A DNA stretch of 64,000 bases from Flavobacterium crassostreae (lineage in GTDB: Bacteria > Bacteroidota > Bacteroidia > Flavobacteriales > Flavobacteriaceae), in contig NZ_CP017688.1 in NCBI RefSeq assembly GCF_001831475.1, positions 2,790,001 to 2,854,000 of the forward strand, given 5' to 3'. The position numbers were made by a program, and so were the translations under genes. Below are positions 1 to 64,000 of the stretch, piece by piece. The stretch's first letter is position 1; each line of letters starts with the position of its first letter. The notes beneath the pieces were generated by a model. That model was not told the DNA's origin, did not search any database, and saw only the letters and a program-made list of their open reading frames with translations.

Positions 1-288
1 AGCCTTGCGACAAATGATATATCGGGGATGTCTTTTTCTTGCGCCCACTTTCATTAGTCCGTGTTCGCCGTACTTTCTATTCAGTGAAAAGGTCTGCCAC
101 ACAATCAACGAAGCACAGCCTGAACCAAGAAACAAGCAGATATAAGAATTAACCCCGATGATATATAGAATCATCACGAGAATTAGTGTACCGAGCAGTC
201 CACCTGCGAAAATGAACAAGTATTGTGCTTTCAACCCTTTAAATTCCACCGTTCTTCCAATACCCTTATTGATGTTATAATTACTCAT
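1..288 (-). CDS. traF: Conjugative transposon protein TraF (DUF4133), 3' end cut by window edge
   Basis: Read by hand: the ATG is at 286-288 on the minus strand and the frame stays open for 96 codons to the window edge. The N-terminus starts MSNYNINKGIGRTVEFKGLK and is followed by two closely spaced hydrophobic helices and a basic tail (RKRHPRYIICRKA), the pattern of the small inner-membrane TraF/DUF4133 proteins. The family's role is as a membrane part of the mating-pair formation channel. It lies 11 bp after traE, the usual traE-traF order, so they share a transcript. About the last 5-10 residues are probably missing. The function is inferred from family and position. Confidence 0.85.
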   Translation of the reverse strand, partial: MSNYNINKGIGRTVEFKGLKAQYLFIFAGGLLGTLILVMILYIIGVNSYICLFLGSGCASLIVWQTFSLNRKYGEHGLMKVGARKRHPRYIICRKA

Positions 289-299
289 AAGGCAAGGGA

Positions 300-605
300 T
301 TAAAGAAAGAATGAACGTAGAACAGTGGCCGCAACGATCAAGAAGATACACGCACCGAACCACGAAGCCGCCGTTTTGCTTGTATCAGGATCACCTGAAC
401 TAAATTTGTTGTACACCTTAACTCCTCCGATGAGACCTACTACGGCACCAATGGCGTAAATGAGCTGTGTGGCGGGGTCGAAATAAGACGTTACCATTTG
501 GGTTGCTTCAGTGATTCCAGCAGTACCATTTCCCTGTGCGAAAACACCAATTCCTGATAGCAATGTAATGACTGCCACCAAAATTTTTTTACTTTGTTTT
601 TTCAT
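300..605 (-). CDS. traE: Conjugative transposon protein TraE (DUF4134)
   Basis: A 101-residue protein: signal peptide (residues 1-23, ending GVFAQG), a short linker, then two transmembrane helices (about 45-65 and 80-100). This VirB2-like layout, with the phrase IYAIGAVVGLIGGVKVYNKF, is typical of DUF4134/TraE, a membrane component of the Bacteroidetes transfer apparatus. It is followed at once by traF. Upstream on the same strand, where traD would normally sit, lies an opposite-strand defence island, so traE needs its own promoter. A candidate is at 659-734. The start is the only ATG that includes the whole signal peptide. Confidence 0.92.
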   Translation of the reverse strand: MKKQSKKILVAVITLLSGIGVFAQGNGTAGITEATQMVTSYFDPATQLIYAIGAVVGLIGGVKVYNKFSSGDPDTSKTAASWFGACIFLIVAATVLRSFFL

Positions 606-658
606 AATTGAAACACATTAAATTGTTGTTCTTTCCCACACCTTGTGGGCTTTCGTGA

Positions 659-734
659 CAAAGGTGTTTCAGAAATTGAGGCGAGATAACAATTTGGCAG
701 TGAGTGGAATTACTTGGCGGTGGGTGGCATTTAC
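659..734 (-). promoter_or_regulatory. traE promoter with two period-20 direct repeats
   Basis: Read on the minus strand: CACCCACCGCC, nine bases, CACTCACTGCC (plus positions 716-726 and 696-706). Exactly 29 nt then lead to CACCTTTG (659-666), one base off the TAnnTTTG -7 box. A TTG lies about 22 nt upstream of that box. The same arrangement precedes traA, mobC and the DUF1896 gene. A perfect hairpin (CCCACA-CCT-TGTGGG, 635-649) sits in the leader. The spacing is seen directly; binding by a shared activator is inference. Confidence 0.55.
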
Positions 735-791
735 TTTAGGATTATAATAATCACTAAATTTCAGGAATCACATATTTGTATATCGAAAATC

Positions 792-865
792 GCAATATGC
801 AATATGAAGAATTAAAAAAATTTGCTTATACTATATTTTATAGTTAATATTGCATATCGCAATAT
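792..865. promoter_or_regulatory. GCAATAT repeats: probable operator of the AbiE-like pair
   Basis: Two sites sit just upstream of the HTH gene. At 792-805 the heptamer GCAATAT is repeated in tandem. At 847-865 ATATTGC-ATATC-GCAATAT forms a perfect 7-bp inverted repeat ending 11 bp before the ATG. Between them is an AT-rich stretch suited to a promoter. Operators of this kind next to an HTH gene usually mean autorepression by the antitoxin, which is inference here. Confidence 0.5.
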
Positions 866-876
866 GAAATATTAGA

Positions 877-1398
877 ATGGCACAAGCAAAAAATAATCTC
901 AAACCGCAAGACATTGTAATTTTGTTGAAAATAATTGCACTAGGTGAAAAATCTTGGTTTCATCATACTATTGCTCAGGAATTAGGCATGAGTCAATCGG
1001 AAGTAAGCCAGTCGTTAAATCGTTCCAAATATGCAGGACTAATTGATGATGCCCGAAAAAAAGTGAATAAAATTGCTTTTAACGAATTTTTAATTCATGG
1101 TGTAGCCTATACATTTCCGCAACAACCAGGAGCTTTGGTTAGGGGAATGCTAACAGCTCATTCAGCGGAACCTTTAAATAAAATCATTCAAGCAACGGAT
1201 AACTATGTTTGGCCATATGCAAAAGGATTAGACCGTGGTCAAGCAATAGAACCTTTATATCCCACTATGGTGGAAGCTTCATTAAAAGACACTGATTTAT
1301 ACGAATTGTTAACTTTAGTGGATGCCATTAGAGTGGGAAGAGTAAGAGAAAAAGAAATGGCAAAACGAGAATTAGAAAAAAGGATACTGAATGCATAA
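877..1398 (+). CDS. HTH protein paired with nucleotidyltransferase (AbiEi-like antitoxin candidate)
   Basis: 173 residues. An N-terminal helix-turn-helix (about 10-60, with ELGMSQSEVSQSLNRSKYAG as the recognition region) precedes an alpha-helical half with no motif I recognise, ending in a charged helix. The stop overlaps the next gene by 8 bp, so the two are translationally coupled. DNA-binding protein followed by nucleotidyltransferase is the layout of AbiE type IV toxin-antitoxin systems. I infer that this is the antitoxin and autorepressor, acting at the GCAATAT sites just upstream. It could instead be only a regulator of the restriction locus behind it. Confidence 0.7.
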   Translation: MAQAKNNLKPQDIVILLKIIALGEKSWFHHTIAQELGMSQSEVSQSLNRSKYAGLIDDARKKVNKIAFNEFLIHGVAYTFPQQPGALVRGMLTAHSAEPLNKIIQATDNYVWPYAKGLDRGQAIEPLYPTMVEASLKDTDLYELLTLVDAIRVGRVREKEMAKRELEKRILNA

Positions 1399-2080
1399 TA
1401 AAATAATCAATCTGGCATTAGTAGCTCAAGTGGCGAAAGGTTTAAAGGAATTAAATGAAAAGATGGTCTTCATTGGAGGAGCAGTAATTAGCTTATATAC
1501 AGATGATCCTGCTGCAGAAGAAATTCGTCCCACTTCTGATATAGACATGACCATTAACTTAGCTAATTATTATGAATGGACTCAAATGCAAGAACGATTA
1601 GCGGAACTTAATTTCTATCCAGATCCTCAAGGACAATCCATCTGTTCTTATCAGTTTGAAAATATTGCAATAGACATTATGCCTGCTGACGACAGTAGTA
1701 TTGGCATATCTAATAAATGGTACAAGCCTGGATTCAAATACTTGCAACAAATAGAATTGCCCGAAGGAATTACAATCAACGTATTGCCATCTCCTTATTT
1801 TCTAGCTACTAAATTAGAAGCATTCAAAGACCGAGGGCAAAATGACTTTTATGGAAGCCATGACTACGAAGATATCATCTATCTTATTGACAATAGAACA
1901 ACAATAGTAGAAGAAATCCTAGCGAGTGAAGATGACTTGAAACAATACATCAAGCAAGAACTTACAGCCATTAAAAAACATCCACAAGCTAACGAAATTT
2001 TAGCCATGCACATCCATCCGTTAATTAGAGAGGAACGATTTCAGATGTTGATGGAGAAAATAGAAATAATTACACTTTGA
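1391..2080 (+). CDS. Nucleotidyltransferase, AbiEii/AbiGii toxin-like
   Basis: 229 residues with the polymerase-beta nucleotidyltransferase signature: G29-G30-A-x-x-S34, then RPTSDIDM with metal-binding D50 and D52, and a later acidic strand AIDIMPAD (about 92-99). AbiEii-type toxins transfer nucleotides to an RNA target and stop growth during phage infection; related enzymes modify tRNA. The gene overlaps its HTH partner by 8 bp and lies 69 bp before hsdM, so the pair is the leading part of a defence island. The catalytic fold is clear. Toxin activity and substrate are inferred. Confidence 0.75.
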   Translation: MHNKIINLALVAQVAKGLKELNEKMVFIGGAVISLYTDDPAAEEIRPTSDIDMTINLANYYEWTQMQERLAELNFYPDPQGQSICSYQFENIAIDIMPADDSSIGISNKWYKPGFKYLQQIELPEGITINVLPSPYFLATKLEAFKDRGQNDFYGSHDYEDIIYLIDNRTTIVEEILASEDDLKQYIKQELTAIKKHPQANEILAMHIHPLIREERFQMLMEKIEIITL

Positions 2081-2149
2081 AAGTCAATGAAGAATAATAC
2101 TTTTTTAAGATAGAATAGTTAAAAATAAAGATTTACAAAAATAAAAAGA

Positions 2150-3697
2150 ATGACAAGTACAATACAAAGAGCAGAATTATTAGCTAAAATTTGGAAAATT
2201 GCCAACGAGGTTCGTGGGGCTGTAGATGGATGGGATTTCAAACAATTTGTATTGGGAACACTTTTCTATCGCTACATTAGTGAGAACTTTACGAATTATA
2301 TAGAGGCTGGTGATGATAGCATTGACTACTCCAGCTTATCGGATGATGTAATTACACCAGAAATAAAAGATGATGCAATTAAAACAAAAGGATATTTTAT
2401 CTATCCTAGTCAACTTTATGTAAATATTGCTAAAACGGCTAATACTAATCCAAATCTTAATACAGATTTAAAGGCTATTTTTACAGCAATTGAAAGTTCT
2501 GCAAATGGGTATCCATCGGAAGAAGCTATAAAAGGTTTATTTGCCGATTTTGACACTACGAGTACACGATTAGGAAATACCGTTGAAAATAAAAATAGCC
2601 GTTTAGCTTCTGTATTAAAAGGTGTTGAGGAACTAAATTTCGGTAATTTTGAAGACAACCATATAGACCTTTTTGGCGATGCCTATGAAATTCTTATTGG
2701 CAATTATGCAGCCAATGCGGGAAAATCAGGCGGAGAGTTTTTTACACCTGTGCACGTGTCTAAGCTCATTGCACAATTGGCAATGCACAAACAAGAAAAA
2801 GTAAATAAAATTTATGATCCTGCAGCAGGTTCAGGTTCCTTACTGCTTCAAGCAAAAAAACACTTTGATGACCATATCATTGAAGAAGGTTTCTATGGAC
2901 AAGAAATAAACCATACTACATATAACTTGGCTCGTATGAACATGTTCTTGCATAACGTCAACTACGACAAGTTTAATATTGCTTTAGGCGATACACTTCA
3001 TCACCCTCACTTTATTGATGACAAACCTTTTGATGCTATTGTCTCAAATCCTCCTTACTCCATAAAATGGATTGGAGATGATGACCCAACACTTATAAAT
3101 GATGACCGTTTTGCTCCTGCTGGAGTGCTTGCTCCTAAATCAAAAGCCGATTTTGCATTTGTACTGCATGCACTGAGTTATCTTTCAAGTAAAGGACGTG
3201 CAGCCTTAGTTTGTTTTCCTGGTATTTTTTACCGTGGTGGTGCCGAACAAAAAATTAGAAAGTACTTAGTTGATAATAATTTTGTAGAAACCATCATCTC
3301 CGTAGCTCCTAATTTGTTTTATGGAACTTCTATAGCGGTAACAATTCTGGTACTTTCAAAACATAAGACAGAAAATACAACGCAATTTATTGACGCAAGC
3401 GGTGAAGATTTCTTCAAGAAGGTTACCAATAACAATATGATGACCGATAAACATATTGATAAAATAATGGAGTTATTTGATAGTAAAGTTGATGTAGAAC
3501 ATGTTGCAAAATCTATCGACAATACTAAAATTGCTGAAAACGATTATAATTTATCGGTAAGTTCCTATGTAGAACCAAAAGACAATCGAGTGAAAACTAA
3601 CATCGTTGAATTGAACGCAGCAGTTACCAAAACAGTAATCAAAATAGATAAACTCCGTGCTGATATTGATACAATTATAAACGAAATTGAAGCATGA
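2150..3697 (+). CDS. hsdM: Type I restriction-modification methyltransferase subunit HsdM
   Basis: 515 residues, N6-adenine methyltransferase of a type I system. The N-terminal HsdM helical domain (about 1-170) starts [20 protein letters not shown]. It is followed by [15 protein letters not shown], the SAM-binding motif DPAAGSGS at D223, and the catalytic NPPY at 300-303. The length is close to EcoR124I HsdM (about 520). With two copies and one HsdS it forms the modification enzyme that protects host DNA. It overlaps hsdS by 4 bp (ATGA), indicating translational coupling. It heads an operon hsdM-hsdS-prrC-hsdR. Confidence 0.96.
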
Positions 3698-4884
3698 GTT
3701 ATTTAGAAAAATTATTAGAAGGCGTTGAGGTGGAGTGGAAGATTTTGGGTGAGGTTGCAAAAGTAGGAACTGGCAGTAGTAACGGAAATGAAGCAGATCA
3801 AAATGGTGAATATCCTTTTTTTGTACGTTCGCAAAAAATAAAAACCAAAGATACTTTCGAGTACGATGAGGAAGCAATAATAATTCCAGGAGAAGGAGGA
3901 ATAGGAGATATTTATCACTATATAAACGGAAAATACGCGTTACATCAAAGGGTATATCGTATTCATTTTAACATTGATTTTGTAGATACTCGCTTCATAT
4001 ATTATTATATGTGCACAAATTTCAAACGTTTTATTATGACTAAGGCAGTAAGTGCTACCGTTACGTCTATTCGTAAACCAATGATAGAAAATTTTCCTAT
4101 CCCAATTCCCAGCCCTGATAATCCAAAAAAATCACTCGAAATACAACAAAAAATTGTTGGAATTCTCGATTCATTTACGGAGCTTACAGCGGAGCTTACA
4201 GCGGAGCTTACAACACGTAAAATGCAATATAGTTATTATAGAGAGAAGTTGTATTCCTTAGATAAAATTAAAGTACAACATTTACCTTTGGGTGATGAAA
4301 ATATCGGCAAATTTATTCGTGGCGGTGGTTTACAGAAAAAAGACTTTACTGAAACAGGAGTTGGTTGTATTCACTATGGACAAATCTATACTTACTATGG
4401 AACATACGCTAATAAGACTAAATCATTTGTTTCAGAAGAATTTGCGAAGAAAGCAAGAATGGCAAAATACGGAGATTTGGTCATAGCAACCACAAGTGAA
4501 ACTGATGAAGATGTATGTAAAGCAGTAGCTTGGTTGGGAGATAAAGAAATAGCAGTAAGTAGTGATGCTTGTTTTTATCGTCATAATTTAAATCCAAAAT
4601 ATGTGTCTTACTTTTTTCAAACAGAACAATTTCAAAAACAGAAAAGACCTTTTATAACAGGTACAAAAGTCAGACGTGTAAATGCAGATGATTTGGCTAA
4701 AATTAAAATTCCGGTTCCTTCCAAGGAAGAACAAGAACGCATAGTTACAATTTTAGATAATTTCGACACGCTTACTAATTCAATAAGCGAAGGCTTACCA
4801 AAAGAAATAGAGTTAAGAAAAAAACAATATGAGTATTATAGAGATTTGTTACTAACATTTCCTCAGGATAATTTAGAATTATAA
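3694..4884 (+). CDS. hsdS: Type I restriction specificity subunit HsdS with TAEL repeats
   Basis: 396 residues. Two target-recognition domains (about 10-150 and 190-345) are each followed by a conserved helix with similar wording ([12 protein letters not shown] and [12 protein letters not shown]), the internal symmetry expected of HsdS. The central conserved helix carries tandem TAEL units (about 162-174), encoded by a 12-bp DNA repeat at 4179-4214. This is the hallmark of type IC enzymes such as EcoR124I, where repeat number sets the spacer length of the recognition site. The two domains differ, so the target is bipartite and asymmetric; the sequence cannot be read off here. The stop is 1 bp before prrC. 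Confidence 0.95.
4179..4214 (+). repeat. 12-bp tandem repeat encoding TAEL units in hsdS
   Basis: GGAGCTTACAGC occurs twice perfectly (4179-4190, 4191-4202) and a third time with its end changed (4203-4214). It keeps frame, so gain or loss of a unit would add or remove four residues in the central helix. Confidence 0.9.
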
Positions 4885-4885
4885 T

Positions 4886-6076
4886 ATGGCAGAGTCATTA
4901 AAAAATATAGCACAATCGCTTAAAGATGCTAATAAAAAAGTACAATTGATTTATGCTTTCAATGGCACAGGTAAAACAAGGCTTTCACGTGAGTTTAAAG
5001 AATTAATTGCTCCTAAAAATCATGAGGCTGAGGAAAACGAAGAGGAATCAGGTGTCAAAATACTTTATTATAATGCATTCACTGAAGACTTATTTTTTTG
5101 GGATAATGATTTAGATTACGATGTAGATAGAAAATTGAAAATTCAATCTAATAATTATACCACTTGGGTATTAGTTAAACAAGGACAGGAACCTAATATA
5201 TCGAAACATTTTCAACGCTATACAAACGATAAATTAACACCACGGTTTAATGAACAATATGTTGTTAAGGATAAGGAAGATAGGGATATAACGATTCCAG
5301 CTTATTCTGAAGTTCGTTTCTCATTTGAGCGTGGAAATGAAGAGCCTTCTGAGTTTGTTAAAATTTCCAAAGGAGAAGAAAGCTGTTTTATTTGGAGTGT
5401 TTTTTACAGTTTATTAGAGCAAACAATAAGTGTATTAAATGTAGTAGAGAAAGGTGAACGAGAAACAGATCAATTTAATGATTTAGAATATATTTTTATT
5501 GATGACCCAGTAAGTTCATTAGATGACAATCACTTAATTGAGCTTGCTGTTAATATCGCTGAAATGATAAAGTCGAGTCAATCTAATTTAAAATTTATTA
5601 TAACAACACACAATCCTTTGTTTTACAATGTGCTATTTAATGAAACTGGCAATAAGGCTTGCTATATGCTAAATAAGTTTGAAGATAGTACCTATGACTT
5701 AGTTTTAAAAAATGGAGACTCGAATAAAAGTTTTTCATATCACCTTTTTCTCAAACAAACCATAGAAGAAGCAATTGAGACAAATAATATTCAAAAATAT
5801 CACTTTACACTACTTCGAAACCTTTATGAGAAAACAGCAAATTTTCTAGGATACCCAAAATGGTCGGAGTTACTACCTAATGATAAGCACACCTATTATA
5901 ACAGAGTAATTCAATTTACGAGTCACTCAACATTATCAAATGAAGCAGTACCTGAACCTACAGAACCAGAAAAACAAATCGTAAAGTTTTTACTAGATCA
6001 TTTAGTTAATAGTAAATATTGGAAAGAAGAAATAGCAGCTGCTGCACCAGAAGTAGCTGAAATCGCAACAACATAA
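4886..6076 (+). CDS. prrC: PrrC-type anticodon nuclease (tRNA-cleaving guard of the restriction system)
   Basis: 396 residues, the same length as E. coli PrrC. An ABC-like ATPase fills the first two thirds: Walker A FNGTGKT (25-31), signature-like SKGEES (161-166), Walker B YIFIDDPVSSLD (202-213) and switch His in TTHN (H242). The C-terminal part has R311-x3-E315 and H347. PrrC's reported catalytic triad is Arg320-Glu324-His356, and the spacings (4 and 32) match exactly. Gene order hsdM-hsdS-prrC-hsdR equals the E. coli prr locus. PrrC is kept silent by the restriction complex. When phage inhibits that complex it is freed and cuts tRNA-Lys at the wobble position. An RloC-like role is less likely because the coiled-coil/zinc-hook insert is absent. 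Confidence 0.9.
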   Translation: MAESLKNIAQSLKDANKKVQLIYAFNGTGKTRLSREFKELIAPKNHEAEENEEESGVKILYYNAFTEDLFFWDNDLDYDVDRKLKIQSNNYTTWVLVKQGQEPNISKHFQRYTNDKLTPRFNEQYVVKDKEDRDITIPAYSEVRFSFERGNEEPSEFVKISKGEESCFIWSVFYSLLEQTISVLNVVEKGERETDQFNDLEYIFIDDPVSSLDDNHLIELAVNIAEMIKSSQSNLKFIITTHNPLFYNVLFNETGNKACYMLNKFEDSTYDLVLKNGDSNKSFSYHLFLKQTIEEAIETNNIQKYHFTLLRNLYEKTANFLGYPKWSELLPNDKHTYYNRVIQFTSHSTLSNEAVPEPTEPEKQIVKFLLDHLVNSKYWKEEIAAAAPEVAEIATT

Positions 6077-6084
6077 ACTGAATT

Positions 6085-9000
6085 ATGACGCAGTATAAAA
6101 CCATAGCAGAATCAAACAATTTCATTGTTTTAGATAAATACACCAAGTATTCAGAGTTAAATGAGCCTCCTGCAGTTTATCAAACGGAAGCCGCTTTGGA
6201 GAAGGAATTTATCCAAGACTTAATCAATCAAGGTTATGAGAATCCGAACCTAAATACTATCGAGTCCATGATGGCTAATGTACGAGTACAATTGCAAGCG
6301 CTCAACAATATGGTATTTTCAGATAGTGAATGGGCTAGATTTATGGAGGAATATTTAGACAAACCAAGTGACAACCTTGTTGAAAAAACAAGAAAAATTC
6401 ATGAAAATTATATCTACGATTTTGTTTTTGATGATGGCCATATCCAAAACATTTACTTAGTAGATAAAAAAAATATTGCTCGTAATAAAGTACAGGTAAT
6501 TAAGCAGTTTGAACAAAAGGGAACGCATACCAATCGTTATGATGTTACAATTTTAGTCAATGGCTTGCCTTTAGTACAAGTAGAACTAAAAAAGCGTGGT
6601 GTAGCCATTCGTGAAGCATTTAATCAAGTGCATCGCTATACAAAAGAGAGCCTTAACAGTACAAATTCTCTTTTTAAATACTTACAGATTTTTGTAATCT
6701 CCAACGGAACAGACAGCCGCTATTTTGCTAACACCGTGGAACGAAACAAAAACAGTTTCGACTTTACTATGAATTGGGCAAAAGCCGACAATACACTGAT
6801 TAAAGACCTTAAAGATTTTACGACAACCTTTTTTGAAAAACGTACCTTGTTAAATGTGTTGCTTACGTATTCAGTTTTTGACACAAGTGATACCTTGCTT
6901 ATTATGCGACCGTATCAAATTGCAGCAACAGAAAGAATGTTATGGAAAATTTCAAGTTCATTTCAATCCAAAATTTGGTCTAAAGTAGAAAGTGGTGGTT
7001 ATATTTGGCACACCACAGGTTCAGGTAAAACGCTGACCAGTTTTAAAGCGGCTCGTTTAGCTACTGATTTATATTTCATTGACAAAGTTTTCTTTGTAGT
7101 AGATCGTAAAGATTTGGACTTTCAAACCATGAAAGAATACCAAAGATTTTCGCCAGATAGCGTAAACGGTTCCGACAGTACCGCAGGTTTGAAGAGAAAT
7201 ATTGAAAAAGAGGACAATAAGATAATTGTCACAACCATTCAGAAGCTAAATCATCTAATGAAAAGCGAGAATGATTTAGCCATTTATCAAAAGCAAGTGG
7301 TATTTATTTTTGATGAAGCTCACCGTTCTCAATTTGGTGAAGCACAAAAGAACCTGAATAAGAAATTTAAAAAATTCTATCAATTTGGTTTTACAGGTAC
7401 ACCAATATTTCCTCAAAATGCTTTAGGTGCAGAAACAACAGCCAGTGTTTTCGGTCGAGAATTGCACTCTTATGTAATTACTGATGCCATTAGAGATGAA
7501 AAAGTACTAAAATTTAAAGTAGATTACAATAATGTTCGTCCAAAGTTTAAGGGTATCGAAACAGAACAAGATGAGAAAAAATTAACTGCTGCAGAAAACA
7601 AAAAAGCATTTTTACATCCTGGGCGTATCAAAGAAATTTCGCAATACATTCTCAATAATTATGGAATAAAAACACACAGAAATCAAGGAGGAAAACAGGG
7701 TTTCAATGCCATGTTTGCCGTAAGTAGTGTCGATGCAGCTAAATGTTATTATGAGGAATTAAACCGACTACAAAAAGATATTGAAAAGCCTTTAAAAATT
7801 GCAACGATATTCTCCTTTGCTGCCAACGAAGAACAGAGTGCCATCGGTGAAATAGTCGACGAAAACTTTGAACCATCGGCATTGGATAGCAGTGCCAAAG
7901 AATTTTTAACGGCTGCGATAAGCGACTATAACGCAATGTTTAAAACCAGTTTTGGAGTGGAAAGCAAAGAATTCCAAAACTACTATCGTGATCTTGCAAA
8001 ACGTGTGAAAAGTAAAGAAATTGATCTAATCATCGTAGTGGGTATGTTTCTTACTGGTTTTGATGCACCAACATTGAATACCTTATTTGTAGATAAAAAT
8101 TTACGCTATCATGGATTAATGCAAGCTTTTTCACGTACTAATCGTATTTATGATGCCACAAAAACCTTTGGAAACATTATTACTTTCAGAGATTTAGAAA
8201 CAGCTACGGTTGATGCTATAACCTTATTTGGAGATAAAAACACCAAAAACGTAGTACTTGAAAAAAGCTACAAAGAATATTTAAAAGGTTTTACAGACAT
8301 TGCAACAGGACATGCACGTAGAGGTTTCATAGATGTGGTAAATGACTTAAATGAAAAGTTCCCAAATCCAGATGAAATAGTAACAGAAAAAGACAAAAAA
8401 GAGTTTTCAAAACTATTCGGAGAGTATTTACGAGTAGAAAACATACTACAGAATTACGATGAGTTCACCAACCTCAAAGCACTTCAAACAATAGATATAA
8501 AAGATACTGCAGCCCTTGAATCATTTAAAGAAGCTCACTTTGTAACAGACGAGGAATTAGCTACAATGCAAGAGATAAGCTTGTTACCTGAAAGAACAAT
8601 TCAAGATTATCGCTCAACTTATAATGACATTCGTGATTGGTTTAGACGTGAGAAAAATGGCAAAGAAGCAGAACAATCAGATATTGATTGGGATGATGTA
8701 GTATTTGAGATAGACTTGCTTAAATCTCAAGAAATAAATTTGGATTATATTCTTGAATTAATTTTTGAGCATAATAAAAAGAACAAAGACAAAGCCACTT
8801 TAATAGAAGAAATCCGTAGAGTGATTCGTGCAAGTATAGGCAATAGAGCAAAAGAAAGTTTAGTAGTCGATTTCATTAACGAAACAGACCTTGAAATTAT
8901 TCAAGATAAAGCGAATGTTATAGACTCATTCTTCAAATATGCTCAGGAAAAACAGAAAAAAGAGGTTTCAGAATTAATTTTAGAGGAAAATTTAAATGAG

Positions 9001-9189
9001 GATGCAGCAAAACGATATATTACAGCATCTTTAAAGCGTGAATTTGCGAATGAAAACGGTACTGAACTCAATAGTATTTTACCAAAAATGAGTCCTTTAA
9101 ATCCTCAATATTTGACTAAAAAGCAAAGTGTTTTTCAAAAAATAGCCACTTTCGTAGAAAAATTTAAAGGTGTTGGTGGTCAGTTATAA
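6085..9189 (+). CDS. hsdR: Type I restriction endonuclease subunit HsdR
   Basis: 1034 residues, near the 1038 of EcoR124I. The N-terminal PD-(D/E)xK nuclease has E167-x-K169 (VQVELKKRG) followed by the type I NQVHRY motif. The SF2 translocase has Walker A TTGSGKT (K315), DEAH at 410-413, FTGTP, and the late motif [20 protein letters not shown]. The C-terminal helical part docks onto the methylase. Together with HsdM and HsdS it moves DNA and cuts unmodified DNA. It starts 8 bp after prrC and closes the operon. I see no clear terminator in the 145 bp before the convergent traD gene. Confidence 0.96.
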
Positions 9190-9334
9190 TCAAATTTTTG
9201 AAAGAACAGATTGAACGAAACATTTTGACAAGTATGTGTGTTCTAACTGAATTTAATACTGATTGAATGTTTACAGTTATAATTAGGTACTTTTTGATTT
9301 TGAAAAGTGGGTAGAGAAAATGATATTGGGTTGC

Positions 9335-9970
9335 TTACACAAACTCCCCAATGTCAAAATCCTCGAAATCATTTTTCCGCAAAATGGAAGAACCAGTTTC
9401 CGTTTCAGAAGAAAGGCTGTTGTCCAATAGCTCGGCTATTTTACGTGAAGCACCTTCCATAGAATTTTCCAGTAGGCTGAATAATTCGGTTCCTTGTATT
9501 TTCTGTACAATGGCAACCGCTGTTTCCTTTTGGATTGGCTCCCATTTGTCTTTCTGAAGCAGCTCCCCCACAGAATTTAGTTCTTCAAAAGTAACACCTT
9601 GGGCAAAACCGTTACCACCATCGGATAATTTATACCTGTTCCATTCTTCTTCCTCTTCTTCAAAATCAGGCCTATTTCTGAAAATTTCGTCCAGCTCTTC
9701 CTGCGGAATTTGAATGGCGACGTTTTCATTTTCGTCGTATTCTATGTCAAAATTATCAGGATTAATTTCCAGTTCTTCAACTTGGTTTTCAGTGGCATTG
9801 TTTGGCATCGAAAGGCTTTTCCTAGGTCTAGGTTGCCCCATAATATCGGGCAGTTTAGGGTTGCTTTTTTCCTGTATCGACTTTCTTTCTGAACTTTTTT
9901 TGATTACAATCTTATCCTGCAAAAGTAGGGCAATGATTATCAGCAGGCATATCACAATTACTATTTCCAT
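9335..9970 (-). CDS. traD: Conjugal transfer protein TraD-like
   Basis: 211 residues: one N-terminal transmembrane helix (2-18, VIVICLLIIIALLLQDKIV), then a long soluble, strongly acidic region (EEEEEEWNRYKLSDGGNG around 105-120). This matches the small membrane-anchored proteins annotated TraD in Bacteroidetes conjugative transposons and sits right after traB. The molecular job is not established. It is now the last gene of traA-traB-traD because the defence island separates it from traE. The ATG at 9970 is 3 bp after the traB stop, which supports coupling. Confidence 0.7.
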   Translation of the reverse strand: MEIVIVICLLIIIALLLQDKIVIKKSSERKSIQEKSNPKLPDIMGQPRPRKSLSMPNNATENQVEELEINPDNFDIEYDENENVAIQIPQEELDEIFRNRPDFEEEEEEWNRYKLSDGGNGFAQGVTFEELNSVGELLQKDKWEPIQKETAVAIVQKIQGTELFSLLENSMEGASRKIAELLDNSLSSETETGSSILRKNDFEDFDIGEFV

Positions 9971-9973
9971 AAC

Positions 9974-10429
9974 TTATAAAATAGGTTTGTATTTATCATT
10001 AAAACTCTTGGTAATCTGCTCTCCAAATTCCTGAAAATGGTAGTCCAGCAAATTGTCTAAATAGCCGTAAATGGTTATTTTGTCTTCACCGATTACTTGT
10101 GCAATGCGTGACAATTTTTCGTGAAAATCTGGTCGGATATAAACCGTTTTTCCATCTCGGGCATTCGTGTCTGTTCTTTTGAAAAAGAGGCTTTCGTAAT
10201 CTGTTTCGTTTGTTTTTTTAATTTTGGTCTTTTCCTTCGCAGCAGGTTTCTCCAATGGCAATTTTTCTGGCGCAACATTTTCCTTTTTGGGTGTTTCAAT
10301 AAGTGGCTCCACAGGTAATTGTAATCCCTCTTTTTTTACGCCATCTACCATCAGGCTCATCATCAGTTCCTCGTTAATATCAGGCGTACTTTTTTTCTTA
10401 TTTTCTTTTTCCATTGGGCTATAATTCAA
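9974..10429 (-). CDS. traB: DUF3408 protein, TraB-like
   Basis: 151 residues. A charged, low-complexity N-terminal half (about 1-90) is followed by a compact C-terminal domain starting TVYIRPDFHEKLSRIAQVIG and ending KPIL, characteristic of DUF3408. The domain looks like a ribbon-helix-helix DNA binder (short strand, two helices). It overlaps the ParA gene by 11 bp, as parB-type partners do. I infer a ParB-like or regulatory partner of TraA, possibly binding the repeat-rich region at 11,187-11,540. Confidence 0.8.
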   Translation of the reverse strand: MNYSPMEKENKKKSTPDINEELMMSLMVDGVKKEGLQLPVEPLIETPKKENVAPEKLPLEKPAAKEKTKIKKTNETDYESLFFKRTDTNARDGKTVYIRPDFHEKLSRIAQVIGEDKITIYGYLDNLLDYHFQEFGEQITKSFNDKYKPIL

Positions 10430-11186
10430 TGATTTTTAAAAACTCATTTATAAATTGATCTAACTGACTGGCTTTCATCAAGCGTTCGTCGGGTGGCATT
10501 ACGGTAGAGCGGAAAACGGCTTTGCTGTTTACTTCGCTTTCTTTGCGAAAACGCGTGCTGTTTTTGATTTGGCTCTGCATCAGGCTTAATCCCAACTGGT
10601 CAATGAGTTGGTTATAAATGGCATATAAAGGGGTGCTTTCCCTACCATCAACCTGGTTCCAAAACAGGTTAATGGTTTCTATGGAAGTTTCGCCTTTTTT
10701 CATAATTACATCCTGCAAGAGTTGTGTAAAAATGAGCGTACTTTCCATTACCACACGGTCTGCCGTAATAGGTGTAAAAATATGGTGCATTCCTGCCAGT
10801 GCATTCAAAATACCAGGCGTGTTAACCGTTCCGGGCAGGTCAAAAAAGACCACATCAATTGGTATTGAAGAACTACTTAAAAATTCGTGAGCAGTTTCCA
10901 ATACGCTATCAGCTCTGGCTTGCATAATTGGGTAAGCTTTTTTGTTTATCGTGGTAAATTGTTTGTACGCAAGCTTTTTCAAAGATTCGTTTTCCATTAC
11001 CATCGCCAAATCTCTTGACTTCATTTTCATTAGACTGTGCTGTGGAAAATCGGCATCAAATACGGCTACATTATAGCCTAATCGATAGTGCATTGTACTT
11101 GCAACCAATGTTGTAAATGTACTCTTACCAACACCGCCTTTTTGAGATGAAAAGGCGATAAATACTGTTTTGTGTTTTGCATTCAT
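10419..11186 (-). CDS. traA: ParA-family ATPase TraA
   Basis: 255 residues, deviant Walker A KGGVGKST with signature Lys16 and P-loop Lys21, switch region VFDADFPQHS (about 41-50), and Walker B-like DVVFFDLPGT (about 113-122). ParA ATPases position or segregate DNA. In conjugative transposons the protein called TraA heads the tra operon, perhaps helping maintain or position the excised circle. It overlaps the DUF3408 partner. The leader is unusually long: the likely promoter (11,517-11,584) is over 300 bp upstream, with a repeat-rich segment between. Confidence 0.93.
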   Translation of the reverse strand: MNAKHKTVFIAFSSQKGGVGKSTFTTLVASTMHYRLGYNVAVFDADFPQHSLMKMKSRDLAMVMENESLKKLAYKQFTTINKKAYPIMQARADSVLETAHEFLSSSSIPIDVVFFDLPGTVNTPGILNALAGMHHIFTPITADRVVMESTLIFTQLLQDVIMKKGETSIETINLFWNQVDGRESTPLYAIYNQLIDQLGLSLMQSQIKNSTRFRKESEVNSKAVFRSTVMPPDERLMKASQLDQFINEFLKIIEL

Positions 11187-11530
11187 ATTTCAACTGTTTT
11201 TTTAATTACTTATATCCTCAATTACTTAGGTATGCATATAGGTTTGTATCTCTATACAGAATTATATACCTAGGTACATAATTATTCACCAAGCTATTTA
11301 TGTACTTGAATACATTTTTATGGCTATAAGCGGATAGTTTCGTACAACCATAAATACTTATTTATATACCTGTTTTTTTGCATACACATTTGCATATTTA
11401 AGTATTTCAATAGGTACTTTTTTACATCTTCACATCTGTATTTATTTACATTGGTAATGATGTACTTACGTTGTTACCTGCATAGCTAATTACATCCCTA
11501 TATGTGTTTGTAAGTACAAATAAATGCAGA
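11187..11530. repeat. AT-rich segment dense in short TACCTA/TACTTA-type words (parS-like?)
   Basis: No open reading frame looks real here. The stretch carries many near-copies of two mirror words, AGGTA/TACCT (near 11,227, 11,270, 11,366, 11,411, 11,474, 11,534) and TACTT/AAGTA (near 11,207, 11,219, 11,301, 11,355, 11,399, 11,463, 11,511). They occur in both orientations and several are flanked by TA. The region forms the leader of the ParA/DUF3408 operon. Partition sites and autoregulatory operators often lie there. The density is seen; the role is inference. Confidence 0.4.
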
Positions 11531-11584
11531 TAAATAGGTGTTTACATTATCGTGGTAGTGTTTGGCTTCCAAAGGCAGAGTTTG
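11517..11584 (-). promoter_or_regulatory. traA promoter with two period-20 direct repeats
   Basis: Minus strand: CAAACTCTGCC, nine bases, CAAACACTACC (plus 11,574-11,584 and 11,554-11,564), then exactly 29 nt to TTTATTTG (11,517-11,524), one base off TAnnTTTG. It is nearly the same 34-bp block as at 23,152-23,182. It points to traA across a leader of about 330 nt. Confidence 0.6.
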
Positions 11585-11690
11585 ACCAAGTATAACATTG
11601 CAATACTCTTATCAACAGGTGTTTACTTTGTAAAATGAATTTTAATAACGGATTTATGCAAAGCATCTTGATAAAATGGAGACTAAGCAG

Positions 11691-11710
11691 AACGGCATCG
11701 AGCCGTTTTT
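11691..11710 (+). terminator. Hairpin with T-run upstream of oriT
   Basis: AACGGC-ATCGA-GCCGTT followed by TTT. A second hairpin with T-run follows at 11,725-11,749 (ATCCG...CGGAT then TTTTT). They may insulate the mob genes from upstream transcription or be part of the origin structure. Confidence 0.4.
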
Positions 11711-11764
11711 CCCTGCTACATTTAATCCGTCCCGCAGGGCGGATTTTTGTGTTCATCAGAACAC

Positions 11765-11820
11765 GGCAAGTTGTGTTTTGAGCATCTCGAAACGATTTCG
11801 GATGCTCAAAACAACTTGCC
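11765..11820. other. Long imperfect inverted repeat, candidate origin of transfer (oriT)
   Basis: Left arm GGCAAGTTGTGTTTTGAGCA at 11,765 pairs with its complement ending GGATGCTCAAAACAACTTGCC at 11,820. The left arm has a two-base insertion. The stem continues inward as CGAAA-CGA-TTTCG (11,788-11,800) with a one-base bulge. It lies 65 bp before the mobA start and is GC-richer than its surroundings. An inverted repeat directly upstream of the relaxase genes is where an oriT is expected. The nick site cannot be assigned from sequence alone. Confidence 0.55.
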
Positions 11821-11884
11821 CTGCCGGGGGCTGAAAAACACCTTCCGAAGTCAGGGTTTTGTGTAAATTATAAATGAATTTGTG

Positions 11885-12322
11885 ATGAACGAAAACAATA
11901 GAAAACAATTAAAAAAGACCGGACGCCGACTTAAAGAAGATCCGGCGAAGTTTAGATATACAATTTCCTTCAATGATGAAGAGCACAGCCGATTTCTTGC
12001 TCTTTTTGAACAATCGGGAATGCTAGTAAAGGCACATTTTATCACTTCCTGCATATTTGAAAAAACAATAAAGACCATTCAAATTGACAAAGGCACAGTG
12101 GATTTCTATATGCGATTGACCTCGTTTCACAGTCAATTTAGATCGGTCGGTGTAAATTACAATCAGATTGTAAAGCTGTTGTACAAGAATTTTTCAGAGA
12201 AAAAAGCATCCGCTTACCTCTATAAATTGGAAAAGCAGACGGTTGAAATGGTTATATTATGCCAAAATATCATTCAGTTAATGGAAGAATTTGAAGCAAA
12301 ACATCTAAAAAAACAAGATTAA
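11885..12322 (+). CDS. mobA: Mobilization accessory protein MobA (ribbon-helix-helix type)
   Basis: 145 residues from the ATG at 11,885; a GTG one codon earlier is also possible. A basic N-terminus (KKTGRRLKEDPAKFRY) leads into a strand-helix-helix segment (about 24-57) like RHH DNA-binding proteins. A C-terminal coiled-coil-like helical part ends EFEAKHLKK. In Bacteroidetes elements such a protein binds oriT and loads the relaxase. It ends 2 bp before mobB and lies just after the inverted repeat. A broken second copy of its C-terminal two thirds is at 59,860. Confidence 0.85.
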   Translation: MNENNRKQLKKTGRRLKEDPAKFRYTISFNDEEHSRFLALFEQSGMLVKAHFITSCIFEKTIKTIQIDKGTVDFYMRLTSFHSQFRSVGVNYNQIVKLLYKNFSEKKASAYLYKLEKQTVEMVILCQNIIQLMEEFEAKHLKKQD

Positions 12323-12324
12323 AA

Positions 12325-13608
12325 ATGATAGCAAAGATTGGCAGAAGCAGTAATTTATACGGTGCGTTGGCGTACAATAATCTTAAGGTAGAAAAGGAAA
12401 ACGGACAAATTCTGTTTGCCAATAAGATAATTGAAACATCAAGCGGTCATTATTCCGTAGCACAATTAAGCCAATCTTTTGCCCCTTATCTTACTGCAAA
12501 TCGAAATACCGAAAAACATACGTTGCATATTTCGCTCAATCCCGATCCGAAAGATAATGTCAGTGATGAAAAATTCAGAGATTTGGCAGAGCAATATATG
12601 CGTGAAATGGGTTACGGCGAACAGCCTTTTGTGGTGTTCAAGCATACTGATATTGACAGAACGCACATCCATATAGTTTCGGTTTGTGTGAATGAAGAAG
12701 GCAAAAAGATTTCAGATAAATTTGAGAAAATGCGGTCTATGAATGTGTGCCGAGAACTCGAAAGGCAACACGGGTTAATATCTGCAACAGAAAAAGAGCA
12801 TCGAAGAAACGACAAGATTTTTAGTCCTGTAAATTACAAAGCTGGAGATGTGAAAAGTCAGATAGCTTCGGTAGTTCGCCATTTGCCAAATTATTACAAA
12901 TACCAGACTTTGGGCGAATACAACGCACTGCTTTCGTTATTCAATATTACTACTGAAAAAATGGAAGGTGAATTGCAAGGAAAACCTCAGAAGGGTTTAT
13001 TGTATATTCCTTTAAATGAAAAAGGAGAAAGAGCGGGACATCCGTTCAAGGCTTCTCTTTTCGGAAAAAATGCGGGACTTCAATCTTTAGAATTACATTT
13101 TGAGAACTGTAAAACAGCTTTGAAAAACCATCCAAGCCAAAAAACTTTGAAATCAGCAGTTACTATTGCACTGCAATCAACAAATGATGAAGTGAGTTTT
13201 AGTAAACAATTATTAGAACAAGGAATTAATGTAGTGGTTCGTAGGAATGATGCAAAACGGATTTATGGGATAACTTTTATTGACCATAATACCAAATCGG
13301 TCTGGAATGGTTCCCGATTATCAAAAGAACTTTCTGCCAATACTTTTAATGATTATTGGAACAGTAACATCAAACCCGCAATCAAAGAAACTGATGAGCC
13401 AAGAACTAAGGTATCTAAATCAAACAATATAGCGGATTTACCTGTGGAAAAACCTCATCATTTATTCGATTTCTTGAATACTGAAAAACGCGAAGACGGT
13501 TTGATTGAAGCATTAGGAGGTTTATTGCCCGAAACACAGGGCGAAGATTACGAGGAAAGGGATTTTGCTAATAGAATGAAGAGGAAACGGAAACGAAGTG
13601 CAAATTAA
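12325..13608 (+). CDS. mobB: MobB relaxase (MOBP-type mobilization nuclease)
   Basis: 427 residues. The relaxase domain occupies about 1-260. The metal-binding histidine motif is H107-T-D-I-D-R112-T-H114-I-H116-IV, and an earlier EKHTLHISLNPDP (about 63-75) forms the companion strand. The protein nicks oriT and stays bound to the 5' end of the transferred strand. The C-terminal part (about 300-427) is charged and ends MKRKRKRSAN, likely contacting DNA or the coupling protein. It follows mobA by 2 bp. Normally mobC comes next on the same strand; here a 1.5-kb opposite-strand gene lies between them. Confidence 0.94.
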   Translation: MIAKIGRSSNLYGALAYNNLKVEKENGQILFANKIIETSSGHYSVAQLSQSFAPYLTANRNTEKHTLHISLNPDPKDNVSDEKFRDLAEQYMREMGYGEQPFVVFKHTDIDRTHIHIVSVCVNEEGKKISDKFEKMRSMNVCRELERQHGLISATEKEHRRNDKIFSPVNYKAGDVKSQIASVVRHLPNYYKYQTLGEYNALLSLFNITTEKMEGELQGKPQKGLLYIPLNEKGERAGHPFKASLFGKNAGLQSLELHFENCKTALKNHPSQKTLKSAVTIALQSTNDEVSFSKQLLEQGINVVVRRNDAKRIYGITFIDHNTKSVWNGSRLSKELSANTFNDYWNSNIKPAIKETDEPRTKVSKSNNIADLPVEKPHHLFDFLNTEKREDGLIEALGGLLPETQGEDYEERDFANRMKRKRKRSAN

Positions 13609-13632
13609 ATATTTACAGCTATTGATTAAAAA

Positions 13633-15075
13633 TTATGGTAATTCTTTGTCCCAGTGTGAAGCGTCTTCTATCATTACCTCATCTTCAGGAATAATCAAAA
13701 AAGTATTTTTAATAGGAAGAACAGGGTTGATAAATGATGTAGCTGTACTCACAGTTTCATCAAAGTACCAGTCCATATAAGATCTTGTATAAGACTGAAA
13801 ATAGTGGTAAAAAATCCAACCCAGTTTATTGCTTTTAGGATCAATATTAGACATTGTATTTATGAGCTTTTCAGTTCTAGCCATTTCAACTTCGGGACCA
13901 TCAAAAGTTTCCATCCCAATATGAATAATAGAATTGGCCTCGGGATTAAATTGAGAAATAGCACTTTTTATTTGGCGTCTAACATCCCGGGCTTTTGCAT
14001 TAAGCGCATTTTCGGAATCACAATAACAATGCACACCGAACGCTTTTGCAATTTCATTAATGTAAAGGTTGTTTGCTTCTCCATCTCCCACATAATAGAA
14101 AGTACCTAAAAAACCAGATGTAAACGCTGAATGATCTACTTCTTTTTTAGCTATTAACTCGAATAATTGCGGCGAGTTATTTTTTACTAAATACTGTTTT
14201 AAGTGGTTTTGAATAAGTTCAATATCCACAAATGAAAGTTCAATATCCACGCTCTCGTTAGATATAATTTTACACGGAATTTTAGTTGTAGATATGATAT
14301 CATTCAACAGATCAAATAAATAGCTATCAGGAAGGGAAACCAACTCTACGTGAAATTTTATGTCAAGCAGTATATTAAATTGAAGTAGTAGTTTGCTGAT
14401 TTGAGATATCATTATTTGACGTTTCTTGGTTTCCTTATAAGTATAATCGGCGGTTTTCATTTGACGTTTACATTCGACTTGCCATTTTTCTGTTCCTTTG
14501 ACTACTTCAAAGTCAGGAGTTTTTGGCCCTTTTCCTTCTTCAATTATCTTAACTTCCCAACCATTCCTAACCCATAATAGAGCTGTAAGAACCTCGAAAA
14601 GTATTGCATCAGCTTCGGATGTTCTTTTCTTAAACATTTCCCGCATCTTTTTATTTATTCCCTCAATTTTTGCAACGAGATTGACATCCATGCCAATTCT
14701 TTTAAATATAGGAATAACTCTTGCTCCTTGAAAGTATTCATACTTATGGGGTTCAAACAAATAAACATGAACTAAATATAGATACCATCCTATCTGATCT
14801 TTTTTAACTACAAGGAGAGTTCCTTCACTAATAGGTTCTGAAAATGGTTCGCTGGATCTAACAATATTACTTAAATAGTTCTCTATTTCATTTTTTCTTT
14901 TTAGCCAATCCTTATCAGAGATAAAAGATTTAAACCAGTTGTATGCGTTTTCAATATCTATATCCTTCACTGGATTTATTGGGAACTGAGAAAGTGGAAT
15001 TGTTGGTATCATGCTATTTTTATTTTTGAGTTGTAAATAGTCATACAAATTACTGTTTATTATAATTGTAGGCAA
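13633..15075 (-). CDS. Unknown protein with PD-(D/E)xK-type nuclease core, inserted between mobB and mobC
   Basis: 480 residues; I do not recognise the family. Around 150-215 there is a nuclease-like core: helix with E161 (FEVLTALLWVRNGWEV), T-P187-D188-F-E, then Q-V-E201-C-K203. That is the order and spacing of PD-(D/E)xK enzymes, with FEV-helix, PD and ExK. The N-terminal 140 residues and the long C-terminal part (about 215-480) show no motif I know; no helicase or partner gene is attached. Its strand is opposite to the mob genes and it has AT-rich flanks, so it looks like a single-gene cargo insertion. A defence or anti-competitor nuclease role is a guess. Confidence 0.6.
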   Translation of the reverse strand: MPTIIINSNLYDYLQLKNKNSMIPTIPLSQFPINPVKDIDIENAYNWFKSFISDKDWLKRKNEIENYLSNIVRSSEPFSEPISEGTLLVVKKDQIGWYLYLVHVYLFEPHKYEYFQGARVIPIFKRIGMDVNLVAKIEGINKKMREMFKKRTSEADAILFEVLTALLWVRNGWEVKIIEEGKGPKTPDFEVVKGTEKWQVECKRQMKTADYTYKETKKRQIMISQISKLLLQFNILLDIKFHVELVSLPDSYLFDLLNDIISTTKIPCKIISNESVDIELSFVDIELIQNHLKQYLVKNNSPQLFELIAKKEVDHSAFTSGFLGTFYYVGDGEANNLYINEIAKAFGVHCYCDSENALNAKARDVRRQIKSAISQFNPEANSIIHIGMETFDGPEVEMARTEKLINTMSNIDPKSNKLGWIFYHYFQSYTRSYMDWYFDETVSTATSFINPVLPIKNTFLIIPEDEVMIEDASHWDKELP

Positions 15076-15102
15076 ACAGAATAATTACTTCATTTAATCA
15101 GA

Positions 15103-15170
15103 CAAATACCGACACTTAAAGCCAAAGAATACCACATTGTCACAACTACTCTTTAGAGCCTTTAAATTCA
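15103..15170 (+). promoter_or_regulatory. mobC promoter with two period-20 repeats
   Basis: CAAATACCGAC (15,103-15,113), nine bases ACTTAAAGC, CAAAGAATACC (15,123-15,133), then 29 nt to TAAATTCA (15,163-15,170), a weak TAnnTTTG match. The block TTAAAGCCAAA-nnn-TACCACAT is also shared with the DUF1896 promoter. The first repeat is the most diverged of the set. Confidence 0.5.
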
Positions 15171-15195
15171 CGCCCGAACATTAAAAATTAAAATA

Positions 15196-17196
15196 ATGCA
15201 GGGAGAAGACGATTTAAGAGGACTTGCCAAGATTATGGCGTTTATGAGAGCAGTGAGCATTCTTTTGGTACTGATGCACCTTTATTGGTTTTGCTACGGT
15301 TTCTTTATAGAGCGTGGCTGGACACTAGAACTCATCAACAAAGTATTAGGCAATTTTCAACGGACGGCAGGCTTGTTTTCGCATACCCTGTATACCAAAA
15401 TATTTGCCATAGTTCTATTAGCATTAAGCTGTTTAGGAACTAAAGGCGTAAAGAATGAAAAGATAACTTGGACAAAAATTTATATTGCTTTGGGATTTGG
15501 TTTTTTTCTGTTTTTTCTCAATACATTTCTGCTGAAATCAACAATCAACAGCTCTACATTTCTGTATATCCTTACCACAGGTTTAGGCTACATCGCTTTG
15601 ATGGTAGCTGGGGTTTGGATGAGCCGTTTACTTCACACTAACCTGATGGAAGATGTTTTCAATAATGAAAACGAAAGTTTTATGCAGGAAACCAAATTAA
15701 TGGAAAACGAATATTCTGTCAATCTCCCCACAAAATTTTATTACAAAAACAAATGGAATAACGGCTGGATAAACATCGTCAATCCTTTTAGGGCAACTAT
15801 TGTTTTAGGAACTCCAGGTTCCGGAAAATCCTATGCCATTGTAAACAGTTACATCAAGCAACAGATTGAGAAAGGTTTCAGTATGTATATCTACGATTTC
15901 AAGTTTGATGATCTTTCTACCATTGCTTACAACCATCTTTTGAAGCACGGCGATAAATACAAAGTTAAACCCAAATTTTACGTCATCAACTTTGATGATC
16001 CTAGAAAGAGCCACCGATGCAATCCACTCAATCCAGATTTTATGACGGATATATCAGATGCTTACGAAGCGGCTTATACTATAATGCTAAACCTCAACCG
16101 AAGCTGGATACAAAAGCAGGGCGATTTCTTTGTAGAAAGTCCGATTATATTATTGGCAGCCATTATTTGGTATCTCAAAATTTATGACAATGGGAAATAC
16201 TGCACCTTTCCACACGCCATTGAATTATTGAACAAGAAATATTCGGATGTATTTACCATTCTGACTTCATATCCTGATTTGGAAAATTATCTTTCGCCTT
16301 TTATGGATGCTTGGCAAGGCGGAGCTCAAGACCAATTGCAAGGGCAAATTGCATCGGCGAAAATTCCTTTGTCAAGAATGATTAGCCCGCAATTGTACTG
16401 GGTAATGACAGGCGATGATTTTTCACTGGACATTAACAATCCTAAAGAACCAAAGATTTTGTGCGTTGGTAACAATCCCGATCGTCAAAATATCTATTCC
16501 GCAGCATTGGGTTTGTATAATTCAAGAATTGTAAAACTCATCAATAAAAAAGGGCAATTAAAGAGTTCTGTAATTATAGACGAGTTGCCTACGATTTATT
16601 TTAGGGGGCTTGATAATCTGATTGCTACAGCAAGATCTAACAAAGTTGCTGTTTGTTTGGGCTTTCAGGATTATTCGCAATTGATAAGGGACTATGGAGA
16701 TAAGGAAGCAAAGGTTATCCAAAATACTGTTGGTAATATTTTCTCTGGTCAAGTTGTGGGCGAAACGGCAAAAAGTTTATCGGAACGTTTCGGGAAAGTT
16801 TTGCAGAAACGTCAGAGTTTATCAATCAACAGAAACGACACTTCAACTTCAATATCGACACAATTAGATAGTCTAATTCCAGCTTCTAAAATCTCAACTT
16901 TAACACAAGGTATGTTTGTAGGTGCTGTTTCGGATAATTTTGATGAACGTATTGAGCAAAAGATTTTCCACGCTGAAATTGTTGTGAATAACGAAAAAGT
17001 GGCTTCCGAAACAAAAATTTATCAAAAAATACCTCAGATTTTATCCTTTATAAATGAGCAAGGTGAAGACCAAATGAAACAAGAAATCGAAAGCAATTAT
17101 CGCCAGATAAAAAAAGACATCGTTCTAATTATTGCAACGGAATTGAAGCGGATTAAAAATGATCCTGATCTGCAACATTTGGTACAAAAAGAATAA
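15196..17196 (+). CDS. mobC: MobC, type IV coupling protein (VirD4/TraG family)
   Basis: 666 residues. Four N-terminal membrane helices (about 15-37, 60-78, 90-112, 118-140) precede an ATPase domain with Walker A LGTPGSGKS (about 209-217), YDFKFDDLSTIAY, and Walker B VIIDELPTIYF (about 457-467), plus GFQDYSQL. Coupling proteins link the relaxase-DNA complex to the secretion channel and drive DNA export at the inner membrane. The start MQGEDDLRGLAKIMAFMRA is the usual N-terminus for this family. It is separated from its customary neighbour mobB by the inserted nuclease-like gene, and probably has its own promoter at 15,103-15,170. Confidence 0.95.
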   Translation: MQGEDDLRGLAKIMAFMRAVSILLVLMHLYWFCYGFFIERGWTLELINKVLGNFQRTAGLFSHTLYTKIFAIVLLALSCLGTKGVKNEKITWTKIYIALGFGFFLFFLNTFLLKSTINSSTFLYILTTGLGYIALMVAGVWMSRLLHTNLMEDVFNNENESFMQETKLMENEYSVNLPTKFYYKNKWNNGWINIVNPFRATIVLGTPGSGKSYAIVNSYIKQQIEKGFSMYIYDFKFDDLSTIAYNHLLKHGDKYKVKPKFYVINFDDPRKSHRCNPLNPDFMTDISDAYEAAYTIMLNLNRSWIQKQGDFFVESPIILLAAIIWYLKIYDNGKYCTFPHAIELLNKKYSDVFTILTSYPDLENYLSPFMDAWQGGAQDQLQGQIASAKIPLSRMISPQLYWVMTGDDFSLDINNPKEPKILCVGNNPDRQNIYSAALGLYNSRIVKLINKKGQLKSSVIIDELPTIYFRGLDNLIATARSNKVAVCLGFQDYSQLIRDYGDKEAKVIQNTVGNIFSGQVVGETAKSLSERFGKVLQKRQSLSINRNDTSTSISTQLDSLIPASKISTLTQGMFVGAVSDNFDERIEQKIFHAEIVVNNEKVASETKIYQKIPQILSFINEQGEDQMKQEIESNYRQIKKDIVLIIATELKRIKNDPDLQHLVQKE

Positions 17197-17269
17197 TTAA
17201 ATATAAAAAAAACTGTTCATCATCTTCTAGCCCTTATTTTTACAATAGTTACAGTACAACTCACAATAA

Positions 17270-20200
17270 TCATCTGGATAAATTATAACATTTTGTCACT
17301 GCTATTGTTTCGGAAGTATTGGAAACCGACGATTGTTCTTTTACTGCTTCTGTTTGCTGTTCTTTATTTTCGTTAGTAATCGACAATTGTATTTTTCTGT
17401 CGATAGAAGCCAATTCTGTTTTCAATTCGCTCAATCTACTTTCCTTTGTCCACGTACCTTTAACTATTTCATGAAGTATCGGTAAATCTTTTTTTAGTTC
17501 CGTAATTTTCTTTTGTTCCTGCTCAATATAGCCAGAGACCTTTTCCAGTGCATTGAGAAAGTTCATAGATGCCAATTTTGCATCGCTGGCAATAATACCA
17601 TTATTATAAGTGTATTTAATATTGCCTTCGCCCTGCACCAAAAAGCGATTTACTCTTATATCCACACCCTCTTTTTCAGACATTTCGGTTTTAACCAACA
17701 ACGTAAATCCGTATAATGCACCTATTTCTTCATACTGACCTCCTGTGCGGGATTTGTCTGCAATCTGGTTGAGTTTGGCACCAATCTGTTTGATATCCGC
17801 ATTGGGCGACAAATCATACAATAAAATAGGATTTGCAATAGTATCGTCTGAATTTTTCTGTATGCGTTGTTGCAGGTTATTCCAATCGAGGCTCATCCGT
17901 TCCAATCGTGATTGAGCGCTTTCCAACATAGAAGTAACATCCTCCAATTTGTATTTAGAACTGACTTTAGAGCGGTTGAAAGCCTGTTTTTCGCTTTCCA
18001 GTCCTGCAACTTGTTTTTCAATTTTTGCTTTATCCAAAAGGTCGGTATTTCCCGAAAGTATAGCTACATATTCCGAAAAGTTCATACCCGACTTTTCATC
18101 CATACTGCCTTCATCAATGGTACGTTTGCCAAGGTTATTAGTTTTAAGTTGGTCTATAAAAAGTTGCTTGTTGTACAAGAGATTGAACTTATAGCTATCC
18201 AACGATTTTTCGGTAGCATAAATAATTACATCCACTTTATTGTTTGCAAAATGTTTCGCAATTTCATTACCCTTTCGTATTGCTCTTCCATCCCTTTGAG
18301 TAAGGTCGCTTGGGCGCCAAGGCGTATCTAAATGATGAACTGCAACAGCTTTTTTCTGTGCATTCACGCCAGTTCCGAGCATACTTGTAGAGCCAAATAT
18401 TACACGGATTTTGCCTTCGTTCATATCTTTGATTAGTCCTTTACGTTGGTTATCGTTTTTGGCTTCCTGTATAAAACGAATTTCGTGTGCTGGAATGCCG
18501 TGATTTTCCACCAATTTGCGTTTGATCTCAGAATACACATTCCACTCGCCAGGCTTGTAGGTGCCAAGATCGGAAAAGATAAACTGTGTACCTTTCTGTG
18601 CATTGAATTTGTTGTAATATTTCGAAATGTTTGCCGCACAATGAGATGCTTTATTGTCAGGATGGTCATCATATCTACCACCAACCATTCGCATATCTAA
18701 AGACATCTTTCGGGCATAGTCGGTAGCGATAAGCATTTTAGCTTTTTCTTCTCGTTGCGATAAAGGTGCTCTTCCCAACAAAGTAGCATTGCCCGATTTT
18801 GCAAAATCCATCAGATTTTGGATAAATGCTGTCTGGTCGGGTGTTGGTGGAATGTTATACAGTATTTCGTTCTTTTCAGGGCGGTCAATGCCAATATCTT
18901 TTGCTGTTCTGTAATCTGTAATTTCAGAATAAAACTGTGCTAGTTCAGGCACTTTGATAAAGTAGCGGAAACGTTCTTTTGCTACGATATTGTTGGCTAC
19001 AGAAAATTCGTAATCCGTAGTTTTTCTAGCATAAATAGCCGACCAAGCATCGAAACAATTAATGCCTTGTTTTTCTAAAGCTCTTGGTCGTAGGTATTTG
19101 AATAAAAGGTATAATTCCGTAAGCGAGTTACTAATTGTTGTGCCCGAAAGGAAAGTCGCACCCATATCCGCTTGTATTTTGTCTTGAATGGTTCGGATGG
19201 CAAAGAGCAGGTTCATTGCTTTTTGGCTTCCATCTACATTTCCCAATCCAGCAACCCTTGTGTGCCGTGTGTTGAACATCAGATTTTTGAACTGATGGCT
19301 TTCATCTACAAATAGATGGTCGATGCCCATCATTTTAAAGTCCACAATATCATCCTTTCGGTTATCAATATCGTGTTGCAGGGTTTTAAGTTTTACTTCA
19401 AGGTTTTCTTTACGTTTGATAGCACCAGCAAGCATTCCACGGGTAACTTCGCTACCTTCTGATTTTAGAGCATCGAGATTTCGTTCTACACTGTCTAATT
19501 CATTTTCGAGAATTTCCTTTTGCATTTCGGGCGATTGCGGTATCATACCGAACTGGTCGTGGGTTAATATCACACAATCCCAATCGTTATTTTTGATATC
19601 CCCGAAAATTCGCAATCGTTTTTTTGGCGTAAAATCTTCTTTGCCAGGATAGAGAATTTTTGCGTGTGGATAGGCGGTTCTGTAAGCTTCTGCAATTTCG
19701 TGAACATTACTTTTTAGTCCGATAATCATCGGTTTGTGTGCCAAACCTAAACGCTTCATTTCTTGTGAAGCCGTACACATTACCAATGTTTTCCCTGCAC
19801 CGACTTCGTGGTCACAAATTGCACCGTTGTTAAGCTTTATCATCCAAACAGTATCTTTTTGGCTCGAATACAAGTCATCAATACCTAAAGATTTTCTATC
19901 CAAACCCGGAAATTCCTGATGGCTTCCATCATAATTCGGTCGTACAAAACAGTTGAATGTGTTGTTATATTGGTCAGTCAACCTATTTTTAAATTCATCG
20001 TTTTGAGCGTGAAGCCAATCGGTAAAGGCGGTGCGGATTTCGTCAATCTTGGTGTTCGCCATCTGTACGGCTTCCATATCCCTGACCTTGACTTCTTGGT
20101 CACCAACCTTGATTTTTTTAGTAATGTCTGGTGTGGTGTTTACGAGTGCGTGTTTAAGCAAAGCAATCCCATCAAAGGTTCTACTCTCTGATTTTACGGC

Positions 20201-22657
20201 ATATTTATCCCATATATGCACATTCTTTTGATTGCACTTTACCGAAAAATCATCCGAACTTTCGGAATAATGGATATTGACTTCCGTATCAAACAAGTGC
20301 GAAGCAAAACGGGCATAAATCCCTGTGGGTATCCAGCGTTCGCCGAGATTGAAATCCAGTTCTTCAAACTCAATGCGTCTTGGTTTGGCTTCTTCCAAAA
20401 CCGTAAGACTTACTTTGGCTTCTGCATCATCGGGACTACTTTCAAGATAGGCTTTGACCTCTTCAGATTTCTCTACTATATTTCCAGCAATCCATCGCTC
20501 GGCTATATCATATTCCTTTTGTAGAGGATTATAGAAAATACGACCGTGTAGAGCCTCTTTCAAAGCATCGGCAGGCATACTGCTGATTTCGGACATATAA
20601 TACAAATCCACCTTGCCGTATTTGTTCAGTGATGATGCTAAAGCTTCATCAGGATTGTCTGTTGCTAAAGTGGTAGTAGAAAAAGTAACGGGACGACTGA
20701 ATATATCCGCCTTATGCACCACACCACCAACTACACGTTCCAGATAAGGAATTTCTTTCCCTGCACTGTCTGTTTTAATCAATTTGATATTTTCGGCACT
20801 GTTCAAATTGCCATATCTTTTTACAAAAACATCATACAAATTATTCAGCGTTTCCCTTTCTACTGTATGTTCGTTTTGCTTTTCGGCTTCCTTTTGATAC
20901 AAATCGAGATAGCTATCTCTTACTGAAATGTAGGCTTCGGCTCTTACTTTCTGCAATGATGGTAATTGCAAGGGATGGAACATTGCCGTTGCTCCATTTT
21001 TATCAACATCTTGCAAATGACCAACACAACCATTATCTATAACAAGACAATCACTTCGATGAAATGATTGTAATCCTTTGCTGTATAGAGCAGGTTCGGG
21101 AATGGTACTGACAACGGTTTGCTTTTGAGCCTGACCATTTCCGTTTAAGTCCGAAAACAGGTCGCCGATAACTTCCTCTTTTTTGCTGACAGCTGAAGTA
21201 TTTCCATTGGTATTTCCATTTGAAATTGGAGGGATATAAGGTGGCTGTATCGCCGAACTGAACAAGTCTGCTTGGCGAACAATATTGGCTCTTCGCTTCG
21301 TGGAAGTTTGCCTTTGAGTTTGAGTACCTTTTTTTGGTGGAGCAATAACCGCTACTGGTTCGTCCACATTTTCAAACAAGTCGAAAATGCTTAATTGTTT
21401 TAATTCATTTGGATTTTCCTGAATGGTTACAGGTGTTGGTTTAATCGTTATAGGCTCTACAATGGGAGCTGTAACAGTTGTTGTAATTGGAATTTGTATG
21501 TTCGGCTCGCCTTTGTATAAACTCAAATTCAGATGATTTTCAAAATCTTCTGAAAGCATTTTTTTAAGGTCTTTGGTAATGCCGGTAACGCCATCTTTAT
21601 GCGTATAAATTAAGGCTGGTTTTCCATAAGGGTCGGTGTCTAATTTTCTATCGGTATGAACAATTCTTGTGCTATCCTGAAAAAAAGCATTGTTTGGTGT
21701 ATTATATTCTGTTGTATTACTTTGGCAAAACAGTTCTTCCACTTCGGTCAGACTTTGTTTTGCCGTATTTTTTTGCAGGATAATCAGGTCGCTTCCAACT
21801 TCTGTACCTGCATATTCAGTAAACAGATTATTTGGCAATCTAACAACCGAAACCAGATTACTATTCTGCATCAACGCCCTGCGTATCGGTTCGTTTTTTG
21901 GGCTATTTAGAATACCCTGCGAGGTAACAAATGCCAACAAGCCACCGTCACGGAGCATATCCGTTCCTTTTAAAAAAAAATAATTGTGGATGCTTCGGGA
22001 TGCCTGTATTTTTGCTTCGTCCTTACTTCGGGAATATGAAAGGTCAAATATGGAAGTATCGCCAAAAGGGATATTACTTGCAATTACATCATAAGTGTTT
22101 TGTTCCTTTTTGGGTATTTCCTCAAAACCACTTATACGGATATTGCTTTCGGGATAAAGCTGTTTTAAAATCTTGCCTGTCAGCAAATCCTTTTCATAAG
22201 CCGTTACATTGGGTTGCTGGTTTTCGGAAAAGGATTGTATGAAAGAGCCGATACCTGCGGAAGGTTCAAGGAATTTTTGAATGTTCAAACCGCTATCACT
22301 CAATGTTGAAGAAATTGCATCTATAACCTGTGGCGGTGTATAAAAAGCCGTCAGCACCGAACTTTTCATACTGTCCACATACCTGCGGTATTGCTTTTCG
22401 TCTTCGGAATTTTCTCTTAATAGTTGGTGGAGCTCCTGTGTAAGTGGAAATAAATCATGTTCAGTTTTTCGCCAATTATTGATGTCTATTTCATTTTCTA
22501 TGGGGTTTAATACGAATTTAAGACCGCCAAATCCGCTGTATTGCATCATTAGCAGTCTTTCGCCTATGGTAGTTTGTCGGTTCTCCTTTTCAATTTTGAA
22601 AGCAATTCGTAAGGCATCAATGTTCTGTTGGAGATGTTGCTTTTTACTGAAGCCCAT
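17270..22657 (-). CDS. Giant methyltransferase-helicase fusion (N6-adenine MTase + SF2/SNF2-like helicase)
   Basis: 1795 residues. The N-terminal methylase has motif [11 protein letters not shown] (130-139) and motif IV as SNIPFG (194-199) instead of NPPY, a variant I associate with this mobile-element family. A low-complexity linker (about 395-500) follows. The helicase has Walker A EVGAGKT (near 948), DESH (near 1114), and a C-terminal GTGVNAQ...[11 protein letters not shown] motif (near 1440-1480). A coiled-coil tail ends it. No restriction partner is present, so it probably marks or remodels element DNA during transfer, or masks it from restriction. It overlaps the DUF1896 gene by 14 bp. 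Confidence 0.88.
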
Positions 22658-23081
22658 TTTCCGCTATCCATATTGCGATGGTTCCGGTTATTTCGGTGTA
22701 GAGCTGGTCATACTCATAACCATAAGCGAAGTCATCAGTTAGTTCATAGTTGGAGAAAATAGGTTCACAAACACGGAACATTTTTAAAGCAAATGGTCGC
22801 AATTCTTCATCTGCCATTATGGTGTCGAACTCATTACAAACCACCTGAAACACGGTATCGAACTTAGAAAAATGTAAACCATCGAAAAGAATATAATTGG
22901 CTATTTCGTTACATTTGTCAATATCGTTACCAGATTGAAAAGCACCCTCGTAAGCAGTGCTTGCCCACGAGGAACGTTGATTGATGAATTTTTTATCGTT
23001 TGCTTTTTCGGGGAAACTGGTGTTTAATAATTCTTGTAGTCGTAACCTGAAATACGATAGGTCTTTCTGTTGCGTATCCAT
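22644..23081 (-). CDS. DUF1896 family protein
   Basis: 145 residues, soluble, helical, starting [20 protein letters not shown] with the repeated wording of DUF1896 ([30 protein letters not shown]). These small proteins are nearly always found just upstream of the large methylase-helicase in Bacteroidetes elements, as here with a 14-bp overlap. I infer a partner or regulator of the helicase; no activity is known to me. Its promoter is at 23,115-23,182. Confidence 0.85.
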
Positions 23082-23114
23082 ACTATAATTTTGTTTAAAA
23101 TTTTTCTTGAAATT

Positions 23115-23182
23115 TAAAATTAGAGCAGGAAGTGAAAGAATTTAAAGATGTGGTAGGGTTTGGCTTTAAAAGGTAGGGTTTG
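23115..23182 (-). promoter_or_regulatory. DUF1896/helicase operon promoter with two period-20 repeats
   Basis: Minus strand: CAAACCCTACC twice, perfect copies with 20-bp period (plus 23,172-23,182 and 23,152-23,162), then 29 nt to TAATTTTA (23,115-23,122), close to TAnnTTTG. This is the cleanest member of the set. Confidence 0.65.
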
Positions 23183-23522
23183 ACCTAAAAAGTAAAACCT
23201 CTTTTTTAAGACCTTTTAAAACTCACAATACCATAATGAGTATTTCTAAATTCTCTATCTTGTGTTATTCATTATATTTAACACTGTAAATTTAATCAGG
23301 CACTGAATGAATCGAATTAAAGCAGTTCTGAAAGAAAAATGACTCTAATGCTTGACTTGCTAAATAGTTAGACAAAAGTTATAATACTATAAATGAGTTA
23401 ATTTTTCAGATTATAATCCTATCACTAGTTTTTAATAAAAAACACAACTGATTTGTTTTTTTTATATTGATTAAGAAAAAATAGATATAATTTAACTACT
23501 TTTGTTTCAAATTATAGTCTAA
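23183..23522. other. Gene-free AT-rich junction between transfer module and metal cargo
   Basis: No coding potential seen. A perfect TAnnTTTG box (TACTTTTG, 23,497-23,504) lies 18 bp before the ATG of the Cys-rich protein. The left edge of the metal cargo lies somewhere here; I see no flanking repeat or transposon end. Confidence 0.4.
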
Positions 23523-23885
23523 ATGAAAAGCATTTACATTCTAGCGTTAGTCCTTTTTGGCTTCTTACTGATGCCAAATAGTACTTTTGCGTGTAAAAGT
23601 CATTTAGAAAAAACGGCTTGTCACAAAGAAACTTCATCAAGTAGTGATAAGATGGAATGTTGTAAAAAAAATAGCCAGTCAAAAAAAATGAATTGCAATG
23701 GTAAATGTGGTCATACAAATTGTGTTACTACTACTGCTAGTCAATTTAGTGCTGTTTTTTTAGAAATTGAGTTCCGTAAAAATAATAATATTGATTTCTT
23801 CGAGAAAAAACAAAGTTTTTTCTATTCACAAAACAAGATCTCTACTGGTTTTACTTCGATTTGGCTTATTCCTAAAATAGGCTAA
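23523..23885 (+). CDS. Small secreted Cys/Lys-rich protein at head of metal cluster
   Basis: 120 residues. Signal peptide about 1-23 (cleavage after STFA), then a cluster of nine cysteines with His and Lys (CKSHLEKTACHKE, MECCKKN, CNGKCGHTNC, about 24-70). The C-terminal half is without Cys. The family name is unknown to me. The Cys/His cluster and the position before cusA suggest a periplasmic metal-binding protein. It probably has a very short leader because the TACTTTTG box lies 18 bp upstream of the ATG. The next gene is 322 bp away, so it may be transcribed alone. Confidence 0.7.
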   Translation: MKSIYILALVLFGFLLMPNSTFACKSHLEKTACHKETSSSSDKMECCKKNSQSKKMNCNGKCGHTNCVTTTASQFSAVFLEIEFRKNNNIDFFEKKQSFFYSQNKISTGFTSIWLIPKIG

Positions 23886-24207
23886 ACATAATTTTGATAG
23901 CCATAAGTGCGTCTATTCTCTAACAATTTACATTCCTTTTTTTATTAGTTGCTAAACTATTTTAGTAATTGATATCGGTAATTTGTCATACAATCACGCT
24001 TTACTTCACTATCAAACTTGAATTTATTTACAATTAAACATCGATAACCTCTATCAATGTAATTGCACTAATAAATTTTATTTCCAAAAATTAGAATTTC
24101 TTTTTCTTCGAGTTACACTATTCAAAATGGCATAATGTAGTATCGTATGATTGATTCTTTTTTTTAAATAATGTATTCAAAGAAAACCATATAATATTAC
24201 ATGGGTT
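23886..24207. other. Gene-free region upstream of cusA
   Basis: AT-rich, stops in all frames, no hairpin with T-run and no convincing -7 box recognised. It must hold the promoter of the cusA operon. Confidence 0.3.
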
Positions 24208-27200
24208 ATGTTAGAAAAAATCATTAAATATTTCCTTGAGAATAAACTTGTTACAGGACTTATTTTTTTCATTATTATTGTTTGGGGAATAGCAACATCT
24301 CCATTTGATTGGCAAGTTCCATTTATTCCATCAAGCCCAGTTGCCGTTGATGCAATACCTGATATTGGGGAAAACCAACAAATTGTATTTACACAATGGC
24401 CTGGTCGTTCACCTCAAGACATTGAGGATCAAATCTCGTATCCATTAACGACTTATTTACTAGGAATCCCTGGCGTTAAATCTATTAGGAGCAATTCTAT
24501 TTTTGGTTTCTCAAGTATCTACATCATTTTTGATGATGATGTTGAGTTTTACTGGTCTAGATCTAGAATTTTAGAGAAACTAAATTCACTACCTTCAAAT
24601 TTACTACCTGAAAATGTAAACCCTGCTTTAGGTCCAGATGCAACAGCATTGGGTCAAGTATATTGGTATACTATTGAAGGTCGGGATAAAAACGGTAACC
24701 CAACAGGTGGCTGGGATTTAGACGAAATCCGTTCAACACAAGACTTTTATGTAAAATATGGACTAAATGCCGTTAAAGGAGTTTCAGAAGTTGCATCCAT
24801 TGGTGGTTTTGTTAAAGAATATCAAATCGATGTAAATCCAGATGCTTTGAAAGCATTCAATATTTCCCTTGCAAAGGTGATGTCGGCAGTACAAAAATCG
24901 AACAAAGATGTTGGTGCTAAAACCATAGAGATCAATCAAGCAGAGTATTTAGTTAGAGGTCTTGGTTACATCAAAAATGTATCTGATATCGAATTAGCCG
25001 TAGTTGCAGTACAAAACAATGTACCCATTCGCATAAAAGATATTGGTATTGTCAGTTTAGGACCGGCAATTCGAAGAGGTGCTTTAGACAAAGGTGGTAC
25101 CGAAGCAGTTGGTGGTGTAATTATTGCGCGCTACGGTTCTAATCCGCTTGAGGTAATAAACGGAGTAAAAGCCAAAATAAAAACAATTTCATCAGGATTA
25201 CCTAAAAAAACTCTTGCAAATGGTGTTGTTAGTCAGTTGACTATTGTTCCCTTTTACGATCGTACCCAATTAATACACGAAACAATTGGAACCCTAGAAA
25301 TGGCACTTTCACACGAAGTTTTAATTAGTGTTATTGTCGTTTTAATTTTACTTTTTAACCTTAGAGCATCTTTAATAATATCAAGTTTATTACCCGTTGG
25401 CGTACTGTTGACGTTTATAATCATGCGTTATACTGGCGTCGATGCCAATGTCGTAGCGCTTTCTGGTATTGCTATCGCTATTGGTGTAATGGTTGATATT
25501 GGTGTGGTTTTTACAGAAAATATTATTCGACATCTTGACTTACCCGAAAATGCAGGAGTAAAAGGCAAACAACTCATGAATGTAATTTATGAAGCAACAA
25601 TAGAAGTCGCATCTGCCATTACTACCGCACTTGCCACAACTATTGTCAGTTTTATTCCAGTATTTACTATGGAATCTGCTGAAGGAAAACTTTTTAGACC
25701 ATTAGCATTTACCAAAACATTTGCGCTTGTGGGAGCTTTTATACTTGGGCTAATTATATTACCCGCTTTAGCACATCTTGTTTTCGGAATTGATTATGAT
25801 AAAAAAAGAGTCAAAAGATTTTGGTCTTATGTACTTATTGCAGTAGGTATTTTATTAAGTGTTTATTTTAAAATAATATTTCCCTTATCTCTTTGTTTAA
25901 TCGGATTATACGATTTATTCAATTATAAAATTCCACCCAAGTACAAAGTTTATCTCAAACATTTTAATATTATATTAGTTTTGCTTGTTGTTTCCTATTT
26001 TCTTACAGTTGAGTGGATGCCACTTGGCCCACAAATTAGCGTAATTGGTAATTATTTATTTGTAATTGTACTATTAGGATTAATTCTGGGAGCCTTACTT
26101 ACTATTGTCCATTATTATGAAGCAGTACTGCGTTGGTGTTTGGCCAATAAGGGGAAATTCATGCTATTACCGCTAGTTACTTTATTATTTGGGTTACTTG
26201 CTTGGATTGGCTTTAATTCAACGTTTGGTTTTGTAGCCAATGGTTTTACTAAATTAGGTTGGGATATTAGAAGTTCAAAAATATGGTCTGTTCCATCTCA
26301 TGCCTTCCCTGGAACTGGGTCAGAATTCATGCCATCACTTAATGAAGGTAGTTATCTTTTAATGCCTACGTCAATGCCACATGCAGGTATTGAACAAAAC
26401 AGAAAAGTAGTTGGTCAACTTGATATGATTTTAAATCATATTCCCGAAGTAGATGTTGCAGTGGGTAAATTGGGACGCGTAGAAAGTGCACTTGATCCTG
26501 CTCCTATTTCAATGTATGAAAATACGATCAATTATAAACCCGAATATATTTTATCAGAAAAAGGACATCGACTTCGTTTTAAAGTAGACCGTGAAAATCG
26601 ATATTTTACACTTAAAGGTGATACTCTTACCCATGCCGATGCCTTAAAAAAAGGAATTAAACTAAAAGATTTAATACTTGATGATAACGGAGAGTTTTAC
26701 AGAAACTGGCGTGATCACATAAAATCTCCAAATGATATTTGGGATGAAATTATAAAAGCATCCAAAATACCAGGTGTCACCTCTGCTCCAAAATTACAGC
26801 CTATTGAAACGCGTTTGGTAATGTTACAAACAGGAATGCGTGCACCAATGGGTATAAAAGTTTTTGGTCCAGATTTAAAAACAATCGGTGATTTTGGATT
26901 AGAGTTAGAAAGTATTCTTAAAGAAGTGCCTTCAGTTAAAAAAGAGGCTGTTTTTGCCGATAGAATTGTAGGTAAACCATACTTAAATATAAAAATTAAT
27001 AGAGAAAAAATTTCGCGTTATGGCTTAAATGTAGAAGACATTCAACAAACGATAGAAACTGCAGTTGGTGGAATGACAATATCTACTACTGTCGAAGGAC
27101 GTGAGCGATACCCTATTAGAGTTCGCTATCCGAGAGAATTAAGAGACAGTCCCGAGACCATTGCTAAAATTTTAGTTGCCACACCAACAGGAAGCCAAAT

Positions 27201-28029
27201 TCCTCTGGGGCAAATGGTAGATTTTGAATATACGAAAGGGCCTCAAGCCATAAAAAGTGAAGATACTTTTTTAGTAGGTTTTGTTCTTTTTGATAAAAAT
27301 GACGGTTATGCAGAAGTTGACGTAGTGAATAATGCACAGAAAGCCATTCAAGATAAAGTGGATTCAGGAGCATTAATAATCCCTCAAGGAATTAGTTATA
27401 AGTTTTCTGGAAACTATGAAAATCAAGTGAGAGCTATAAAAAGATTGGCCATCGTAATACCATTATGTTTGATTGTTATTTTCTTGTTATTGTATTTTCA
27501 GTTTAAAACTGTAATTGCATCTTCCATCCACTTCTCGGGTGTATTTGTGGCTTTTGCTGGTGGCTTTATTTTAATATGGTTATTTGGTCAAGATTGGTTT
27601 TTGAATTTTTCCATTGCAGATTTAAACATGCGTGATTTGTTTCAATTGCATCCCATAAACCTTAGTGTTGCAGTTTGGGTCGGATTCATTGCTTTGTTTG
27701 GTATTGCTACCGATGATGGCGTAATTATGGGAACTTATATTCACCAAGTTTTTGAAGAAAGAAACCCTCAAACAGTAACCGAAGTTAGAGAAGCGGTAGT
27801 TGAAGCAGGAAAGAAAAGAGTAAGACCTGCAATGATGACTGCTGCCGTTGCCATTATTGCTTTACTGCCAGTGCTTACCTCAACTGGTAAAGGAGCAGAT
27901 ATTATGATTCCGATGGCCATACCTACTTTTGGTGGTATGACGATACAAATTATGACCATGTTTATTGTTCCTGTTTTACAGGCGTACTGGAGAGAAAGTG
28001 TAATTAAAAAAAATAATAAAAATGCGTAA
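24208..28029 (+). CDS. cusA: Copper efflux RND permease CusA
   Basis: 1273 residues, inner-membrane proton-driven pump of a Cus-type tripartite exporter. Its second half follows E. coli CusA closely (TGMRAPMGIKVFGPDL, AVGGMTISTTVEGRERYPIRV, RYPRELRDSP, FKFSGN-like pore region). The first half has SSIYIIFDDDVEFYWSRSRI, as in heavy-metal RND pumps. Methionines in LLMPTSMPHAG and MRAPMG fit a copper path. It is about 220 residues longer than E. coli CusA, from extra hydrophobic helices around 535-670 and an insert near 770-845. It overlaps the TolC-like gene by 8 bp. Confidence 0.93.
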   Translation: MLEKIIKYFLENKLVTGLIFFIIIVWGIATSPFDWQVPFIPSSPVAVDAIPDIGENQQIVFTQWPGRSPQDIEDQISYPLTTYLLGIPGVKSIRSNSIFGFSSIYIIFDDDVEFYWSRSRILEKLNSLPSNLLPENVNPALGPDATALGQVYWYTIEGRDKNGNPTGGWDLDEIRSTQDFYVKYGLNAVKGVSEVASIGGFVKEYQIDVNPDALKAFNISLAKVMSAVQKSNKDVGAKTIEINQAEYLVRGLGYIKNVSDIELAVVAVQNNVPIRIKDIGIVSLGPAIRRGALDKGGTEAVGGVIIARYGSNPLEVINGVKAKIKTISSGLPKKTLANGVVSQLTIVPFYDRTQLIHETIGTLEMALSHEVLISVIVVLILLFNLRASLIISSLLPVGVLLTFIIMRYTGVDANVVALSGIAIAIGVMVDIGVVFTENIIRHLDLPENAGVKGKQLMNVIYEATIEVASAITTALATTIVSFIPVFTMESAEGKLFRPLAFTKTFALVGAFILGLIILPALAHLVFGIDYDKKRVKRFWSYVLIAVGILLSVYFKIIFPLSLCLIGLYDLFNYKIPPKYKVYLKHFNIILVLLVVSYFLTVEWMPLGPQISVIGNYLFVIVLLGLILGALLTIVHYYEAVLRWCLANKGKFMLLPLVTLLFGLLAWIGFNSTFGFVANGFTKLGWDIRSSKIWSVPSHAFPGTGSEFMPSLNEGSYLLMPTSMPHAGIEQNRKVVGQLDMILNHIPEVDVAVGKLGRVESALDPAPISMYENTINYKPEYILSEKGHRLRFKVDRENRYFTLKGDTLTHADALKKGIKLKDLILDDNGEFYRNWRDHIKSPNDIWDEIIKASKIPGVTSAPKLQPIETRLVMLQTGMRAPMGIKVFGPDLKTIGDFGLELESILKEVPSVKKEAVFADRIVGKPYLNIKINREKISRYGLNVEDIQQTIETAVGGMTISTTVEGRERYPIRVRYPRELRDSPETIAKILVATPTGSQIPLGQMVDFEYTKGPQAIKSEDTFLVGFVLFDKNDGYAEVDVVNNAQKAIQDKVDSGALIIPQGISYKFSGNYENQVRAIKRLAIVIPLCLIVIFLLLYFQFKTVIASSIHFSGVFVAFAGGFILIWLFGQDWFLNFSIADLNMRDLFQLHPINLSVAVWVGFIALFGIATDDGVIMGTYIHQVFEERNPQTVTEVREAVVEAGKKRVRPAMMTAAVAIIALLPVLTSTGKGADIMIPMAIPTFGGMTIQIMTMFIVPVLQAYWRESVIKKNNKNA

Positions 28030-29245
28030 ACTAATTCTAATAACATTGATATTGATTTCTGTTTACAGTCTCAAGGCACAATCAATAAACGATTATTATA
28101 AAATAGCCGCCGAAAACAATCCTGAACTCAAGTCAAAACACAAAGAGTTCGAGGCTGCTTTACAAAAGTTGCCACAAGTTAGTTCCTTGGCTGACCCTAA
28201 TTTTGCTGTAGGATACTTTGTATCTCCAGTTGAAACAAGATTGGGACCACAAAACATGAAACTATCACTTACTCAAATGTTCCCTTGGTTTGGTACTTTA
28301 AAAGCACAAAAAGACGTTGCAGCCTTACTTGCCGAAAGTAAATACCAATCTTTCTTAAACAGTAAAAATGCTTTGAACGTACAAGTTGCTACGGCTTATT
28401 ATGCAATATATGAAGTAAAAAAGATGAAAATCATTGAAGAGGATAATATCAAAATTTTAGAATCCTATTACAATATTTCCAATGCAAAATTAGCCAATGG
28501 GAATGGTAGTGTTGTTGATGTGCTTCGTGTGGATATTTTAATTAAAGATGCACAAACAAATTTGAGCATACTTGATAAAAAAGAAACTTCTTTAATAGCA
28601 TGGTTTAACAGTATTCTCAATAGGAAATATGATGAAAAAGTTACGATCGAAAAAGAGATTCTGGTAGAAGAAGTAGCAATTGCAAGTAGCAGAGATTCTA
28701 TCGCAAACAACCCATTGCTTCAAGAAATTGAATTAAAAAAACAGGCTTCAGAAGCAAATACTATCGCCGCAAGAAAACAAGGGCTTCCTAAAATTGGCGT
28801 TGGTGTAGATTATATTTTTGTTGGTGAGGGTATGAATAATTCTCCCGATTCAGGTAAAAATGCCTTTATGCCGATGGTTTCTTTAAGTTTGCCAATATTC
28901 AGGAAAAAATACAATGCTGCTATCGAAGAATCCAAGTTAATGCAGGAAAGTTATGAATATCAAATGCAAGCAACTCAAAATAAACTCAACGGTAATTATT
29001 ACCAAATCGCATTTGAATTAGAGAAACAACAAGACCTATTAAAATTGTATGATACGCAAGTTACCATTTTAGGAAAAAGTTTGAACCTACTTTTCTCTTA
29101 TTATAGTAATGCCAATAAAGATTTTGAGGAAGTACTTAGAATGCAACAAGAGTTACTAAAATATCAAAGACTTAAAGTAACAAGTCAAAGTGCTTATTAC
29201 ACAAAATTAGCAGAACTCAATTACTTAACAGCAAAGCAATTTTAG
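28022..29245 (+). CDS. TolC-family outer-membrane efflux protein (CusC-like)
   Basis: 407 residues. Signal peptide 1-20 (ISVYSLKAQ), then two long helical repeats typical of outer-membrane efflux proteins (ALNVQVATAYYAIYEVKKM and a second half around 250-400). It forms the outer-membrane duct of the copper exporter with CusA and CusB. It overlaps cusA by 8 bp and is followed by the adaptor 34 bp later, so the three genes are one operon. Metal specificity is set by the partners, not visible here. Confidence 0.9.
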   Translation: MRKLILITLILISVYSLKAQSINDYYKIAAENNPELKSKHKEFEAALQKLPQVSSLADPNFAVGYFVSPVETRLGPQNMKLSLTQMFPWFGTLKAQKDVAALLAESKYQSFLNSKNALNVQVATAYYAIYEVKKMKIIEEDNIKILESYYNISNAKLANGNGSVVDVLRVDILIKDAQTNLSILDKKETSLIAWFNSILNRKYDEKVTIEKEILVEEVAIASSRDSIANNPLLQEIELKKQASEANTIAARKQGLPKIGVGVDYIFVGEGMNNSPDSGKNAFMPMVSLSLPIFRKKYNAAIEESKLMQESYEYQMQATQNKLNGNYYQIAFELEKQQDLLKLYDTQVTILGKSLNLLFSYYSNANKDFEEVLRMQQELLKYQRLKVTSQSAYYTKLAELNYLTAKQF

Positions 29246-29279
29246 AAATAATTAAACAATAGGACTAAAAAATTAATTT

Positions 29280-30989
29280 ATGAACACAAATAAAAAAAAT
29301 AAGATACGCTTAATCGCTGCCTTAGTAGTTGGACTAATTTTAGGGGCTCTCTTTTTTGGAGGTCCTACCGAAAAAGATCCACAAATAGTGACTACAGATA
29401 AAAAAGTAGAAACTTGGACTTGCTCTATGCATCCACAAATCAGACAGCCAGAACCTGGTCAATGTCCAATCTGTGGTATGGATTTAATACCACTTGAGTC
29501 TAATGACCTAGAAATAGATCCAAACGCTATAAGCCTTTCTGAGTCGGCGATGATAATAGCGGGAGTTTCTACATACATCGTAGGAAATACTTCAAGAGAC
29601 AAAGAAATTTCATTAAATGGAAAAGTAGAAATAAACGAAAAAAAATCCTACGGTCAAGCCTCACATATTCCAGGAAGAATTGAAAAAATCATGGTTACGT
29701 TTACAGGTGAATATGTCAAAAAAGGACAAGTTGTAGCCTATGTTTATTCTCCCGAATTATCCAGCACACAGCAGGAACTACTTGAAGCCTATTCTATAAA
29801 AGACATTCAGCCACAGTTGTTTGAATCGGTAAAGATGAAACTTAAAAACTGGAAAGTTTCTGATGCCACTATTAATAGTATTATTAAGTCAGGTAAAACC
29901 CAATCTAGTTTTGCTATTACAGCTGATGTTTCTGGATACATAATAAAAAAGAATGTTGAACTTGGTGATTACGTACAAAGAGGTCAAACTCTATATGAAG
30001 TAGCAGATTTATCAAATGTTTGGATACTTTTTGAAGTATATGAAACTGATATTGATTGGGTTAAAGTTGGCAACAAAATAGACTATACAATTGCCTCCTT
30101 TCCTGGAGAAACTTTTTCAGGTACTGTGAATTATATAGATCCTTTCATTAATCCTTCTACCCGTATTGCCACTGCAAGAATAGAAGTCAATAATGCAAGT
30201 GGCAAATTAAAACCTGAAATGTTCGTTACGGGTACTATAAAATCAACCCACAGCAAAAATAAAAACACATTGAGTATACCCAAAACCGCTGTGATGTGGA
30301 CAGGAAAACGATCGATTGTATATGTAAAATCACCTGATGATGAAAACCTCAGTTTTAAATTAAGAGAAGTAACCCTAGGTCCTTTATTGGGCGATTCTTA
30401 TAGTATTGTAGACGGCTTGAAAGTTGGCGAAGAAATTGTTAAAAACGGTACATTTAACGTAGATGCTGCAGCGCAATTAGCCGGAAAACCGAGCATGATG
30501 AGCTACGAACATGAAGAAGATAAAAACAAAGAGGTTGGAAACGTCAAAGCAGTAGCGAGTTTAAAACTATTATTTACAAGTTATTTTAAAATGAAAGATG
30601 CCTTGGTTAAAGATGATTTTACGACTGCAAAAAGCAAAGCAGAAAATTTCAAAAACGATTTATCCAAAATCGACATGAAACTATTCGAAGGAGATTCACA
30701 TAAAGTTTGGATGTCATACGCAAATCCTTTAAATAAAAGTGTGCAATATATTGACCATGCCAAAAATATCGAAGAATTAAGAACGCTATTCGCTCCAATT
30801 TCTGAAGTAATGATAAAAATGTCAAAATCGTTTAATCCTTTAGATCAAATGCTATACAGTCAATTTTGTCCAATGGCTATTAATGATCAAGGGGCTTATT
30901 GGTTAAGCAAAGATGCCAAAGTTTTAAACCCTTATTTTGGTAAAGCAATGATAAAATGTGGAGAAGTAAAAGAAACTATAAATAAATAA
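29280..30989 (+). CDS. cusB: RND periplasmic adaptor CusB with metal-binding and DUF3347 domains
   Basis: 569 residues. Membrane anchor about 9-27; heavy-metal-binding zinc-ribbon-like motif WTCSMHPQ...[13 protein letters not shown] (about 42-70); barrel-sandwich hybrid and lipoyl halves (about 115-240); beta-barrel and membrane-proximal domains to about 400; and a C-terminal DUF3347 domain (about 425-565) with QFCPMA and IKCGEVKETI. Adaptors hand metal from the periplasm to CusA. The N-terminal CxxH/CxxCGM motif and DUF3347 are likely extra metal-handling modules. DUF3347 recurs in two separate genes downstream. Confidence 0.9.
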   Translation: MNTNKKNKIRLIAALVVGLILGALFFGGPTEKDPQIVTTDKKVETWTCSMHPQIRQPEPGQCPICGMDLIPLESNDLEIDPNAISLSESAMIIAGVSTYIVGNTSRDKEISLNGKVEINEKKSYGQASHIPGRIEKIMVTFTGEYVKKGQVVAYVYSPELSSTQQELLEAYSIKDIQPQLFESVKMKLKNWKVSDATINSIIKSGKTQSSFAITADVSGYIIKKNVELGDYVQRGQTLYEVADLSNVWILFEVYETDIDWVKVGNKIDYTIASFPGETFSGTVNYIDPFINPSTRIATARIEVNNASGKLKPEMFVTGTIKSTHSKNKNTLSIPKTAVMWTGKRSIVYVKSPDDENLSFKLREVTLGPLLGDSYSIVDGLKVGEEIVKNGTFNVDAAAQLAGKPSMMSYEHEEDKNKEVGNVKAVASLKLLFTSYFKMKDALVKDDFTTAKSKAENFKNDLSKIDMKLFEGDSHKVWMSYANPLNKSVQYIDHAKNIEELRTLFAPISEVMIKMSKSFNPLDQMLYSQFCPMAINDQGAYWLSKDAKVLNPYFGKAMIKCGEVKETINK

Positions 30990-31000
30990 ATTTTAAAATC

Positions 31001-31729
31001 ATGAAAAAAGTAATCGGAATTTCAGTAATAGCTTTATTAAGCTTAACTATCTCTTGTAAAGACAACAAGCAAGAAGAACAAAAAGATGTAATGCATAATG
31101 AAATGGGGAACCACGAAACTGTGTATGCTTGTCCAATGCATCCAGAAATTACAGGAAAAGAAGGAGACAAATGTTCCAAATGCGGAATGGATTTAGAAGC
31201 AGTTAAAGGTCATGACCATTCAGAAATGAATCAGGAAGATGGACATGACCATAGTAATAGCGAAAGCACAGAAAGAGAAATTACTCAAAGCAACAATAAA
31301 AATGGAGAAACCGCAGCGATACTAAACGCTTATTTTGAAATCAAAAATGGTCTAGTGACAGACAGTAAAGAGAATACGGCCAAAGGAGGAACTGCCCTTT
31401 TAGCTGCATTTTCAAAGTTTGATATGACAAAAGTACCAGAAAACGCGCATAAAGAATATATGGAAATTCAAGAAAGTGCGAATGAACACGCAGCACATAT
31501 TGTAAAAAGTCCAATTGACCATCAAAGAGAACATTTTGAAGCATTAAGTACTGACATCACAGATTTAATAGCACTACTTGGTACAGTTAAAGTAATTTAT
31601 CAAGATTACTGCCCAATGGCTAACAACAATAAGGGGGCGAATTGGTTAAGCGAAGTGAAAGAAATTAAAAACCCCTATTTTGGTTCAAAGATGTTAACAT
31701 GTGGAAGTGTAAAAAAGAAAATTAACTAA
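31001..31729 (+). CDS. Lipoprotein with heavy-metal-binding motif and DUF3347
   Basis: 242 residues. Lipoprotein signal LLSLTISCKD with Cys at about 19; metal-binding YACPMHPE...DKCSKCGMDLEAV (about 42-66); His/Asp-rich linker GHDHSEMNQEDGHDHS; and DUF3347 (about 103-240, with [17 protein letters not shown] and YQDYCPMA). It combines, in one secreted protein, the two modules that flank the CusB adaptor. It is probably a periplasmic metal buffer or chaperone delivering to the pump. It lies in the cus operon, 11 bp after cusB. Confidence 0.82.
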   Translation: MKKVIGISVIALLSLTISCKDNKQEEQKDVMHNEMGNHETVYACPMHPEITGKEGDKCSKCGMDLEAVKGHDHSEMNQEDGHDHSNSESTEREITQSNNKNGETAAILNAYFEIKNGLVTDSKENTAKGGTALLAAFSKFDMTKVPENAHKEYMEIQESANEHAAHIVKSPIDHQREHFEALSTDITDLIALLGTVKVIYQDYCPMANNNKGANWLSEVKEIKNPYFGSKMLTCGSVKKKIN

Positions 31730-32182
31730 ATGAAAAATTTTAAAATCATCTTACTGATTTTACTGGTTGTGTTTGTGGGAATTCAATTTATTCCCACAAA
31801 ATCCAATCAAAGCAATATTGTGACAAAATCTGATTTTATGATAGTTAACAATATACCTGGAGACATTAAAAACAAATTAGAGGTTTCCTGTTATGACTGT
31901 CATAGTAATAATACTGCTTATCCATGGTATAACAAAATACAACCTGTAGCATTATTTTTGGAAGGTCATATTGATGAAGGTAAAGCAGAACTTAACTTTA
32001 GTGAGTGGGGTTCCTATTCTGACAGAAGGAAAAAAAGTAAATTAAAATCTATAACTAGTCAAATTAAAGGCAATAAAATGCCATTAACATCGTACACAAT
32101 GATTCATAGAAATGCCATATTTTCTGATGCTGAAAAAGAACAAATAATACAATATTTAACGGAATTGCAAAATAATTTTTAA
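31730..32182 (+). CDS. Haem-binding domain protein (c-type CxxCH)
   Basis: 150 residues. An N-terminal membrane helix/signal (3-19), then VSCYDCHSNNTAYPWYNKIQ (about 54-73) with a CxxCH haem attachment motif. This is followed by VALFLEGHIDEGKAELNFSEW, wording typical of the Bacteroidetes haem-binding domain family. It starts at the base after the preceding stop, so it is cotranscribed with the metal lipoprotein. It is probably a periplasmic electron carrier; why copper genes include it is not clear, though redox control of copper is plausible. Confidence 0.8.
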   Translation: MKNFKIILLILLVVFVGIQFIPTKSNQSNIVTKSDFMIVNNIPGDIKNKLEVSCYDCHSNNTAYPWYNKIQPVALFLEGHIDEGKAELNFSEWGSYSDRRKKSKLKSITSQIKGNKMPLTSYTMIHRNAIFSDAEKEQIIQYLTELQNNF

Positions 32183-32203
32183 ATAATTTTAAATAATTAA
32201 AAA

Positions 32204-32749
32204 ATGAAAAATTTAAAAACGAGTATAGCAGCTATGCTACTGTTTATATTTTCTTTAACCAATGCACAAGAAAAAGAAAAAATGAACCACGACCATGGAA
32301 ACATGAAAATGGATAAGATGAATAACACTAAAGCAGAAGCAGTTCTAGCTGATTATTTTATACTAAAAGACGCATTGGTAGGCGATGATTCAAAAAAAGC
32401 GGCACAGTCTGGAAGTAAACTAATGGCTTCCTTAAAAGCTCTTGATGTGACCAATTACAACAAAAAACAGCAAAAGGAGCTAGTGGAAATTATAGAAGAT
32501 GCTACAGAACATGCCGAACACATTTCAAAAAGTCCTATTGATCATCAACGCGAGCACTTTAAAACCCTAAGCACTGATATTACCGATATGGTCGCTATCA
32601 CCGGAACTAAAAACAAGTTGTACCAGCAGTTTTGCCCAATGTACGATAAAGGGAGTGCTTGGTTAAGTACAAGTAACGAAGTAAAAAATCCATATTATGG
32701 TAGTAAAATGCTTAAATGTGGAAAAGTGCAAAAGGTAATTAACAATTAA
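32204..32749 (+). CDS. Secreted DUF3347 protein
   Basis: 181 residues. Signal peptide 1-21 (LTNAQ), a Met/His-rich stretch ([13 protein letters not shown], 26-38), then one DUF3347 domain (about 42-178) with [17 protein letters not shown] and [13 protein letters not shown]. It is the third DUF3347 in the cluster and the simplest. The N-terminal Met/His run suggests copper binding in the periplasm. It is the last gene of the cus operon; 465 bp without a gene follow. Confidence 0.8.
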
Positions 32750-33214
32750 ACTTTTCGTTTAACGTAAAGAATTTAGATATCTAATTCATAAAAGGAATAA
32801 TAAGGTTTTTATTATTGATTCACATTTTTATAAAACATTCCATTTATAGTTTAGAAAAGTCCTAGTTAAGTTACTTCATTAGGTTTTGAAGTAACTTCAG
32901 CTAGTACTGACAAAGGCAAATCATTTAGCGAACAAAGTTGTTCATTTATTTTCTCAATATCCAGAGCTTCCTTGTGATAAAAAAACACAAAATACGAATA
33001 AACCTATTGATTTGCTATGTTTAAAAAGGGAACAAATAGTAAAGTTTGAGCATTTGAAGTAGAAAAAAGTACGAGTGTCTATTCTGAAATTTAAGTTTCC
33101 ATTATGGAAAAATTTCAAAGCCAGTTTAAATTAAGTTATAAAATTTTCATAAAATCTTATAACATAATTCACTTCTATAACGCTAATTTTAAAAAAAATC
33201 AAAAAAATTATATC
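32750..33214. other. Gene-free region with inverted repeat
   Basis: A perfect 10-bp inverted repeat AAGTTACTTC (32,868-32,877) and GAAGTAACTT (32,888-32,897), flanked by CTAG on both sides (32,862 and about 32,901), has no T-run. It may be a transcript-end hairpin or an operator. Nothing else is recognised. An upstream in-frame extension of the next gene (from 33,104) reads like non-coding AT-rich sequence. Confidence 0.4.
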
Positions 33215-33694
33215 ATGGAAAATCAAAATAACCACACAAAGAAAAATCCTTATGTAAAATTTGCCATCATTATGGCAGTTTCATTTGTTATAATGTATAT
33301 AATCATGTTTTTGAATGTCGCCGAGTTTGCCCATATTTATAATAGCTTAACACGCTTTTATATGACTACTTTAATGATTGCAATAATGGCTATTAACATG
33401 TTGCTTTTTATGTGGAAAATGTATCCCAATCGTCAAATCAATATGGGAATTATCGCTTTTGCAACTATTTCATTTTTCGGCACCTTGTATTTATTAAGAA
33501 CGCAAACGCCAATAAATGATGTGCAATATATGAAGGCAATGATTCCGCATCATTCTTCAGCAATTATGACCAGTAGTAATGTGGATTTTAAAGATCCAGA
33601 AGTAAAAAAATTGGCAGACGATATAATAGTTGCTCAAGAGAAGGAAATTGCACAAATGAAAGAAATGATTTACCGATTAGAAAACAAAAAATAA
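33215..33694 (+). CDS. DUF305 membrane protein
   Basis: 159 residues from the ATG at 33,215. Three hydrophobic helices (about 13-33, 45-62, 72-90) are followed by a DUF305 segment MKAMIPHHSSAIMTSSNVDF with the paired histidines of the family and a C-terminal charged helix. DUF305 proteins often accompany copper-resistance genes and are ferritin-like in fold; the exact role is unknown. The ATG at 33,104 was rejected because the added 37 residues are Asn/Lys/Phe-rich with no membrane or signal character. The next gene, the oxidase, is 79 bp away. Confidence 0.8.
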   Translation: MENQNNHTKKNPYVKFAIIMAVSFVIMYIIMFLNVAEFAHIYNSLTRFYMTTLMIAIMAINMLLFMWKMYPNRQINMGIIAFATISFFGTLYLLRTQTPINDVQYMKAMIPHHSSAIMTSSNVDFKDPEVKKLADDIIVAQEKEIAQMKEMIYRLENKK

Positions 33695-33773
33695 AAATTT
33701 TAATTTTTAATAAAAACAAAAATTGAATTGCATTTTAGGGCTAGAAAGAGAAGAATAATTATAAAAAATTGAA

Positions 33774-36194
33774 ATGAAAAAAAAGCTATATTATATTATT
33801 GTAATACTCCTAAGTTGTCAAATTGGTTTTGCCCAATTTGGAGATGGAAACAAAGAAAATTTGCCAGTTCGTGAATACACTTTGACCATTAAAAAGGAAA
33901 TGGTAAACAAAGCAGGAAAGGAAGTTCCAGCAATGACGGTCAACGGGAGTATTCCAGGTCCTACTTTAGAATTTACTGAAGGAGATTATGCGGTTATTTA
34001 TGTAAAAAACGAAATGGATGTCGAAACGTCTGTGCACTGGCATGGATTTCTACTGCCAAATTATTTTGATGGTGTTCCTTATTTGTCCACACCACCCATT
34101 CGACCAGGAAAAACGCTTAAATATGAATTTCCAATTCGGCAATCGGGTACCTATTGGTATCATTCCCACACTATGCTTCAAGAGCAAAGTGGTGTTTTTG
34201 GGTCAATAATAATCAATCCTAAAGTAAAAACTTTAGATTATGATAAAGACTTGGTTATCATGCTGTCTGATTGGACCAATGAAAAACCAATAAATGTTTT
34301 GAGAAATCTAAAAAGGGGCAACGAGTGGTACCAAATGAAAAAAGGAACGGCCACACCACTTAATCAAGTGATTGCACAAGGCGCTTTTGGAGCGCAACTT
34401 AATTTTTTTAAACAACGCATGGAAGGTGCCGATATTGCCGATATTTATTATCCTGCTTTTTTAACAAATGGAAAACAATCCGCAGAATATCCTGAATTTA
34501 AACCGGGCGACAAAGTGCGTTTGCGCATTATAAATGGTTCCGCCTCTTCGCAATTTTGGATGACTTTTGGTGGTGAAACTTCAATGTTAGTGTCTGCCGA
34601 TGGCATGGATGTAGTGCCAATTGCGCATAATAAAACATTTATTGCTATTGCTGAAACCTACGATTTTATTGTTACAATACCACAAAATGGAAAAATTGAG
34701 TTAAGAGCCATGGCGCAAGACGGTTCAGGGATAACAACTGCATATTTTGGAAATGGCACTGTACTTCCAGCCGAAGTGCTACCCAAACCAAACAAAATTG
34801 CTATGATGAAGAAAATGGTAAAAATGGATATGAAAATGGGTGCGCCCGCCTTAAAATTTAATCCAAAAAAAGACGAGCGCTATGAAATGAAAGAGAAATA
34901 CGGAATGAAAATGGATCATTCTAAAATGGATATGGAAAAGGATTCATCTGAAAATAAAGAGACGATGAAAATGGACCACTCTAAAATGGATATGAATAAA
35001 AATTCATCTGAAAATAAAGAGATGGTAAAAATGGATCATTCTAAAATGGATATGAAAAAAGATTCATCTGAAAATAAAGAGATGATGAAAATGGACCACT
35101 CAAAAATGGACGCATCTTCTAGCAAAGATGAAATGAAAAAAGATGGAATGAAAATGGACGATATGAATATGGATATGTTTGCTGAATATAATTATGATTA
35201 TCTGAAATCGCCTGAAAACACTTCATATGATTCAAAACTTCCAGTGAAAGAAATATTGCTAAATCTTACTGGAAACATGCAACGTTACATTTGGAGTTTA
35301 AATGGAGTACCTTTAAATGAAGCCGACAAAATAGCCATTAAAAAAGATGAAGTTACTCGAATTACTTTTAATAATTTAACAATGATGCACCACCCCATGC
35401 ATTTACATGGACATTTTTTTAGAGTTATTAATAAAAATGGCGAATATTCTCCATTAAAACATACCGTCAATGTGCCGCCAATGCAACAAGTAACGATAGA
35501 GTTCCACGGAAATGATGGCGATGAATATGGCGATTGGTTTTTTCATTGCCATATTTTATACCACATGATGAGTGGTATGGCACGCGTGGTCAGTTATGAA
35601 ACACCTCGTGATCCTAGAATGGCAGACTATCCCGAGAAAAATATTATCGAAGAAGCAGATCGGTTTTATGCTTGGTCTATGTTAGATGTCGCGTTAAATA
35701 TGACAGCATTTAATTTTGTTGCATCTGATATTCGAAATCAATTCAATGTTAATGCTGAGTTTGGATGGAATAAAAATATGGAAGCAGAAGTAACTTATGA
35801 AAGATATTTGTATGATTATTTCAGGGTTTTTGGTGGTGTGAATTTTGAGAATGAAATCGATAAAAGTTTAGATGAAATTACAACAACAGCAATTGTAGGA
35901 ATCCGATATTTAACACCGTATCTTTTTAATTTGGATGTGCGAATTGATAGTAAATTGAGACCGCAAATCAGTCTAAATCGTTCTATTATGATTTTTCCAA
36001 AAACAGCACTTTTTGGCAGTTATGAGTACCAATTTGATTTTGATTGGGCTAATAATTTACCAGTAGGTGAAAATTTTTCAGGAGAAACAACTTGGAATGC
36101 AGGTATCGAATATTTTTTATCTCGAAATTTTTCCTTGACGGCTGGTTATGCTAACCGATATGGTGCAGGTGCTGGTTTATCTGCCCGTTTTTAA
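33774..36194 (+). CDS. Multicopper oxidase fused to CopB-like outer-membrane barrel
   Basis: 806 residues. Signal peptide 1-20. Cupredoxin copper motifs are present: HWHGFLLPN (about 87-95), YWYHSHTMLQ (about 127-136), HHPMHLHGHFF (about 541-551) and HCHILYHMMSGM (about 588-599, T1/T3 ligands). Between them lies a Met/His-rich repeat region (about 345-465), three 20-residue units. After about 620 the protein becomes a beta-rich outer-membrane domain resembling CopB (NVNAEFGWNKNMEAEVTYER to GAGAGLSARF). CopA-type oxidases oxidise Cu(I) and CopB is an outer-membrane partner; here both are one chain. It probably acts at the outer membrane facing the periplasm. Confidence 0.88.
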   Translation: MKKKLYYIIVILLSCQIGFAQFGDGNKENLPVREYTLTIKKEMVNKAGKEVPAMTVNGSIPGPTLEFTEGDYAVIYVKNEMDVETSVHWHGFLLPNYFDGVPYLSTPPIRPGKTLKYEFPIRQSGTYWYHSHTMLQEQSGVFGSIIINPKVKTLDYDKDLVIMLSDWTNEKPINVLRNLKRGNEWYQMKKGTATPLNQVIAQGAFGAQLNFFKQRMEGADIADIYYPAFLTNGKQSAEYPEFKPGDKVRLRIINGSASSQFWMTFGGETSMLVSADGMDVVPIAHNKTFIAIAETYDFIVTIPQNGKIELRAMAQDGSGITTAYFGNGTVLPAEVLPKPNKIAMMKKMVKMDMKMGAPALKFNPKKDERYEMKEKYGMKMDHSKMDMEKDSSENKETMKMDHSKMDMNKNSSENKEMVKMDHSKMDMKKDSSENKEMMKMDHSKMDASSSKDEMKKDGMKMDDMNMDMFAEYNYDYLKSPENTSYDSKLPVKEILLNLTGNMQRYIWSLNGVPLNEADKIAIKKDEVTRITFNNLTMMHHPMHLHGHFFRVINKNGEYSPLKHTVNVPPMQQVTIEFHGNDGDEYGDWFFHCHILYHMMSGMARVVSYETPRDPRMADYPEKNIIEEADRFYAWSMLDVALNMTAFNFVASDIRNQFNVNAEFGWNKNMEAEVTYERYLYDYFRVFGGVNFENEIDKSLDEITTTAIVGIRYLTPYLFNLDVRIDSKLRPQISLNRSIMIFPKTALFGSYEYQFDFDWANNLPVGENFSGETTWNAGIEYFLSRNFSLTAGYANRYGAGAGLSARF
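34901..35110 (+). repeat. 60-bp tandem repeat encoding Met/His-rich copper-binding units
   Basis: Three near-identical 60-bp units (34,921-34,980, 34,981-35,040, 35,041-35,100) with partial units at both ends. Each encodes MKMDHSKMDM followed by an acidic spacer DSSENKE. The exact 60-bp period makes copy-number change by slippage or recombination likely. Confidence 0.9.
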
Positions 36195-36228
36195 AATGTA
36201 AATAGTATTAATTCTAAATATAAAAATC

Positions 36229-36552
36229 ATGAAAAATACAAAATTAATTGAAGCCTTAAATAATTGTGTTACACACTGCAATTATTGCGCAGATGCTTGT
36301 CTTGATGAAGACAACGTAAAAATGATGGTCAACTGTATCCGAAATGATAAGGCTTGCGCCGAAATTTGTGCTACCACAGCAAAATTGCTTGCTTCGAATT
36401 ATGAAGATGTAAAATCGCTAGTAGAAGCATGTCTAAAAATCTGTCAACAATGTGCAGATGAATGTGCGAAACACGAACACCAACATTGTAAAGATTGTGC
36501 TGAAGCATGTAAAAAATGTGCTGATGCTTGTCAAGAATATCTTGGCAAATAA
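36229..36552 (+). CDS. Four-helix-bundle copper storage protein (Csp/DUF326)
   Basis: 107 residues with 16 cysteines placed along predicted helices as C-x2-C and C-x3-C (THCNYCADAC, KICQQCADECAKH, HCKDCAEACKKCADAC), the Csp pattern. Csp proteins hold many Cu(I) ions inside a helical bundle. There is no signal peptide or Tat motif, so this is the cytosolic (Csp3-like) type. It follows the oxidase by 34 bp and precedes an inverted-repeat terminator. It gives the cell a copper buffer alongside the pumps. Confidence 0.9.
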   Translation: MKNTKLIEALNNCVTHCNYCADACLDEDNVKMMVNCIRNDKACAEICATTAKLLASNYEDVKSLVEACLKICQQCADECAKHEHQHCKDCAEACKKCADACQEYLGK

Positions 36553-36577
36553 TTTTGCGGAAATTTTAATTTGAAAT

Positions 36578-36604
36578 CCTAACAGGTTTAGACAACCTGT
36601 TAGG
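36578..36604 (+). terminator. Inverted-repeat terminator after csp
   Basis: CCTAACAGGTT-TAGAC-AACCTGTTAGG, a perfect 11-bp stem, followed by a weakly T-rich stretch. Confidence 0.55.
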
Positions 36605-36712
36605 TATCTTTATAGCAATCAATTTCAAATTGGAAAGTAAAAAAACAATAATGTTCATTGAACTTTCAAGTGAACGAAACGACGATTCCTTTTCAAAACA
36701 AAAAATAATCAA

Positions 36713-37273
36713 GTGAAATTATTTATAAAAAATATGGTTTGTCCGCGTTGCGAAACTGCTGTAAAAGTGGCATTAGAAAAAATGGGTGTTCCAATTATTG
36801 CAATGAAATTAGGAGAAGTAGAAATAGCAACTGATTTAAACAAAAGTCAAATGCTAATACTATCAAAAAACCTGAATGAACTTGGTTTTGAATTGTTAGT
36901 TGATAAAGAAGATAAGACTATTGAAAGGGTAAAAAATTTATTAATTGATTTGGTATACTATAAAAAAGAACCGATCAAAATTAACTTTTCAAACTATTTG
37001 GCTGAGGAGTTACGTCAAGATTACAGTATTTTAAGCAAGCTGTTTTCAGAAAAAGAAGGAGTAACGATTGAACACTTTTTTATTGCTCAAAAAATTGAAC
37101 GTGCAAAAGAATTACTAATTTATAATGAGATGACGCTGGGCGAAATTGCGATTCATTTAAATTATAATGATGTGGCGCACTTAAGCAATCAATTCAAAAA
37201 AACTACTGGTTTAAATCCTACTCAATTCAAATTATTGAATGATAAAAAGAGAACTGATATTGGCGCTTTGTGA
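36713..37273 (+). CDS. HMA-AraC fusion: probable metal-sensing regulator
   Basis: 186 residues from a GTG start. An N-terminal HMA-like ferredoxin fold (1-68, MVCPRCE with Cys10 and Cys13) is joined to an AraC-type double HTH (about 95-180: IEHFFIAQKIERAKELL, LGEIAIHLNYNDVAHLSNQFKKTTG). The GTG is needed to include the first HMA strand KLFIKN; the next ATG would remove it. The family is common beside copper genes in Bacteroidetes. I infer that copper binds the CxxC and changes DNA binding, controlling the cluster. It stands alone, with gene-free DNA on both sides. Confidence 0.8.
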   Translation: MKLFIKNMVCPRCETAVKVALEKMGVPIIAMKLGEVEIATDLNKSQMLILSKNLNELGFELLVDKEDKTIERVKNLLIDLVYYKKEPIKINFSNYLAEELRQDYSILSKLFSEKEGVTIEHFFIAQKIERAKELLIYNEMTLGEIAIHLNYNDVAHLSNQFKKTTGLNPTQFKLLNDKKRTDIGAL

Positions 37274-37811
37274 ATTTTACTATACTTTCTACAAATAATA
37301 AAATGAAACGCAGTCTTCACGGGCGGACTTCTGTTATTCTAAATTTATTTACTACACTTTTTATCTAGCCTCTTATAATAGATGTTCGGTGAACTTCGTT
37401 TCATAATCTCAGAAACGCAGTAAACAGTAATTTTTAGAACTTGAAACGAGTTCTGTTTGACAAAAATCACAATTGTAGGATAGCATATTATTTCTTAGCG
37501 CAATCAACAGTGTCAAATACATATTTAACACGATCAAAATCTATAGGTATTACCGAAGCATCTTAATGGGCGCTCAGAGCGGTTTCAGTTTTTCATTTTT
37601 CTAAAATAAACCTATTCCCTTTTTTTTAAAAATCCAACAAGATTTTTATACGTTGATATTCTATTTTCTCCTAAGATAAAAACTATAATTGGCATTTAGG
37701 AACCTAAGTCAAAATGTCAATTCGTAAACTTACAAACCTTAACCACAATTGTACAACTGCTTAAATTGATGCTATTTGTACATTTGGTATGTTAATTTAA
37801 ACAAATAAAAA
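37274..37811. other. Gene-free region, possible decayed fragment; promoter of HMA gene
   Basis: Stops in all frames. On the minus strand 37,488-37,562 reads DASVIPIDFDRVKYVFDTVD then CAKK and stop. It looks protein-like but is preceded by a stop, so it may be the tail of a lost gene; the family is unknown. A perfect TAnnTTTG box (TACATTTG, 37,779-37,786) lies 25 bp before the next ATG. Confidence 0.35.
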
Positions 37812-38075
37812 ATGAAACATTCTTATCAAATTACCGGAATGAGTTGCAACGGTTGTCGCACCTCAGTTGAAAAAGCATTAAACACTATTGATGGAATTGA
37901 TGCCTCAGTTACTTTAAATCCGCCTGTTGCAACTGTCACAATGGAAAAACATATTCCAATTGAAAAATTGCAAGAAGCATTATCATTAGCGGGAAATTAT
38001 AGTATATCAGTAGAAAATTCTACAAATAGCACTTCTGAAAAAGTAATAGAACCCGTAAAAAAATCGTGTTGCTAA
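37812..38075 (+). CDS. HMA-domain metallochaperone
   Basis: 87 residues: one heavy-metal-associated domain with GMSCNGCRTSVEKAL (Cys12, Cys15), then a short tail ending KKSCC with a second Cys pair. HMA chaperones of this size pass Cu(I) to P-type ATPases; the CopA-like ATPase at 39,966 begins with nearly the same N-terminus. The terminal CC may add a metal site. Its own TACATTTG promoter box lies upstream. Confidence 0.88.
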   Translation: MKHSYQITGMSCNGCRTSVEKALNTIDGIDASVTLNPPVATVTMEKHIPIEKLQEALSLAGNYSISVENSTNSTSEKVIEPVKKSCC

Positions 38076-38201
38076 AATAATTCAGTATTTTTAGTTTGGA
38101 TAAAACTTCAATAAGATTTAACGCTAAAAACCCAGTTTTATGAATGACCACAGAATAAATGGAGATATGAGTATGAATTAATACTCGTTTAGGGAATGCA
38201 A

Positions 38202-38279
38202 ATGTATAGGTGGATTGCAATAGTAGTTGTGATACTTTTTGTATTTGTAGTCTTAAAACAGAATCGAAAAAGTAAATAA
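38202..38279 (+). CDS. Candidate 25-residue single-pass membrane protein
   Basis: Read by hand: MYRWIAIVVVILFVFVVLKQ then NRKSK and stop. The sequence is one hydrophobic helix with a basic tail (inside-positive). AGGGA lies about 6 bp before the ATG; a second in-frame ATG two codons earlier is possible. It sits between the HMA gene and a strong terminator. Similar tiny membrane proteins accompany metal ATPases in other bacteria. It is too short for certainty. Confidence 0.45.
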   Translation: MYRWIAIVVVILFVFVVLKQNRKSK

Positions 38280-38292
38280 TTTTTTAAATAAA

Positions 38293-38336
38293 AAACTTTA
38301 TTCAACCTTATATTTTGACAGGGTTGAATAAAGTTT
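38293..38336 (+). terminator. Long inverted-repeat terminator
   Basis: AAACTTTATTCAACC (38,293-38,307) pairs perfectly with GGTTGAATAAAGTTT (38,322-38,336) around a 14-nt loop. It marks the end of the HMA/small protein transcript. Confidence 0.6.
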
Positions 38337-38407
38337 AATAAAATTTTGTAATTCTTATTTTGACTTTATATAAAAAATACAATTTTCTCTTTGCTAATAA
38401 ATCACCT

Positions 38408-38629
38408 ATGAAAGAAATACAAAAAATCAACAATGAGATCAATGATTTGACTTTAAAAATAGAGCAACAATATCCCGAATTGTACCAATATCTGAATGAA
38501 AACCCAGTAACAATTCCCTGTTGTGAAAATCCAGAGTTGGACACGAAAGTATTTTCTGATTGGCTGGAGAGTTTGAAAGATCTACTAAAAGATTTTATAG
38601 AAAATCAGCAAAAGTCACTTACTAAATGA
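38408..38629 (+). CDS. Small hypothetical protein coupled to APC permease
   Basis: 73 residues from the ATG at 38,408; a TTG at 38,360 would extend it by 16 unlikely residues. Acidic, all-helical, with one motif TIPCCENPELD (about 33-43) holding an adjacent Cys pair. The stop overlaps the next ATG by 4 bp (ATGA), so it is translated together with the permease. The family is not recognised. The Cys pair and context suggest metal or thiol sensing, but this is a guess. Confidence 0.65.
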   Translation: MKEIQKINNEINDLTLKIEQQYPELYQYLNENPVTIPCCENPELDTKVFSDWLESLKDLLKDFIENQQKSLTK

Positions 38630-39936
38630 GTAATTACAAGAAAAACAGTTTGACATTAACAGGAGCAGTTTCGTTAGGAACTGGAGTTATGATTGGTGCA
38701 GGAATTTTTGCATTATTGGGACAAGTGGCAGCACTTTCTGGCGAACTTTTCCCTTACGCTTTTCTCATTGGCGCAATAATTTCTGGATGTAGTGCTTACG
38801 CGTATATTAAGATGTCTAATGCTTATCCATCAGCGGGTGGTATTGCAATGTATCTCAAAAAGGCTTACGGTTTTAGTACCATCACTGCAGCGGGATCGCT
38901 TTTAATGGCTTTTTCAATGATAATTGGCGAAAGCCTTGTGGCACGCACATTTGGTACCTACACCTTACAACTATTTGATATCAGTAATAAAAATATTTGG
39001 ACACCCATTTTGGGTGTTTTATTATTAATAATTGCTTTTTTAGTTAATATTTCTGGAAATAAAGCCATTGAACGTTCCTCCTTTATTTTGGCAGTGATCA
39101 AAATAGGTGGTCTATCGATTTTTGCCATTGGTGGATTGTGGGCAGTAGGATTTTCATTTAGCAAAACTTTGCCCACTGCGGTATCTGACAATTATTCAAT
39201 ACAAAGTTATATAGCCGCTTTGGCATTTACAATTTTGTCTTACAAGGGATTTACCACCATTACAAACAGCGGCGGCGAGATTGTAAATCCGAAAAAGAAT
39301 GTTGGATATGCCATTATGATTTCCCTCCTGATTTGTACCGTGGTCTATTTATTAGTGGCTTTCGCAGTTGCTTCAAATTTATCAATACCCGAAATTATAA
39401 CAGCTAAAGATTTTTCCCTTGCAGAAGCCTCAAAACCCACCTTTGGAAAATATGGTTTATGGTTTACAGTGGGTATCGCCATAGTAGCAACAATTTCTGG
39501 CGTTATTGCCAGTATATTTGCAGTATCAAGAATGACTGCTATGCTTACTGAAGCAGAACTTATTCCGCATAAACATTTTGGAATGCCAGGTTCATTGCAA
39601 AAGCATATGTTAGTTTATACCGTGGTAATTGCAATTATACTGACTGCGTTTTTTGACCTGAGTCGTATTGCTTCATTGGGTGCAATTTTTTACTTAACAA
39701 TGGATATAATGCTACAATGGGGCGTTTTGAAAAATTTGAGAAAGGAAATAAATGCCAATGTTTCAATTATCATTTTAGCAATTGTTTTAGATTTAACTGT
39801 ATTGACAGCATTTATATGGGTAAAACTATCTTCAGACCCTTTTGTTGTGCTATTATCAAGTATTTTAATGGTCCTTATTTTTATCATTGAAAAATGGTTT
39901 TTGAAATTAAGTAATCGAAACAACGAAAAAGAATAG
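38626..39936 (+). CDS. APC-superfamily amino acid permease
   Basis: 436 residues, about 12 transmembrane helices. The N-terminal GAVSLGTGVMIGAGIFALLG is the APC helix-1 unwound motif, followed by PYAFLIGAIISGCSAYAYIKM and a GGIAMYLKKAYG loop. These carriers import or exchange amino acids or polyamines. The substrate is not visible. Its place between the HMA chaperone and the copper ATPase suggests a role in metal stress, for example supplying thiol or histidine ligands, but that is inference. Confidence 0.85.
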   Translation: MSNYKKNSLTLTGAVSLGTGVMIGAGIFALLGQVAALSGELFPYAFLIGAIISGCSAYAYIKMSNAYPSAGGIAMYLKKAYGFSTITAAGSLLMAFSMIIGESLVARTFGTYTLQLFDISNKNIWTPILGVLLLIIAFLVNISGNKAIERSSFILAVIKIGGLSIFAIGGLWAVGFSFSKTLPTAVSDNYSIQSYIAALAFTILSYKGFTTITNSGGEIVNPKKNVGYAIMISLLICTVVYLLVAFAVASNLSIPEIITAKDFSLAEASKPTFGKYGLWFTVGIAIVATISGVIASIFAVSRMTAMLTEAELIPHKHFGMPGSLQKHMLVYTVVIAIILTAFFDLSRIASLGAIFYLTMDIMLQWGVLKNLRKEINANVSIIILAIVLDLTVLTAFIWVKLSSDPFVVLLSSILMVLIFIIEKWFLKLSNRNNEKE

Positions 39937-39965
39937 AAAAAATATATTTAAATAAAAATTAAAAA

Positions 39966-42458
39966 ATGAAACATACTTATCACATAAACGGAATGTCTTG
40001 CAAGGGTTGTAAGAATCACGTTGAAGGAATACTTTCAAAAATCGACGGCGTTTCAAAAGTTACTGTCGATTTAGAAAAGGAAGAAGCAATCATCGAAACC
40101 GAAGAACATTTTCACATCGAAAAATACCAAGAAGCATTAAAAAAAGATGGAGATACTTACACCATCCACAATATTGATGACCTCCCTAAAAAAGATAAGG
40201 ATGCGACTTCCGTGGAAGTTAAAAAAGTAAATGGCAACGGAAAATATTATTGCCCGATGCATTGCGAAGGTGAGAAAGTCTATGACAAAGCAGGCGATTG
40301 TCCGGTGTGCGGAATGGATTTAATCCAACAACCCGTTTTGCATCAAAGTCATCAATATACTTGCCCTATGCACCCTGAAATCATACGTGATGAACCTGGT
40401 TCTTGTCCTATTTGCGGAATGGATTTAGTGCCAATGGAACCAACTGAATCTGAAGAAGACAAAAACTACCAAAAGTTATGGCATAAAATGAAAGTGGCCT
40501 TACTTTTTAGTATTCCTGTTTTTATAATCACTATGTCTGATATGATTCCGAATAATCCATTATATAAAATTATGGACTTAGAAAAATGGAATTGGGTACA
40601 ATTTGTTTTAACCATCCCTATTGTATTTTATGCCTGCTGGATGTTTTTTGAAAGAGCATGGAAATCAATCATAAATTGGAATTTGAACATGTTCACCTTG
40701 ATCGGAATTGGGACGGGTGTAGCTTTTATTTTTAGTATTGTTGGTTTATTGTTTCCTGAAATATTTCCTGCCCAATTCAAAACATCTAGTGGAACTGTGC
40801 ACCTTTATTTTGAAGCAACTGCAGTAGTATTAACATTGGTATTATTAGGACAATTATTAGAAGCAAAAGCACACAGTAGAACGAGTGGAGCCATTAAAGA
40901 ATTATTAAAATTAGCTCCAACACAAGCTACAGTAATCATTGATGGTGAAGAAAAAGTGATCTCAATTCATGATATAAAAAAGGGCGATTCTATTCGAGTA
41001 AAACCCGGAGAAAAAATTCCTGTAGATGGAATCATTACGGAAGGAAACAGCACCATTGATGAATCAATGATTACTGGAGAACCTATTCCAGTAGACAAAA
41101 GAATTGACGATAAAGTAAGTTCTGGAACCATAAACGGAACTAAATCTTTTTTAATGGTTGCCGAAAAAGTCGGCTCTGAAACCTTACTGTCTCAAATTGT
41201 TCAAATGGTTTCAGATGCTAGTCGCTCACGAGCTCCAATTCAAAATCTAGTAGATAAAATTTCAAAATATTTTGTTCCCATTGTAGTTTTAATATCAGTA
41301 ATTACCTTTTTTGTTTGGTGGTTATTTGGGCCAGATCCAAAATTAGTTTATGGCTTTATTAATGCCATTGCGGTCTTAATAATTGCTTGTCCATGCGCAT
41401 TAGGATTAGCAACACCAATGTCTGTGATGGTTGGAGTGGGTAAAGGTGCAAAATCAGGTGTATTAATTAAAAACGCAGAAGCCATTGAAAAAATGGATAA
41501 AATTGATGTTTTAATAACCGATAAAACAGGAACTATTACGGAAGGAAAACCCTCGGTAGAAAAAATAGTAGTTAAAGAAGGTAATGAAAATGAAGTTTTA
41601 GGAAAAATAGCTTCATTAAATAAAAATAGCGAACATCCATTGGCTACAGCCGTAGTAAATTTTGCCAAATCTAAAAATGCACCTTTTTTCAATGTAGCCG
41701 ATTTTGATTCAGTCACAGGGAAAGGAGTAATTGGGTTTATTGATAAGGTAAAAATTAGTTTAGGTAACAAAAAATTATTGGAGCAAGAAGGAATTCAAGA
41801 TTTTTCGACTATTGAACAGGAAGTAATTGCGGAACAAAAATTAGGTAAAACAGTTTCATATATTGCTTTTGATCAAAAAGCGGTGGGTTATATTACCATT
41901 ACAGACGCAATAAAAAAATCAAGTTTGGAAGCTATTAATGAATTAAAACGTCAAGGTGTTGAAGTTGTGATGCTAACTGGAGATAACGAAAACACTGCCA
42001 GAGCTGTGGCTTCTGAGTTGAATCTAACCGATTTTAAAGCAAGCTGTTTGCCTCAAGATAAATTAGAATATATCAAAAATTTGCAAGCCCAAGGCAAAAT
42101 AGTTGCCATGGCAGGTGATGGTATTAATGATGCTCCAGCTTTAGCGCAAGCCGATATCGGAATTGCAATGGGAACCGGAACAGATGTAGCTATTGAAAGT
42201 GCTAAAATTACTTTGGTAAAAGGCGATTTAAAGGGTATTGTAAAAGCCAAGAATTTAAGCCACGCTGTTATGAAAAACATCAAGCAAAATTTATTTTTTG
42301 CTTTCATTTATAATGTATTAGGAATTCCAATTGCAGCTGGAATACTATTTCCTTTCTTTGGAATTTTGCTCTCGCCAATGATTGCGGCTTTGGCAATGAG
42401 CTTTAGTTCGGTATCCGTTATTGCAAATGCCTTAAGATTAAGAAATGTTAAAATATAG
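39966..42458 (+). CDS. copA: Cu(I)-exporting P1B-1 ATPase CopA
   Basis: 830 residues. HMA domain (GMSCKGC, Cys12/Cys15), then two zinc-ribbon-like metal motifs (YYCPMHCEG...CPVCGMDL about 94-120; YTCPMHPE...[11 protein letters not shown] about 133-160), then eight membrane helices. CPC (475-477), DKTGT with phosphorylated D519, HP motif SEHPLA and GDGINDAP (near 717) are all present. The last helices carry YN (FIYNVLGIP) and MSFSS, the P1B-1 copper set. It pumps cytosolic Cu(I) to the periplasm using ATP. It starts with nearly the same sequence as the chaperone at 37,812. Confidence 0.95.
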
Positions 42459-42537
42459 AAATACACATTATTTAAATGATATTCAAAAAAAAGAGCATAT
42501 TGTCTAATAATATTTTCACTATAATTTGTTTTTTAAA

Positions 42538-42657
42538 ATTAGTTAAAAAAAATAAAAGAAATATTTTTTAAAAAAAACTACTTTTACAGCAGTGAAATTT
42601 ACAAACGCCATATTATCAATTCTTTTTCTAATACTTTCCAGTATGCCTTGTGCAGAT
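42538..42657 (+). repeat. Duplicated promoter/start segment, copy 1
   Basis: About 120 bp almost identical to 43,132-43,258; the second copy has a 7-bp insertion in the A-rich part and two substitutions. It covers the promoter box TACTTTTA (42,579-42,586) and the signal peptide of the following gene. Confidence 0.85.
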
Positions 42658-42903
42658 GCGGAAACAATTGTTGCAAACAGTAAAGTCACAATTAGTAGTC
42701 AATCAAGCCAACACTCACATAAAGATGTTTGTTCTCCTTTTTGTACTTGCAACTGTTGTGGCTGTCAAGGTTTCGTCTTTAATACAATATATAATTACAA
42801 AATTATTTCTATTAAAAAAATAATTGCCAAAAAAGTACCCGAATACAAAACTATTTTAACTTTCTATTTCTACGGAAGTATATGGCAACCTCCACAAATA
42901 TAA
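42592..42903 (+). CDS. Small secreted Cys-rich protein, copy 1
   Basis: 103 residues from a GTG. Signal peptide about 1-23 (SSMPCADAE), His/Ser linker, then CSPFCTCNCCGCQG (about 47-60), and a tail ending FYGSIWQPPQI. The family name is uncertain (I recall such proteins as DUF6660). The Cys cluster suggests periplasmic metal binding. The -7 box TACTTTTA ends only 5 bp before the GTG, so the mRNA may be leaderless; the next ATG would remove the signal peptide. A paralogue follows at 43,193 with the same start and tail. Confidence 0.72.
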   Translation: MKFTNAILSILFLILSSMPCADAETIVANSKVTISSQSSQHSHKDVCSPFCTCNCCGCQGFVFNTIYNYKIISIKKIIAKKVPEYKTILTFYFYGSIWQPPQI

Positions 42904-42998
42904 AATGTGAATTTTTATAAAATTAAAAAAGTATGACTACTCTGTTATGGAGTTAATCAATACTTAATTTTAAATTATTAATAAATATTTTCATTTAT

Positions 42999-43136
42999 AT
43001 GTCAAAATCTAAACAAAAAAAAACGCTTACTGTTTATACTATCCTACGTACTATAATGATAATTTTAGTTTGTTTAATCTTACTATTAGGAATAGCTGCA
43101 AGAATTTTACACTATTATAAAAACCATTTTAATTAG
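42999..43136 (+). CDS. Candidate 45-residue single-pass membrane protein
   Basis: Read by hand: MSKSKQKKTLTVYTILRTIM, then a hydrophobic stretch IILVCLILLLGIAAR and a short tail HYYKNHFN. Basic N-terminus and one helix predict an anchored protein with the N-terminus inside. It lies between the two copies of the Cys-rich gene, so it may have been carried along in the duplication and lost next to the other copy. No family is known to me. Confidence 0.45.
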   Translation: MSKSKQKKTLTVYTILRTIMIILVCLILLLGIAARILHYYKNHFN

Positions 43137-43258
43137 TTAAAAAAAATAAAAAATAAAAGAAATATTTTTTAAAAAAAACTACTTTTACAGCAGTGAAATT
43201 TACAAACGCCATATTATCAATTCTTTTTCTAATACTTTCCTGTATGCCTTGCGCAGAT
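43132..43258 (+). repeat. Duplicated promoter/start segment, copy 2
   Basis: Second copy of the segment at 42,538-42,657, with TACTTTTA at 43,180-43,187 again 5 bp before the GTG. Confidence 0.85.
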
Positions 43259-43522
43259 AGGGAAGTAAATAGTTGGGCGCATACCACCACATTGGAACTT
43301 AAATCAAATCACGATAATCATTCCCACGATAAAGAAAAAGATTTATGTTCTCCATTTTGTATTTGTAGTTGTTGTGGTTCACAAGTTGTAAGTTATTTTC
43401 AATCAAATATTATTGACTTTCCAATACCATTCGAAGGTATTAAAACACAATTACCTACATACACATCCGTTTTTGCTTCCAATTTCTTCGGAAGTATTTG
43501 GCAACCCCCTCAAATAGTATAA
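43193..43522 (+). CDS. Small secreted Cys-rich protein, copy 2
   Basis: 109 residues from a GTG. The first 22 residues are nearly identical to copy 1 (MKFTNAILSILFLILS); after the signal peptide the sequence diverges (HDNHSHDKEKD) but keeps CSPFCICSCCG and the end FFGSIWQPPQ. Strong identity at the 5' end and divergence behind it suggest recent recombination or selection for change in the mature part. It is followed 100 bp later by the CzcA-TolC fusion, which it may serve as a periplasmic metal binder. Confidence 0.72.
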   Translation: MKFTNAILSILFLILSCMPCADREVNSWAHTTTLELKSNHDNHSHDKEKDLCSPFCICSCCGSQVVSYFQSNIIDFPIPFEGIKTQLPTYTSVFASNFFGSIWQPPQIV

Positions 43523-43622
43523 TGATACTCTGCAAATTTTGCGGAGTTAGAAAGTTGTGACCTTTCACAAATAATGGCAAATATTCTATTTGCTGATTTC
43601 TAATTCATTATAATATTTTTCA

Positions 43623-46600
43623 ATGTTAGACAAAATCATACAATTTAGTATAAAGAACAAGTTCATTATACTCTTATTCACCCTTGTGCTTATAGCTTGG
43701 GGAAGCTATTCTGTTAAAAATTTACCTCTGGATGCCTTGCCAGATGTTACTAATAATCAAGTGCAAATCATTACTACTGCACCAACATTGGCAAGTCAGG
43801 AAGTAGAACAATTAATTACTTATCCACTTGAGCAATCCGTAAAAACGATTCCGAAAGTAATTGAATTACGTAGTATCTCTCGTTTTGGACTTTCAGTAGT
43901 TACAGTAGTATTCAAAGATGATGTAGATATATATTGGGCTAGAGAGCAAATATTTCAGCGCTTAAAGCAAGCCGAAGAAAACATTCCTTCCTACGCAGGT
44001 TCCCCAGAATTAGGTCCAATATCTACTGGTCTTGGAGAAATTTATCAATACGATTTATATGCCAAAAAAGGCTACGAAGATAAATATGATGCAGTAAAAT
44101 TACGAACCATTCAAGATTGGATTATAATTCCACAATTACAAGGTGTTGAAGGTGTTGCAGAAGTAAGTACCTGGGGAGGAAAACTAAAACAATATGAAGT
44201 TGCCATTAATCCTAATAAACTGAATAGTTTAGGAATAACCATTACCGATATTTTTGAGGCACTGCAAAAAAACAATCAAAATACAGGTGGTGCTTATATC
44301 GAAAAAGATCAATATGCCTATTTTATCCGTGGTGTTGGTATGGCAACGGGTATCAAAGATATAGAAAACATCGTTGTTGCCAATAAAAATGGAGCTCCTA
44401 TTTTAGTGCGAAATGTAGCCAAGGTTAGAGAAGGCGTTGCACTACGCTATGGAGCTGCTACTAAAGATGGTAAAGGCGAAATAGTTTGCGGAATGGCACT
44501 TATGCTTAAAGGTGAAAATTCCAAAGCCGTGAACGATAGAGTAAAAGAAAAAATGGCTCAAATCAACAAAACACTTCCTGAAGGTGTCGTTGCCGAAGCT
44601 TTTATCGATAGAGGTAAACTAGTAGATAATGCAATAGGAACGGTTACAAAAAATTTATTGGAAGGAGCCTTAATTGTAATTTTTGTATTGATTTTATTTT
44701 TAGGAAATCTTAGAGCGGGATTAATTGTTGCTTCTGTAATACCATTGTCTATGCTTTTTGCTGTAATTCTAATGAATTATTTTGGTGTAAGCGGAAATTT
44801 AATGAGTTTAGGAGCAATCGATTTTGGAATTATTGTCGATGGTGCAGTAATTATTGTCGAAGCCACGATGCACCACCTGCAAAAACTTAAAAGGCAAAAA
44901 GATTTAACCCAATCCGAAATGGATAGCGAGGTTTTCAAATCGGCTTCAAAAATCAGAAACAGTGCTGCCTTTGGAGAAATCATTATCTTAATTGTGTATT
45001 TACCAATCCTTGCATTGGTAGGAACGGAAGGAAAAATGTTCCGTCCAATGGCAATGACTGTAGGTTTTGCCATAACAGGAGCTTTCATTTTGTCATTGAC
45101 ATATGTACCAATGATGAGTGCACTATTTTTATCAAAAAACACGGAACATAAGCCGAATTTCAGTGATCGAATGATGGCTTGGTTGGAAGGAATTTACACT
45201 CCTTTTTTAGAAAAAGCCTTACGTTTCAAAAAAGCAGTATTGGCTATTTCATTAGGATTATTTGTACTAGCAATAGTAGTTTTTCAAAATATGGGTGGCG
45301 AATTTATTCCCACAATTGAAGAAGGAGATTTAGCTATTAATGCAACGATAATGACAGGAAGTTCGCTTTCGCAAATGGTAAAAACAACTACTGAATATGA
45401 AAAAATTCTAAAAGCAAAATTTCCCGAAATCAAAACCATAGTATCCAAAATTGGAAGTGGTGAAATCCCAACCGATCCAATGCCGATAGAAAGTGGCGAT
45501 TTGATTATTGTGCTTAAAGACAAAGACGAATGGACTGGTGATTATGATAATTGGGAAGATTTAGCCAATGCAATGAAAGAAGAAATGGAAGCCATTCCTG
45601 GTGCAAATATTGAAATTTCACAACCCATTCAAATGCGTTTTAATGAATTAATGACGGGAAGCCGAAGTGATATTGCCATTAAAATTTTTGGAGACGATTT
45701 AGAAATTTTAGATACTAAAGCTAAAGAATTGATTGCTACAGTCAATAATATAGAAGGGATTGGTGACTTAAAGGCCGATAAGGTAACAGGCCTACCACAA
45801 ATAACAGTAAAATATGATTACAGTAAAATAGCCTTGTATGGTTTAAACATAACGGATATAAACCAAATCATTCGTTCCTCTTTTGCCGGAGAAAGTGCTG
45901 GTAAGATTTACGAAGAGAGCAAACGATTTGACGTTGTTGTAAGAATGGATTCAGCAAACAGATCGGATATTACTGATGTTAGTGATTTATTTATACCATT
46001 ACCAAATGGGCAACAAGTACCACTTTCACAAGTCGCAACAGTCTCTTATGAACAGGGTCCTGTTCAGGTTTCGCGTGAAAACGGTAAGCGTCGAATTACT
46101 ATTGGGTTAAATGTACGTGGTAGAGATATAAAAAGTGTGGTTGAGGAAATTCAACTAAAATTAGACAAGAATTTCAAACTACCAGCAGGGTATTATATTA
46201 CCTATGGAGGTCAATTTGAAAACTTAATTGAAGCTAGTAAGAGACTTTCAATTGCTGTACCTGCTGCGTTACTCTTGATAATGGTTTTGCTGTTTTTTAC
46301 TTTCAAAAGTATGAAGCAAGCAGGACTAATATTCACTGCTATTCCACTATCTGCAATTGGAGGAGTTTTTGCTCTTTGGCTAAGAGGAATGCCTTTTAGT
46401 ATATCAGCAGGTATTGGGTTTATTGCCTTGTTTGGTATTGCTGTATTGAACGGAATTGTATTGATTTCCTATTTCAATCAACTTAAAACTGAAGGTATAA
46501 CTGATCCATTACAAAGAGTATTAATGGGGACAAAAACACGTTTACGACCTGTTTTAATGACAGCCGCTGTAGCCTCTTTAGGATTTATGCCAATGGCATT

Positions 46601-47942
46601 ATCAACAAGCGGTGGAGCTGAAGTTCAAAAACCATTGGCAACGGTTGTTATTGGGGGATTATTATCGGCTACATTATTAACATTAATCGTTTTGCCAATT
46701 TTATATTTACTCTTTGAAAAAGGAATTAGAAGAAGAAAAAAAATGACAACACCAATAGTTACCGTGATTGTTTTATTAATTAGTAGTTTTTCTTTTGCTC
46801 AAAGTGGTCAACCCATTACACTACAAAAAGCCATCGATATGGCAAAAAATAATAATATTGATTTGAAAATTGCTGATAAGGAAATTGAAAAACAAACTGT
46901 CCTTAAAAAAACAGCCTTTCAAGCCGATCCATTGCAAATTGAATATATGGGTGGACAATACAATGGCATAGACTATGACAATAATGTAAGTATTCAACAA
47001 TACTTCCCTATTGGTGGAAGCACAAAAGCAAACAGACAACTTCAAGAAGAATTAGCAAAATTAGCCGAAAAACGAAAAGCATTATCTGAATATGAAATAG
47101 AAAAAGCAGTAACAATTGCATATTATCAATATTTATATGGTATCTCTATTCAAAAGTTAAATGACGAACTATATGATGTTTATTCAAAATTTCTCAAAAA
47201 TGCGGAACTTCGATTCCAAACTGGAGAAAGTGGGAATATAGAAGTCATAAGTGCTAAAGCTAAAATAAAGGAAATCGAAACCTTAAAAGCTCAAATTCAA
47301 TTTGATTTAGTAATTTATCAAAAACAGTTGCAATATTTTATTCAGACAAATGAAGACATACTTCCGGAGAGTACAACTCCCTTAAAATATGCTAATCCAT
47401 CAACTTTAAATGAAAACAAAGTAGAAACACTGTTAAGTGATTATTATACGCAGCAAGCCACCGTTTTTGAAAAAGAATCAAATGCGTTCAAAAAAATGAG
47501 AGCACCAAAATTAGGCTTGGGTTACTTTGGCCAAACATTAAACAAAGAATCCTATTTTCAAGGATTTACGGTTGGTTTACAACTGCCTTTGTTTAGTGGA
47601 GCAAATACAGCTCGTGCAAAAGCATCTGAAATAAGTATGTCGCAATCGCAATTAGAATTCGATAAAACAAAATTGACTTTAAAATTGCAAAAGGAAGAAT
47701 TGGTAAATCAATTTGCAAAGCAAGAAAAAGCAACTCTGTATTTTGAAAATGAAGGCTTAAAATATGCCGAACAGATAATCTCAACAGCTCAAAAAAGTTA
47801 TGCAAATGGTGATATGAGTTATTGGTCCTATATTAGTTTTCTAAATCAAGCTATTGACATTAAAAAACAAAATATCGAAGCAGTCAACGCTTACAATCAA
47901 AGTGCAATACAAATGCAATTTCCATCCATTTCTAACAACTAA
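43623..47942 (+). CDS. czcA: CzcA-type heavy-metal RND pump fused to TolC-like outer-membrane protein
   Basis: 1439 residues. Residues 1-1038 are a heavy-metal RND permease (LPDVTNNQVQIITTAP, DVDIYWAREQI, the TM4 acidic motif AIDFGIIVDGAVII, GSRSDIAIKIFGDDL). At 1041 an internal Met begins a signal-peptide-like helix (TVIVLLISSFSFAQSGQP), then a complete TolC-type domain (about 1065-1439). Fused forms are known in Bacteroidetes. The exporter's pump and outer duct come from one gene, perhaps split after translation at the internal signal. Specificity is probably Co/Zn/Cd, inferred from the DxxxDGA motif and neighbours. Confidence 0.92.
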   Translation: MLDKIIQFSIKNKFIILLFTLVLIAWGSYSVKNLPLDALPDVTNNQVQIITTAPTLASQEVEQLITYPLEQSVKTIPKVIELRSISRFGLSVVTVVFKDDVDIYWAREQIFQRLKQAEENIPSYAGSPELGPISTGLGEIYQYDLYAKKGYEDKYDAVKLRTIQDWIIIPQLQGVEGVAEVSTWGGKLKQYEVAINPNKLNSLGITITDIFEALQKNNQNTGGAYIEKDQYAYFIRGVGMATGIKDIENIVVANKNGAPILVRNVAKVREGVALRYGAATKDGKGEIVCGMALMLKGENSKAVNDRVKEKMAQINKTLPEGVVAEAFIDRGKLVDNAIGTVTKNLLEGALIVIFVLILFLGNLRAGLIVASVIPLSMLFAVILMNYFGVSGNLMSLGAIDFGIIVDGAVIIVEATMHHLQKLKRQKDLTQSEMDSEVFKSASKIRNSAAFGEIIILIVYLPILALVGTEGKMFRPMAMTVGFAITGAFILSLTYVPMMSALFLSKNTEHKPNFSDRMMAWLEGIYTPFLEKALRFKKAVLAISLGLFVLAIVVFQNMGGEFIPTIEEGDLAINATIMTGSSLSQMVKTTTEYEKILKAKFPEIKTIVSKIGSGEIPTDPMPIESGDLIIVLKDKDEWTGDYDNWEDLANAMKEEMEAIPGANIEISQPIQMRFNELMTGSRSDIAIKIFGDDLEILDTKAKELIATVNNIEGIGDLKADKVTGLPQITVKYDYSKIALYGLNITDINQIIRSSFAGESAGKIYEESKRFDVVVRMDSANRSDITDVSDLFIPLPNGQQVPLSQVATVSYEQGPVQVSRENGKRRITIGLNVRGRDIKSVVEEIQLKLDKNFKLPAGYYITYGGQFENLIEASKRLSIAVPAALLLIMVLLFFTFKSMKQAGLIFTAIPLSAIGGVFALWLRGMPFSISAGIGFIALFGIAVLNGIVLISYFNQLKTEGITDPLQRVLMGTKTRLRPVLMTAAVASLGFMPMALSTSGGAEVQKPLATVVIGGLLSATLLTLIVLPILYLLFEKGIRRRKKMTTPIVTVIVLLISSFSFAQSGQPITLQKAIDMAKNNNIDLKIADKEIEKQTVLKKTAFQADPLQIEYMGGQYNGIDYDNNVSIQQYFPIGGSTKANRQLQEELAKLAEKRKALSEYEIEKAVTIAYYQYLYGISIQKLNDELYDVYSKFLKNAELRFQTGESGNIEVISAKAKIKEIETLKAQIQFDLVIYQKQLQYFIQTNEDILPESTTPLKYANPSTLNENKVETLLSDYYTQQATVFEKESNAFKKMRAPKLGLGYFGQTLNKESYFQGFTVGLQLPLFSGANTARAKASEISMSQSQLEFDKTKLTLKLQKEELVNQFAKQEKATLYFENEGLKYAEQIISTAQKSYANGDMSYWSYISFLNQAIDIKKQNIEAVNAYNQSAIQMQFPSISNN

Positions 47943-47953
47943 AATTTCTCAAA

Positions 47954-49204
47954 ATGAAAAATATAAAATCAAAATTCAAAATTTTATTAATACTTAATAC
48001 TTTATTCTTACTACTTCTCACCTCTTGTGGCGAAAAGAAAACAGAAGAAGAAAATCACGAAGAAGAAAAATCAGAAAACGAAGTAGCATTAACCGCTGTA
48101 CAATTCAAAACAGTTGGTATTGAAACAGGAGTTTTAGAAAATAGGAATCTTAATTTAGTGATAAAGGCCAATGGATACACAACAGTTCCTCCACAAAATA
48201 TGGCTAATATTTCTACCTTAATTGGTGGAACAGTTAAAGATATTTTGGTTTTGGAAGGTACATTTGTAAACAAAGGAAAAGTATTGGCAACTATTCAAAA
48301 TTTAGAAGTTGTCGAAATGCAAGAAGATTATAATTCAGCTATTGCTAATATTGAATACCTACAATTAGAATACAATCGTCAAAAAACATTAAGCGATGAA
48401 AATGTAAATCCTAGAAAAGTGCTTCAAGAAGTCAAAGCAAAACTGGATGTTGAAAAAGCGAGAGCAAAAGCGTCGAAGAGTAAATTACAAGCTTTGAATA
48501 TGAGTACAAACGGCTCAAGTTTGGTGCCAATAATTTCGCCAATATCAGGTTATGTTGGAAAAATAAGTATTGCTAAAGGAGCTTTTGCAGAAACGGGAAT
48601 AACACTTTTTGAAGTAGTTGATAATAGTCAGATGCACTTGGATTTAAATGTGTATGAAAAAGACTTAGGTTCTATATCAGTGGGGCAAACGGTAGATTTT
48701 GTTTTAACAAACCAAGGAAACAAGGCTATAAAAGGAATAATATTTGGTATCAATAAATCCTTTTCAAACGAAAGCAAAACCGTAGCTGTTCACGCCAAAA
48801 TCAATCCAGCAGATTCTAAAGATTTAATTTCAGGAATGTATGTTTCTGCTAATATCAATATTAAAAATACCACCGTTCCTGCTCTACCCAAAGAAGCTGT
48901 AGTAAAAAATGGAGATAAATATTTTGTCTATATTCAAGAAGAACACGAAGAAAAAGCGACTAAGGAAAATACAGAAACTCACCAACAAAAAAAAGGAGAA
49001 GCACATACTGACGAAGCTGTTGGCGAGGAAGAAGGACATAACGAAGTACATTTCAAAGCAATAGAAGTAATGCCTGGCACAACCGATTTAGGGTACACCG
49101 AAGTAAAATTTGTTGAAGCAATTCCTGCCAATGCAAAAATTGTGACAAAAGGAGCTTTTTATTTACTTTCTGCTATGAAAGGCGGTGGAGAACACGAACA
49201 TTAA
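47954..49204 (+). CDS. czcB: RND periplasmic adaptor CzcB-like lipoprotein
   Basis: 416 residues. Lipoprotein signal LFLLLLTSCGEKK (Cys about 25), acidic linker, barrel-sandwich and hairpin domains (about 75-210, GGTVKDILVLEGTFVNKGKV), beta-barrel (about 215-310), and a His/Glu-rich insertion EEHEEKATKENTETHQQKKG...EGHNEVHF (about 330-375). It links the CzcA pump to the outer-membrane part. The His-rich loop is a likely Zn/Co/Cd-binding addition. It starts 11 bp after the fusion gene in the same operon. Confidence 0.9.
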   Translation: MKNIKSKFKILLILNTLFLLLLTSCGEKKTEEENHEEEKSENEVALTAVQFKTVGIETGVLENRNLNLVIKANGYTTVPPQNMANISTLIGGTVKDILVLEGTFVNKGKVLATIQNLEVVEMQEDYNSAIANIEYLQLEYNRQKTLSDENVNPRKVLQEVKAKLDVEKARAKASKSKLQALNMSTNGSSLVPIISPISGYVGKISIAKGAFAETGITLFEVVDNSQMHLDLNVYEKDLGSISVGQTVDFVLTNQGNKAIKGIIFGINKSFSNESKTVAVHAKINPADSKDLISGMYVSANINIKNTTVPALPKEAVVKNGDKYFVYIQEEHEEKATKENTETHQQKKGEAHTDEAVGEEEGHNEVHFKAIEVMPGTTDLGYTEVKFVEAIPANAKIVTKGAFYLLSAMKGGGEHEH

Positions 49205-49227
49205 AAACCATGTAAACCATATAAATT

Positions 49228-51210
49228 ATGAAAAATACTGACAAAACACAAGATGATTCAGAATGCTGTAGAATAGAAAAAAAAATCAATAAAGCAGAAC
49301 AACAACATTCAGACGATGATGGACATGATCATGACCATTCAATAAAAGAAAAATCTACATTCCAATTATTTCTACCAGCAATAATAAGTTTTGTCTTATT
49401 ATTGTTGGCAATTGGATTAGATAATTATTTTAACCAAAATTGGTTTAAAGGTTGGGTCAGAATAGTTTGGTATGTTATAGCTTATGTGCCAGTAGGACTT
49501 CCAGTGCTAAAAGAAGCTTTTGAAAGCATACGTAAAGGCGATATTTTTTCAGAATTTCTATTAATGGGAATAGCCACTATTGGAGCTTTTGCCATTGGCG
49601 AATATCCCGAAGGGGTCGCTGTAATGTTATTTTATGCAATTGGCGAAATATTCCAGTCGTTGGCAGTACAGCGCGCAAAAAGAAACATTAAATCATTATT
49701 AGACCAAAGACCTGATACTGCTACAGTAATCGAAGATGGAAATACCATTGATAAAAAAGCCTCAGAAATCACTATTGGAGAAATCATTCAATTACGCCCA
49801 GGGGAGAAATTAGCTTTAGACGGAAAATTACTTTCAGACAACGCTTCTTTAAATACAGCAGCATTAACAGGAGAAAGTAAACCGGATACCAAACAGAAAG
49901 GAGAAATTGTACTGGCAGGTATGATTAACCTAAACAAAGTTGTACTTGTCGAAGTGACTACAGCTTTCACTGATAGTAAATTGTCCAAAATATTACAAAT
50001 GGTTCAGGACGCTACGGCTAAAAAAGCGCCAACAGAACTATTCATCCGAAAGTTTGCTAAAATTTATACTCCAATTGTAGTGTTTCTAGCAATCGGGATC
50101 TGTTTAATTCCAATGCTTTTTGTGGAAAACTACATTTTCAATGATTGGTTGTATAGAGCATTAGTTTTCTTGGTTATTTCTTGTCCTTGTGCTTTAGTAA
50201 TTTCAATTCCATTGGGGTATTTTGGTGGAATTGGCGCAGCAAGTAAGAATGGTATTTTGGTGAAAGGATCTAATTTTCTCGATATAATGGCATCTATCCA
50301 AGTGGTCGTTATGGACAAAACAGGAACATTGACCAAAGGCGTATTTAAAGTCCAAAAAGTTGTTGCCGTAGGTATTTCTGATGCCGATTTAGTAAAATAT
50401 ACTGCCGCATTAGAAACCAAATCCACGCATCCAGTAGGAACTGCTATTATCGAATATGCCAAAGGGTCAGAAAAAAATGCAACCGTTATTGATGTAGAAG
50501 AAATTCCAGGACACGGATTAAAAGGAAAAGTAGATGGTAACGAAATCTTGGCAGGAAATGTAAAACTGATGAAGAAATTCAATATCAGTTACGATACAGA
50601 AATAGACAACACACCATTTACAATTATAGTAATTGCCATCAATCAAAAGTATGTAGGTTACTTTCTAATTGCTGACGAAATCAAAGAAGATGCCAAACAA
50701 GCTATTGAAAGTTTGCACAAAATAAATGTAAAAACAGTAATGCTTTCGGGAGATAAACAAGCTGTTGTTGATGCTGTTGCCAAAGAGTTAAATATAGATC
50801 AAGCTTATGGTGATTTATTACCTGAAAATAAAGTCGAAAAAGTCGAGGAATTGAAATCTCAAAACTTAAAAATTGCCTTTGTTGGAGATGGTGTAAATGA
50901 TGCGCCAGTAGTTGCCCTTGCCGATGCTGGAATTGCAATGGGTGGTTTAGGAAGCGATGCCACTATTGAAACGGCAGATATTGTAATTCAAAACGACCAG
51001 CCTACGAAGATTTTTACAGCAATAAATATCGGAAAAAAAACCAAACAAATTGTCTATCAAAACATTGGTTTAGCATTTGCAGTAAAAGCTATTGTTTTGG
51101 TACTCGGAGCAGGAGGTTTAGCCACAATGTGGGAAGCCGTTTTTGCAGATGTAGGTGTGGCATTGTTGGCAATTTTGAATGCAATTAGAATTCAGAGAAT
51201 GAAATTTTAA
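49228..51210 (+). CDS. zntA: Zn/Cd/Pb-exporting P1B-2 ATPase
   Basis: 660 residues. A His/Asp-rich N-terminus (HSDDDGHDHDHS, about 27-38) with ECC replaces the usual HMA domain. CPC at 319-321 (SCPCALVISIPLGYFGG), DKTGT with D363, HP in STHPVG, GDGVNDAPVVALADAGIAMG, and a late helix VFADVGVALLAILNA with the Asp typical of P1B-2 pumps. It removes divalent Zn, Cd or Pb from the cytosol to the periplasm, where the CzcA pump can take over. It starts 23 bp after the adaptor. Confidence 0.92.
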   Translation: MKNTDKTQDDSECCRIEKKINKAEQQHSDDDGHDHDHSIKEKSTFQLFLPAIISFVLLLLAIGLDNYFNQNWFKGWVRIVWYVIAYVPVGLPVLKEAFESIRKGDIFSEFLLMGIATIGAFAIGEYPEGVAVMLFYAIGEIFQSLAVQRAKRNIKSLLDQRPDTATVIEDGNTIDKKASEITIGEIIQLRPGEKLALDGKLLSDNASLNTAALTGESKPDTKQKGEIVLAGMINLNKVVLVEVTTAFTDSKLSKILQMVQDATAKKAPTELFIRKFAKIYTPIVVFLAIGICLIPMLFVENYIFNDWLYRALVFLVISCPCALVISIPLGYFGGIGAASKNGILVKGSNFLDIMASIQVVVMDKTGTLTKGVFKVQKVVAVGISDADLVKYTAALETKSTHPVGTAIIEYAKGSEKNATVIDVEEIPGHGLKGKVDGNEILAGNVKLMKKFNISYDTEIDNTPFTIIVIAINQKYVGYFLIADEIKEDAKQAIESLHKINVKTVMLSGDKQAVVDAVAKELNIDQAYGDLLPENKVEKVEELKSQNLKIAFVGDGVNDAPVVALADAGIAMGGLGSDATIETADIVIQNDQPTKIFTAINIGKKTKQIVYQNIGLAFAVKAIVLVLGAGGLATMWEAVFADVGVALLAILNAIRIQRMKF

Positions 51211-51224
51211 GTAAATTAAACCAA

Positions 51225-51446
51225 ATGCGTAAATCAACATCCACTATTATTTTTGCATTTCTCTTTACATTTTCAGTACTTGTATCTGGTTATATAATGC
51301 TGGGACTTCTCCCAGTGTTTATTTTTGCATTAGGATTTTTTTGGGTTATTCTTTGGCTCATTATTCCAACAAGCGTATCATTCCGCACTATTAAAACCCC
51401 TTACTTTCTAACATTGGCATTCTTCGACTTACACAAATACAAATAA
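51225..51446 (+). CDS. Small two-helix membrane protein
   Basis: 73 residues: basic start MRKSTS, two hydrophobic helices (about 7-27 and 30-49), and a soluble tail FRTIKTPYFLTLAFFDLHKYK. It begins 14 bp after the ATPase stop, so it is in the same transcript. No family recognised; it may assist the ATPase or simply be an accessory of the cargo. Confidence 0.6.
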   Translation: MRKSTSTIIFAFLFTFSVLVSGYIMLGLLPVFIFALGFFWVILWLIIPTSVSFRTIKTPYFLTLAFFDLHKYK

Positions 51447-51452
51447 CGAAAA

Positions 51453-51656
51453 ATGGACTTTTTTCCACGGCTTTCAGAAATTACCGAGTTGTCAGTTCCT
51501 GAAACAAATTCATTTCTTGTTTACCTACTGTATTCTTGTGCACTTTTATGGCTATTCATTCCTTATCTTATGAAAAGAAAACTTAGTTTTGGTCTGAATT
51601 TAAATTATTCAAATACAACAAACCCTTCTGAAGTTTCAGAAGGGTTTGTTTTTTAA
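51453..51656 (+). CDS. Small membrane protein whose 3' end runs through a terminator
   Basis: 67 residues with one membrane helix (about 21-41, VYLLYSCALLWLFIPYL) and the Lys-rich tail MKRKLSFGLN. It starts 6 bp after the previous stop. The last dozen codons lie in the hairpin at 51,618-51,649 and overlap the end of the convergent ORF6N gene by 21 bp, so the true C-terminus may be degenerate. Function unknown. Confidence 0.5.
   Translation: MDFFPRLSEITELSVPETNSFLVYLLYSCALLWLFIPYLMKRKLSFGLNLNYSNTTNPSEVSEGFVF
51618..51656. terminator. Bidirectional terminator between metal cargo and ORF6N gene
   Basis: ACAAACCCTTCTGAA (51,618-51,632) and TTCAGAAGGGTTTGT (51,635-51,649) pair perfectly with a 2-nt centre, followed by T6. 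It contains the stop of the minus-strand gene. It marks the right edge of the metal operon. Confidence 0.75.
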
Positions 51657-52523
51657 AATTTGGAACATTCTGCCTAGTTCAATATCCATTCTCGAAAAGG
51701 CGAACCATTTTTTACCCATGTCTTTGAGTGATGCTCCAATATGGTAAAGTTCTGTATCGTCAATAATCAAAAAGCGGTCGTGAGCATCGGAAAAAAGCTC
51801 GATCTCAATTGGAGGGTATTGGCTGTTGTACCGTTGCAAATCCAATCGTAGCAGATTGCTGATAGTTTTGGTATAAATCATTGCAGTTACATTAGTATTC
51901 CGTTTGCCCAACAAAGTAAGAACTGTATCATCCACATAATTATCAAGCAGGATAACAGAACTTTTGGCATTTCGGATAATATCGGACACAAAAGTATAAG
52001 CATCAAAAATTTGTCCATTATAGAAAACACCTTTTTCGCTATGTAGTTTGTCGGTTTCCAATGCTTTAAAAATTTCTTCAAAATTCTGGTCGGCTTCTAA
52101 TTGTTTGAGTTCAATCTTATCCAAACGATGAAAAAGCGAAGCATTACTGATGAGCATTCTACGCATTTCTGCGAAAGCGTTTATAATTTCAATACTGACT
52201 TTTATGGCAATTTCTGAACGAAGTACAGCAGAAAGCATTGCAATGCCTTGTTCGGTAAAAGCGTAGGGCAAATAACGTCTTCCGCCGTAATTTAAACTTG
52301 AGGTTCCAATTTGGAACCTCAAGTTTTCAACTTCCTTTGCATTCAGTTGAAAGCAAAAAGAAGTAGGAAATCGTTCAGTATTTCTTTTTACGGCTTTATT
52401 GAGGTTCTTTGTTTCCACCTGATAAATCTTTGCCAAGTCGCTATCTAGCATAACTTGTTGATCTCTTACGGTATAAATCTGATTTTCAATTTCCTGCCGA
52501 CTAATGATAGCTTTACTTTCCAT
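51636..52523 (-). CDS. ORF6N-domain protein with PLD-like C-terminal region
   Basis: 295 residues. The N-terminal ORF6N domain (about 8-95: IENQIYTVRDQQVMLDSDLA, ETKNLNKAVKRN, RFPTSFCFQL, YAFTEQGIAMLSAVL) is a DNA-binding-associated domain of phages and mobile elements. A coiled middle (about 130-160) leads to a C-terminal segment with HDRFLIIDD and GASLKDMGKKW (about 250-275), like half of a phospholipase-D-type active site. It is common as accessory gene in Bacteroidetes elements; role unknown, possibly regulatory or defensive. It lies 6 bp after topB in the same direction. Confidence 0.8.
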   Translation of the reverse strand: MESKAIISRQEIENQIYTVRDQQVMLDSDLAKIYQVETKNLNKAVKRNTERFPTSFCFQLNAKEVENLRFQIGTSSLNYGGRRYLPYAFTEQGIAMLSAVLRSEIAIKVSIEIINAFAEMRRMLISNASLFHRLDKIELKQLEADQNFEEIFKALETDKLHSEKGVFYNGQIFDAYTFVSDIIRNAKSSVILLDNYVDDTVLTLLGKRNTNVTAMIYTKTISNLLRLDLQRYNSQYPPIEIELFSDAHDRFLIIDDTELYHIGASLKDMGKKWFAFSRMDIELGRMFQILKNKPF

Positions 52524-52529
52524 TACTTT

Positions 52530-54611
52530 TTATAGAATTTTTTTTTTCTCAAATTCAAAGGAACTTTCAGCCTTATCATTTAATACGATATAGGCATCGA
52601 ATTTCTTTCCAGCTTTACTTTTCATCCCTTTAAGCAGAGCCGTTTTGCCTTTCTTGACTAGGCTTTCAATATCAGCAATGCTGATCTGTAGGCCACAAAC
52701 ATTGCGGAACTGTAACCAGTTACAAACTTCATCAGAGCATTTAACTATTTTATCTCTAATAATCAGTTGCTGGGTTTTACATTTTGGGCAAATAAGTTGG
52801 GGCAGGTTTTCGTGGATAATATTGGTTTGTAACAATTCATTTGTAATAGATTTTGCATACGTTTCCATTTCCTTTTGAAAAGCCCTTGCATCCGCTTCGT
52901 TGTTTTCAATTTTCTGCAATGCCAATTCCCATTCGGCCGTCATTGCCACATCTGCAATTTTGCGGTCTTTAACTAGCTCATAAACCTGCAATCCTTTTTC
53001 GGTTGGGATTAAAGACTTCTTTTCCCGTTCGATATAATTGCGAGTAAACAATGTTTCAATAATTGAAGCCCTTGTAGCCGGAGTACCAATACCGATATTT
53101 TGAAGGGCTTTACGTTCCTTTTCATTTTCTATTTTCTTTCCGGCACTTTCCATAGCTGACAAAAGCCCTGCTTCGGTATAAAGCACAGGCGGTTTGGTTT
53201 CCTTTTCCAAAACGGTGGCCTCCTTGATTTTGAGTTCGTCGCCTTTTTTAAGTTCGGGCAAATCCTGTAAAGTTTCAGTATCATTATCGGAAAAACTACC
53301 TTTAATAGAACGCCAGCCAGCTTCTATAACTTTAGAGCCTTTTACGATAAAATCGCAATGCAATACCTGTAATTCGACATTGGTTATCTCTTTGATACAA
53401 GATTGTGAAAGAGCTTCAAGTAATCGAAAGGCAATCATATCATAAACAGCATTTTCTTTAACAGATAATGCGGAGGGGATTTTATCTGTAATTAATAATC
53501 CGTGATGGTCGGTAACACGCAAGTCGTTCACGATGCGTTTATTAAAACGTCCCCATTTCATTTTTGATACGGCTTGCTTACAGGTTTCTTTGTCCTGCAA
53601 AGCTCTAACGAGATTTGGAATTTCAGTCCATATATCTTCAGGAATATATTTACTTCCGGTACGTGGGTAAGTGATAAACTTTTTTTCGTACAAACTTTGG
53701 GCAATATTCAGCGTTTCTTCGGCAGAAAGGTTGAACTTTTTGTTAGCTTCCTTTTGTAGTCCTGTAAGGTCAAACAATAAAGGTGGTTGTTCAGTAACGC
53801 TTTTGATTTCTACGGATGTAACTGTTGCAGTATTTCCGTTTCTTTCGATAGTTCTCAATGCATCATCTGCCTGCTTTTTATCATCCCATTTGGTTGTAGA
53901 AAGGCTTTTAAATGCAATCATTTCCTTATGGTGTAACAATTGTATCTGATAATATTTCTTTATTGAGAAGTTTTTGTTGTCTAGATAACGTTTGCAAATC
54001 AAGGCAAGCGTTGGTGTTTGTACTCTTCCGAGCGAATAAATTCCATTTCCAGCAGCTATGCTTAATGCCTGCGTAGCATTAATTCCTACAAGCCAATCGG
54101 CTTGGCTTCTGCCTTTTGCAGATTGGTATAATCCGTTAAATTCCTTTCCGTTTTTCAGGTTATCAAAGCCTTGTTTAATCGCCTTTTCAGTAAGTGAACT
54201 TATCCATAATCTCTCAAAAGGCTTACTGCATTTAAGGTATTCATAAATATATCGAAAGATGAGTTCGCCTTCACGACCTGCATCAGTAGCTACAATTATG
54301 CTATCACATTGATTAAATACTTGCTCAATTACTTTTAATTGCTTTAATGCACCTGTATCAGCTACATAATTTTTGTCCTTTTTCACTTTACGAACGGTTA
54401 ATAAAAATGGGTTGGGAAGTATCGGAAGCGAGGTTTTCTGAAAACCTGATATTCCGTAATCTTCTGGCATTCCTAATCCGACTAGGTGTCCAAATGCCCA
54501 AGTAACACAATAGCCGTTGCCTGTCAGATAGCCATCCTTTTTTTCGGAAGCACCCAACAAGCAGGCTATTTCTCTTGCTACGCTTGATTTTTCTGCAATT
54601 ATTGCTTTCAT
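52530..54611 (-). CDS. topB: DNA topoisomerase III TopB
   Basis: 693 residues from the ATG at 54,611, chosen because MKAIIAEKSSVAREIA is the conserved start; an in-frame ATG at 54,665 adds 18 unconserved residues. TOPRIM motif VATDAGREGELIFRYI (about 100-115), GRVQTPTLALI, active-site Tyr in FITYPRTGSKYIP (about 319-331), and a C-terminal zinc-finger-like LICPKCKTQQLI. Type IA enzymes pass single strands. Element-borne TopB is thought to help process or re-circularise transfer DNA. It lies in an operon with the DUF3945 gene upstream. Confidence 0.93.
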   Translation of the reverse strand: MKAIIAEKSSVAREIACLLGASEKKDGYLTGNGYCVTWAFGHLVGLGMPEDYGISGFQKTSLPILPNPFLLTVRKVKKDKNYVADTGALKQLKVIEQVFNQCDSIIVATDAGREGELIFRYIYEYLKCSKPFERLWISSLTEKAIKQGFDNLKNGKEFNGLYQSAKGRSQADWLVGINATQALSIAAGNGIYSLGRVQTPTLALICKRYLDNKNFSIKKYYQIQLLHHKEMIAFKSLSTTKWDDKKQADDALRTIERNGNTATVTSVEIKSVTEQPPLLFDLTGLQKEANKKFNLSAEETLNIAQSLYEKKFITYPRTGSKYIPEDIWTEIPNLVRALQDKETCKQAVSKMKWGRFNKRIVNDLRVTDHHGLLITDKIPSALSVKENAVYDMIAFRLLEALSQSCIKEITNVELQVLHCDFIVKGSKVIEAGWRSIKGSFSDNDTETLQDLPELKKGDELKIKEATVLEKETKPPVLYTEAGLLSAMESAGKKIENEKERKALQNIGIGTPATRASIIETLFTRNYIEREKKSLIPTEKGLQVYELVKDRKIADVAMTAEWELALQKIENNEADARAFQKEMETYAKSITNELLQTNIIHENLPQLICPKCKTQQLIIRDKIVKCSDEVCNWLQFRNVCGLQISIADIESLVKKGKTALLKGMKSKAGKKFDAYIVLNDKAESSFEFEKKKIL

Positions 54612-54671
54612 ATGAATATTTTTATTGTTTTCATTTGTGATATGGAATACCCTAAAGCATTTCATAATTCA

Positions 54672-56129
54672 CTACATTTTTCTACCTTTAGATTTAGCAG
54701 GCGCTTGAGGTTTTTCCTGTTGCTCTTGCTGATTTTTATCTTTTGGAGTTTGTTGTTTCGGTTGTAAAGGCTCCTTGATATTCTTTGTTGCTTCATTAGT
54801 TTTACCATCCGAATTAACCGCAGTTTGCGTTTTATGAGCTTCAGTAGGTTTCGCTTGTTCTTTAAGCTTATCGGGATTTTGAAAAGAAAAATCGGTTTTA
54901 TTGGTGTCCTTATTCAACGTGATATAACCTTGATACGGCTTACCTTGCTTATCTGTCAAACCATTGATGTAAATAGTCTGACCAGCTTTGAATTTATCGT
55001 ATTGCTCATTATCCAATTCCTTACCTCTAAAAGTTCTCGGAACTTCTTGCGAGTTATTTTGCTGATTGTTTTGTCCGTTGCTTTGTGTTTGCTGATTAGT
55101 ATTGCCTCTATCGAACAGAAATTCTACATAACGTTTGTCTGCATTGAATTGTACCGTTGCTTCAAACTCAGTTCCTTTTTTGGAAATCATTCCCTCTAAA
55201 TGAAGCGGTTTGCCTTCCATTAAAGTTTGCTTTTGCTCATCATTCAGTTTTACGTTTTTTATTTCATCAGGTATTTTTATGAATTCTGTTTTCAGTGCAA
55301 TCAATTCATTCGTTAACCTATCCACGCTGATAATTGACGGAATGGTTTCGCCTGTTTTGGAATTTTTCAAATCGACCATACGCCCCATATTTCCTGAATC
55401 AAGCAAGTTTTTCTTGTCTTCATCAGTAAACTTGTGTCCGAAAAATTCAAAATTTAAATTCGGCTCTTTACGGATGCCGTGAATGGCGACCACTACCTTA
55501 CCTTCGTCATTTTGTTGCAAAGAAAGTCGGGCATCCATTCGGGTAACGGCAGTGCCGAGGTTAAGACTTACAGGTACAAGTTCATTGGTTTTAAAACCTT
55601 TCAATAAAGGTTCTAATAAGTTCATTTTTTCCAGACGTTCTTTGCCTAATCCAAGATTGTTCATTGTTTCCCAATCAATCTGTTCAGGCTTGTAACGGTA
55701 TTCGTTATTTTCCGTTGCTTTTTGTGTTGCTTCCATATTGTTTTGATTTATTTGTTTATGTTCAGGATTAACTGTTACCTCATCTTTTTTCATTTTTTTT
55801 TCGCCCTCTGGTGTAGGATGATCTACCTGCTTCTGAAGTTCTTTTGCTTTTTCTAAGGCTTTGTCGGCTGGTACTTGAAAGAATGTAAATTTGGTAGGGT
55901 CTTTCAGTTGTCTGTAAAAATTGGAGAAGAAGTTAGAAATCAAATCACCTTGTTTGTCCACCCGCATAAATTCGCTTTGGTTCTTCTTGGTGGGGTTAAT
56001 GGTTTTCATTTTCCCGTTTTCGTCAATACTCTTTACGGCTTGAATTTTCATTTTTTCTTTATCCAACACCAATAATATATCCGATAATTGTTCGGGCAGT
56101 TCCTGTTTATTTATTGTTTCGTCATTCAT
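54672..56129 (-). CDS. DUF4099/DUF3945 protein
   Basis: 485 residues, soluble, highly charged. The middle part YKPEQIDWETMNNLGLGKERLEKM (split about 145-170) is the DUF4099 start. Repeated DUF3945-like beta-helical units follow (KPLHLEGMISKKGTEFEATV, TIYINGLTDKQGKPYQGYI). The tail is Gln/Lys/Pro-rich, ending KSKGRKM. It is a regular companion of topB in Bacteroidetes ICEs; activity unknown. A perfect TAnnTTTG box and a single repeat half-site lie upstream (56,156-56,213). Confidence 0.82.
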   Translation of the reverse strand: MNDETINKQELPEQLSDILLVLDKEKMKIQAVKSIDENGKMKTINPTKKNQSEFMRVDKQGDLISNFFSNFYRQLKDPTKFTFFQVPADKALEKAKELQKQVDHPTPEGEKKMKKDEVTVNPEHKQINQNNMEATQKATENNEYRYKPEQIDWETMNNLGLGKERLEKMNLLEPLLKGFKTNELVPVSLNLGTAVTRMDARLSLQQNDEGKVVVAIHGIRKEPNLNFEFFGHKFTDEDKKNLLDSGNMGRMVDLKNSKTGETIPSIISVDRLTNELIALKTEFIKIPDEIKNVKLNDEQKQTLMEGKPLHLEGMISKKGTEFEATVQFNADKRYVEFLFDRGNTNQQTQSNGQNNQQNNSQEVPRTFRGKELDNEQYDKFKAGQTIYINGLTDKQGKPYQGYITLNKDTNKTDFSFQNPDKLKEQAKPTEAHKTQTAVNSDGKTNEATKNIKEPLQPKQQTPKDKNQQEQQEKPQAPAKSKGRKM

Positions 56130-56155
56130 AATCCAAAAAATTTAAAGTTCGATCC

Positions 56156-56213
56156 CAAATGTAAAATAGGCATTCACTACATTGCTCACAGGTGTATTCA
56201 AAGGCAGTGTTTG
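56156..56213 (-). promoter_or_regulatory. Promoter of the DUF3945-topB operon with single repeat half-site
   Basis: Minus strand: CAAACACTGCC (plus 56,203-56,213), 39 nt, then TACATTTG (56,156-56,163), a perfect TAnnTTTG. The half-site and its flank CTTTG match the traA block, but the second half is not conserved and the spacing is 10 nt (about one helical turn) longer. Confidence 0.5.
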
Positions 56214-56522
56214 TCATTTATTTGCGTTCAATTTCTTTATGGGACTATTAAAACTCTCCCTTATAAACTGATGCACATCAGACAACTTGTAATAGAGTTT
56301 TCCGCTTATCGTATAATACGGTAGTTTGCCTACTGAACGATAACGCTGAAGCGATCGACTGCTAATTTTTAGCATCTGAAGAAGATCTTGATTATCTAGT
56401 AATTCTTCTCCGTCAATAGTATTTCGTTGTTTTTGAACATCATTTATATGTTCATTCAAGATATCAAAGCGATCCATGATACGCTCCATCCATGCTACAA
56501 ATTCCATTCTATCAATATTCAT
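56214..56522 (-). CDS. Helix-turn-helix protein (excisionase/MerR-like)
   Basis: 102 residues from the ATG at 56,522 (an in-frame ATG at 56,609 adds unlikely residues). An N-terminal coiled helix (EFVAWMERIMDRFDILNEHI) leads into a winged HTH: LLDNQDLLQMLKISSRSLQR, YRSVGKLPYYTISGKLYYKL. This is the small DNA-binding type of element regulators and recombination directionality factors. It lies between rteC and the DUF3945/topB operon, the place of such factors in CTnDOT-like elements. A role in excision or operon control is inferred. Confidence 0.75.
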   Translation of the reverse strand: MNIDRMEFVAWMERIMDRFDILNEHINDVQKQRNTIDGEELLDNQDLLQMLKISSRSLQRYRSVGKLPYYTISGKLYYKLSDVHQFIRESFNSPIKKLNANK

Positions 56523-56746
56523 AAGACTATACTTTATGTTTATATTTTTTTCGATTTGCTTATTGTAAGCTGTGCAAATTTGAGAAGTAGCGCAATAATT
56601 GTCTGCCAAGTCTTACCAATTGAAAATGATTATTTTTATTTTTTTCGATATAGGATTAACTTGAGATGTAGTTGTTATTTTGGTTGTTGAACAAGAAATA
56701 CACGAGAAGATTCCATATTTACCAATTGGCATTTATGGGCATAAAA

Positions 56747-56771
56747 AAACAGCGTAGTAAAAACGCTGTTT
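56747..56771 (-). terminator. Terminator after rteC
   Basis: AAACAGCGT (56,747-56,755) and ACGCTGTTT (56,763-56,771) pair around a 7-nt loop; on the minus strand a T-run follows. It lies 25 bp after the rteC stop. Confidence 0.7.
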
Positions 56772-56795
56772 GTAAGTAAATAAGAGATAAGATGA

Positions 56796-57641
56796 TTATA
56801 AATCTTTATCCATGTATTCTTCCATAGTTACTTTAAGCTGGTCTAAAAACATAGTTCTAGATCCAGCCCTATCTTTCATTCTGTGAAAGGCATGATGAAT
56901 GTCTCCTAAAGGAATACGAAATAAATGATGAAAAACTAAGCTGATTTTTCGAATGCCAATTTTTCCATTTGAAATCGCTCCTGACACATGTAAAGCATAA
57001 ATTAGTTCTATCAGCGCATTTTTAGAACCTGTCCAAAAAAAATCTTTTACAGATTCTGGATTTTGTAATATGAAATCTGTTTTTTGATCAAGATTTACTT
57101 TGCTTAATAAATAAGTATAAAGTAATTCATTAGCTATTATTTTAGCTATTTTATAATCATAGTAAGTAGAAAAACTAGAATCTATTTCAAAAACAAAACT
57201 GTTAAGTCCAGTATGATAATTTATTTTACCTAACATAAAATATTCTTTATCTCTATCTATTCTTCTTGACCTATAGTACCTATAAAAATCTGAATTGCAG
57301 ATATGATCTTTATATTCTTGTTTTAGTTCTTCTAATTCATTTGAAAAAAATGTATGGTACATTTGTCCATTATTAACAGGACAGGATGTTTCAATCCTAA
57401 ATAACTTATTGTAATAAATTAGCTTTCCTAATATTTGAGGTTTTATATTTCTAAAAAAGTCAATCTCTTCAGATTCATCTTTAAAACCTTTTTCTACAAT
57501 TTGCTTTTTAACTGTAGCTAACAATTGCGTTAAGTATATAATTATTCGTGAGGATTCATCAATTATATTACTTGTTTCCGAAGTAACTTTCATCTCATAC
57601 TCCTTAATTTCATCAAGTATATTATTTAAACAAATATTCAT
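56796..57641 (-). CDS. rteC: RteC family regulator
   Basis: 281 residues with the RteC wording throughout: FFRNIKPQILGKLIYYNKLF, a central RSRRIDRDKEYFMLGKI, and the C-terminal winged-helix half WTGSKNALIELIYALHVSG, LGDIHHAFHRMKDRAGSRT. In CTnDOT RteC activates the excision genes and so starts transfer. Here it is followed by its own terminator and then the HTH gene, matching RteC control of excision genes. Whether an rteA/rteB pair exists cannot be seen in this window. Confidence 0.9.
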   Translation of the reverse strand: MNICLNNILDEIKEYEMKVTSETSNIIDESSRIIIYLTQLLATVKKQIVEKGFKDESEEIDFFRNIKPQILGKLIYYNKLFRIETSCPVNNGQMYHTFFSNELEELKQEYKDHICNSDFYRYYRSRRIDRDKEYFMLGKINYHTGLNSFVFEIDSSFSTYYDYKIAKIIANELLYTYLLSKVNLDQKTDFILQNPESVKDFFWTGSKNALIELIYALHVSGAISNGKIGIRKISLVFHHLFRIPLGDIHHAFHRMKDRAGSRTMFLDQLKVTMEEYMDKDL

Positions 57642-57874
57642 TATATTTTATTTTTTTTATATCAAAAAACAATTAAACTGCTCCAACGAAAAACATTATA
57701 ATAAATGAATAAAAAATGGAAGAGTAACTGCTTTAAAATATTTACGTTAAAATTTATGAACAAACTCAATATATAATATTTAATAAAACATTGATTTTTA
57801 ATGATTTATATTTTATCTAACATAGAATTTAATAAATTATTGTTTAAAGTAAAAAAAATACTATGAAAATATAA
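57642..57874. other. Gene-free AT-rich leader region
   Basis: Very AT-rich, stops in every frame; presumably the divergent promoter of rteC. Nothing else seen. Confidence 0.3.
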
Positions 57875-58157
57875 TTTATTTATTTCGATACCGTACATTT
57901 CCCCGATAATCTATTAGAATTTCCCTTTCTAGGTGGTGGATGTTATCTTTTATTAGGTACTGTTGAGGTAGATTATCATTTTCCAACAGTGACAATAACT
58001 AAAATGGCAAAGATGCCATTTGTACCTGAACCACGATATATGGATGCTAAAGATCAATACACAAAATCAAATTAAGGAAGATGTAAGTAATACGCAACGC
58101 GATCCTTATCCGGAAGAACATCAAATTAATTTACCTCGTTTTCGAATGCAAGAATAA
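57875..58157 (+). pseudogene. Remnant of a DnaE (DNA polymerase III alpha) C-terminus
   Basis: No start codon. The frame opens after a stop at 57,872 with FDTVHFPDNLLEFPFLGGGC, then TVEVDYHFPTVTITKMAKMP and PEPRYMDAKD, wording I recognise from the C-terminal end of Bacteroidetes DnaE-type polymerases. It hits a stop near 58,074. A second frame then continues (TQRDPYPEEHQINLPRFRMQ E, stop 58,155-58,157), implying a one-base frameshift. Only about 90 residues of roughly 1,000 remain. The exonuclease gene behind it was probably its operon partner. Confidence 0.6.
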
Positions 58158-58202
58158 TTCAGAATTATTTAAAAGAATCAACAGAAAGTATAAAGGAGTA
58201 AG

Positions 58203-59579
58203 ATGAAAAAGATGGAATACGCAATCGTAGATATTGAAACAACAGGCGGAAACGCTCGTGGCAGCCGCATTACCGAAATTGCAATAATCATTCACAATGG
58301 AACAGAAATTATAGAACGTTTCGAAACACTCGTGAATCCCCAAAAAGAAATACCAATTCCCATTTTTGCCCTAACAGGCATCAACAATGAAATGGTCAAA
58401 AATGCACCACTTTTTGATGCTATTTCCGAAAGAGTTTTAGAATTACTCACAGACCGAATTTTTGTAGCACACAATGTAAATTTTGATTATTCCTTTGTTC
58501 GTCACGAATTAGAAGCGTCAGGTTTTAAATGGACCGCTAAAAAACTATGTACCGTCAGAGCAGCTAGAAAAATTAAACCAGGACTTGCGTCCTACAGTCT
58601 GGGTAGACTGTGCAAATCATTAGACATTCCATTAGAAAACCGTCACCGTGCAGGTGGCGATGCAGATGCCACAACTATACTGTTTGAACTTTTACTTGAA
58701 TCGGATGAAGATAAAGTAATAGACCAAATGATTAAGAAAACAGCACAAGATCAACGACTACCTCCAAATCTCCATCCTGATGATTTTAACAACTTACCCG
58801 ATAAACCAGGAGTATATTACTTCTACAACGAATTCAAGAAAGTAATATATGTAGGCAAAGCCATTAACATAAAAAAGAGAGTAACAACCCATTTCACAGG
58901 GCACAGTGTAAATGCCCAAAGGCAAAACTTTTTAAGGGACATACACGCAATTTCGTTTGAAGTCTGTGCCACGGAACTGATGGCATTAATACTAGAATGC
59001 ACCGAAATCAAAAAGCTTTGGCCAGCCTACAATAGAGCATTAAAAAAGTACGAACCTAAATACGGTTTATACCAATACGAAGCACGCAATGGGTATAAAT
59101 ATCTAGGTATCGGAAAAGTAACAAAGTTTCAAGAGAACCTCGAGCATTTTAGCAGTTTGTATGAAGGTATTAATCTACTACAAAGCTTGGCAAGACAATT
59201 TGAAATCGATTACCGTTTTTGCAAATACGATACAACTACTTCAGTAGGATCAGTAGGAATAGTAAAAGACCCAAATGTTTTGAATTTACCCGATGTAGAA
59301 AATCACAATGAAAAAGTAGAAAATGCTATTGACTTTTTAAAAAGCAACAAACAAACCTTTGGAATAATAGAAAAAGGCAGAACCGAAGACGAACGCAGCT
59401 GTATTTGGGTAGAAAACGGACATTTCTACGGAATGGGATATTTTTCAACAGATGAAGCAATAACTGATCCTTCAGAATTAAAAAATACCGTTACTCTATA
59501 CAAAAGCAACCAATACATAATGCAACTCATTTTAAAATATTCAGAAAAAAATCCTAGAAAATTATTTCCCATACAATAG
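58203..59579 (+). CDS. DnaQ-like 3'-5' exonuclease fused to GIY-YIG domain
   Basis: 458 residues. Exonuclease domain 1-175 with YAIVDIETTGG (D10, E12), AHNVNFDYSFVRHEL and HRAGGDADAT, the DEDDh set of DNA polymerase III epsilon. GIY-YIG nuclease-like domain about 195-275 (PGVYYFYNEFKKVIYVGKA), as in UvrC and Cho. The C-terminal part has no known motif. A strong Shine-Dalgarno AAAGGAG precedes the ATG, unlike most genes here. Such fusions serve repair or proofreading. A decayed polymerase tail lies directly upstream, so it may be the survivor of a replication or mutagenesis cassette. Confidence 0.88.
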   Translation: MKKMEYAIVDIETTGGNARGSRITEIAIIIHNGTEIIERFETLVNPQKEIPIPIFALTGINNEMVKNAPLFDAISERVLELLTDRIFVAHNVNFDYSFVRHELEASGFKWTAKKLCTVRAARKIKPGLASYSLGRLCKSLDIPLENRHRAGGDADATTILFELLLESDEDKVIDQMIKKTAQDQRLPPNLHPDDFNNLPDKPGVYYFYNEFKKVIYVGKAINIKKRVTTHFTGHSVNAQRQNFLRDIHAISFEVCATELMALILECTEIKKLWPAYNRALKKYEPKYGLYQYEARNGYKYLGIGKVTKFQENLEHFSSLYEGINLLQSLARQFEIDYRFCKYDTTTSVGSVGIVKDPNVLNLPDVENHNEKVENAIDFLKSNKQTFGIIEKGRTEDERSCIWVENGHFYGMGYFSTDEAITDPSELKNTVTLYKSNQYIMQLILKYSEKNPRKLFPIQ

Positions 59580-59859
59580 ACATCAAGAATAAAACAACTA
59601 AAAAAATAAAATTTGATTACATATTATGTAATTTTATAAAACAGAAAAACCAATACACAACAATGGACGCAGAAGTAAAAATCATCAGCTAACTATTTAA
59701 AAAAGTTTTTGCCATTAACCTCCAAACCATTTACAGGTGCAGACTATAATTCACAAACAAAATGTATGGGAGGCTAAGAGAATCTCTAATTATTCCGTCT
59801 CTCAAACTTTAATTAGTTGAAATTCGTTTATTGGAACATCAACAAGTGTACATATTGTA

Positions 59860-60147
59860 ATGGCGCACTTTATTACAGCGTGTGTTTTTCAAAAAGGGAT
59901 AAAAACAGTCAAGATTGATAAAGCAACAATGGATTATTATATGCGCCTGACTTCTTTCTACAGCCAGTTTAGAGCGCTCGAGGTAAATTACAATCAGGTG
60001 GTAAAGATTTTATATCAAAAATTTTCTGAAAATAAAGCTTCGGCATATCTGTACAATCTGGAAAAAAAGACCTCAGAATTTGCCGTTTTATCCCAAAAAA
60101 TCATATCACTTACTGAGGAATTTGAAGAAAAGCACCTGAAGAAATAG
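59860..60147 (+). pseudogene. Truncated second mobA copy (C-terminal two thirds)
   Basis: 95 residues align without gaps to residues about 50-144 of the MobA at 11,885, about two thirds identical by eye (YMRLTSF-SQFR, NYNQ-VK-LY, KASAYLY-LEK, EEFE-KHLKK). The basic N-terminus and DNA-binding strand are absent; the upstream 280 bp show no matching coding sequence. No mobB follows. I read it as the remnant of another element's mob module. Confidence 0.75.
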
Positions 60148-60391
60148 GAACTGCCAATGTTTTATATTTTCTAACAATGCCAAATAAAGTCATTATGTTC
60201 CTTTGAAAACAATAAAAAGCTGAGATATACTTTTACTTTTTAAATTCGCTTTACTACTGTAATGAGATTGGAGTCTTAATTACATCAATGCTATTTTGCA
60301 TTAATGTAGAAATTCTTTGTATGCACTGACAAGGAATACAAAGAAACGATACAGTTCATATTTAAAGAATGATGACTAAATTTTAGAAGCA

Positions 60392-60817
60392 ATGAAAAGG
60401 AGTAAGCAAATAGAGTTCTATAATGTTATATTGAAATATGATGAAAGGTTACGATTATTAGAAAACCTAGTCAGCGAAACTGACACGGACAACAAAGTGC
60501 AATCTGTTTTTACAAAAGAAAAATGTAAATCCTGTTACAGTAAAATTGACTTTGCTCAGCTCTTTTATATCTTAATGGATGAAGGTCTATTGTTTTTTGA
60601 TAATGCAGATGAAAAAAATAATAGAAGTAAGTTTCAGCTATTCCTCGAAAATAATTTCACATATGCCGGCGATGATGGGGGACAGTCGAAAATTAAGTCG
60701 ATCAGCAGACAGTTCTCCGAATGTAAAGGTTATACGTATAAAGGGAAGCAGATTACATTTTTAGAAGAACTCATTACAAAAATGCAGGATAGAAAAAGAA
60801 GGCTTCAAAGCTGGTAA
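60392..60817 (+). CDS. Hypothetical protein, possibly a diverged RteC-like C-terminal domain
   Basis: 141 residues, soluble. The order IDFAQLFYILMDEGLLFF, then FQLFLENNFTYAGDDGG, then KGKQITFLEELITKM loosely resembles the C-terminal winged-helix half of RteC (ELIYAL-x-G, then F-x-F, then R-x-K-R-x-FL-x-L). The N-terminal RteC part is lacking. It sits between the mobA remnant and the HTH gene at the integrase end, where element regulators cluster. The family assignment is weak; it may be an independent regulator. Confidence 0.5.
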   Translation: MKRSKQIEFYNVILKYDERLRLLENLVSETDTDNKVQSVFTKEKCKSCYSKIDFAQLFYILMDEGLLFFDNADEKNNRSKFQLFLENNFTYAGDDGGQSKIKSISRQFSECKGYTYKGKQITFLEELITKMQDRKRRLQSW

Positions 60818-60861
60818 GAGATTGTAAAAATAGTTTAGTATCAAAATTTAAATATTTGGTG

Positions 60862-61149
60862 ATGACAAAAAAAGAAAGAAAACTCTCTTTTGTAATGAGA
60901 GTAAAACAGATAATAGAGCCTGTACTGGTGAGACTGGAAACAATTGATTCAAAAATCAGCGGATTGGGTAAAGGCGGGGTACCACCTGTATATTACAGAA
61001 ATGAAGATTTAAAAAAGATATTTGGATTGTCTAGCAATACTATTATAAAATACAGACAGACAGGAATACTCCCATTTACTAAACTGGGGGATATATTTCT
61101 GTACGATGCAGCAAAAATAGATAAAATTCTTGACGAAAATAATGGCTAA
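60862..61149 (+). CDS. Helix-turn-helix protein beside integrase (possible excisionase)
   Basis: 95 residues from the ATG at 60,862 (TTG and GTG codons just before it are less likely starts). A coiled N-terminal helix (FVMRVKQIIEPVLVRLETID) is followed by a MerR/Xis-type HTH: VYYRNEDLKKIFGLSSNTII, KYRQTGILPFTKLGDIFLYD. Same architecture as the gene at 56,214. A terminator follows at once. Next to a tyrosine integrase, a directionality factor is the first guess, but many such proteins are plain repressors. Confidence 0.75.
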   Translation: MTKKERKLSFVMRVKQIIEPVLVRLETIDSKISGLGKGGVPPVYYRNEDLKKIFGLSSNTIIKYRQTGILPFTKLGDIFLYDAAKIDKILDENNG

Positions 61150-61184
61150 CAAAAGTGAATTTAGTCACAACAATGTCAAAGTAA

Positions 61185-61204
61185 AGGCTCCAAATTTGGA
61201 GCCT
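61185..61204. terminator. Terminator between HTH gene and integrase
   Basis: AGGCTCCAAATTTGGAGCCT, a perfect 20-bp palindrome followed by a run of nine T. It serves the plus-strand HTH gene and may also end the convergent integrase transcript. Confidence 0.8.
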
Positions 61205-61221
61205 TTTTTTTTAAAAGAATT

Positions 61222-62442
61222 TCACTTGTACTTTAGTTTCAGTTTCTCCATATCTTCCATTATATTAACATCTAAAACTTTAGCATAGTGCTGTGTCTGC
61301 TTAATATTTGTATGACCCATCATTGCAGAGACATGTTCGAGACGCACGCCATTTCCTAGAGTGACAGTAGTAGCAAAGGTATGTCTTGAAACATACCAAG
61401 TCAGATGTTTATTGATCTCGCATATATCCGCAATCTCCTTTAAGTAAGCATTCATCTTTTGATTTGAAATCTGCGGAAGCAACCCTGTCTGTTTATTTTT
61501 ATATTTTTCGATCACAGCCATGGCAGGAGGAAGCACGGGTACATTTTCCCTAATCGCAGTTTTTGTCCTATTTGTCATTATCCAAAGGTTAGCGTCATTG
61601 TCTTCGAAGAGATTTGCAGGGGTCAGGTTCAAAGCATCCACTGGTGCGTATCCTGTGTAGCAGCAAAAAAGAAATATGTCCCTGACTTTCTGTAGGCGCT
61701 CCATAAAGATTGGCTTTTCTTCAATAAGTTTAAGTTCCTGTTGGGTTAGAAATACCGCGTCCTTTACGCTTAATTTTCCGTCGTAGGCATCAAAGGGATT
61801 GCGGACAAACAAATCCATCCGTATACAATAGTTGCAGGCTGTTTTGTACATTTTCATATATTTAACCACAGAGTTGTTTTTTATTCCGACCTGCCCCTTA
61901 AATGAACTCTCGTACTTTAAGTATTCTTCAAGATTATAAACGAAAGAATTTGAAATTTCGCTGACCGGCATATCTTCTACGGTATAATGTTTTTTCATAA
62001 ACGCAGTCAAAAGCTCACCACTTCGTTTGTACTTCTGAAGAGATGCAGCTGACCTTTCACCTGCGTCCACTTTTCTTTTGAAGAATTTGTTATGCCGTTG
62101 CACAACTTCATTGATTGTTGTTTTACTTGTTTGGATTTTAGATTTTCCTGTAAGTTCGGCTTTAAGCATTTCTAAAGATACCTCGGGATCAATGTTGAAA
62201 AGGTGGTTAAATTTTTTCTCGACATTAAGGCGATATAATTCAAGATAATTTTTAAGGATCTTTTCTTTTTCGAGTCGCAGTAGATTCCTGAGGTTGTTGG
62301 TGTAAATCCATCTTTCTTTGGAAATAGTTTTTCCTGTGCTGAGAGAAACTCTGTTGGTTTTGTAGGTAATGCGCGCAAATATGGAGCATTCTCCGTTTTT
62401 ATCTACTTTTTCGGATTTAAGGTAAAAAATTACTTTTAACAT
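61222..62442 (-). CDS. Tyrosine recombinase integrase
   Basis: 406 residues. N-terminal arm-binding domain (about 1-90), core SAM-like domain (about 105-215), catalytic domain to the end: K294 (NRTKTAIREN), R353 (SRHTFATT), H377 (MMGHTNI) and nucleophile Tyr386 (TQHYAKVL). The box I arginine is not in its usual place; TGYAPVDAL has Ala266 there, as in Bacteroidetes integrases like IntDOT that also lack it. The enzyme integrates and excises the element. It lies at the element end, with arm-like repeats upstream and tRNA-Ser beyond. Confidence 0.93.
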   Translation of the reverse strand: MLKVIFYLKSEKVDKNGECSIFARITYKTNRVSLSTGKTISKERWIYTNNLRNLLRLEKEKILKNYLELYRLNVEKKFNHLFNIDPEVSLEMLKAELTGKSKIQTSKTTINEVVQRHNKFFKRKVDAGERSAASLQKYKRSGELLTAFMKKHYTVEDMPVSEISNSFVYNLEEYLKYESSFKGQVGIKNNSVVKYMKMYKTACNYCIRMDLFVRNPFDAYDGKLSVKDAVFLTQQELKLIEEKPIFMERLQKVRDIFLFCCYTGYAPVDALNLTPANLFEDNDANLWIMTNRTKTAIRENVPVLPPAMAVIEKYKNKQTGLLPQISNQKMNAYLKEIADICEINKHLTWYVSRHTFATTVTLGNGVRLEHVSAMMGHTNIKQTQHYAKVLDVNIMEDMEKLKLKYK

Positions 62443-62507
62443 GTTTTCTAGTTTTTAAATTAATAAACAAATTGATTTAAAAATTTTGAAGGACACCTCT
62501 GTTTACA

Positions 62508-62592
62508 GGGAATTCCCGGGGAATTCTTTCAATTTAGTACACTTTTTTTTGACGCAAAAATCAAAAAAATAAAAGTGTACTAAAAAGTGTAC
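62508..62592. repeat. Palindromes and AAAAGTGTAC repeats upstream of integrase (attachment-site region?)
   Basis: GGGAATTCCCGGGGAATTC (62,508-62,526). A perfect 12-bp inverted repeat TAGTACACTTTT (62,535-62,546) and AAAAGTGTACTA (62,571-62,582), then a third AAAAGTGTAC in direct orientation (62,583-62,592). Between the integrase start and the chromosomal tRNA, such repeats are expected as arm sites for integrase or its helper. The core crossover site is not identified. Confidence 0.5.
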
Positions 62593-62640
62593 CATGCTTT
62601 GCTCTAATATGTGTTTTTTGACATATTGTAAAAAAGAAAA

Positions 62641-62670
62641 AACCCTTTAAATACTAGTATTTAAAGGGTT
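62641..62670 (-). terminator. Terminator of the tRNA transcript
   Basis: A perfect 30-bp palindrome (AACCCTTTAAATACT and its complement) followed on the minus strand by a T-rich run. A smaller hairpin AAGTTTC-TTTT-GAAACTT lies at 62,681-62,698, directly after the tRNA-Ser 3' end. Confidence 0.7.
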
Positions 62671-62702
62671 TTGATATTTAAAGTTTCTTTTGAAACTTCT
62701 AC

Positions 62703-62790
62703 TGGCGGAGAAAGAGGGATTCGAACCCCCGGACCTGTTACAGTCAACAGTTTTCAAGACTGCCGCATTCGACCGCTCTGCCATTTCTCC
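62703..62790 (-). tRNA. tRNA-Ser (anticodon UGA)
   Basis: Acceptor GGAGAAA/TTTCTCC, D-loop GGCAGAGCGGTC, anticodon stem-loop CAGTCTTGAAAACTG, long variable arm, T-loop GGTTCGAATCC, discriminator G and encoded CCA. The 3' end faces the integrase, the classic arrangement for an element in a tRNA gene; the gene is intact. Confidence 0.93.
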
Positions 62791-62872
62791 AATAAAGCGC
62801 AATCCATTATGGATTGCGAGTGCAAATGTAATTATTAATTTGAATACTAAAAAATATAAATCAAATTAATTG

Positions 62873-62945
62873 TGACCCGACTGGGGCTCGAACCCAGGAC
62901 CCCATCATTAAAAGTGATGTGCTCTACCAACTGAGCTATCGAGTC
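62873..62945 (-). tRNA. tRNA-Lys (anticodon UUU), copy 1
   Basis: Acceptor GACTCGA/TCGGGTC, D-arm AGCTCAGTTGGTAGAGC, anticodon loop CTTTTAA, T-loop GGTTCGAGCCC, discriminator A; CCA not encoded. Identical to the two copies at 63,136 and 63,248. Confidence 0.95.
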
Positions 62946-63013
62946 AATTTATTTTAACTTTAACATTGAGGTTTTAATTATTTTAAAGCAAAACGGCTAC
63001 TTAAATTGTATTG

Positions 63014-63096
63014 TGACCACGGTGGGATTTGAACCCACACGCCCTTACGAGCACCACCCCCTCAAGATGGCAAGTCTACCGTTTCTCCACGTGGCC
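63014..63096 (-). tRNA. tRNA-Leu (anticodon GAG)
   Basis: Acceptor GGCCACG/CGTGGTC, anticodon stem CCATC/GGTGG with loop TTGAGGG, long variable arm typical of Leu, T-loop GGTTCAAATCC, discriminator A; CCA not encoded. Confidence 0.92.
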
Positions 63097-63135
63097 TTAA
63101 ATAAAAAGGTCAAGTAAATTTTACTCGACCTTTTG

Positions 63136-63208
63136 TGACCCGACTGGGGCTCGAACCCAGGACCCCATCATTAAAAGTGATGTGCTCTACCAACTGAGCT
63201 ATCGAGTC
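63136..63208 (-). tRNA. tRNA-Lys (anticodon UUU), copy 2
   Basis: Same 73 nt as the copy at 62,873, with different flanks. Confidence 0.95.
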
Positions 63209-63247
63209 TATGCTTCAAGGATTAATAAGTGTTGATCACTTTAATTG

Positions 63248-63320
63248 TGACCCGACTGGGGCTCGAACCCAGGACCCCATCATTAAAAGTGATGTGCTCT
63301 ACCAACTGAGCTATCGAGTC
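63248..63320 (-). tRNA. tRNA-Lys (anticodon UUU), copy 3
   Basis: Same 73 nt as the other two copies; first tRNA of the cluster in transcription order. Confidence 0.95.
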
Positions 63321-63447
63321 TTATTTATTCGCTTGAATGCGGGTGCAAATATAAGGACTTTATTTGATGTTTTCCAAAGTTTTTTGCATTAAATTTGTCT
63401 TTTTTTATTATTTAATCATAACACCTTAATTTGTAAGTATTTATTAC

Positions 63448-63966
63448 ATGAAGAAAATCATACTATTAGGATATATGGGCTGTGGCAAGTCAACCATAGC
63501 AAAAACCTTATCCAAAAAACTACAACTACCCTTTGTAGATTTAGACGACTATATTATTGAAAAATCAAAAATGTCCATACAAACCATTTTTGAAGAGCTT
63601 GGTGAAATCCAATTCAGAAAGATGGAGCACGAGGCTTTAATAGCATTATTAGCGCTAGATCAAACTATAATTATTGGCCTAGGAGGTGGTACGCCATGCT
63701 ATGCTAACAATCACGAGCTCTTAAAAGCAGAACATGTAGAATCTGTCTATTTAAAAGCTTCTATAGCAACGTTATTTGAAAGACTCTTTACCAATAAAAG
63801 CAAAAGACCCCTTATTGCACATATGGATCAGGAGCAAATGAAGGAGTTTATTGCAACGCATCTTTTTGAAAGAAGCTATTTTTATAATCAAGCTAAACAT
63901 ATTGTCTCAGTTGATGAAAAATCAGTTGAGCAAACCGTATTGGATATAGAGGCAGTATTAGCTTAA
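63448..63966 (+). CDS. aroK: Shikimate kinase
   Basis: 172 residues. Walker A GYMGCGKST (8-16), DLDDYI with shikimate-binding Asp (about 32-37), FRKMEHEAL (Arg for shikimate), GLGGGTPCY (about 78-86), and the lid KSKRPLIA. It phosphorylates shikimate with ATP in the pathway to aromatic amino acids, in the cytosol. Size is normal for the family. It is a core chromosomal gene, divergent from the tRNA cluster, and shows that the element has ended. Confidence 0.96.
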   Translation: MKKIILLGYMGCGKSTIAKTLSKKLQLPFVDLDDYIIEKSKMSIQTIFEELGEIQFRKMEHEALIALLALDQTIIIGLGGGTPCYANNHELLKAEHVESVYLKASIATLFERLFTNKSKRPLIAHMDQEQMKEFIATHLFERSYFYNQAKHIVSVDEKSVEQTVLDIEAVLA

Positions 63967-64000
63967 ATAAGCATAGTTTTGCTGGTTATCATCAAACACA

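Follow-up and report, generated by a model that had tools for sequence, protein, structure and literature searches.

A four-unit putative operator shared by transfer promoters of a CTnDOT-type integrative and conjugative element of Flavobacterium crassostreae

Promoters of scattered modules in a CTnDOT-type integrative and conjugative element (ICE) share blocks that, judged from the alignment of related elements, are 40-bp operators: four G(C/A)CA units follow one another every 10 bp (consensus GCCAnnnnnn), and a TAnnTTTG-like -7 box lies 62 nt downstream of the start of unit 1. Comparison of related elements establishes the operator, its spacing, the membership of the regulon and its conservation. 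We consider it rather likely that the blocks are the operators of one element-wide regulon, and that an excisionase/BldC-type winged-helix protein, most likely the HTH_17 protein of the element, binds them and activates transcription, with RteC acting upstream.

Results

Gene content of the element

The window (the whole stretch of DNA that was analysed, 64,000 nt) was assigned to a CTnDOT-type ICE by gene content, using a Pfam scan of its open reading frames (ORFs). Genes for traA/ParA, traE/DUF4134, a MobC-type coupling protein and a MobA relaxase are present, together with those for RteC, a Xis-like HTH protein, DUF4099/DUF3945, a topoisomerase (Exc) and a tyrosine integrase; DUF3408 and MobC_2 were also found. 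No tetQ-rteA-rteB operon was detected among the 40 Pfam-scanned ORFs of the window (62 listed). The genes relevant to the present analysis are the following:

300-605, minus strand: traE (DUF4134; PF13572), which opens the transfer operon
10,419-11,186, minus strand: traA, ParA-type ATPase (ParA/CbiA families)
15,196-17,196, plus strand: type IV secretion coupling protein, MobC of CTnDOT-type elements (YWFCY, T4SS-DNA_transf, TraG-D_C)
22,644-23,081, minus strand: DUF1896 (PF08989), followed by an N6-MTase/helicase gene (17,270-22,657)
51,636-56,129, minus strand: operon of DUF4099/DUF3945, type IA topoisomerase (Exc-like) and ORF6N (Pfam)
56,214-56,522, minus strand: Xis2d-like HTH_17 protein, proposed regulator, 102 aa from an internal ATG (PF12728)
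56,796-57,641, minus strand: RteC homologue, proposed upstream activator of the HTH_17 gene (PF09357, 7.8e-72)

Five tRNA genes (62,706-63,320, minus strand) adjoin the integrase and mark the probable integration neighbourhood. The interval between the traD-like gene and traE, occupied here by a type I restriction-modification system and an AbiEii-like gene (877-9,189, plus strand), varies in length among relatives, with a traA-traE distance of 2.3-7.2 kb (29 loci). A 480-aa ORF without a Pfam match (13,633-15,075, minus strand), relatives of which occur in two of 85 loci, separates MobA from the coupling-protein promoter. The cargo (24,208-51,210, plus strand), part of whose ORFs were scanned, comprises an efflux pump of the CusA/AcrB type, HlyD, OEP, a haem-binding protein and an AraC gene, the product of which resembles, by eye, a metal-binding domain in its N-terminal half.

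Four 10-bp units in place of two 11-bp repeats

The original prediction had described two 11-bp direct repeats with a 20-bp period in front of traE, traA, mobC and the DUF1896/helicase operon. All four blocks are present at the positions predicted, in the orientation of the gene, with exactly 29 nt separating the end of the second 11-mer from the box every time. The repeats themselves proved uneven: the traA and DUF1896 blocks match CAAACNCTRCC twice at 20/20 positions, the traE and coupling-protein blocks at only 15/20, and pairs scoring 15-16/20 also occur at many other periods within the window alone. The latter two blocks, weak in the window alone, were accepted because all four classes are conserved in related elements.

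The strict 11-mer pair pattern occurred twice in the 3.03-Mb genome carrying the window and was found in four of the 296 genomes of the order, this one included; the reversed pattern was found in neither search. A repeat pair of at least 17/20 at a period of exactly 20 was seen in 68 of 77 stretches upstream of traA (the window and its copy counted), while eight of the others fell below 17/20 and one had a period of 25. The period of 20 is nevertheless not that of the basic unit, since the commonest GCC-GCC distance is 10 in every one of the four classes. The operator is built instead from a GCCA unit of about 10 bp, present four times. The two-copy model was dropped after this comparison in favour of four 10-bp units. 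The six sites of the window, with scores from the matrix described below, are:

659-728, minus strand: traE promoter operator, units GCCACCCACC GCCAAGTAAT TCCACTCACT GCCAAATTGT (728-689), -7-like box CACCTTTG (666-659), 48.4 bits
11,517-11,586, minus strand: traA promoter operator, units GTCAAACTCT GCCTTTGGAA GCCAAACACT ACCACGATAA (11,586-11,547), -7-like box TTTATTTG (11,524-11,517), 44.4 bits
15,101-15,170, plus strand: operator of the coupling-protein promoter (T4CP; mobC of the original prediction), units GACAAATACC GACACTTAAA GCCAAAGAAT ACCACATTGT (15,101-15,140), -7-like box TAAATTCA (15,163-15,170), 42.2 bits
23,115-23,184, minus strand: operator of the DUF1896/helicase operon, units GTCAAACCCT ACCTTTTAAA GCCAAACCCT ACCACATCTT (23,184-23,145), -7-like box TAATTTTA (23,122-23,115), 48.8 bits
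56,156-56,225, minus strand: fifth, degenerate operator before DUF4099-topoisomerase (Exc-like)-ORF6N, GCAAATAAAT GACAAACACT GCCTTTGAAT ACACCTGTGA, -7 box TACATTTG (56,163-56,156), 14.8 bits
9,748-9,816, minus strand: sixth operator, inside orf9335 (traD-like), GCCTTTCGAT GCCAAACAAT GCCACTGAAA ACCAAGTTGA, -7 box TAATTTTG at offset 61 (9,755-9,748), 12.8 bits

The related set was defined by coupling proteins 89-93% identical to that of the window (80 among the matches listed), from Flavobacterium, Chryseobacterium, Sphingobacterium, Pedobacter, Chitinophagaceae and others. De novo matrices gave GCCAAACACT GCCTTTGAAC GCCAAACACT GCCACA for the traA class (64 of 67 distinct sites used), GCCACTCACA GCCAAAnAAT TCCTCTGACT GCCACTTT for traE (25 of 27), GCCAAACACT GCCACnCAnC GCCAnTGACT GCCACATTCT for the coupling protein (60 of 63) and GnCAAATCCT GCCTTTCAAA GCCAAACCCT nCCACTTCTT for DUF1896 (11 of 13). 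The letters between the units are thus class-specific; the GCC positions and the box offset are common to the classes, over many genera.

The -7 box

A TAnnTTTG-like box had been predicted at each of the four blocks, and was found at all of them in approximate form (4-5 of 6 letters: CACCTTTG, TTTATTTG, TAAATTCA and TAATTTTA). When sequences were aligned by the 40-bp repeat part alone, the mean TAnnTTTG match peaked at offset 62 from unit 1 in each of the four classes separately, a coincidence of four maxima over 50 offsets that has a chance of 8e-6 if offsets are uniform and independent. The best box lies at 62 in 49 of 64 traA, 25 of 25 traE, 55 of 60 coupling-protein and 10 of 11 DUF1896 sequences (ties counted), with mean box matches of 4.0-5.0 of 6 letters by class.

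According to excerpts of PMC7366714, promoters of the primary sigma factor of Bacteroidetes (sigma-ABfr) carry a -7 TAnnTTTG. The operators share with them this box at a fixed place and differ in lacking the -33 TTTG: of 160 distinct promoter sequences, 159 have none at 18-22 nt ahead of the box.

Conservation and additional sites

The original prediction had proposed a scan of related ICEs, and in these the sites do sit at a fixed distance before transfer operons, all four classes being conserved: the operator is present in 28 of 29 related loci with a traE start, in all 72 with a traA start, in 79 of 80 for the coupling protein and in 12 of 14 with a DUF1896 start. A 70-column matrix was built from 63 + 24 + 59 + 10 = 156 related sites, the window's own being left out. 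Its maximum over 340 kb of the organism's own chromosome (both strands, 677,654 positions) was 9.4 bits. In the window the four main sites were followed by the fifth (14.8 bits at 56,225, minus strand) and the sixth (12.8 bits at 9,816, minus strand), and only then by a value of 6.3 bits at 60,179 (plus strand). This last, sub-threshold tetrad-like match lies upstream of an ORF at 60,392, near the HTH gene on the integrase side.

Over the 80 loci (1.65 Mb), among them the loci that supplied the training sites for four of the six classes, 280 of 284 matches above 10 bits fell at six fixed places, namely traA, traE, the coupling-protein gene, DUF1896/helicase, DUF4099/topoisomerase and the inside of the traD-like gene, overlapping registers being counted separately (for orf9335, 82 matches in 50 loci). 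Three of the other four resemble traE sites in our own reading, two of these being near a locus end; the fourth, in L081, was left unassigned.

The DUF4099 and orf9335 classes were absent from the training set. At the same place before DUF4099 the operator was found in all 30 HTH_17-bearing loci (18.0-62.5 bits) and in one of the three coupling-protein loci that reach DUF4099; in the window, the fifth operator (56,225) has a perfect TACATTTG at offset 62. The orf9335 site exceeds 10 bits in 50 of 64 related loci with the gene. When the matrix was used without the box, the register of both kinds of site shifted by one unit in many sequences (peaks at 52 and 61), and their offset is therefore fixed only modulo one turn. 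Coding constraint may contribute to the conservation of the orf9335 site; a purely coding cause is disfavoured because this region in two diverged elements, L137 and L138, has GACA tetrads and a good box, like the GACA units of their other promoters. Judged from these alignments, the regulon also takes in the operon of the Exc-like topoisomerase and a putative promoter that lies within the traD-like gene. The proposal that one regulator joins scattered modules is consistent with the shared and conserved fixed-geometry layout of a single regulon, which is larger than the four operons first named.

The exact tetrad GCCAN6GCCWN6GCCAN6GCCA, searched in the 296 genomes of the order, occurred 24 times in 12 genomes (reversed pattern, once), and is missing from the genome carrying the window because its units deviate. 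Four of the 24 lie before traA, six before the coupling protein, two before DUF1896 and three in orf9335; one is near a DUF3408 gene, one is like the DUF1896 site with no gene found, five are in two arrays of one genome and two were left unassigned.

No operator was seen at the MobC_2/MobA promoter (11,882) in 71 upstream stretches, using a crude consensus and a threshold of 17/20. In G303 (L014) the traE stretch lacks the operator and the HTH_17 relative is only distant; G019b, with a coupling protein 81% and an HTH_17 protein 67% identical to those of the window, has no clear operator. The Sediminibacterium locus L032/G315, considered as an element without HTH_17, was rejected as uninformative because it is a remnant, with mob and traA and no transfer operon behind traA.

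The predicted traA leader of the window spans about 325 nt (11,187-11,516, minus strand), and over 39 non-redundant elements its length is 287-396 nt. Compared with shuffled sequences, the window's leader folds better (z -3.5); no predicted pairs were common to 15 leaders.

Diverged elements

A generic detector (four G(C/A)CA and a box at offset 60-63), which gave no match in the 340 kb of background, was applied to elements of Bacteroidales and found matches in L137, L138, two G374 elements and one G478 element. These stand upstream of traA and of DUF4099 and within or close to the traD-like gene; their units are GACA or mixed, and their boxes have 5-6 of 6 letters, except in one second-register match. 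An example from L137 is GACAAATTCAGACAGCGCAGGACAAATCGGGACA with TACTATTTTTG downstream, and before DUF4099 the same element has GACACCGCAGGACAAATTCGGACAGCCCTTGCCG followed by TACCTTTG at 62. Some Bacteroides and Parabacteroides elements retain the layout with GACA units.

It should be noted that the detector had no match in 18 of 30 element stretches, a result against generality. These 18 comprise 14 of the 15 stretches with a coupling protein less than 60% identical to that of L136, plus G536, G019b, L139 and L140; G536, which has a split coupling protein 93-96% identical to that of L136, still gave no match. The fifteenth stretch with a coupling protein below 60% (G018) had two matches, neither of them at transfer genes. 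Single matches in L136, G478a and G447 were discarded as false positives, being the same stretch, which is a coding region in L136. By eye, the traA promoters of these three CTnDOT-type stretches have a weaker, degenerate tetrad (nCAA, GCCA, GCAA, GCCA) with the box nearer 72.

In the Prevotella element L139 a letter-blind periodicity scan found TTCCC words at a 10-bp period with TACCTTTG 62-63 nt further on, at scores also reached elsewhere by chance. The words lie at

5,167, minus strand of L139: before DUF4134
30,130, minus strand of L139: before the HTH_17 pair

and L139 possibly has the same layout with another word. The GACA tetrad without the TTTG tail is weakly enriched genome-wide (23 matches, against 16 for the reversed pattern); five of the 23 are at element genes (L210, L211, L212, L223 and L224), and most of the others are low-complexity arrays.

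The candidate regulator and its promoter

Both RteC and an HTH protein had been put forward as the regulator, and the second, the Xis2d-like HTH_17 protein, fits better. It shows 43% to Xis2d of a CTnDOT-type element, and has a match in 47 of 48 genomes with the coupling protein, close (E 4.9e-45 or better) in 46, the winged helix being nearly invariant among related elements. Pfam (PF12728) and the predicted structure agree on an HTH_17/MerR-like winged-helix fold. The predicted model is nearest to excisionases and BldC: an excisionase is the top structure match, and BldC, Pukovnik Xis and RdfS are among the best seven. NCBIfam HTH_BldC (NF033787, curated cut-off 77 bits) gave no HTH17 match at E 0.01, and Xis2c of L136 scored 23.8 bits, under that cut-off. 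The HTH_17 protein, while not classed as BldC, may by analogy work like it; the operators show direct repeats with about one helical turn per unit.

RteC, whose predicted structure is of low confidence (pLDDT 51), has a relative in all 48 genomes. In many of them two classes of RteC, about 60-77% and 36-46% identical to that of the window, were seen among the matches listed; they are about 12-16 kb apart in G313, G310 and G305. The xis promoter region behind rteC has an architecture different from the tetrad, of the dyad type, and this disfavours RteC as the direct binder:

56,599-56,728, minus strand: promoter region of the HTH_17 gene, CAATTGG at 56,728-56,722 and 56,622-56,616, TTGGCAGACAA at 56,609-56,599

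Across the window and 30 loci (some identical; the L106 stretch incomplete), a CAATTGG-type word is present in 31 of 31 and TTGGC[AG]GACAA in 30 of 31. This region, with its conserved CAATTGG-type words and TTGGCAGACAA word, may be a target of RteC and a site of autoregulation.

Discussion

Proposed mechanism

The shared promoter layout across modules suggests that one small element-encoded protein probably switches them on together. We infer the identity and stoichiometry of this protein, its activating role and the transcription starts. If transcription starts 5-8 nt after the box, the units would begin near -75, -65, -55 and -45 and the fourth would end near -42, just upstream of the usual -33, so that the operator would occupy an activator position. 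The four units, one helical turn apart, would face one side of the DNA. The suggested binding to one DNA face agrees with this spacing; in place of the dimer suggested originally, four tandem protomers, one per turn, fit better. The HTH_17 protein (56,214-56,522) would bind head-to-tail, one protomer per unit, and the resulting filament would touch or recruit RNA polymerase at promoters without the -33 TTTG. RteC would turn on the xis gene(s) through the dyad-containing promoter, and the HTH_17 protein would then jointly activate traA, traE-Q, the coupling protein, DUF1896/helicase and the topoisomerase operon, in a cascade coupling excision to transfer. The fixed geometry across cargo insertions, with traE keeping an operator of its own, fits a modular switch.

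Alternative binders and readings

A reading that overlaps with the HTH_17 explanation, the binder being again of excisionase/BldC type, is that a Xis2c-type paralogue, or a mixed filament of Xis2c and Xis2d, occupies the tetrad; we regard it as somewhat unlikely. CTnDOT tra needs both Xis2c and Xis2d, L137 has the Xis2c type only, and a Xis2c-like ORF lies between rteC and HTH17 in 20 of 30 loci, eight more stretches being too short to tell. However, no such gene was seen there in the window, L108 or L106 (incomplete stretch), and the window's operators are conserved nonetheless.

It seems improbable that the tetrad is instead an activator operator for RteC, even though RteC occurs in every examined element with tetrads at transfer genes (in G382a as a distant relative only, within 40 kb). 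An RteC operator is an inverted repeat, whereas the tetrads are direct repeats and hence lack this form. To judge by CTnDOT, RteC should act on the promoter region next to rteC, but this region holds CAATTGG dyads and gave no tetrad match, and in a CTnDOT-type element a palindrome, ACGTGAGTCACGT, is seen by eye before xis2c. Moreover, RteC is 60-77% identical to that of the window in the same kind of elements in which HTH_17 is 80-93% identical and its winged helix hardly changed, and the 31 kb of the Prevotella element L139, a possible carrier of the layout, yielded no RteC.

The 20-bp superperiod that the original prediction had taken for the repeat would be explained by an AraC-family protein bound as a tandem dimer, each monomer carrying two HTH motifs one turn apart, and AraC genes stand beside rteC in L137, L138 and G478b. 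Yet the two G374 stretches of 40 kb yielded none, the AraC gene of the window (36,713-37,273) sits among metal-efflux cargo, and the superperiod is weak in the traE and DUF4099 operators, all of which makes this very unlikely. There is only a slight chance that the repeats, which adjoin the ParA-type traA with a spacing of one turn, are iterons or a partition site rather than promoter elements, since the same element recurs at five other places, is directional with the gene and, in the four tested classes, stands at a constant distance from the -7 box. Finally, recent duplication or chance likeness, suggested by the similarity of the traA and DUF1896 blocks and by the fact that the window's own letters yield two strong sites only, is already contradicted by the comparative data: each class has its own inter-unit letters yet shares the GCC positions and box offset in many genera, and the chromosomal background is free of detector matches.

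Relation to known systems

The HTH_17 filament that we favour belongs to a known kind, as excisionase-type proteins activating ICE transfer genes are represented by CTnDOT and RdfS. In CTnDOT, where Xis2d recognizes a dyad, control of tra and mob by the excision proteins was reportedly described by Keeton in 2013 and Hopp in 2015. Excisionase protomers of lambda Xis sit about one turn apart and form a cooperative filament along DNA; they differ from the present case in serving recombination at att sites rather than a promoter set.

In the parts of PMC5729914 and PMC9956884 dealing with CTnDOT, the excision proteins (Xis2c, Xis2d and Exc, with RteC upstream) control tra and mob. The window is alike in its homologous element type, gene order and proteins and in the path from RteC through excision genes to transfer genes; unlike CTnDOT as described there, it has, six times per element, a defined operator of four 10-bp units whose -7 box lies at 62 nt. 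BldC of Streptomyces, in passages of PMC5859096, binds head-to-tail to direct repeats of about one turn, with four protomers on a four-repeat site. Like the HTH_17 protein, it consists of a MerR-like winged helix alone; it differs in its consensus, AATTXXXX(C), which is partly read indirectly, and in being a chromosomal developmental regulator. RdfS of ICEMlSym-R7A is, according to sections of PMC11963761 (which also mention the lambda Xis filament), an ICE-encoded oligomeric winged-helix directionality factor that activates transcription and is needed for conjugation; RdfS lacks a consensus motif, in contrast to the sharply defined units found here. In the open-licence literature we found no description of a tetrad operator, of its six places per element or of the GCCA/GACA drift, an absence that is not proven.

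Significance

Joint firing of excision, processing and transfer modules is known genetically, the excision proteins being needed for tra and mob; a general operator for it did not turn up in the open-licence literature searched. Tentatively, a common grammar (four 10-bp units and a -7 box at 62 nt) might extend across CTnDOT-type elements of Bacteroidota, with the HTH_17 filament being excision complex and transfer switch in one act. The unit word (GCCA, GACA, perhaps TTCCC in Prevotella) would then drift with the HTH_17 recognition helix, giving private circuits without cross-triggering of co-resident elements. A defined operator makes this filament model and the specificity drift directly testable. 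It also provides a sequence test for membership in the switch and predicts regulon members in unannotated elements; the search has already revealed two promoters beyond the four first predicted. Elements of the CTnDOT type rank among the main vehicles for resistance and metal-tolerance cargo in Bacteroidota.
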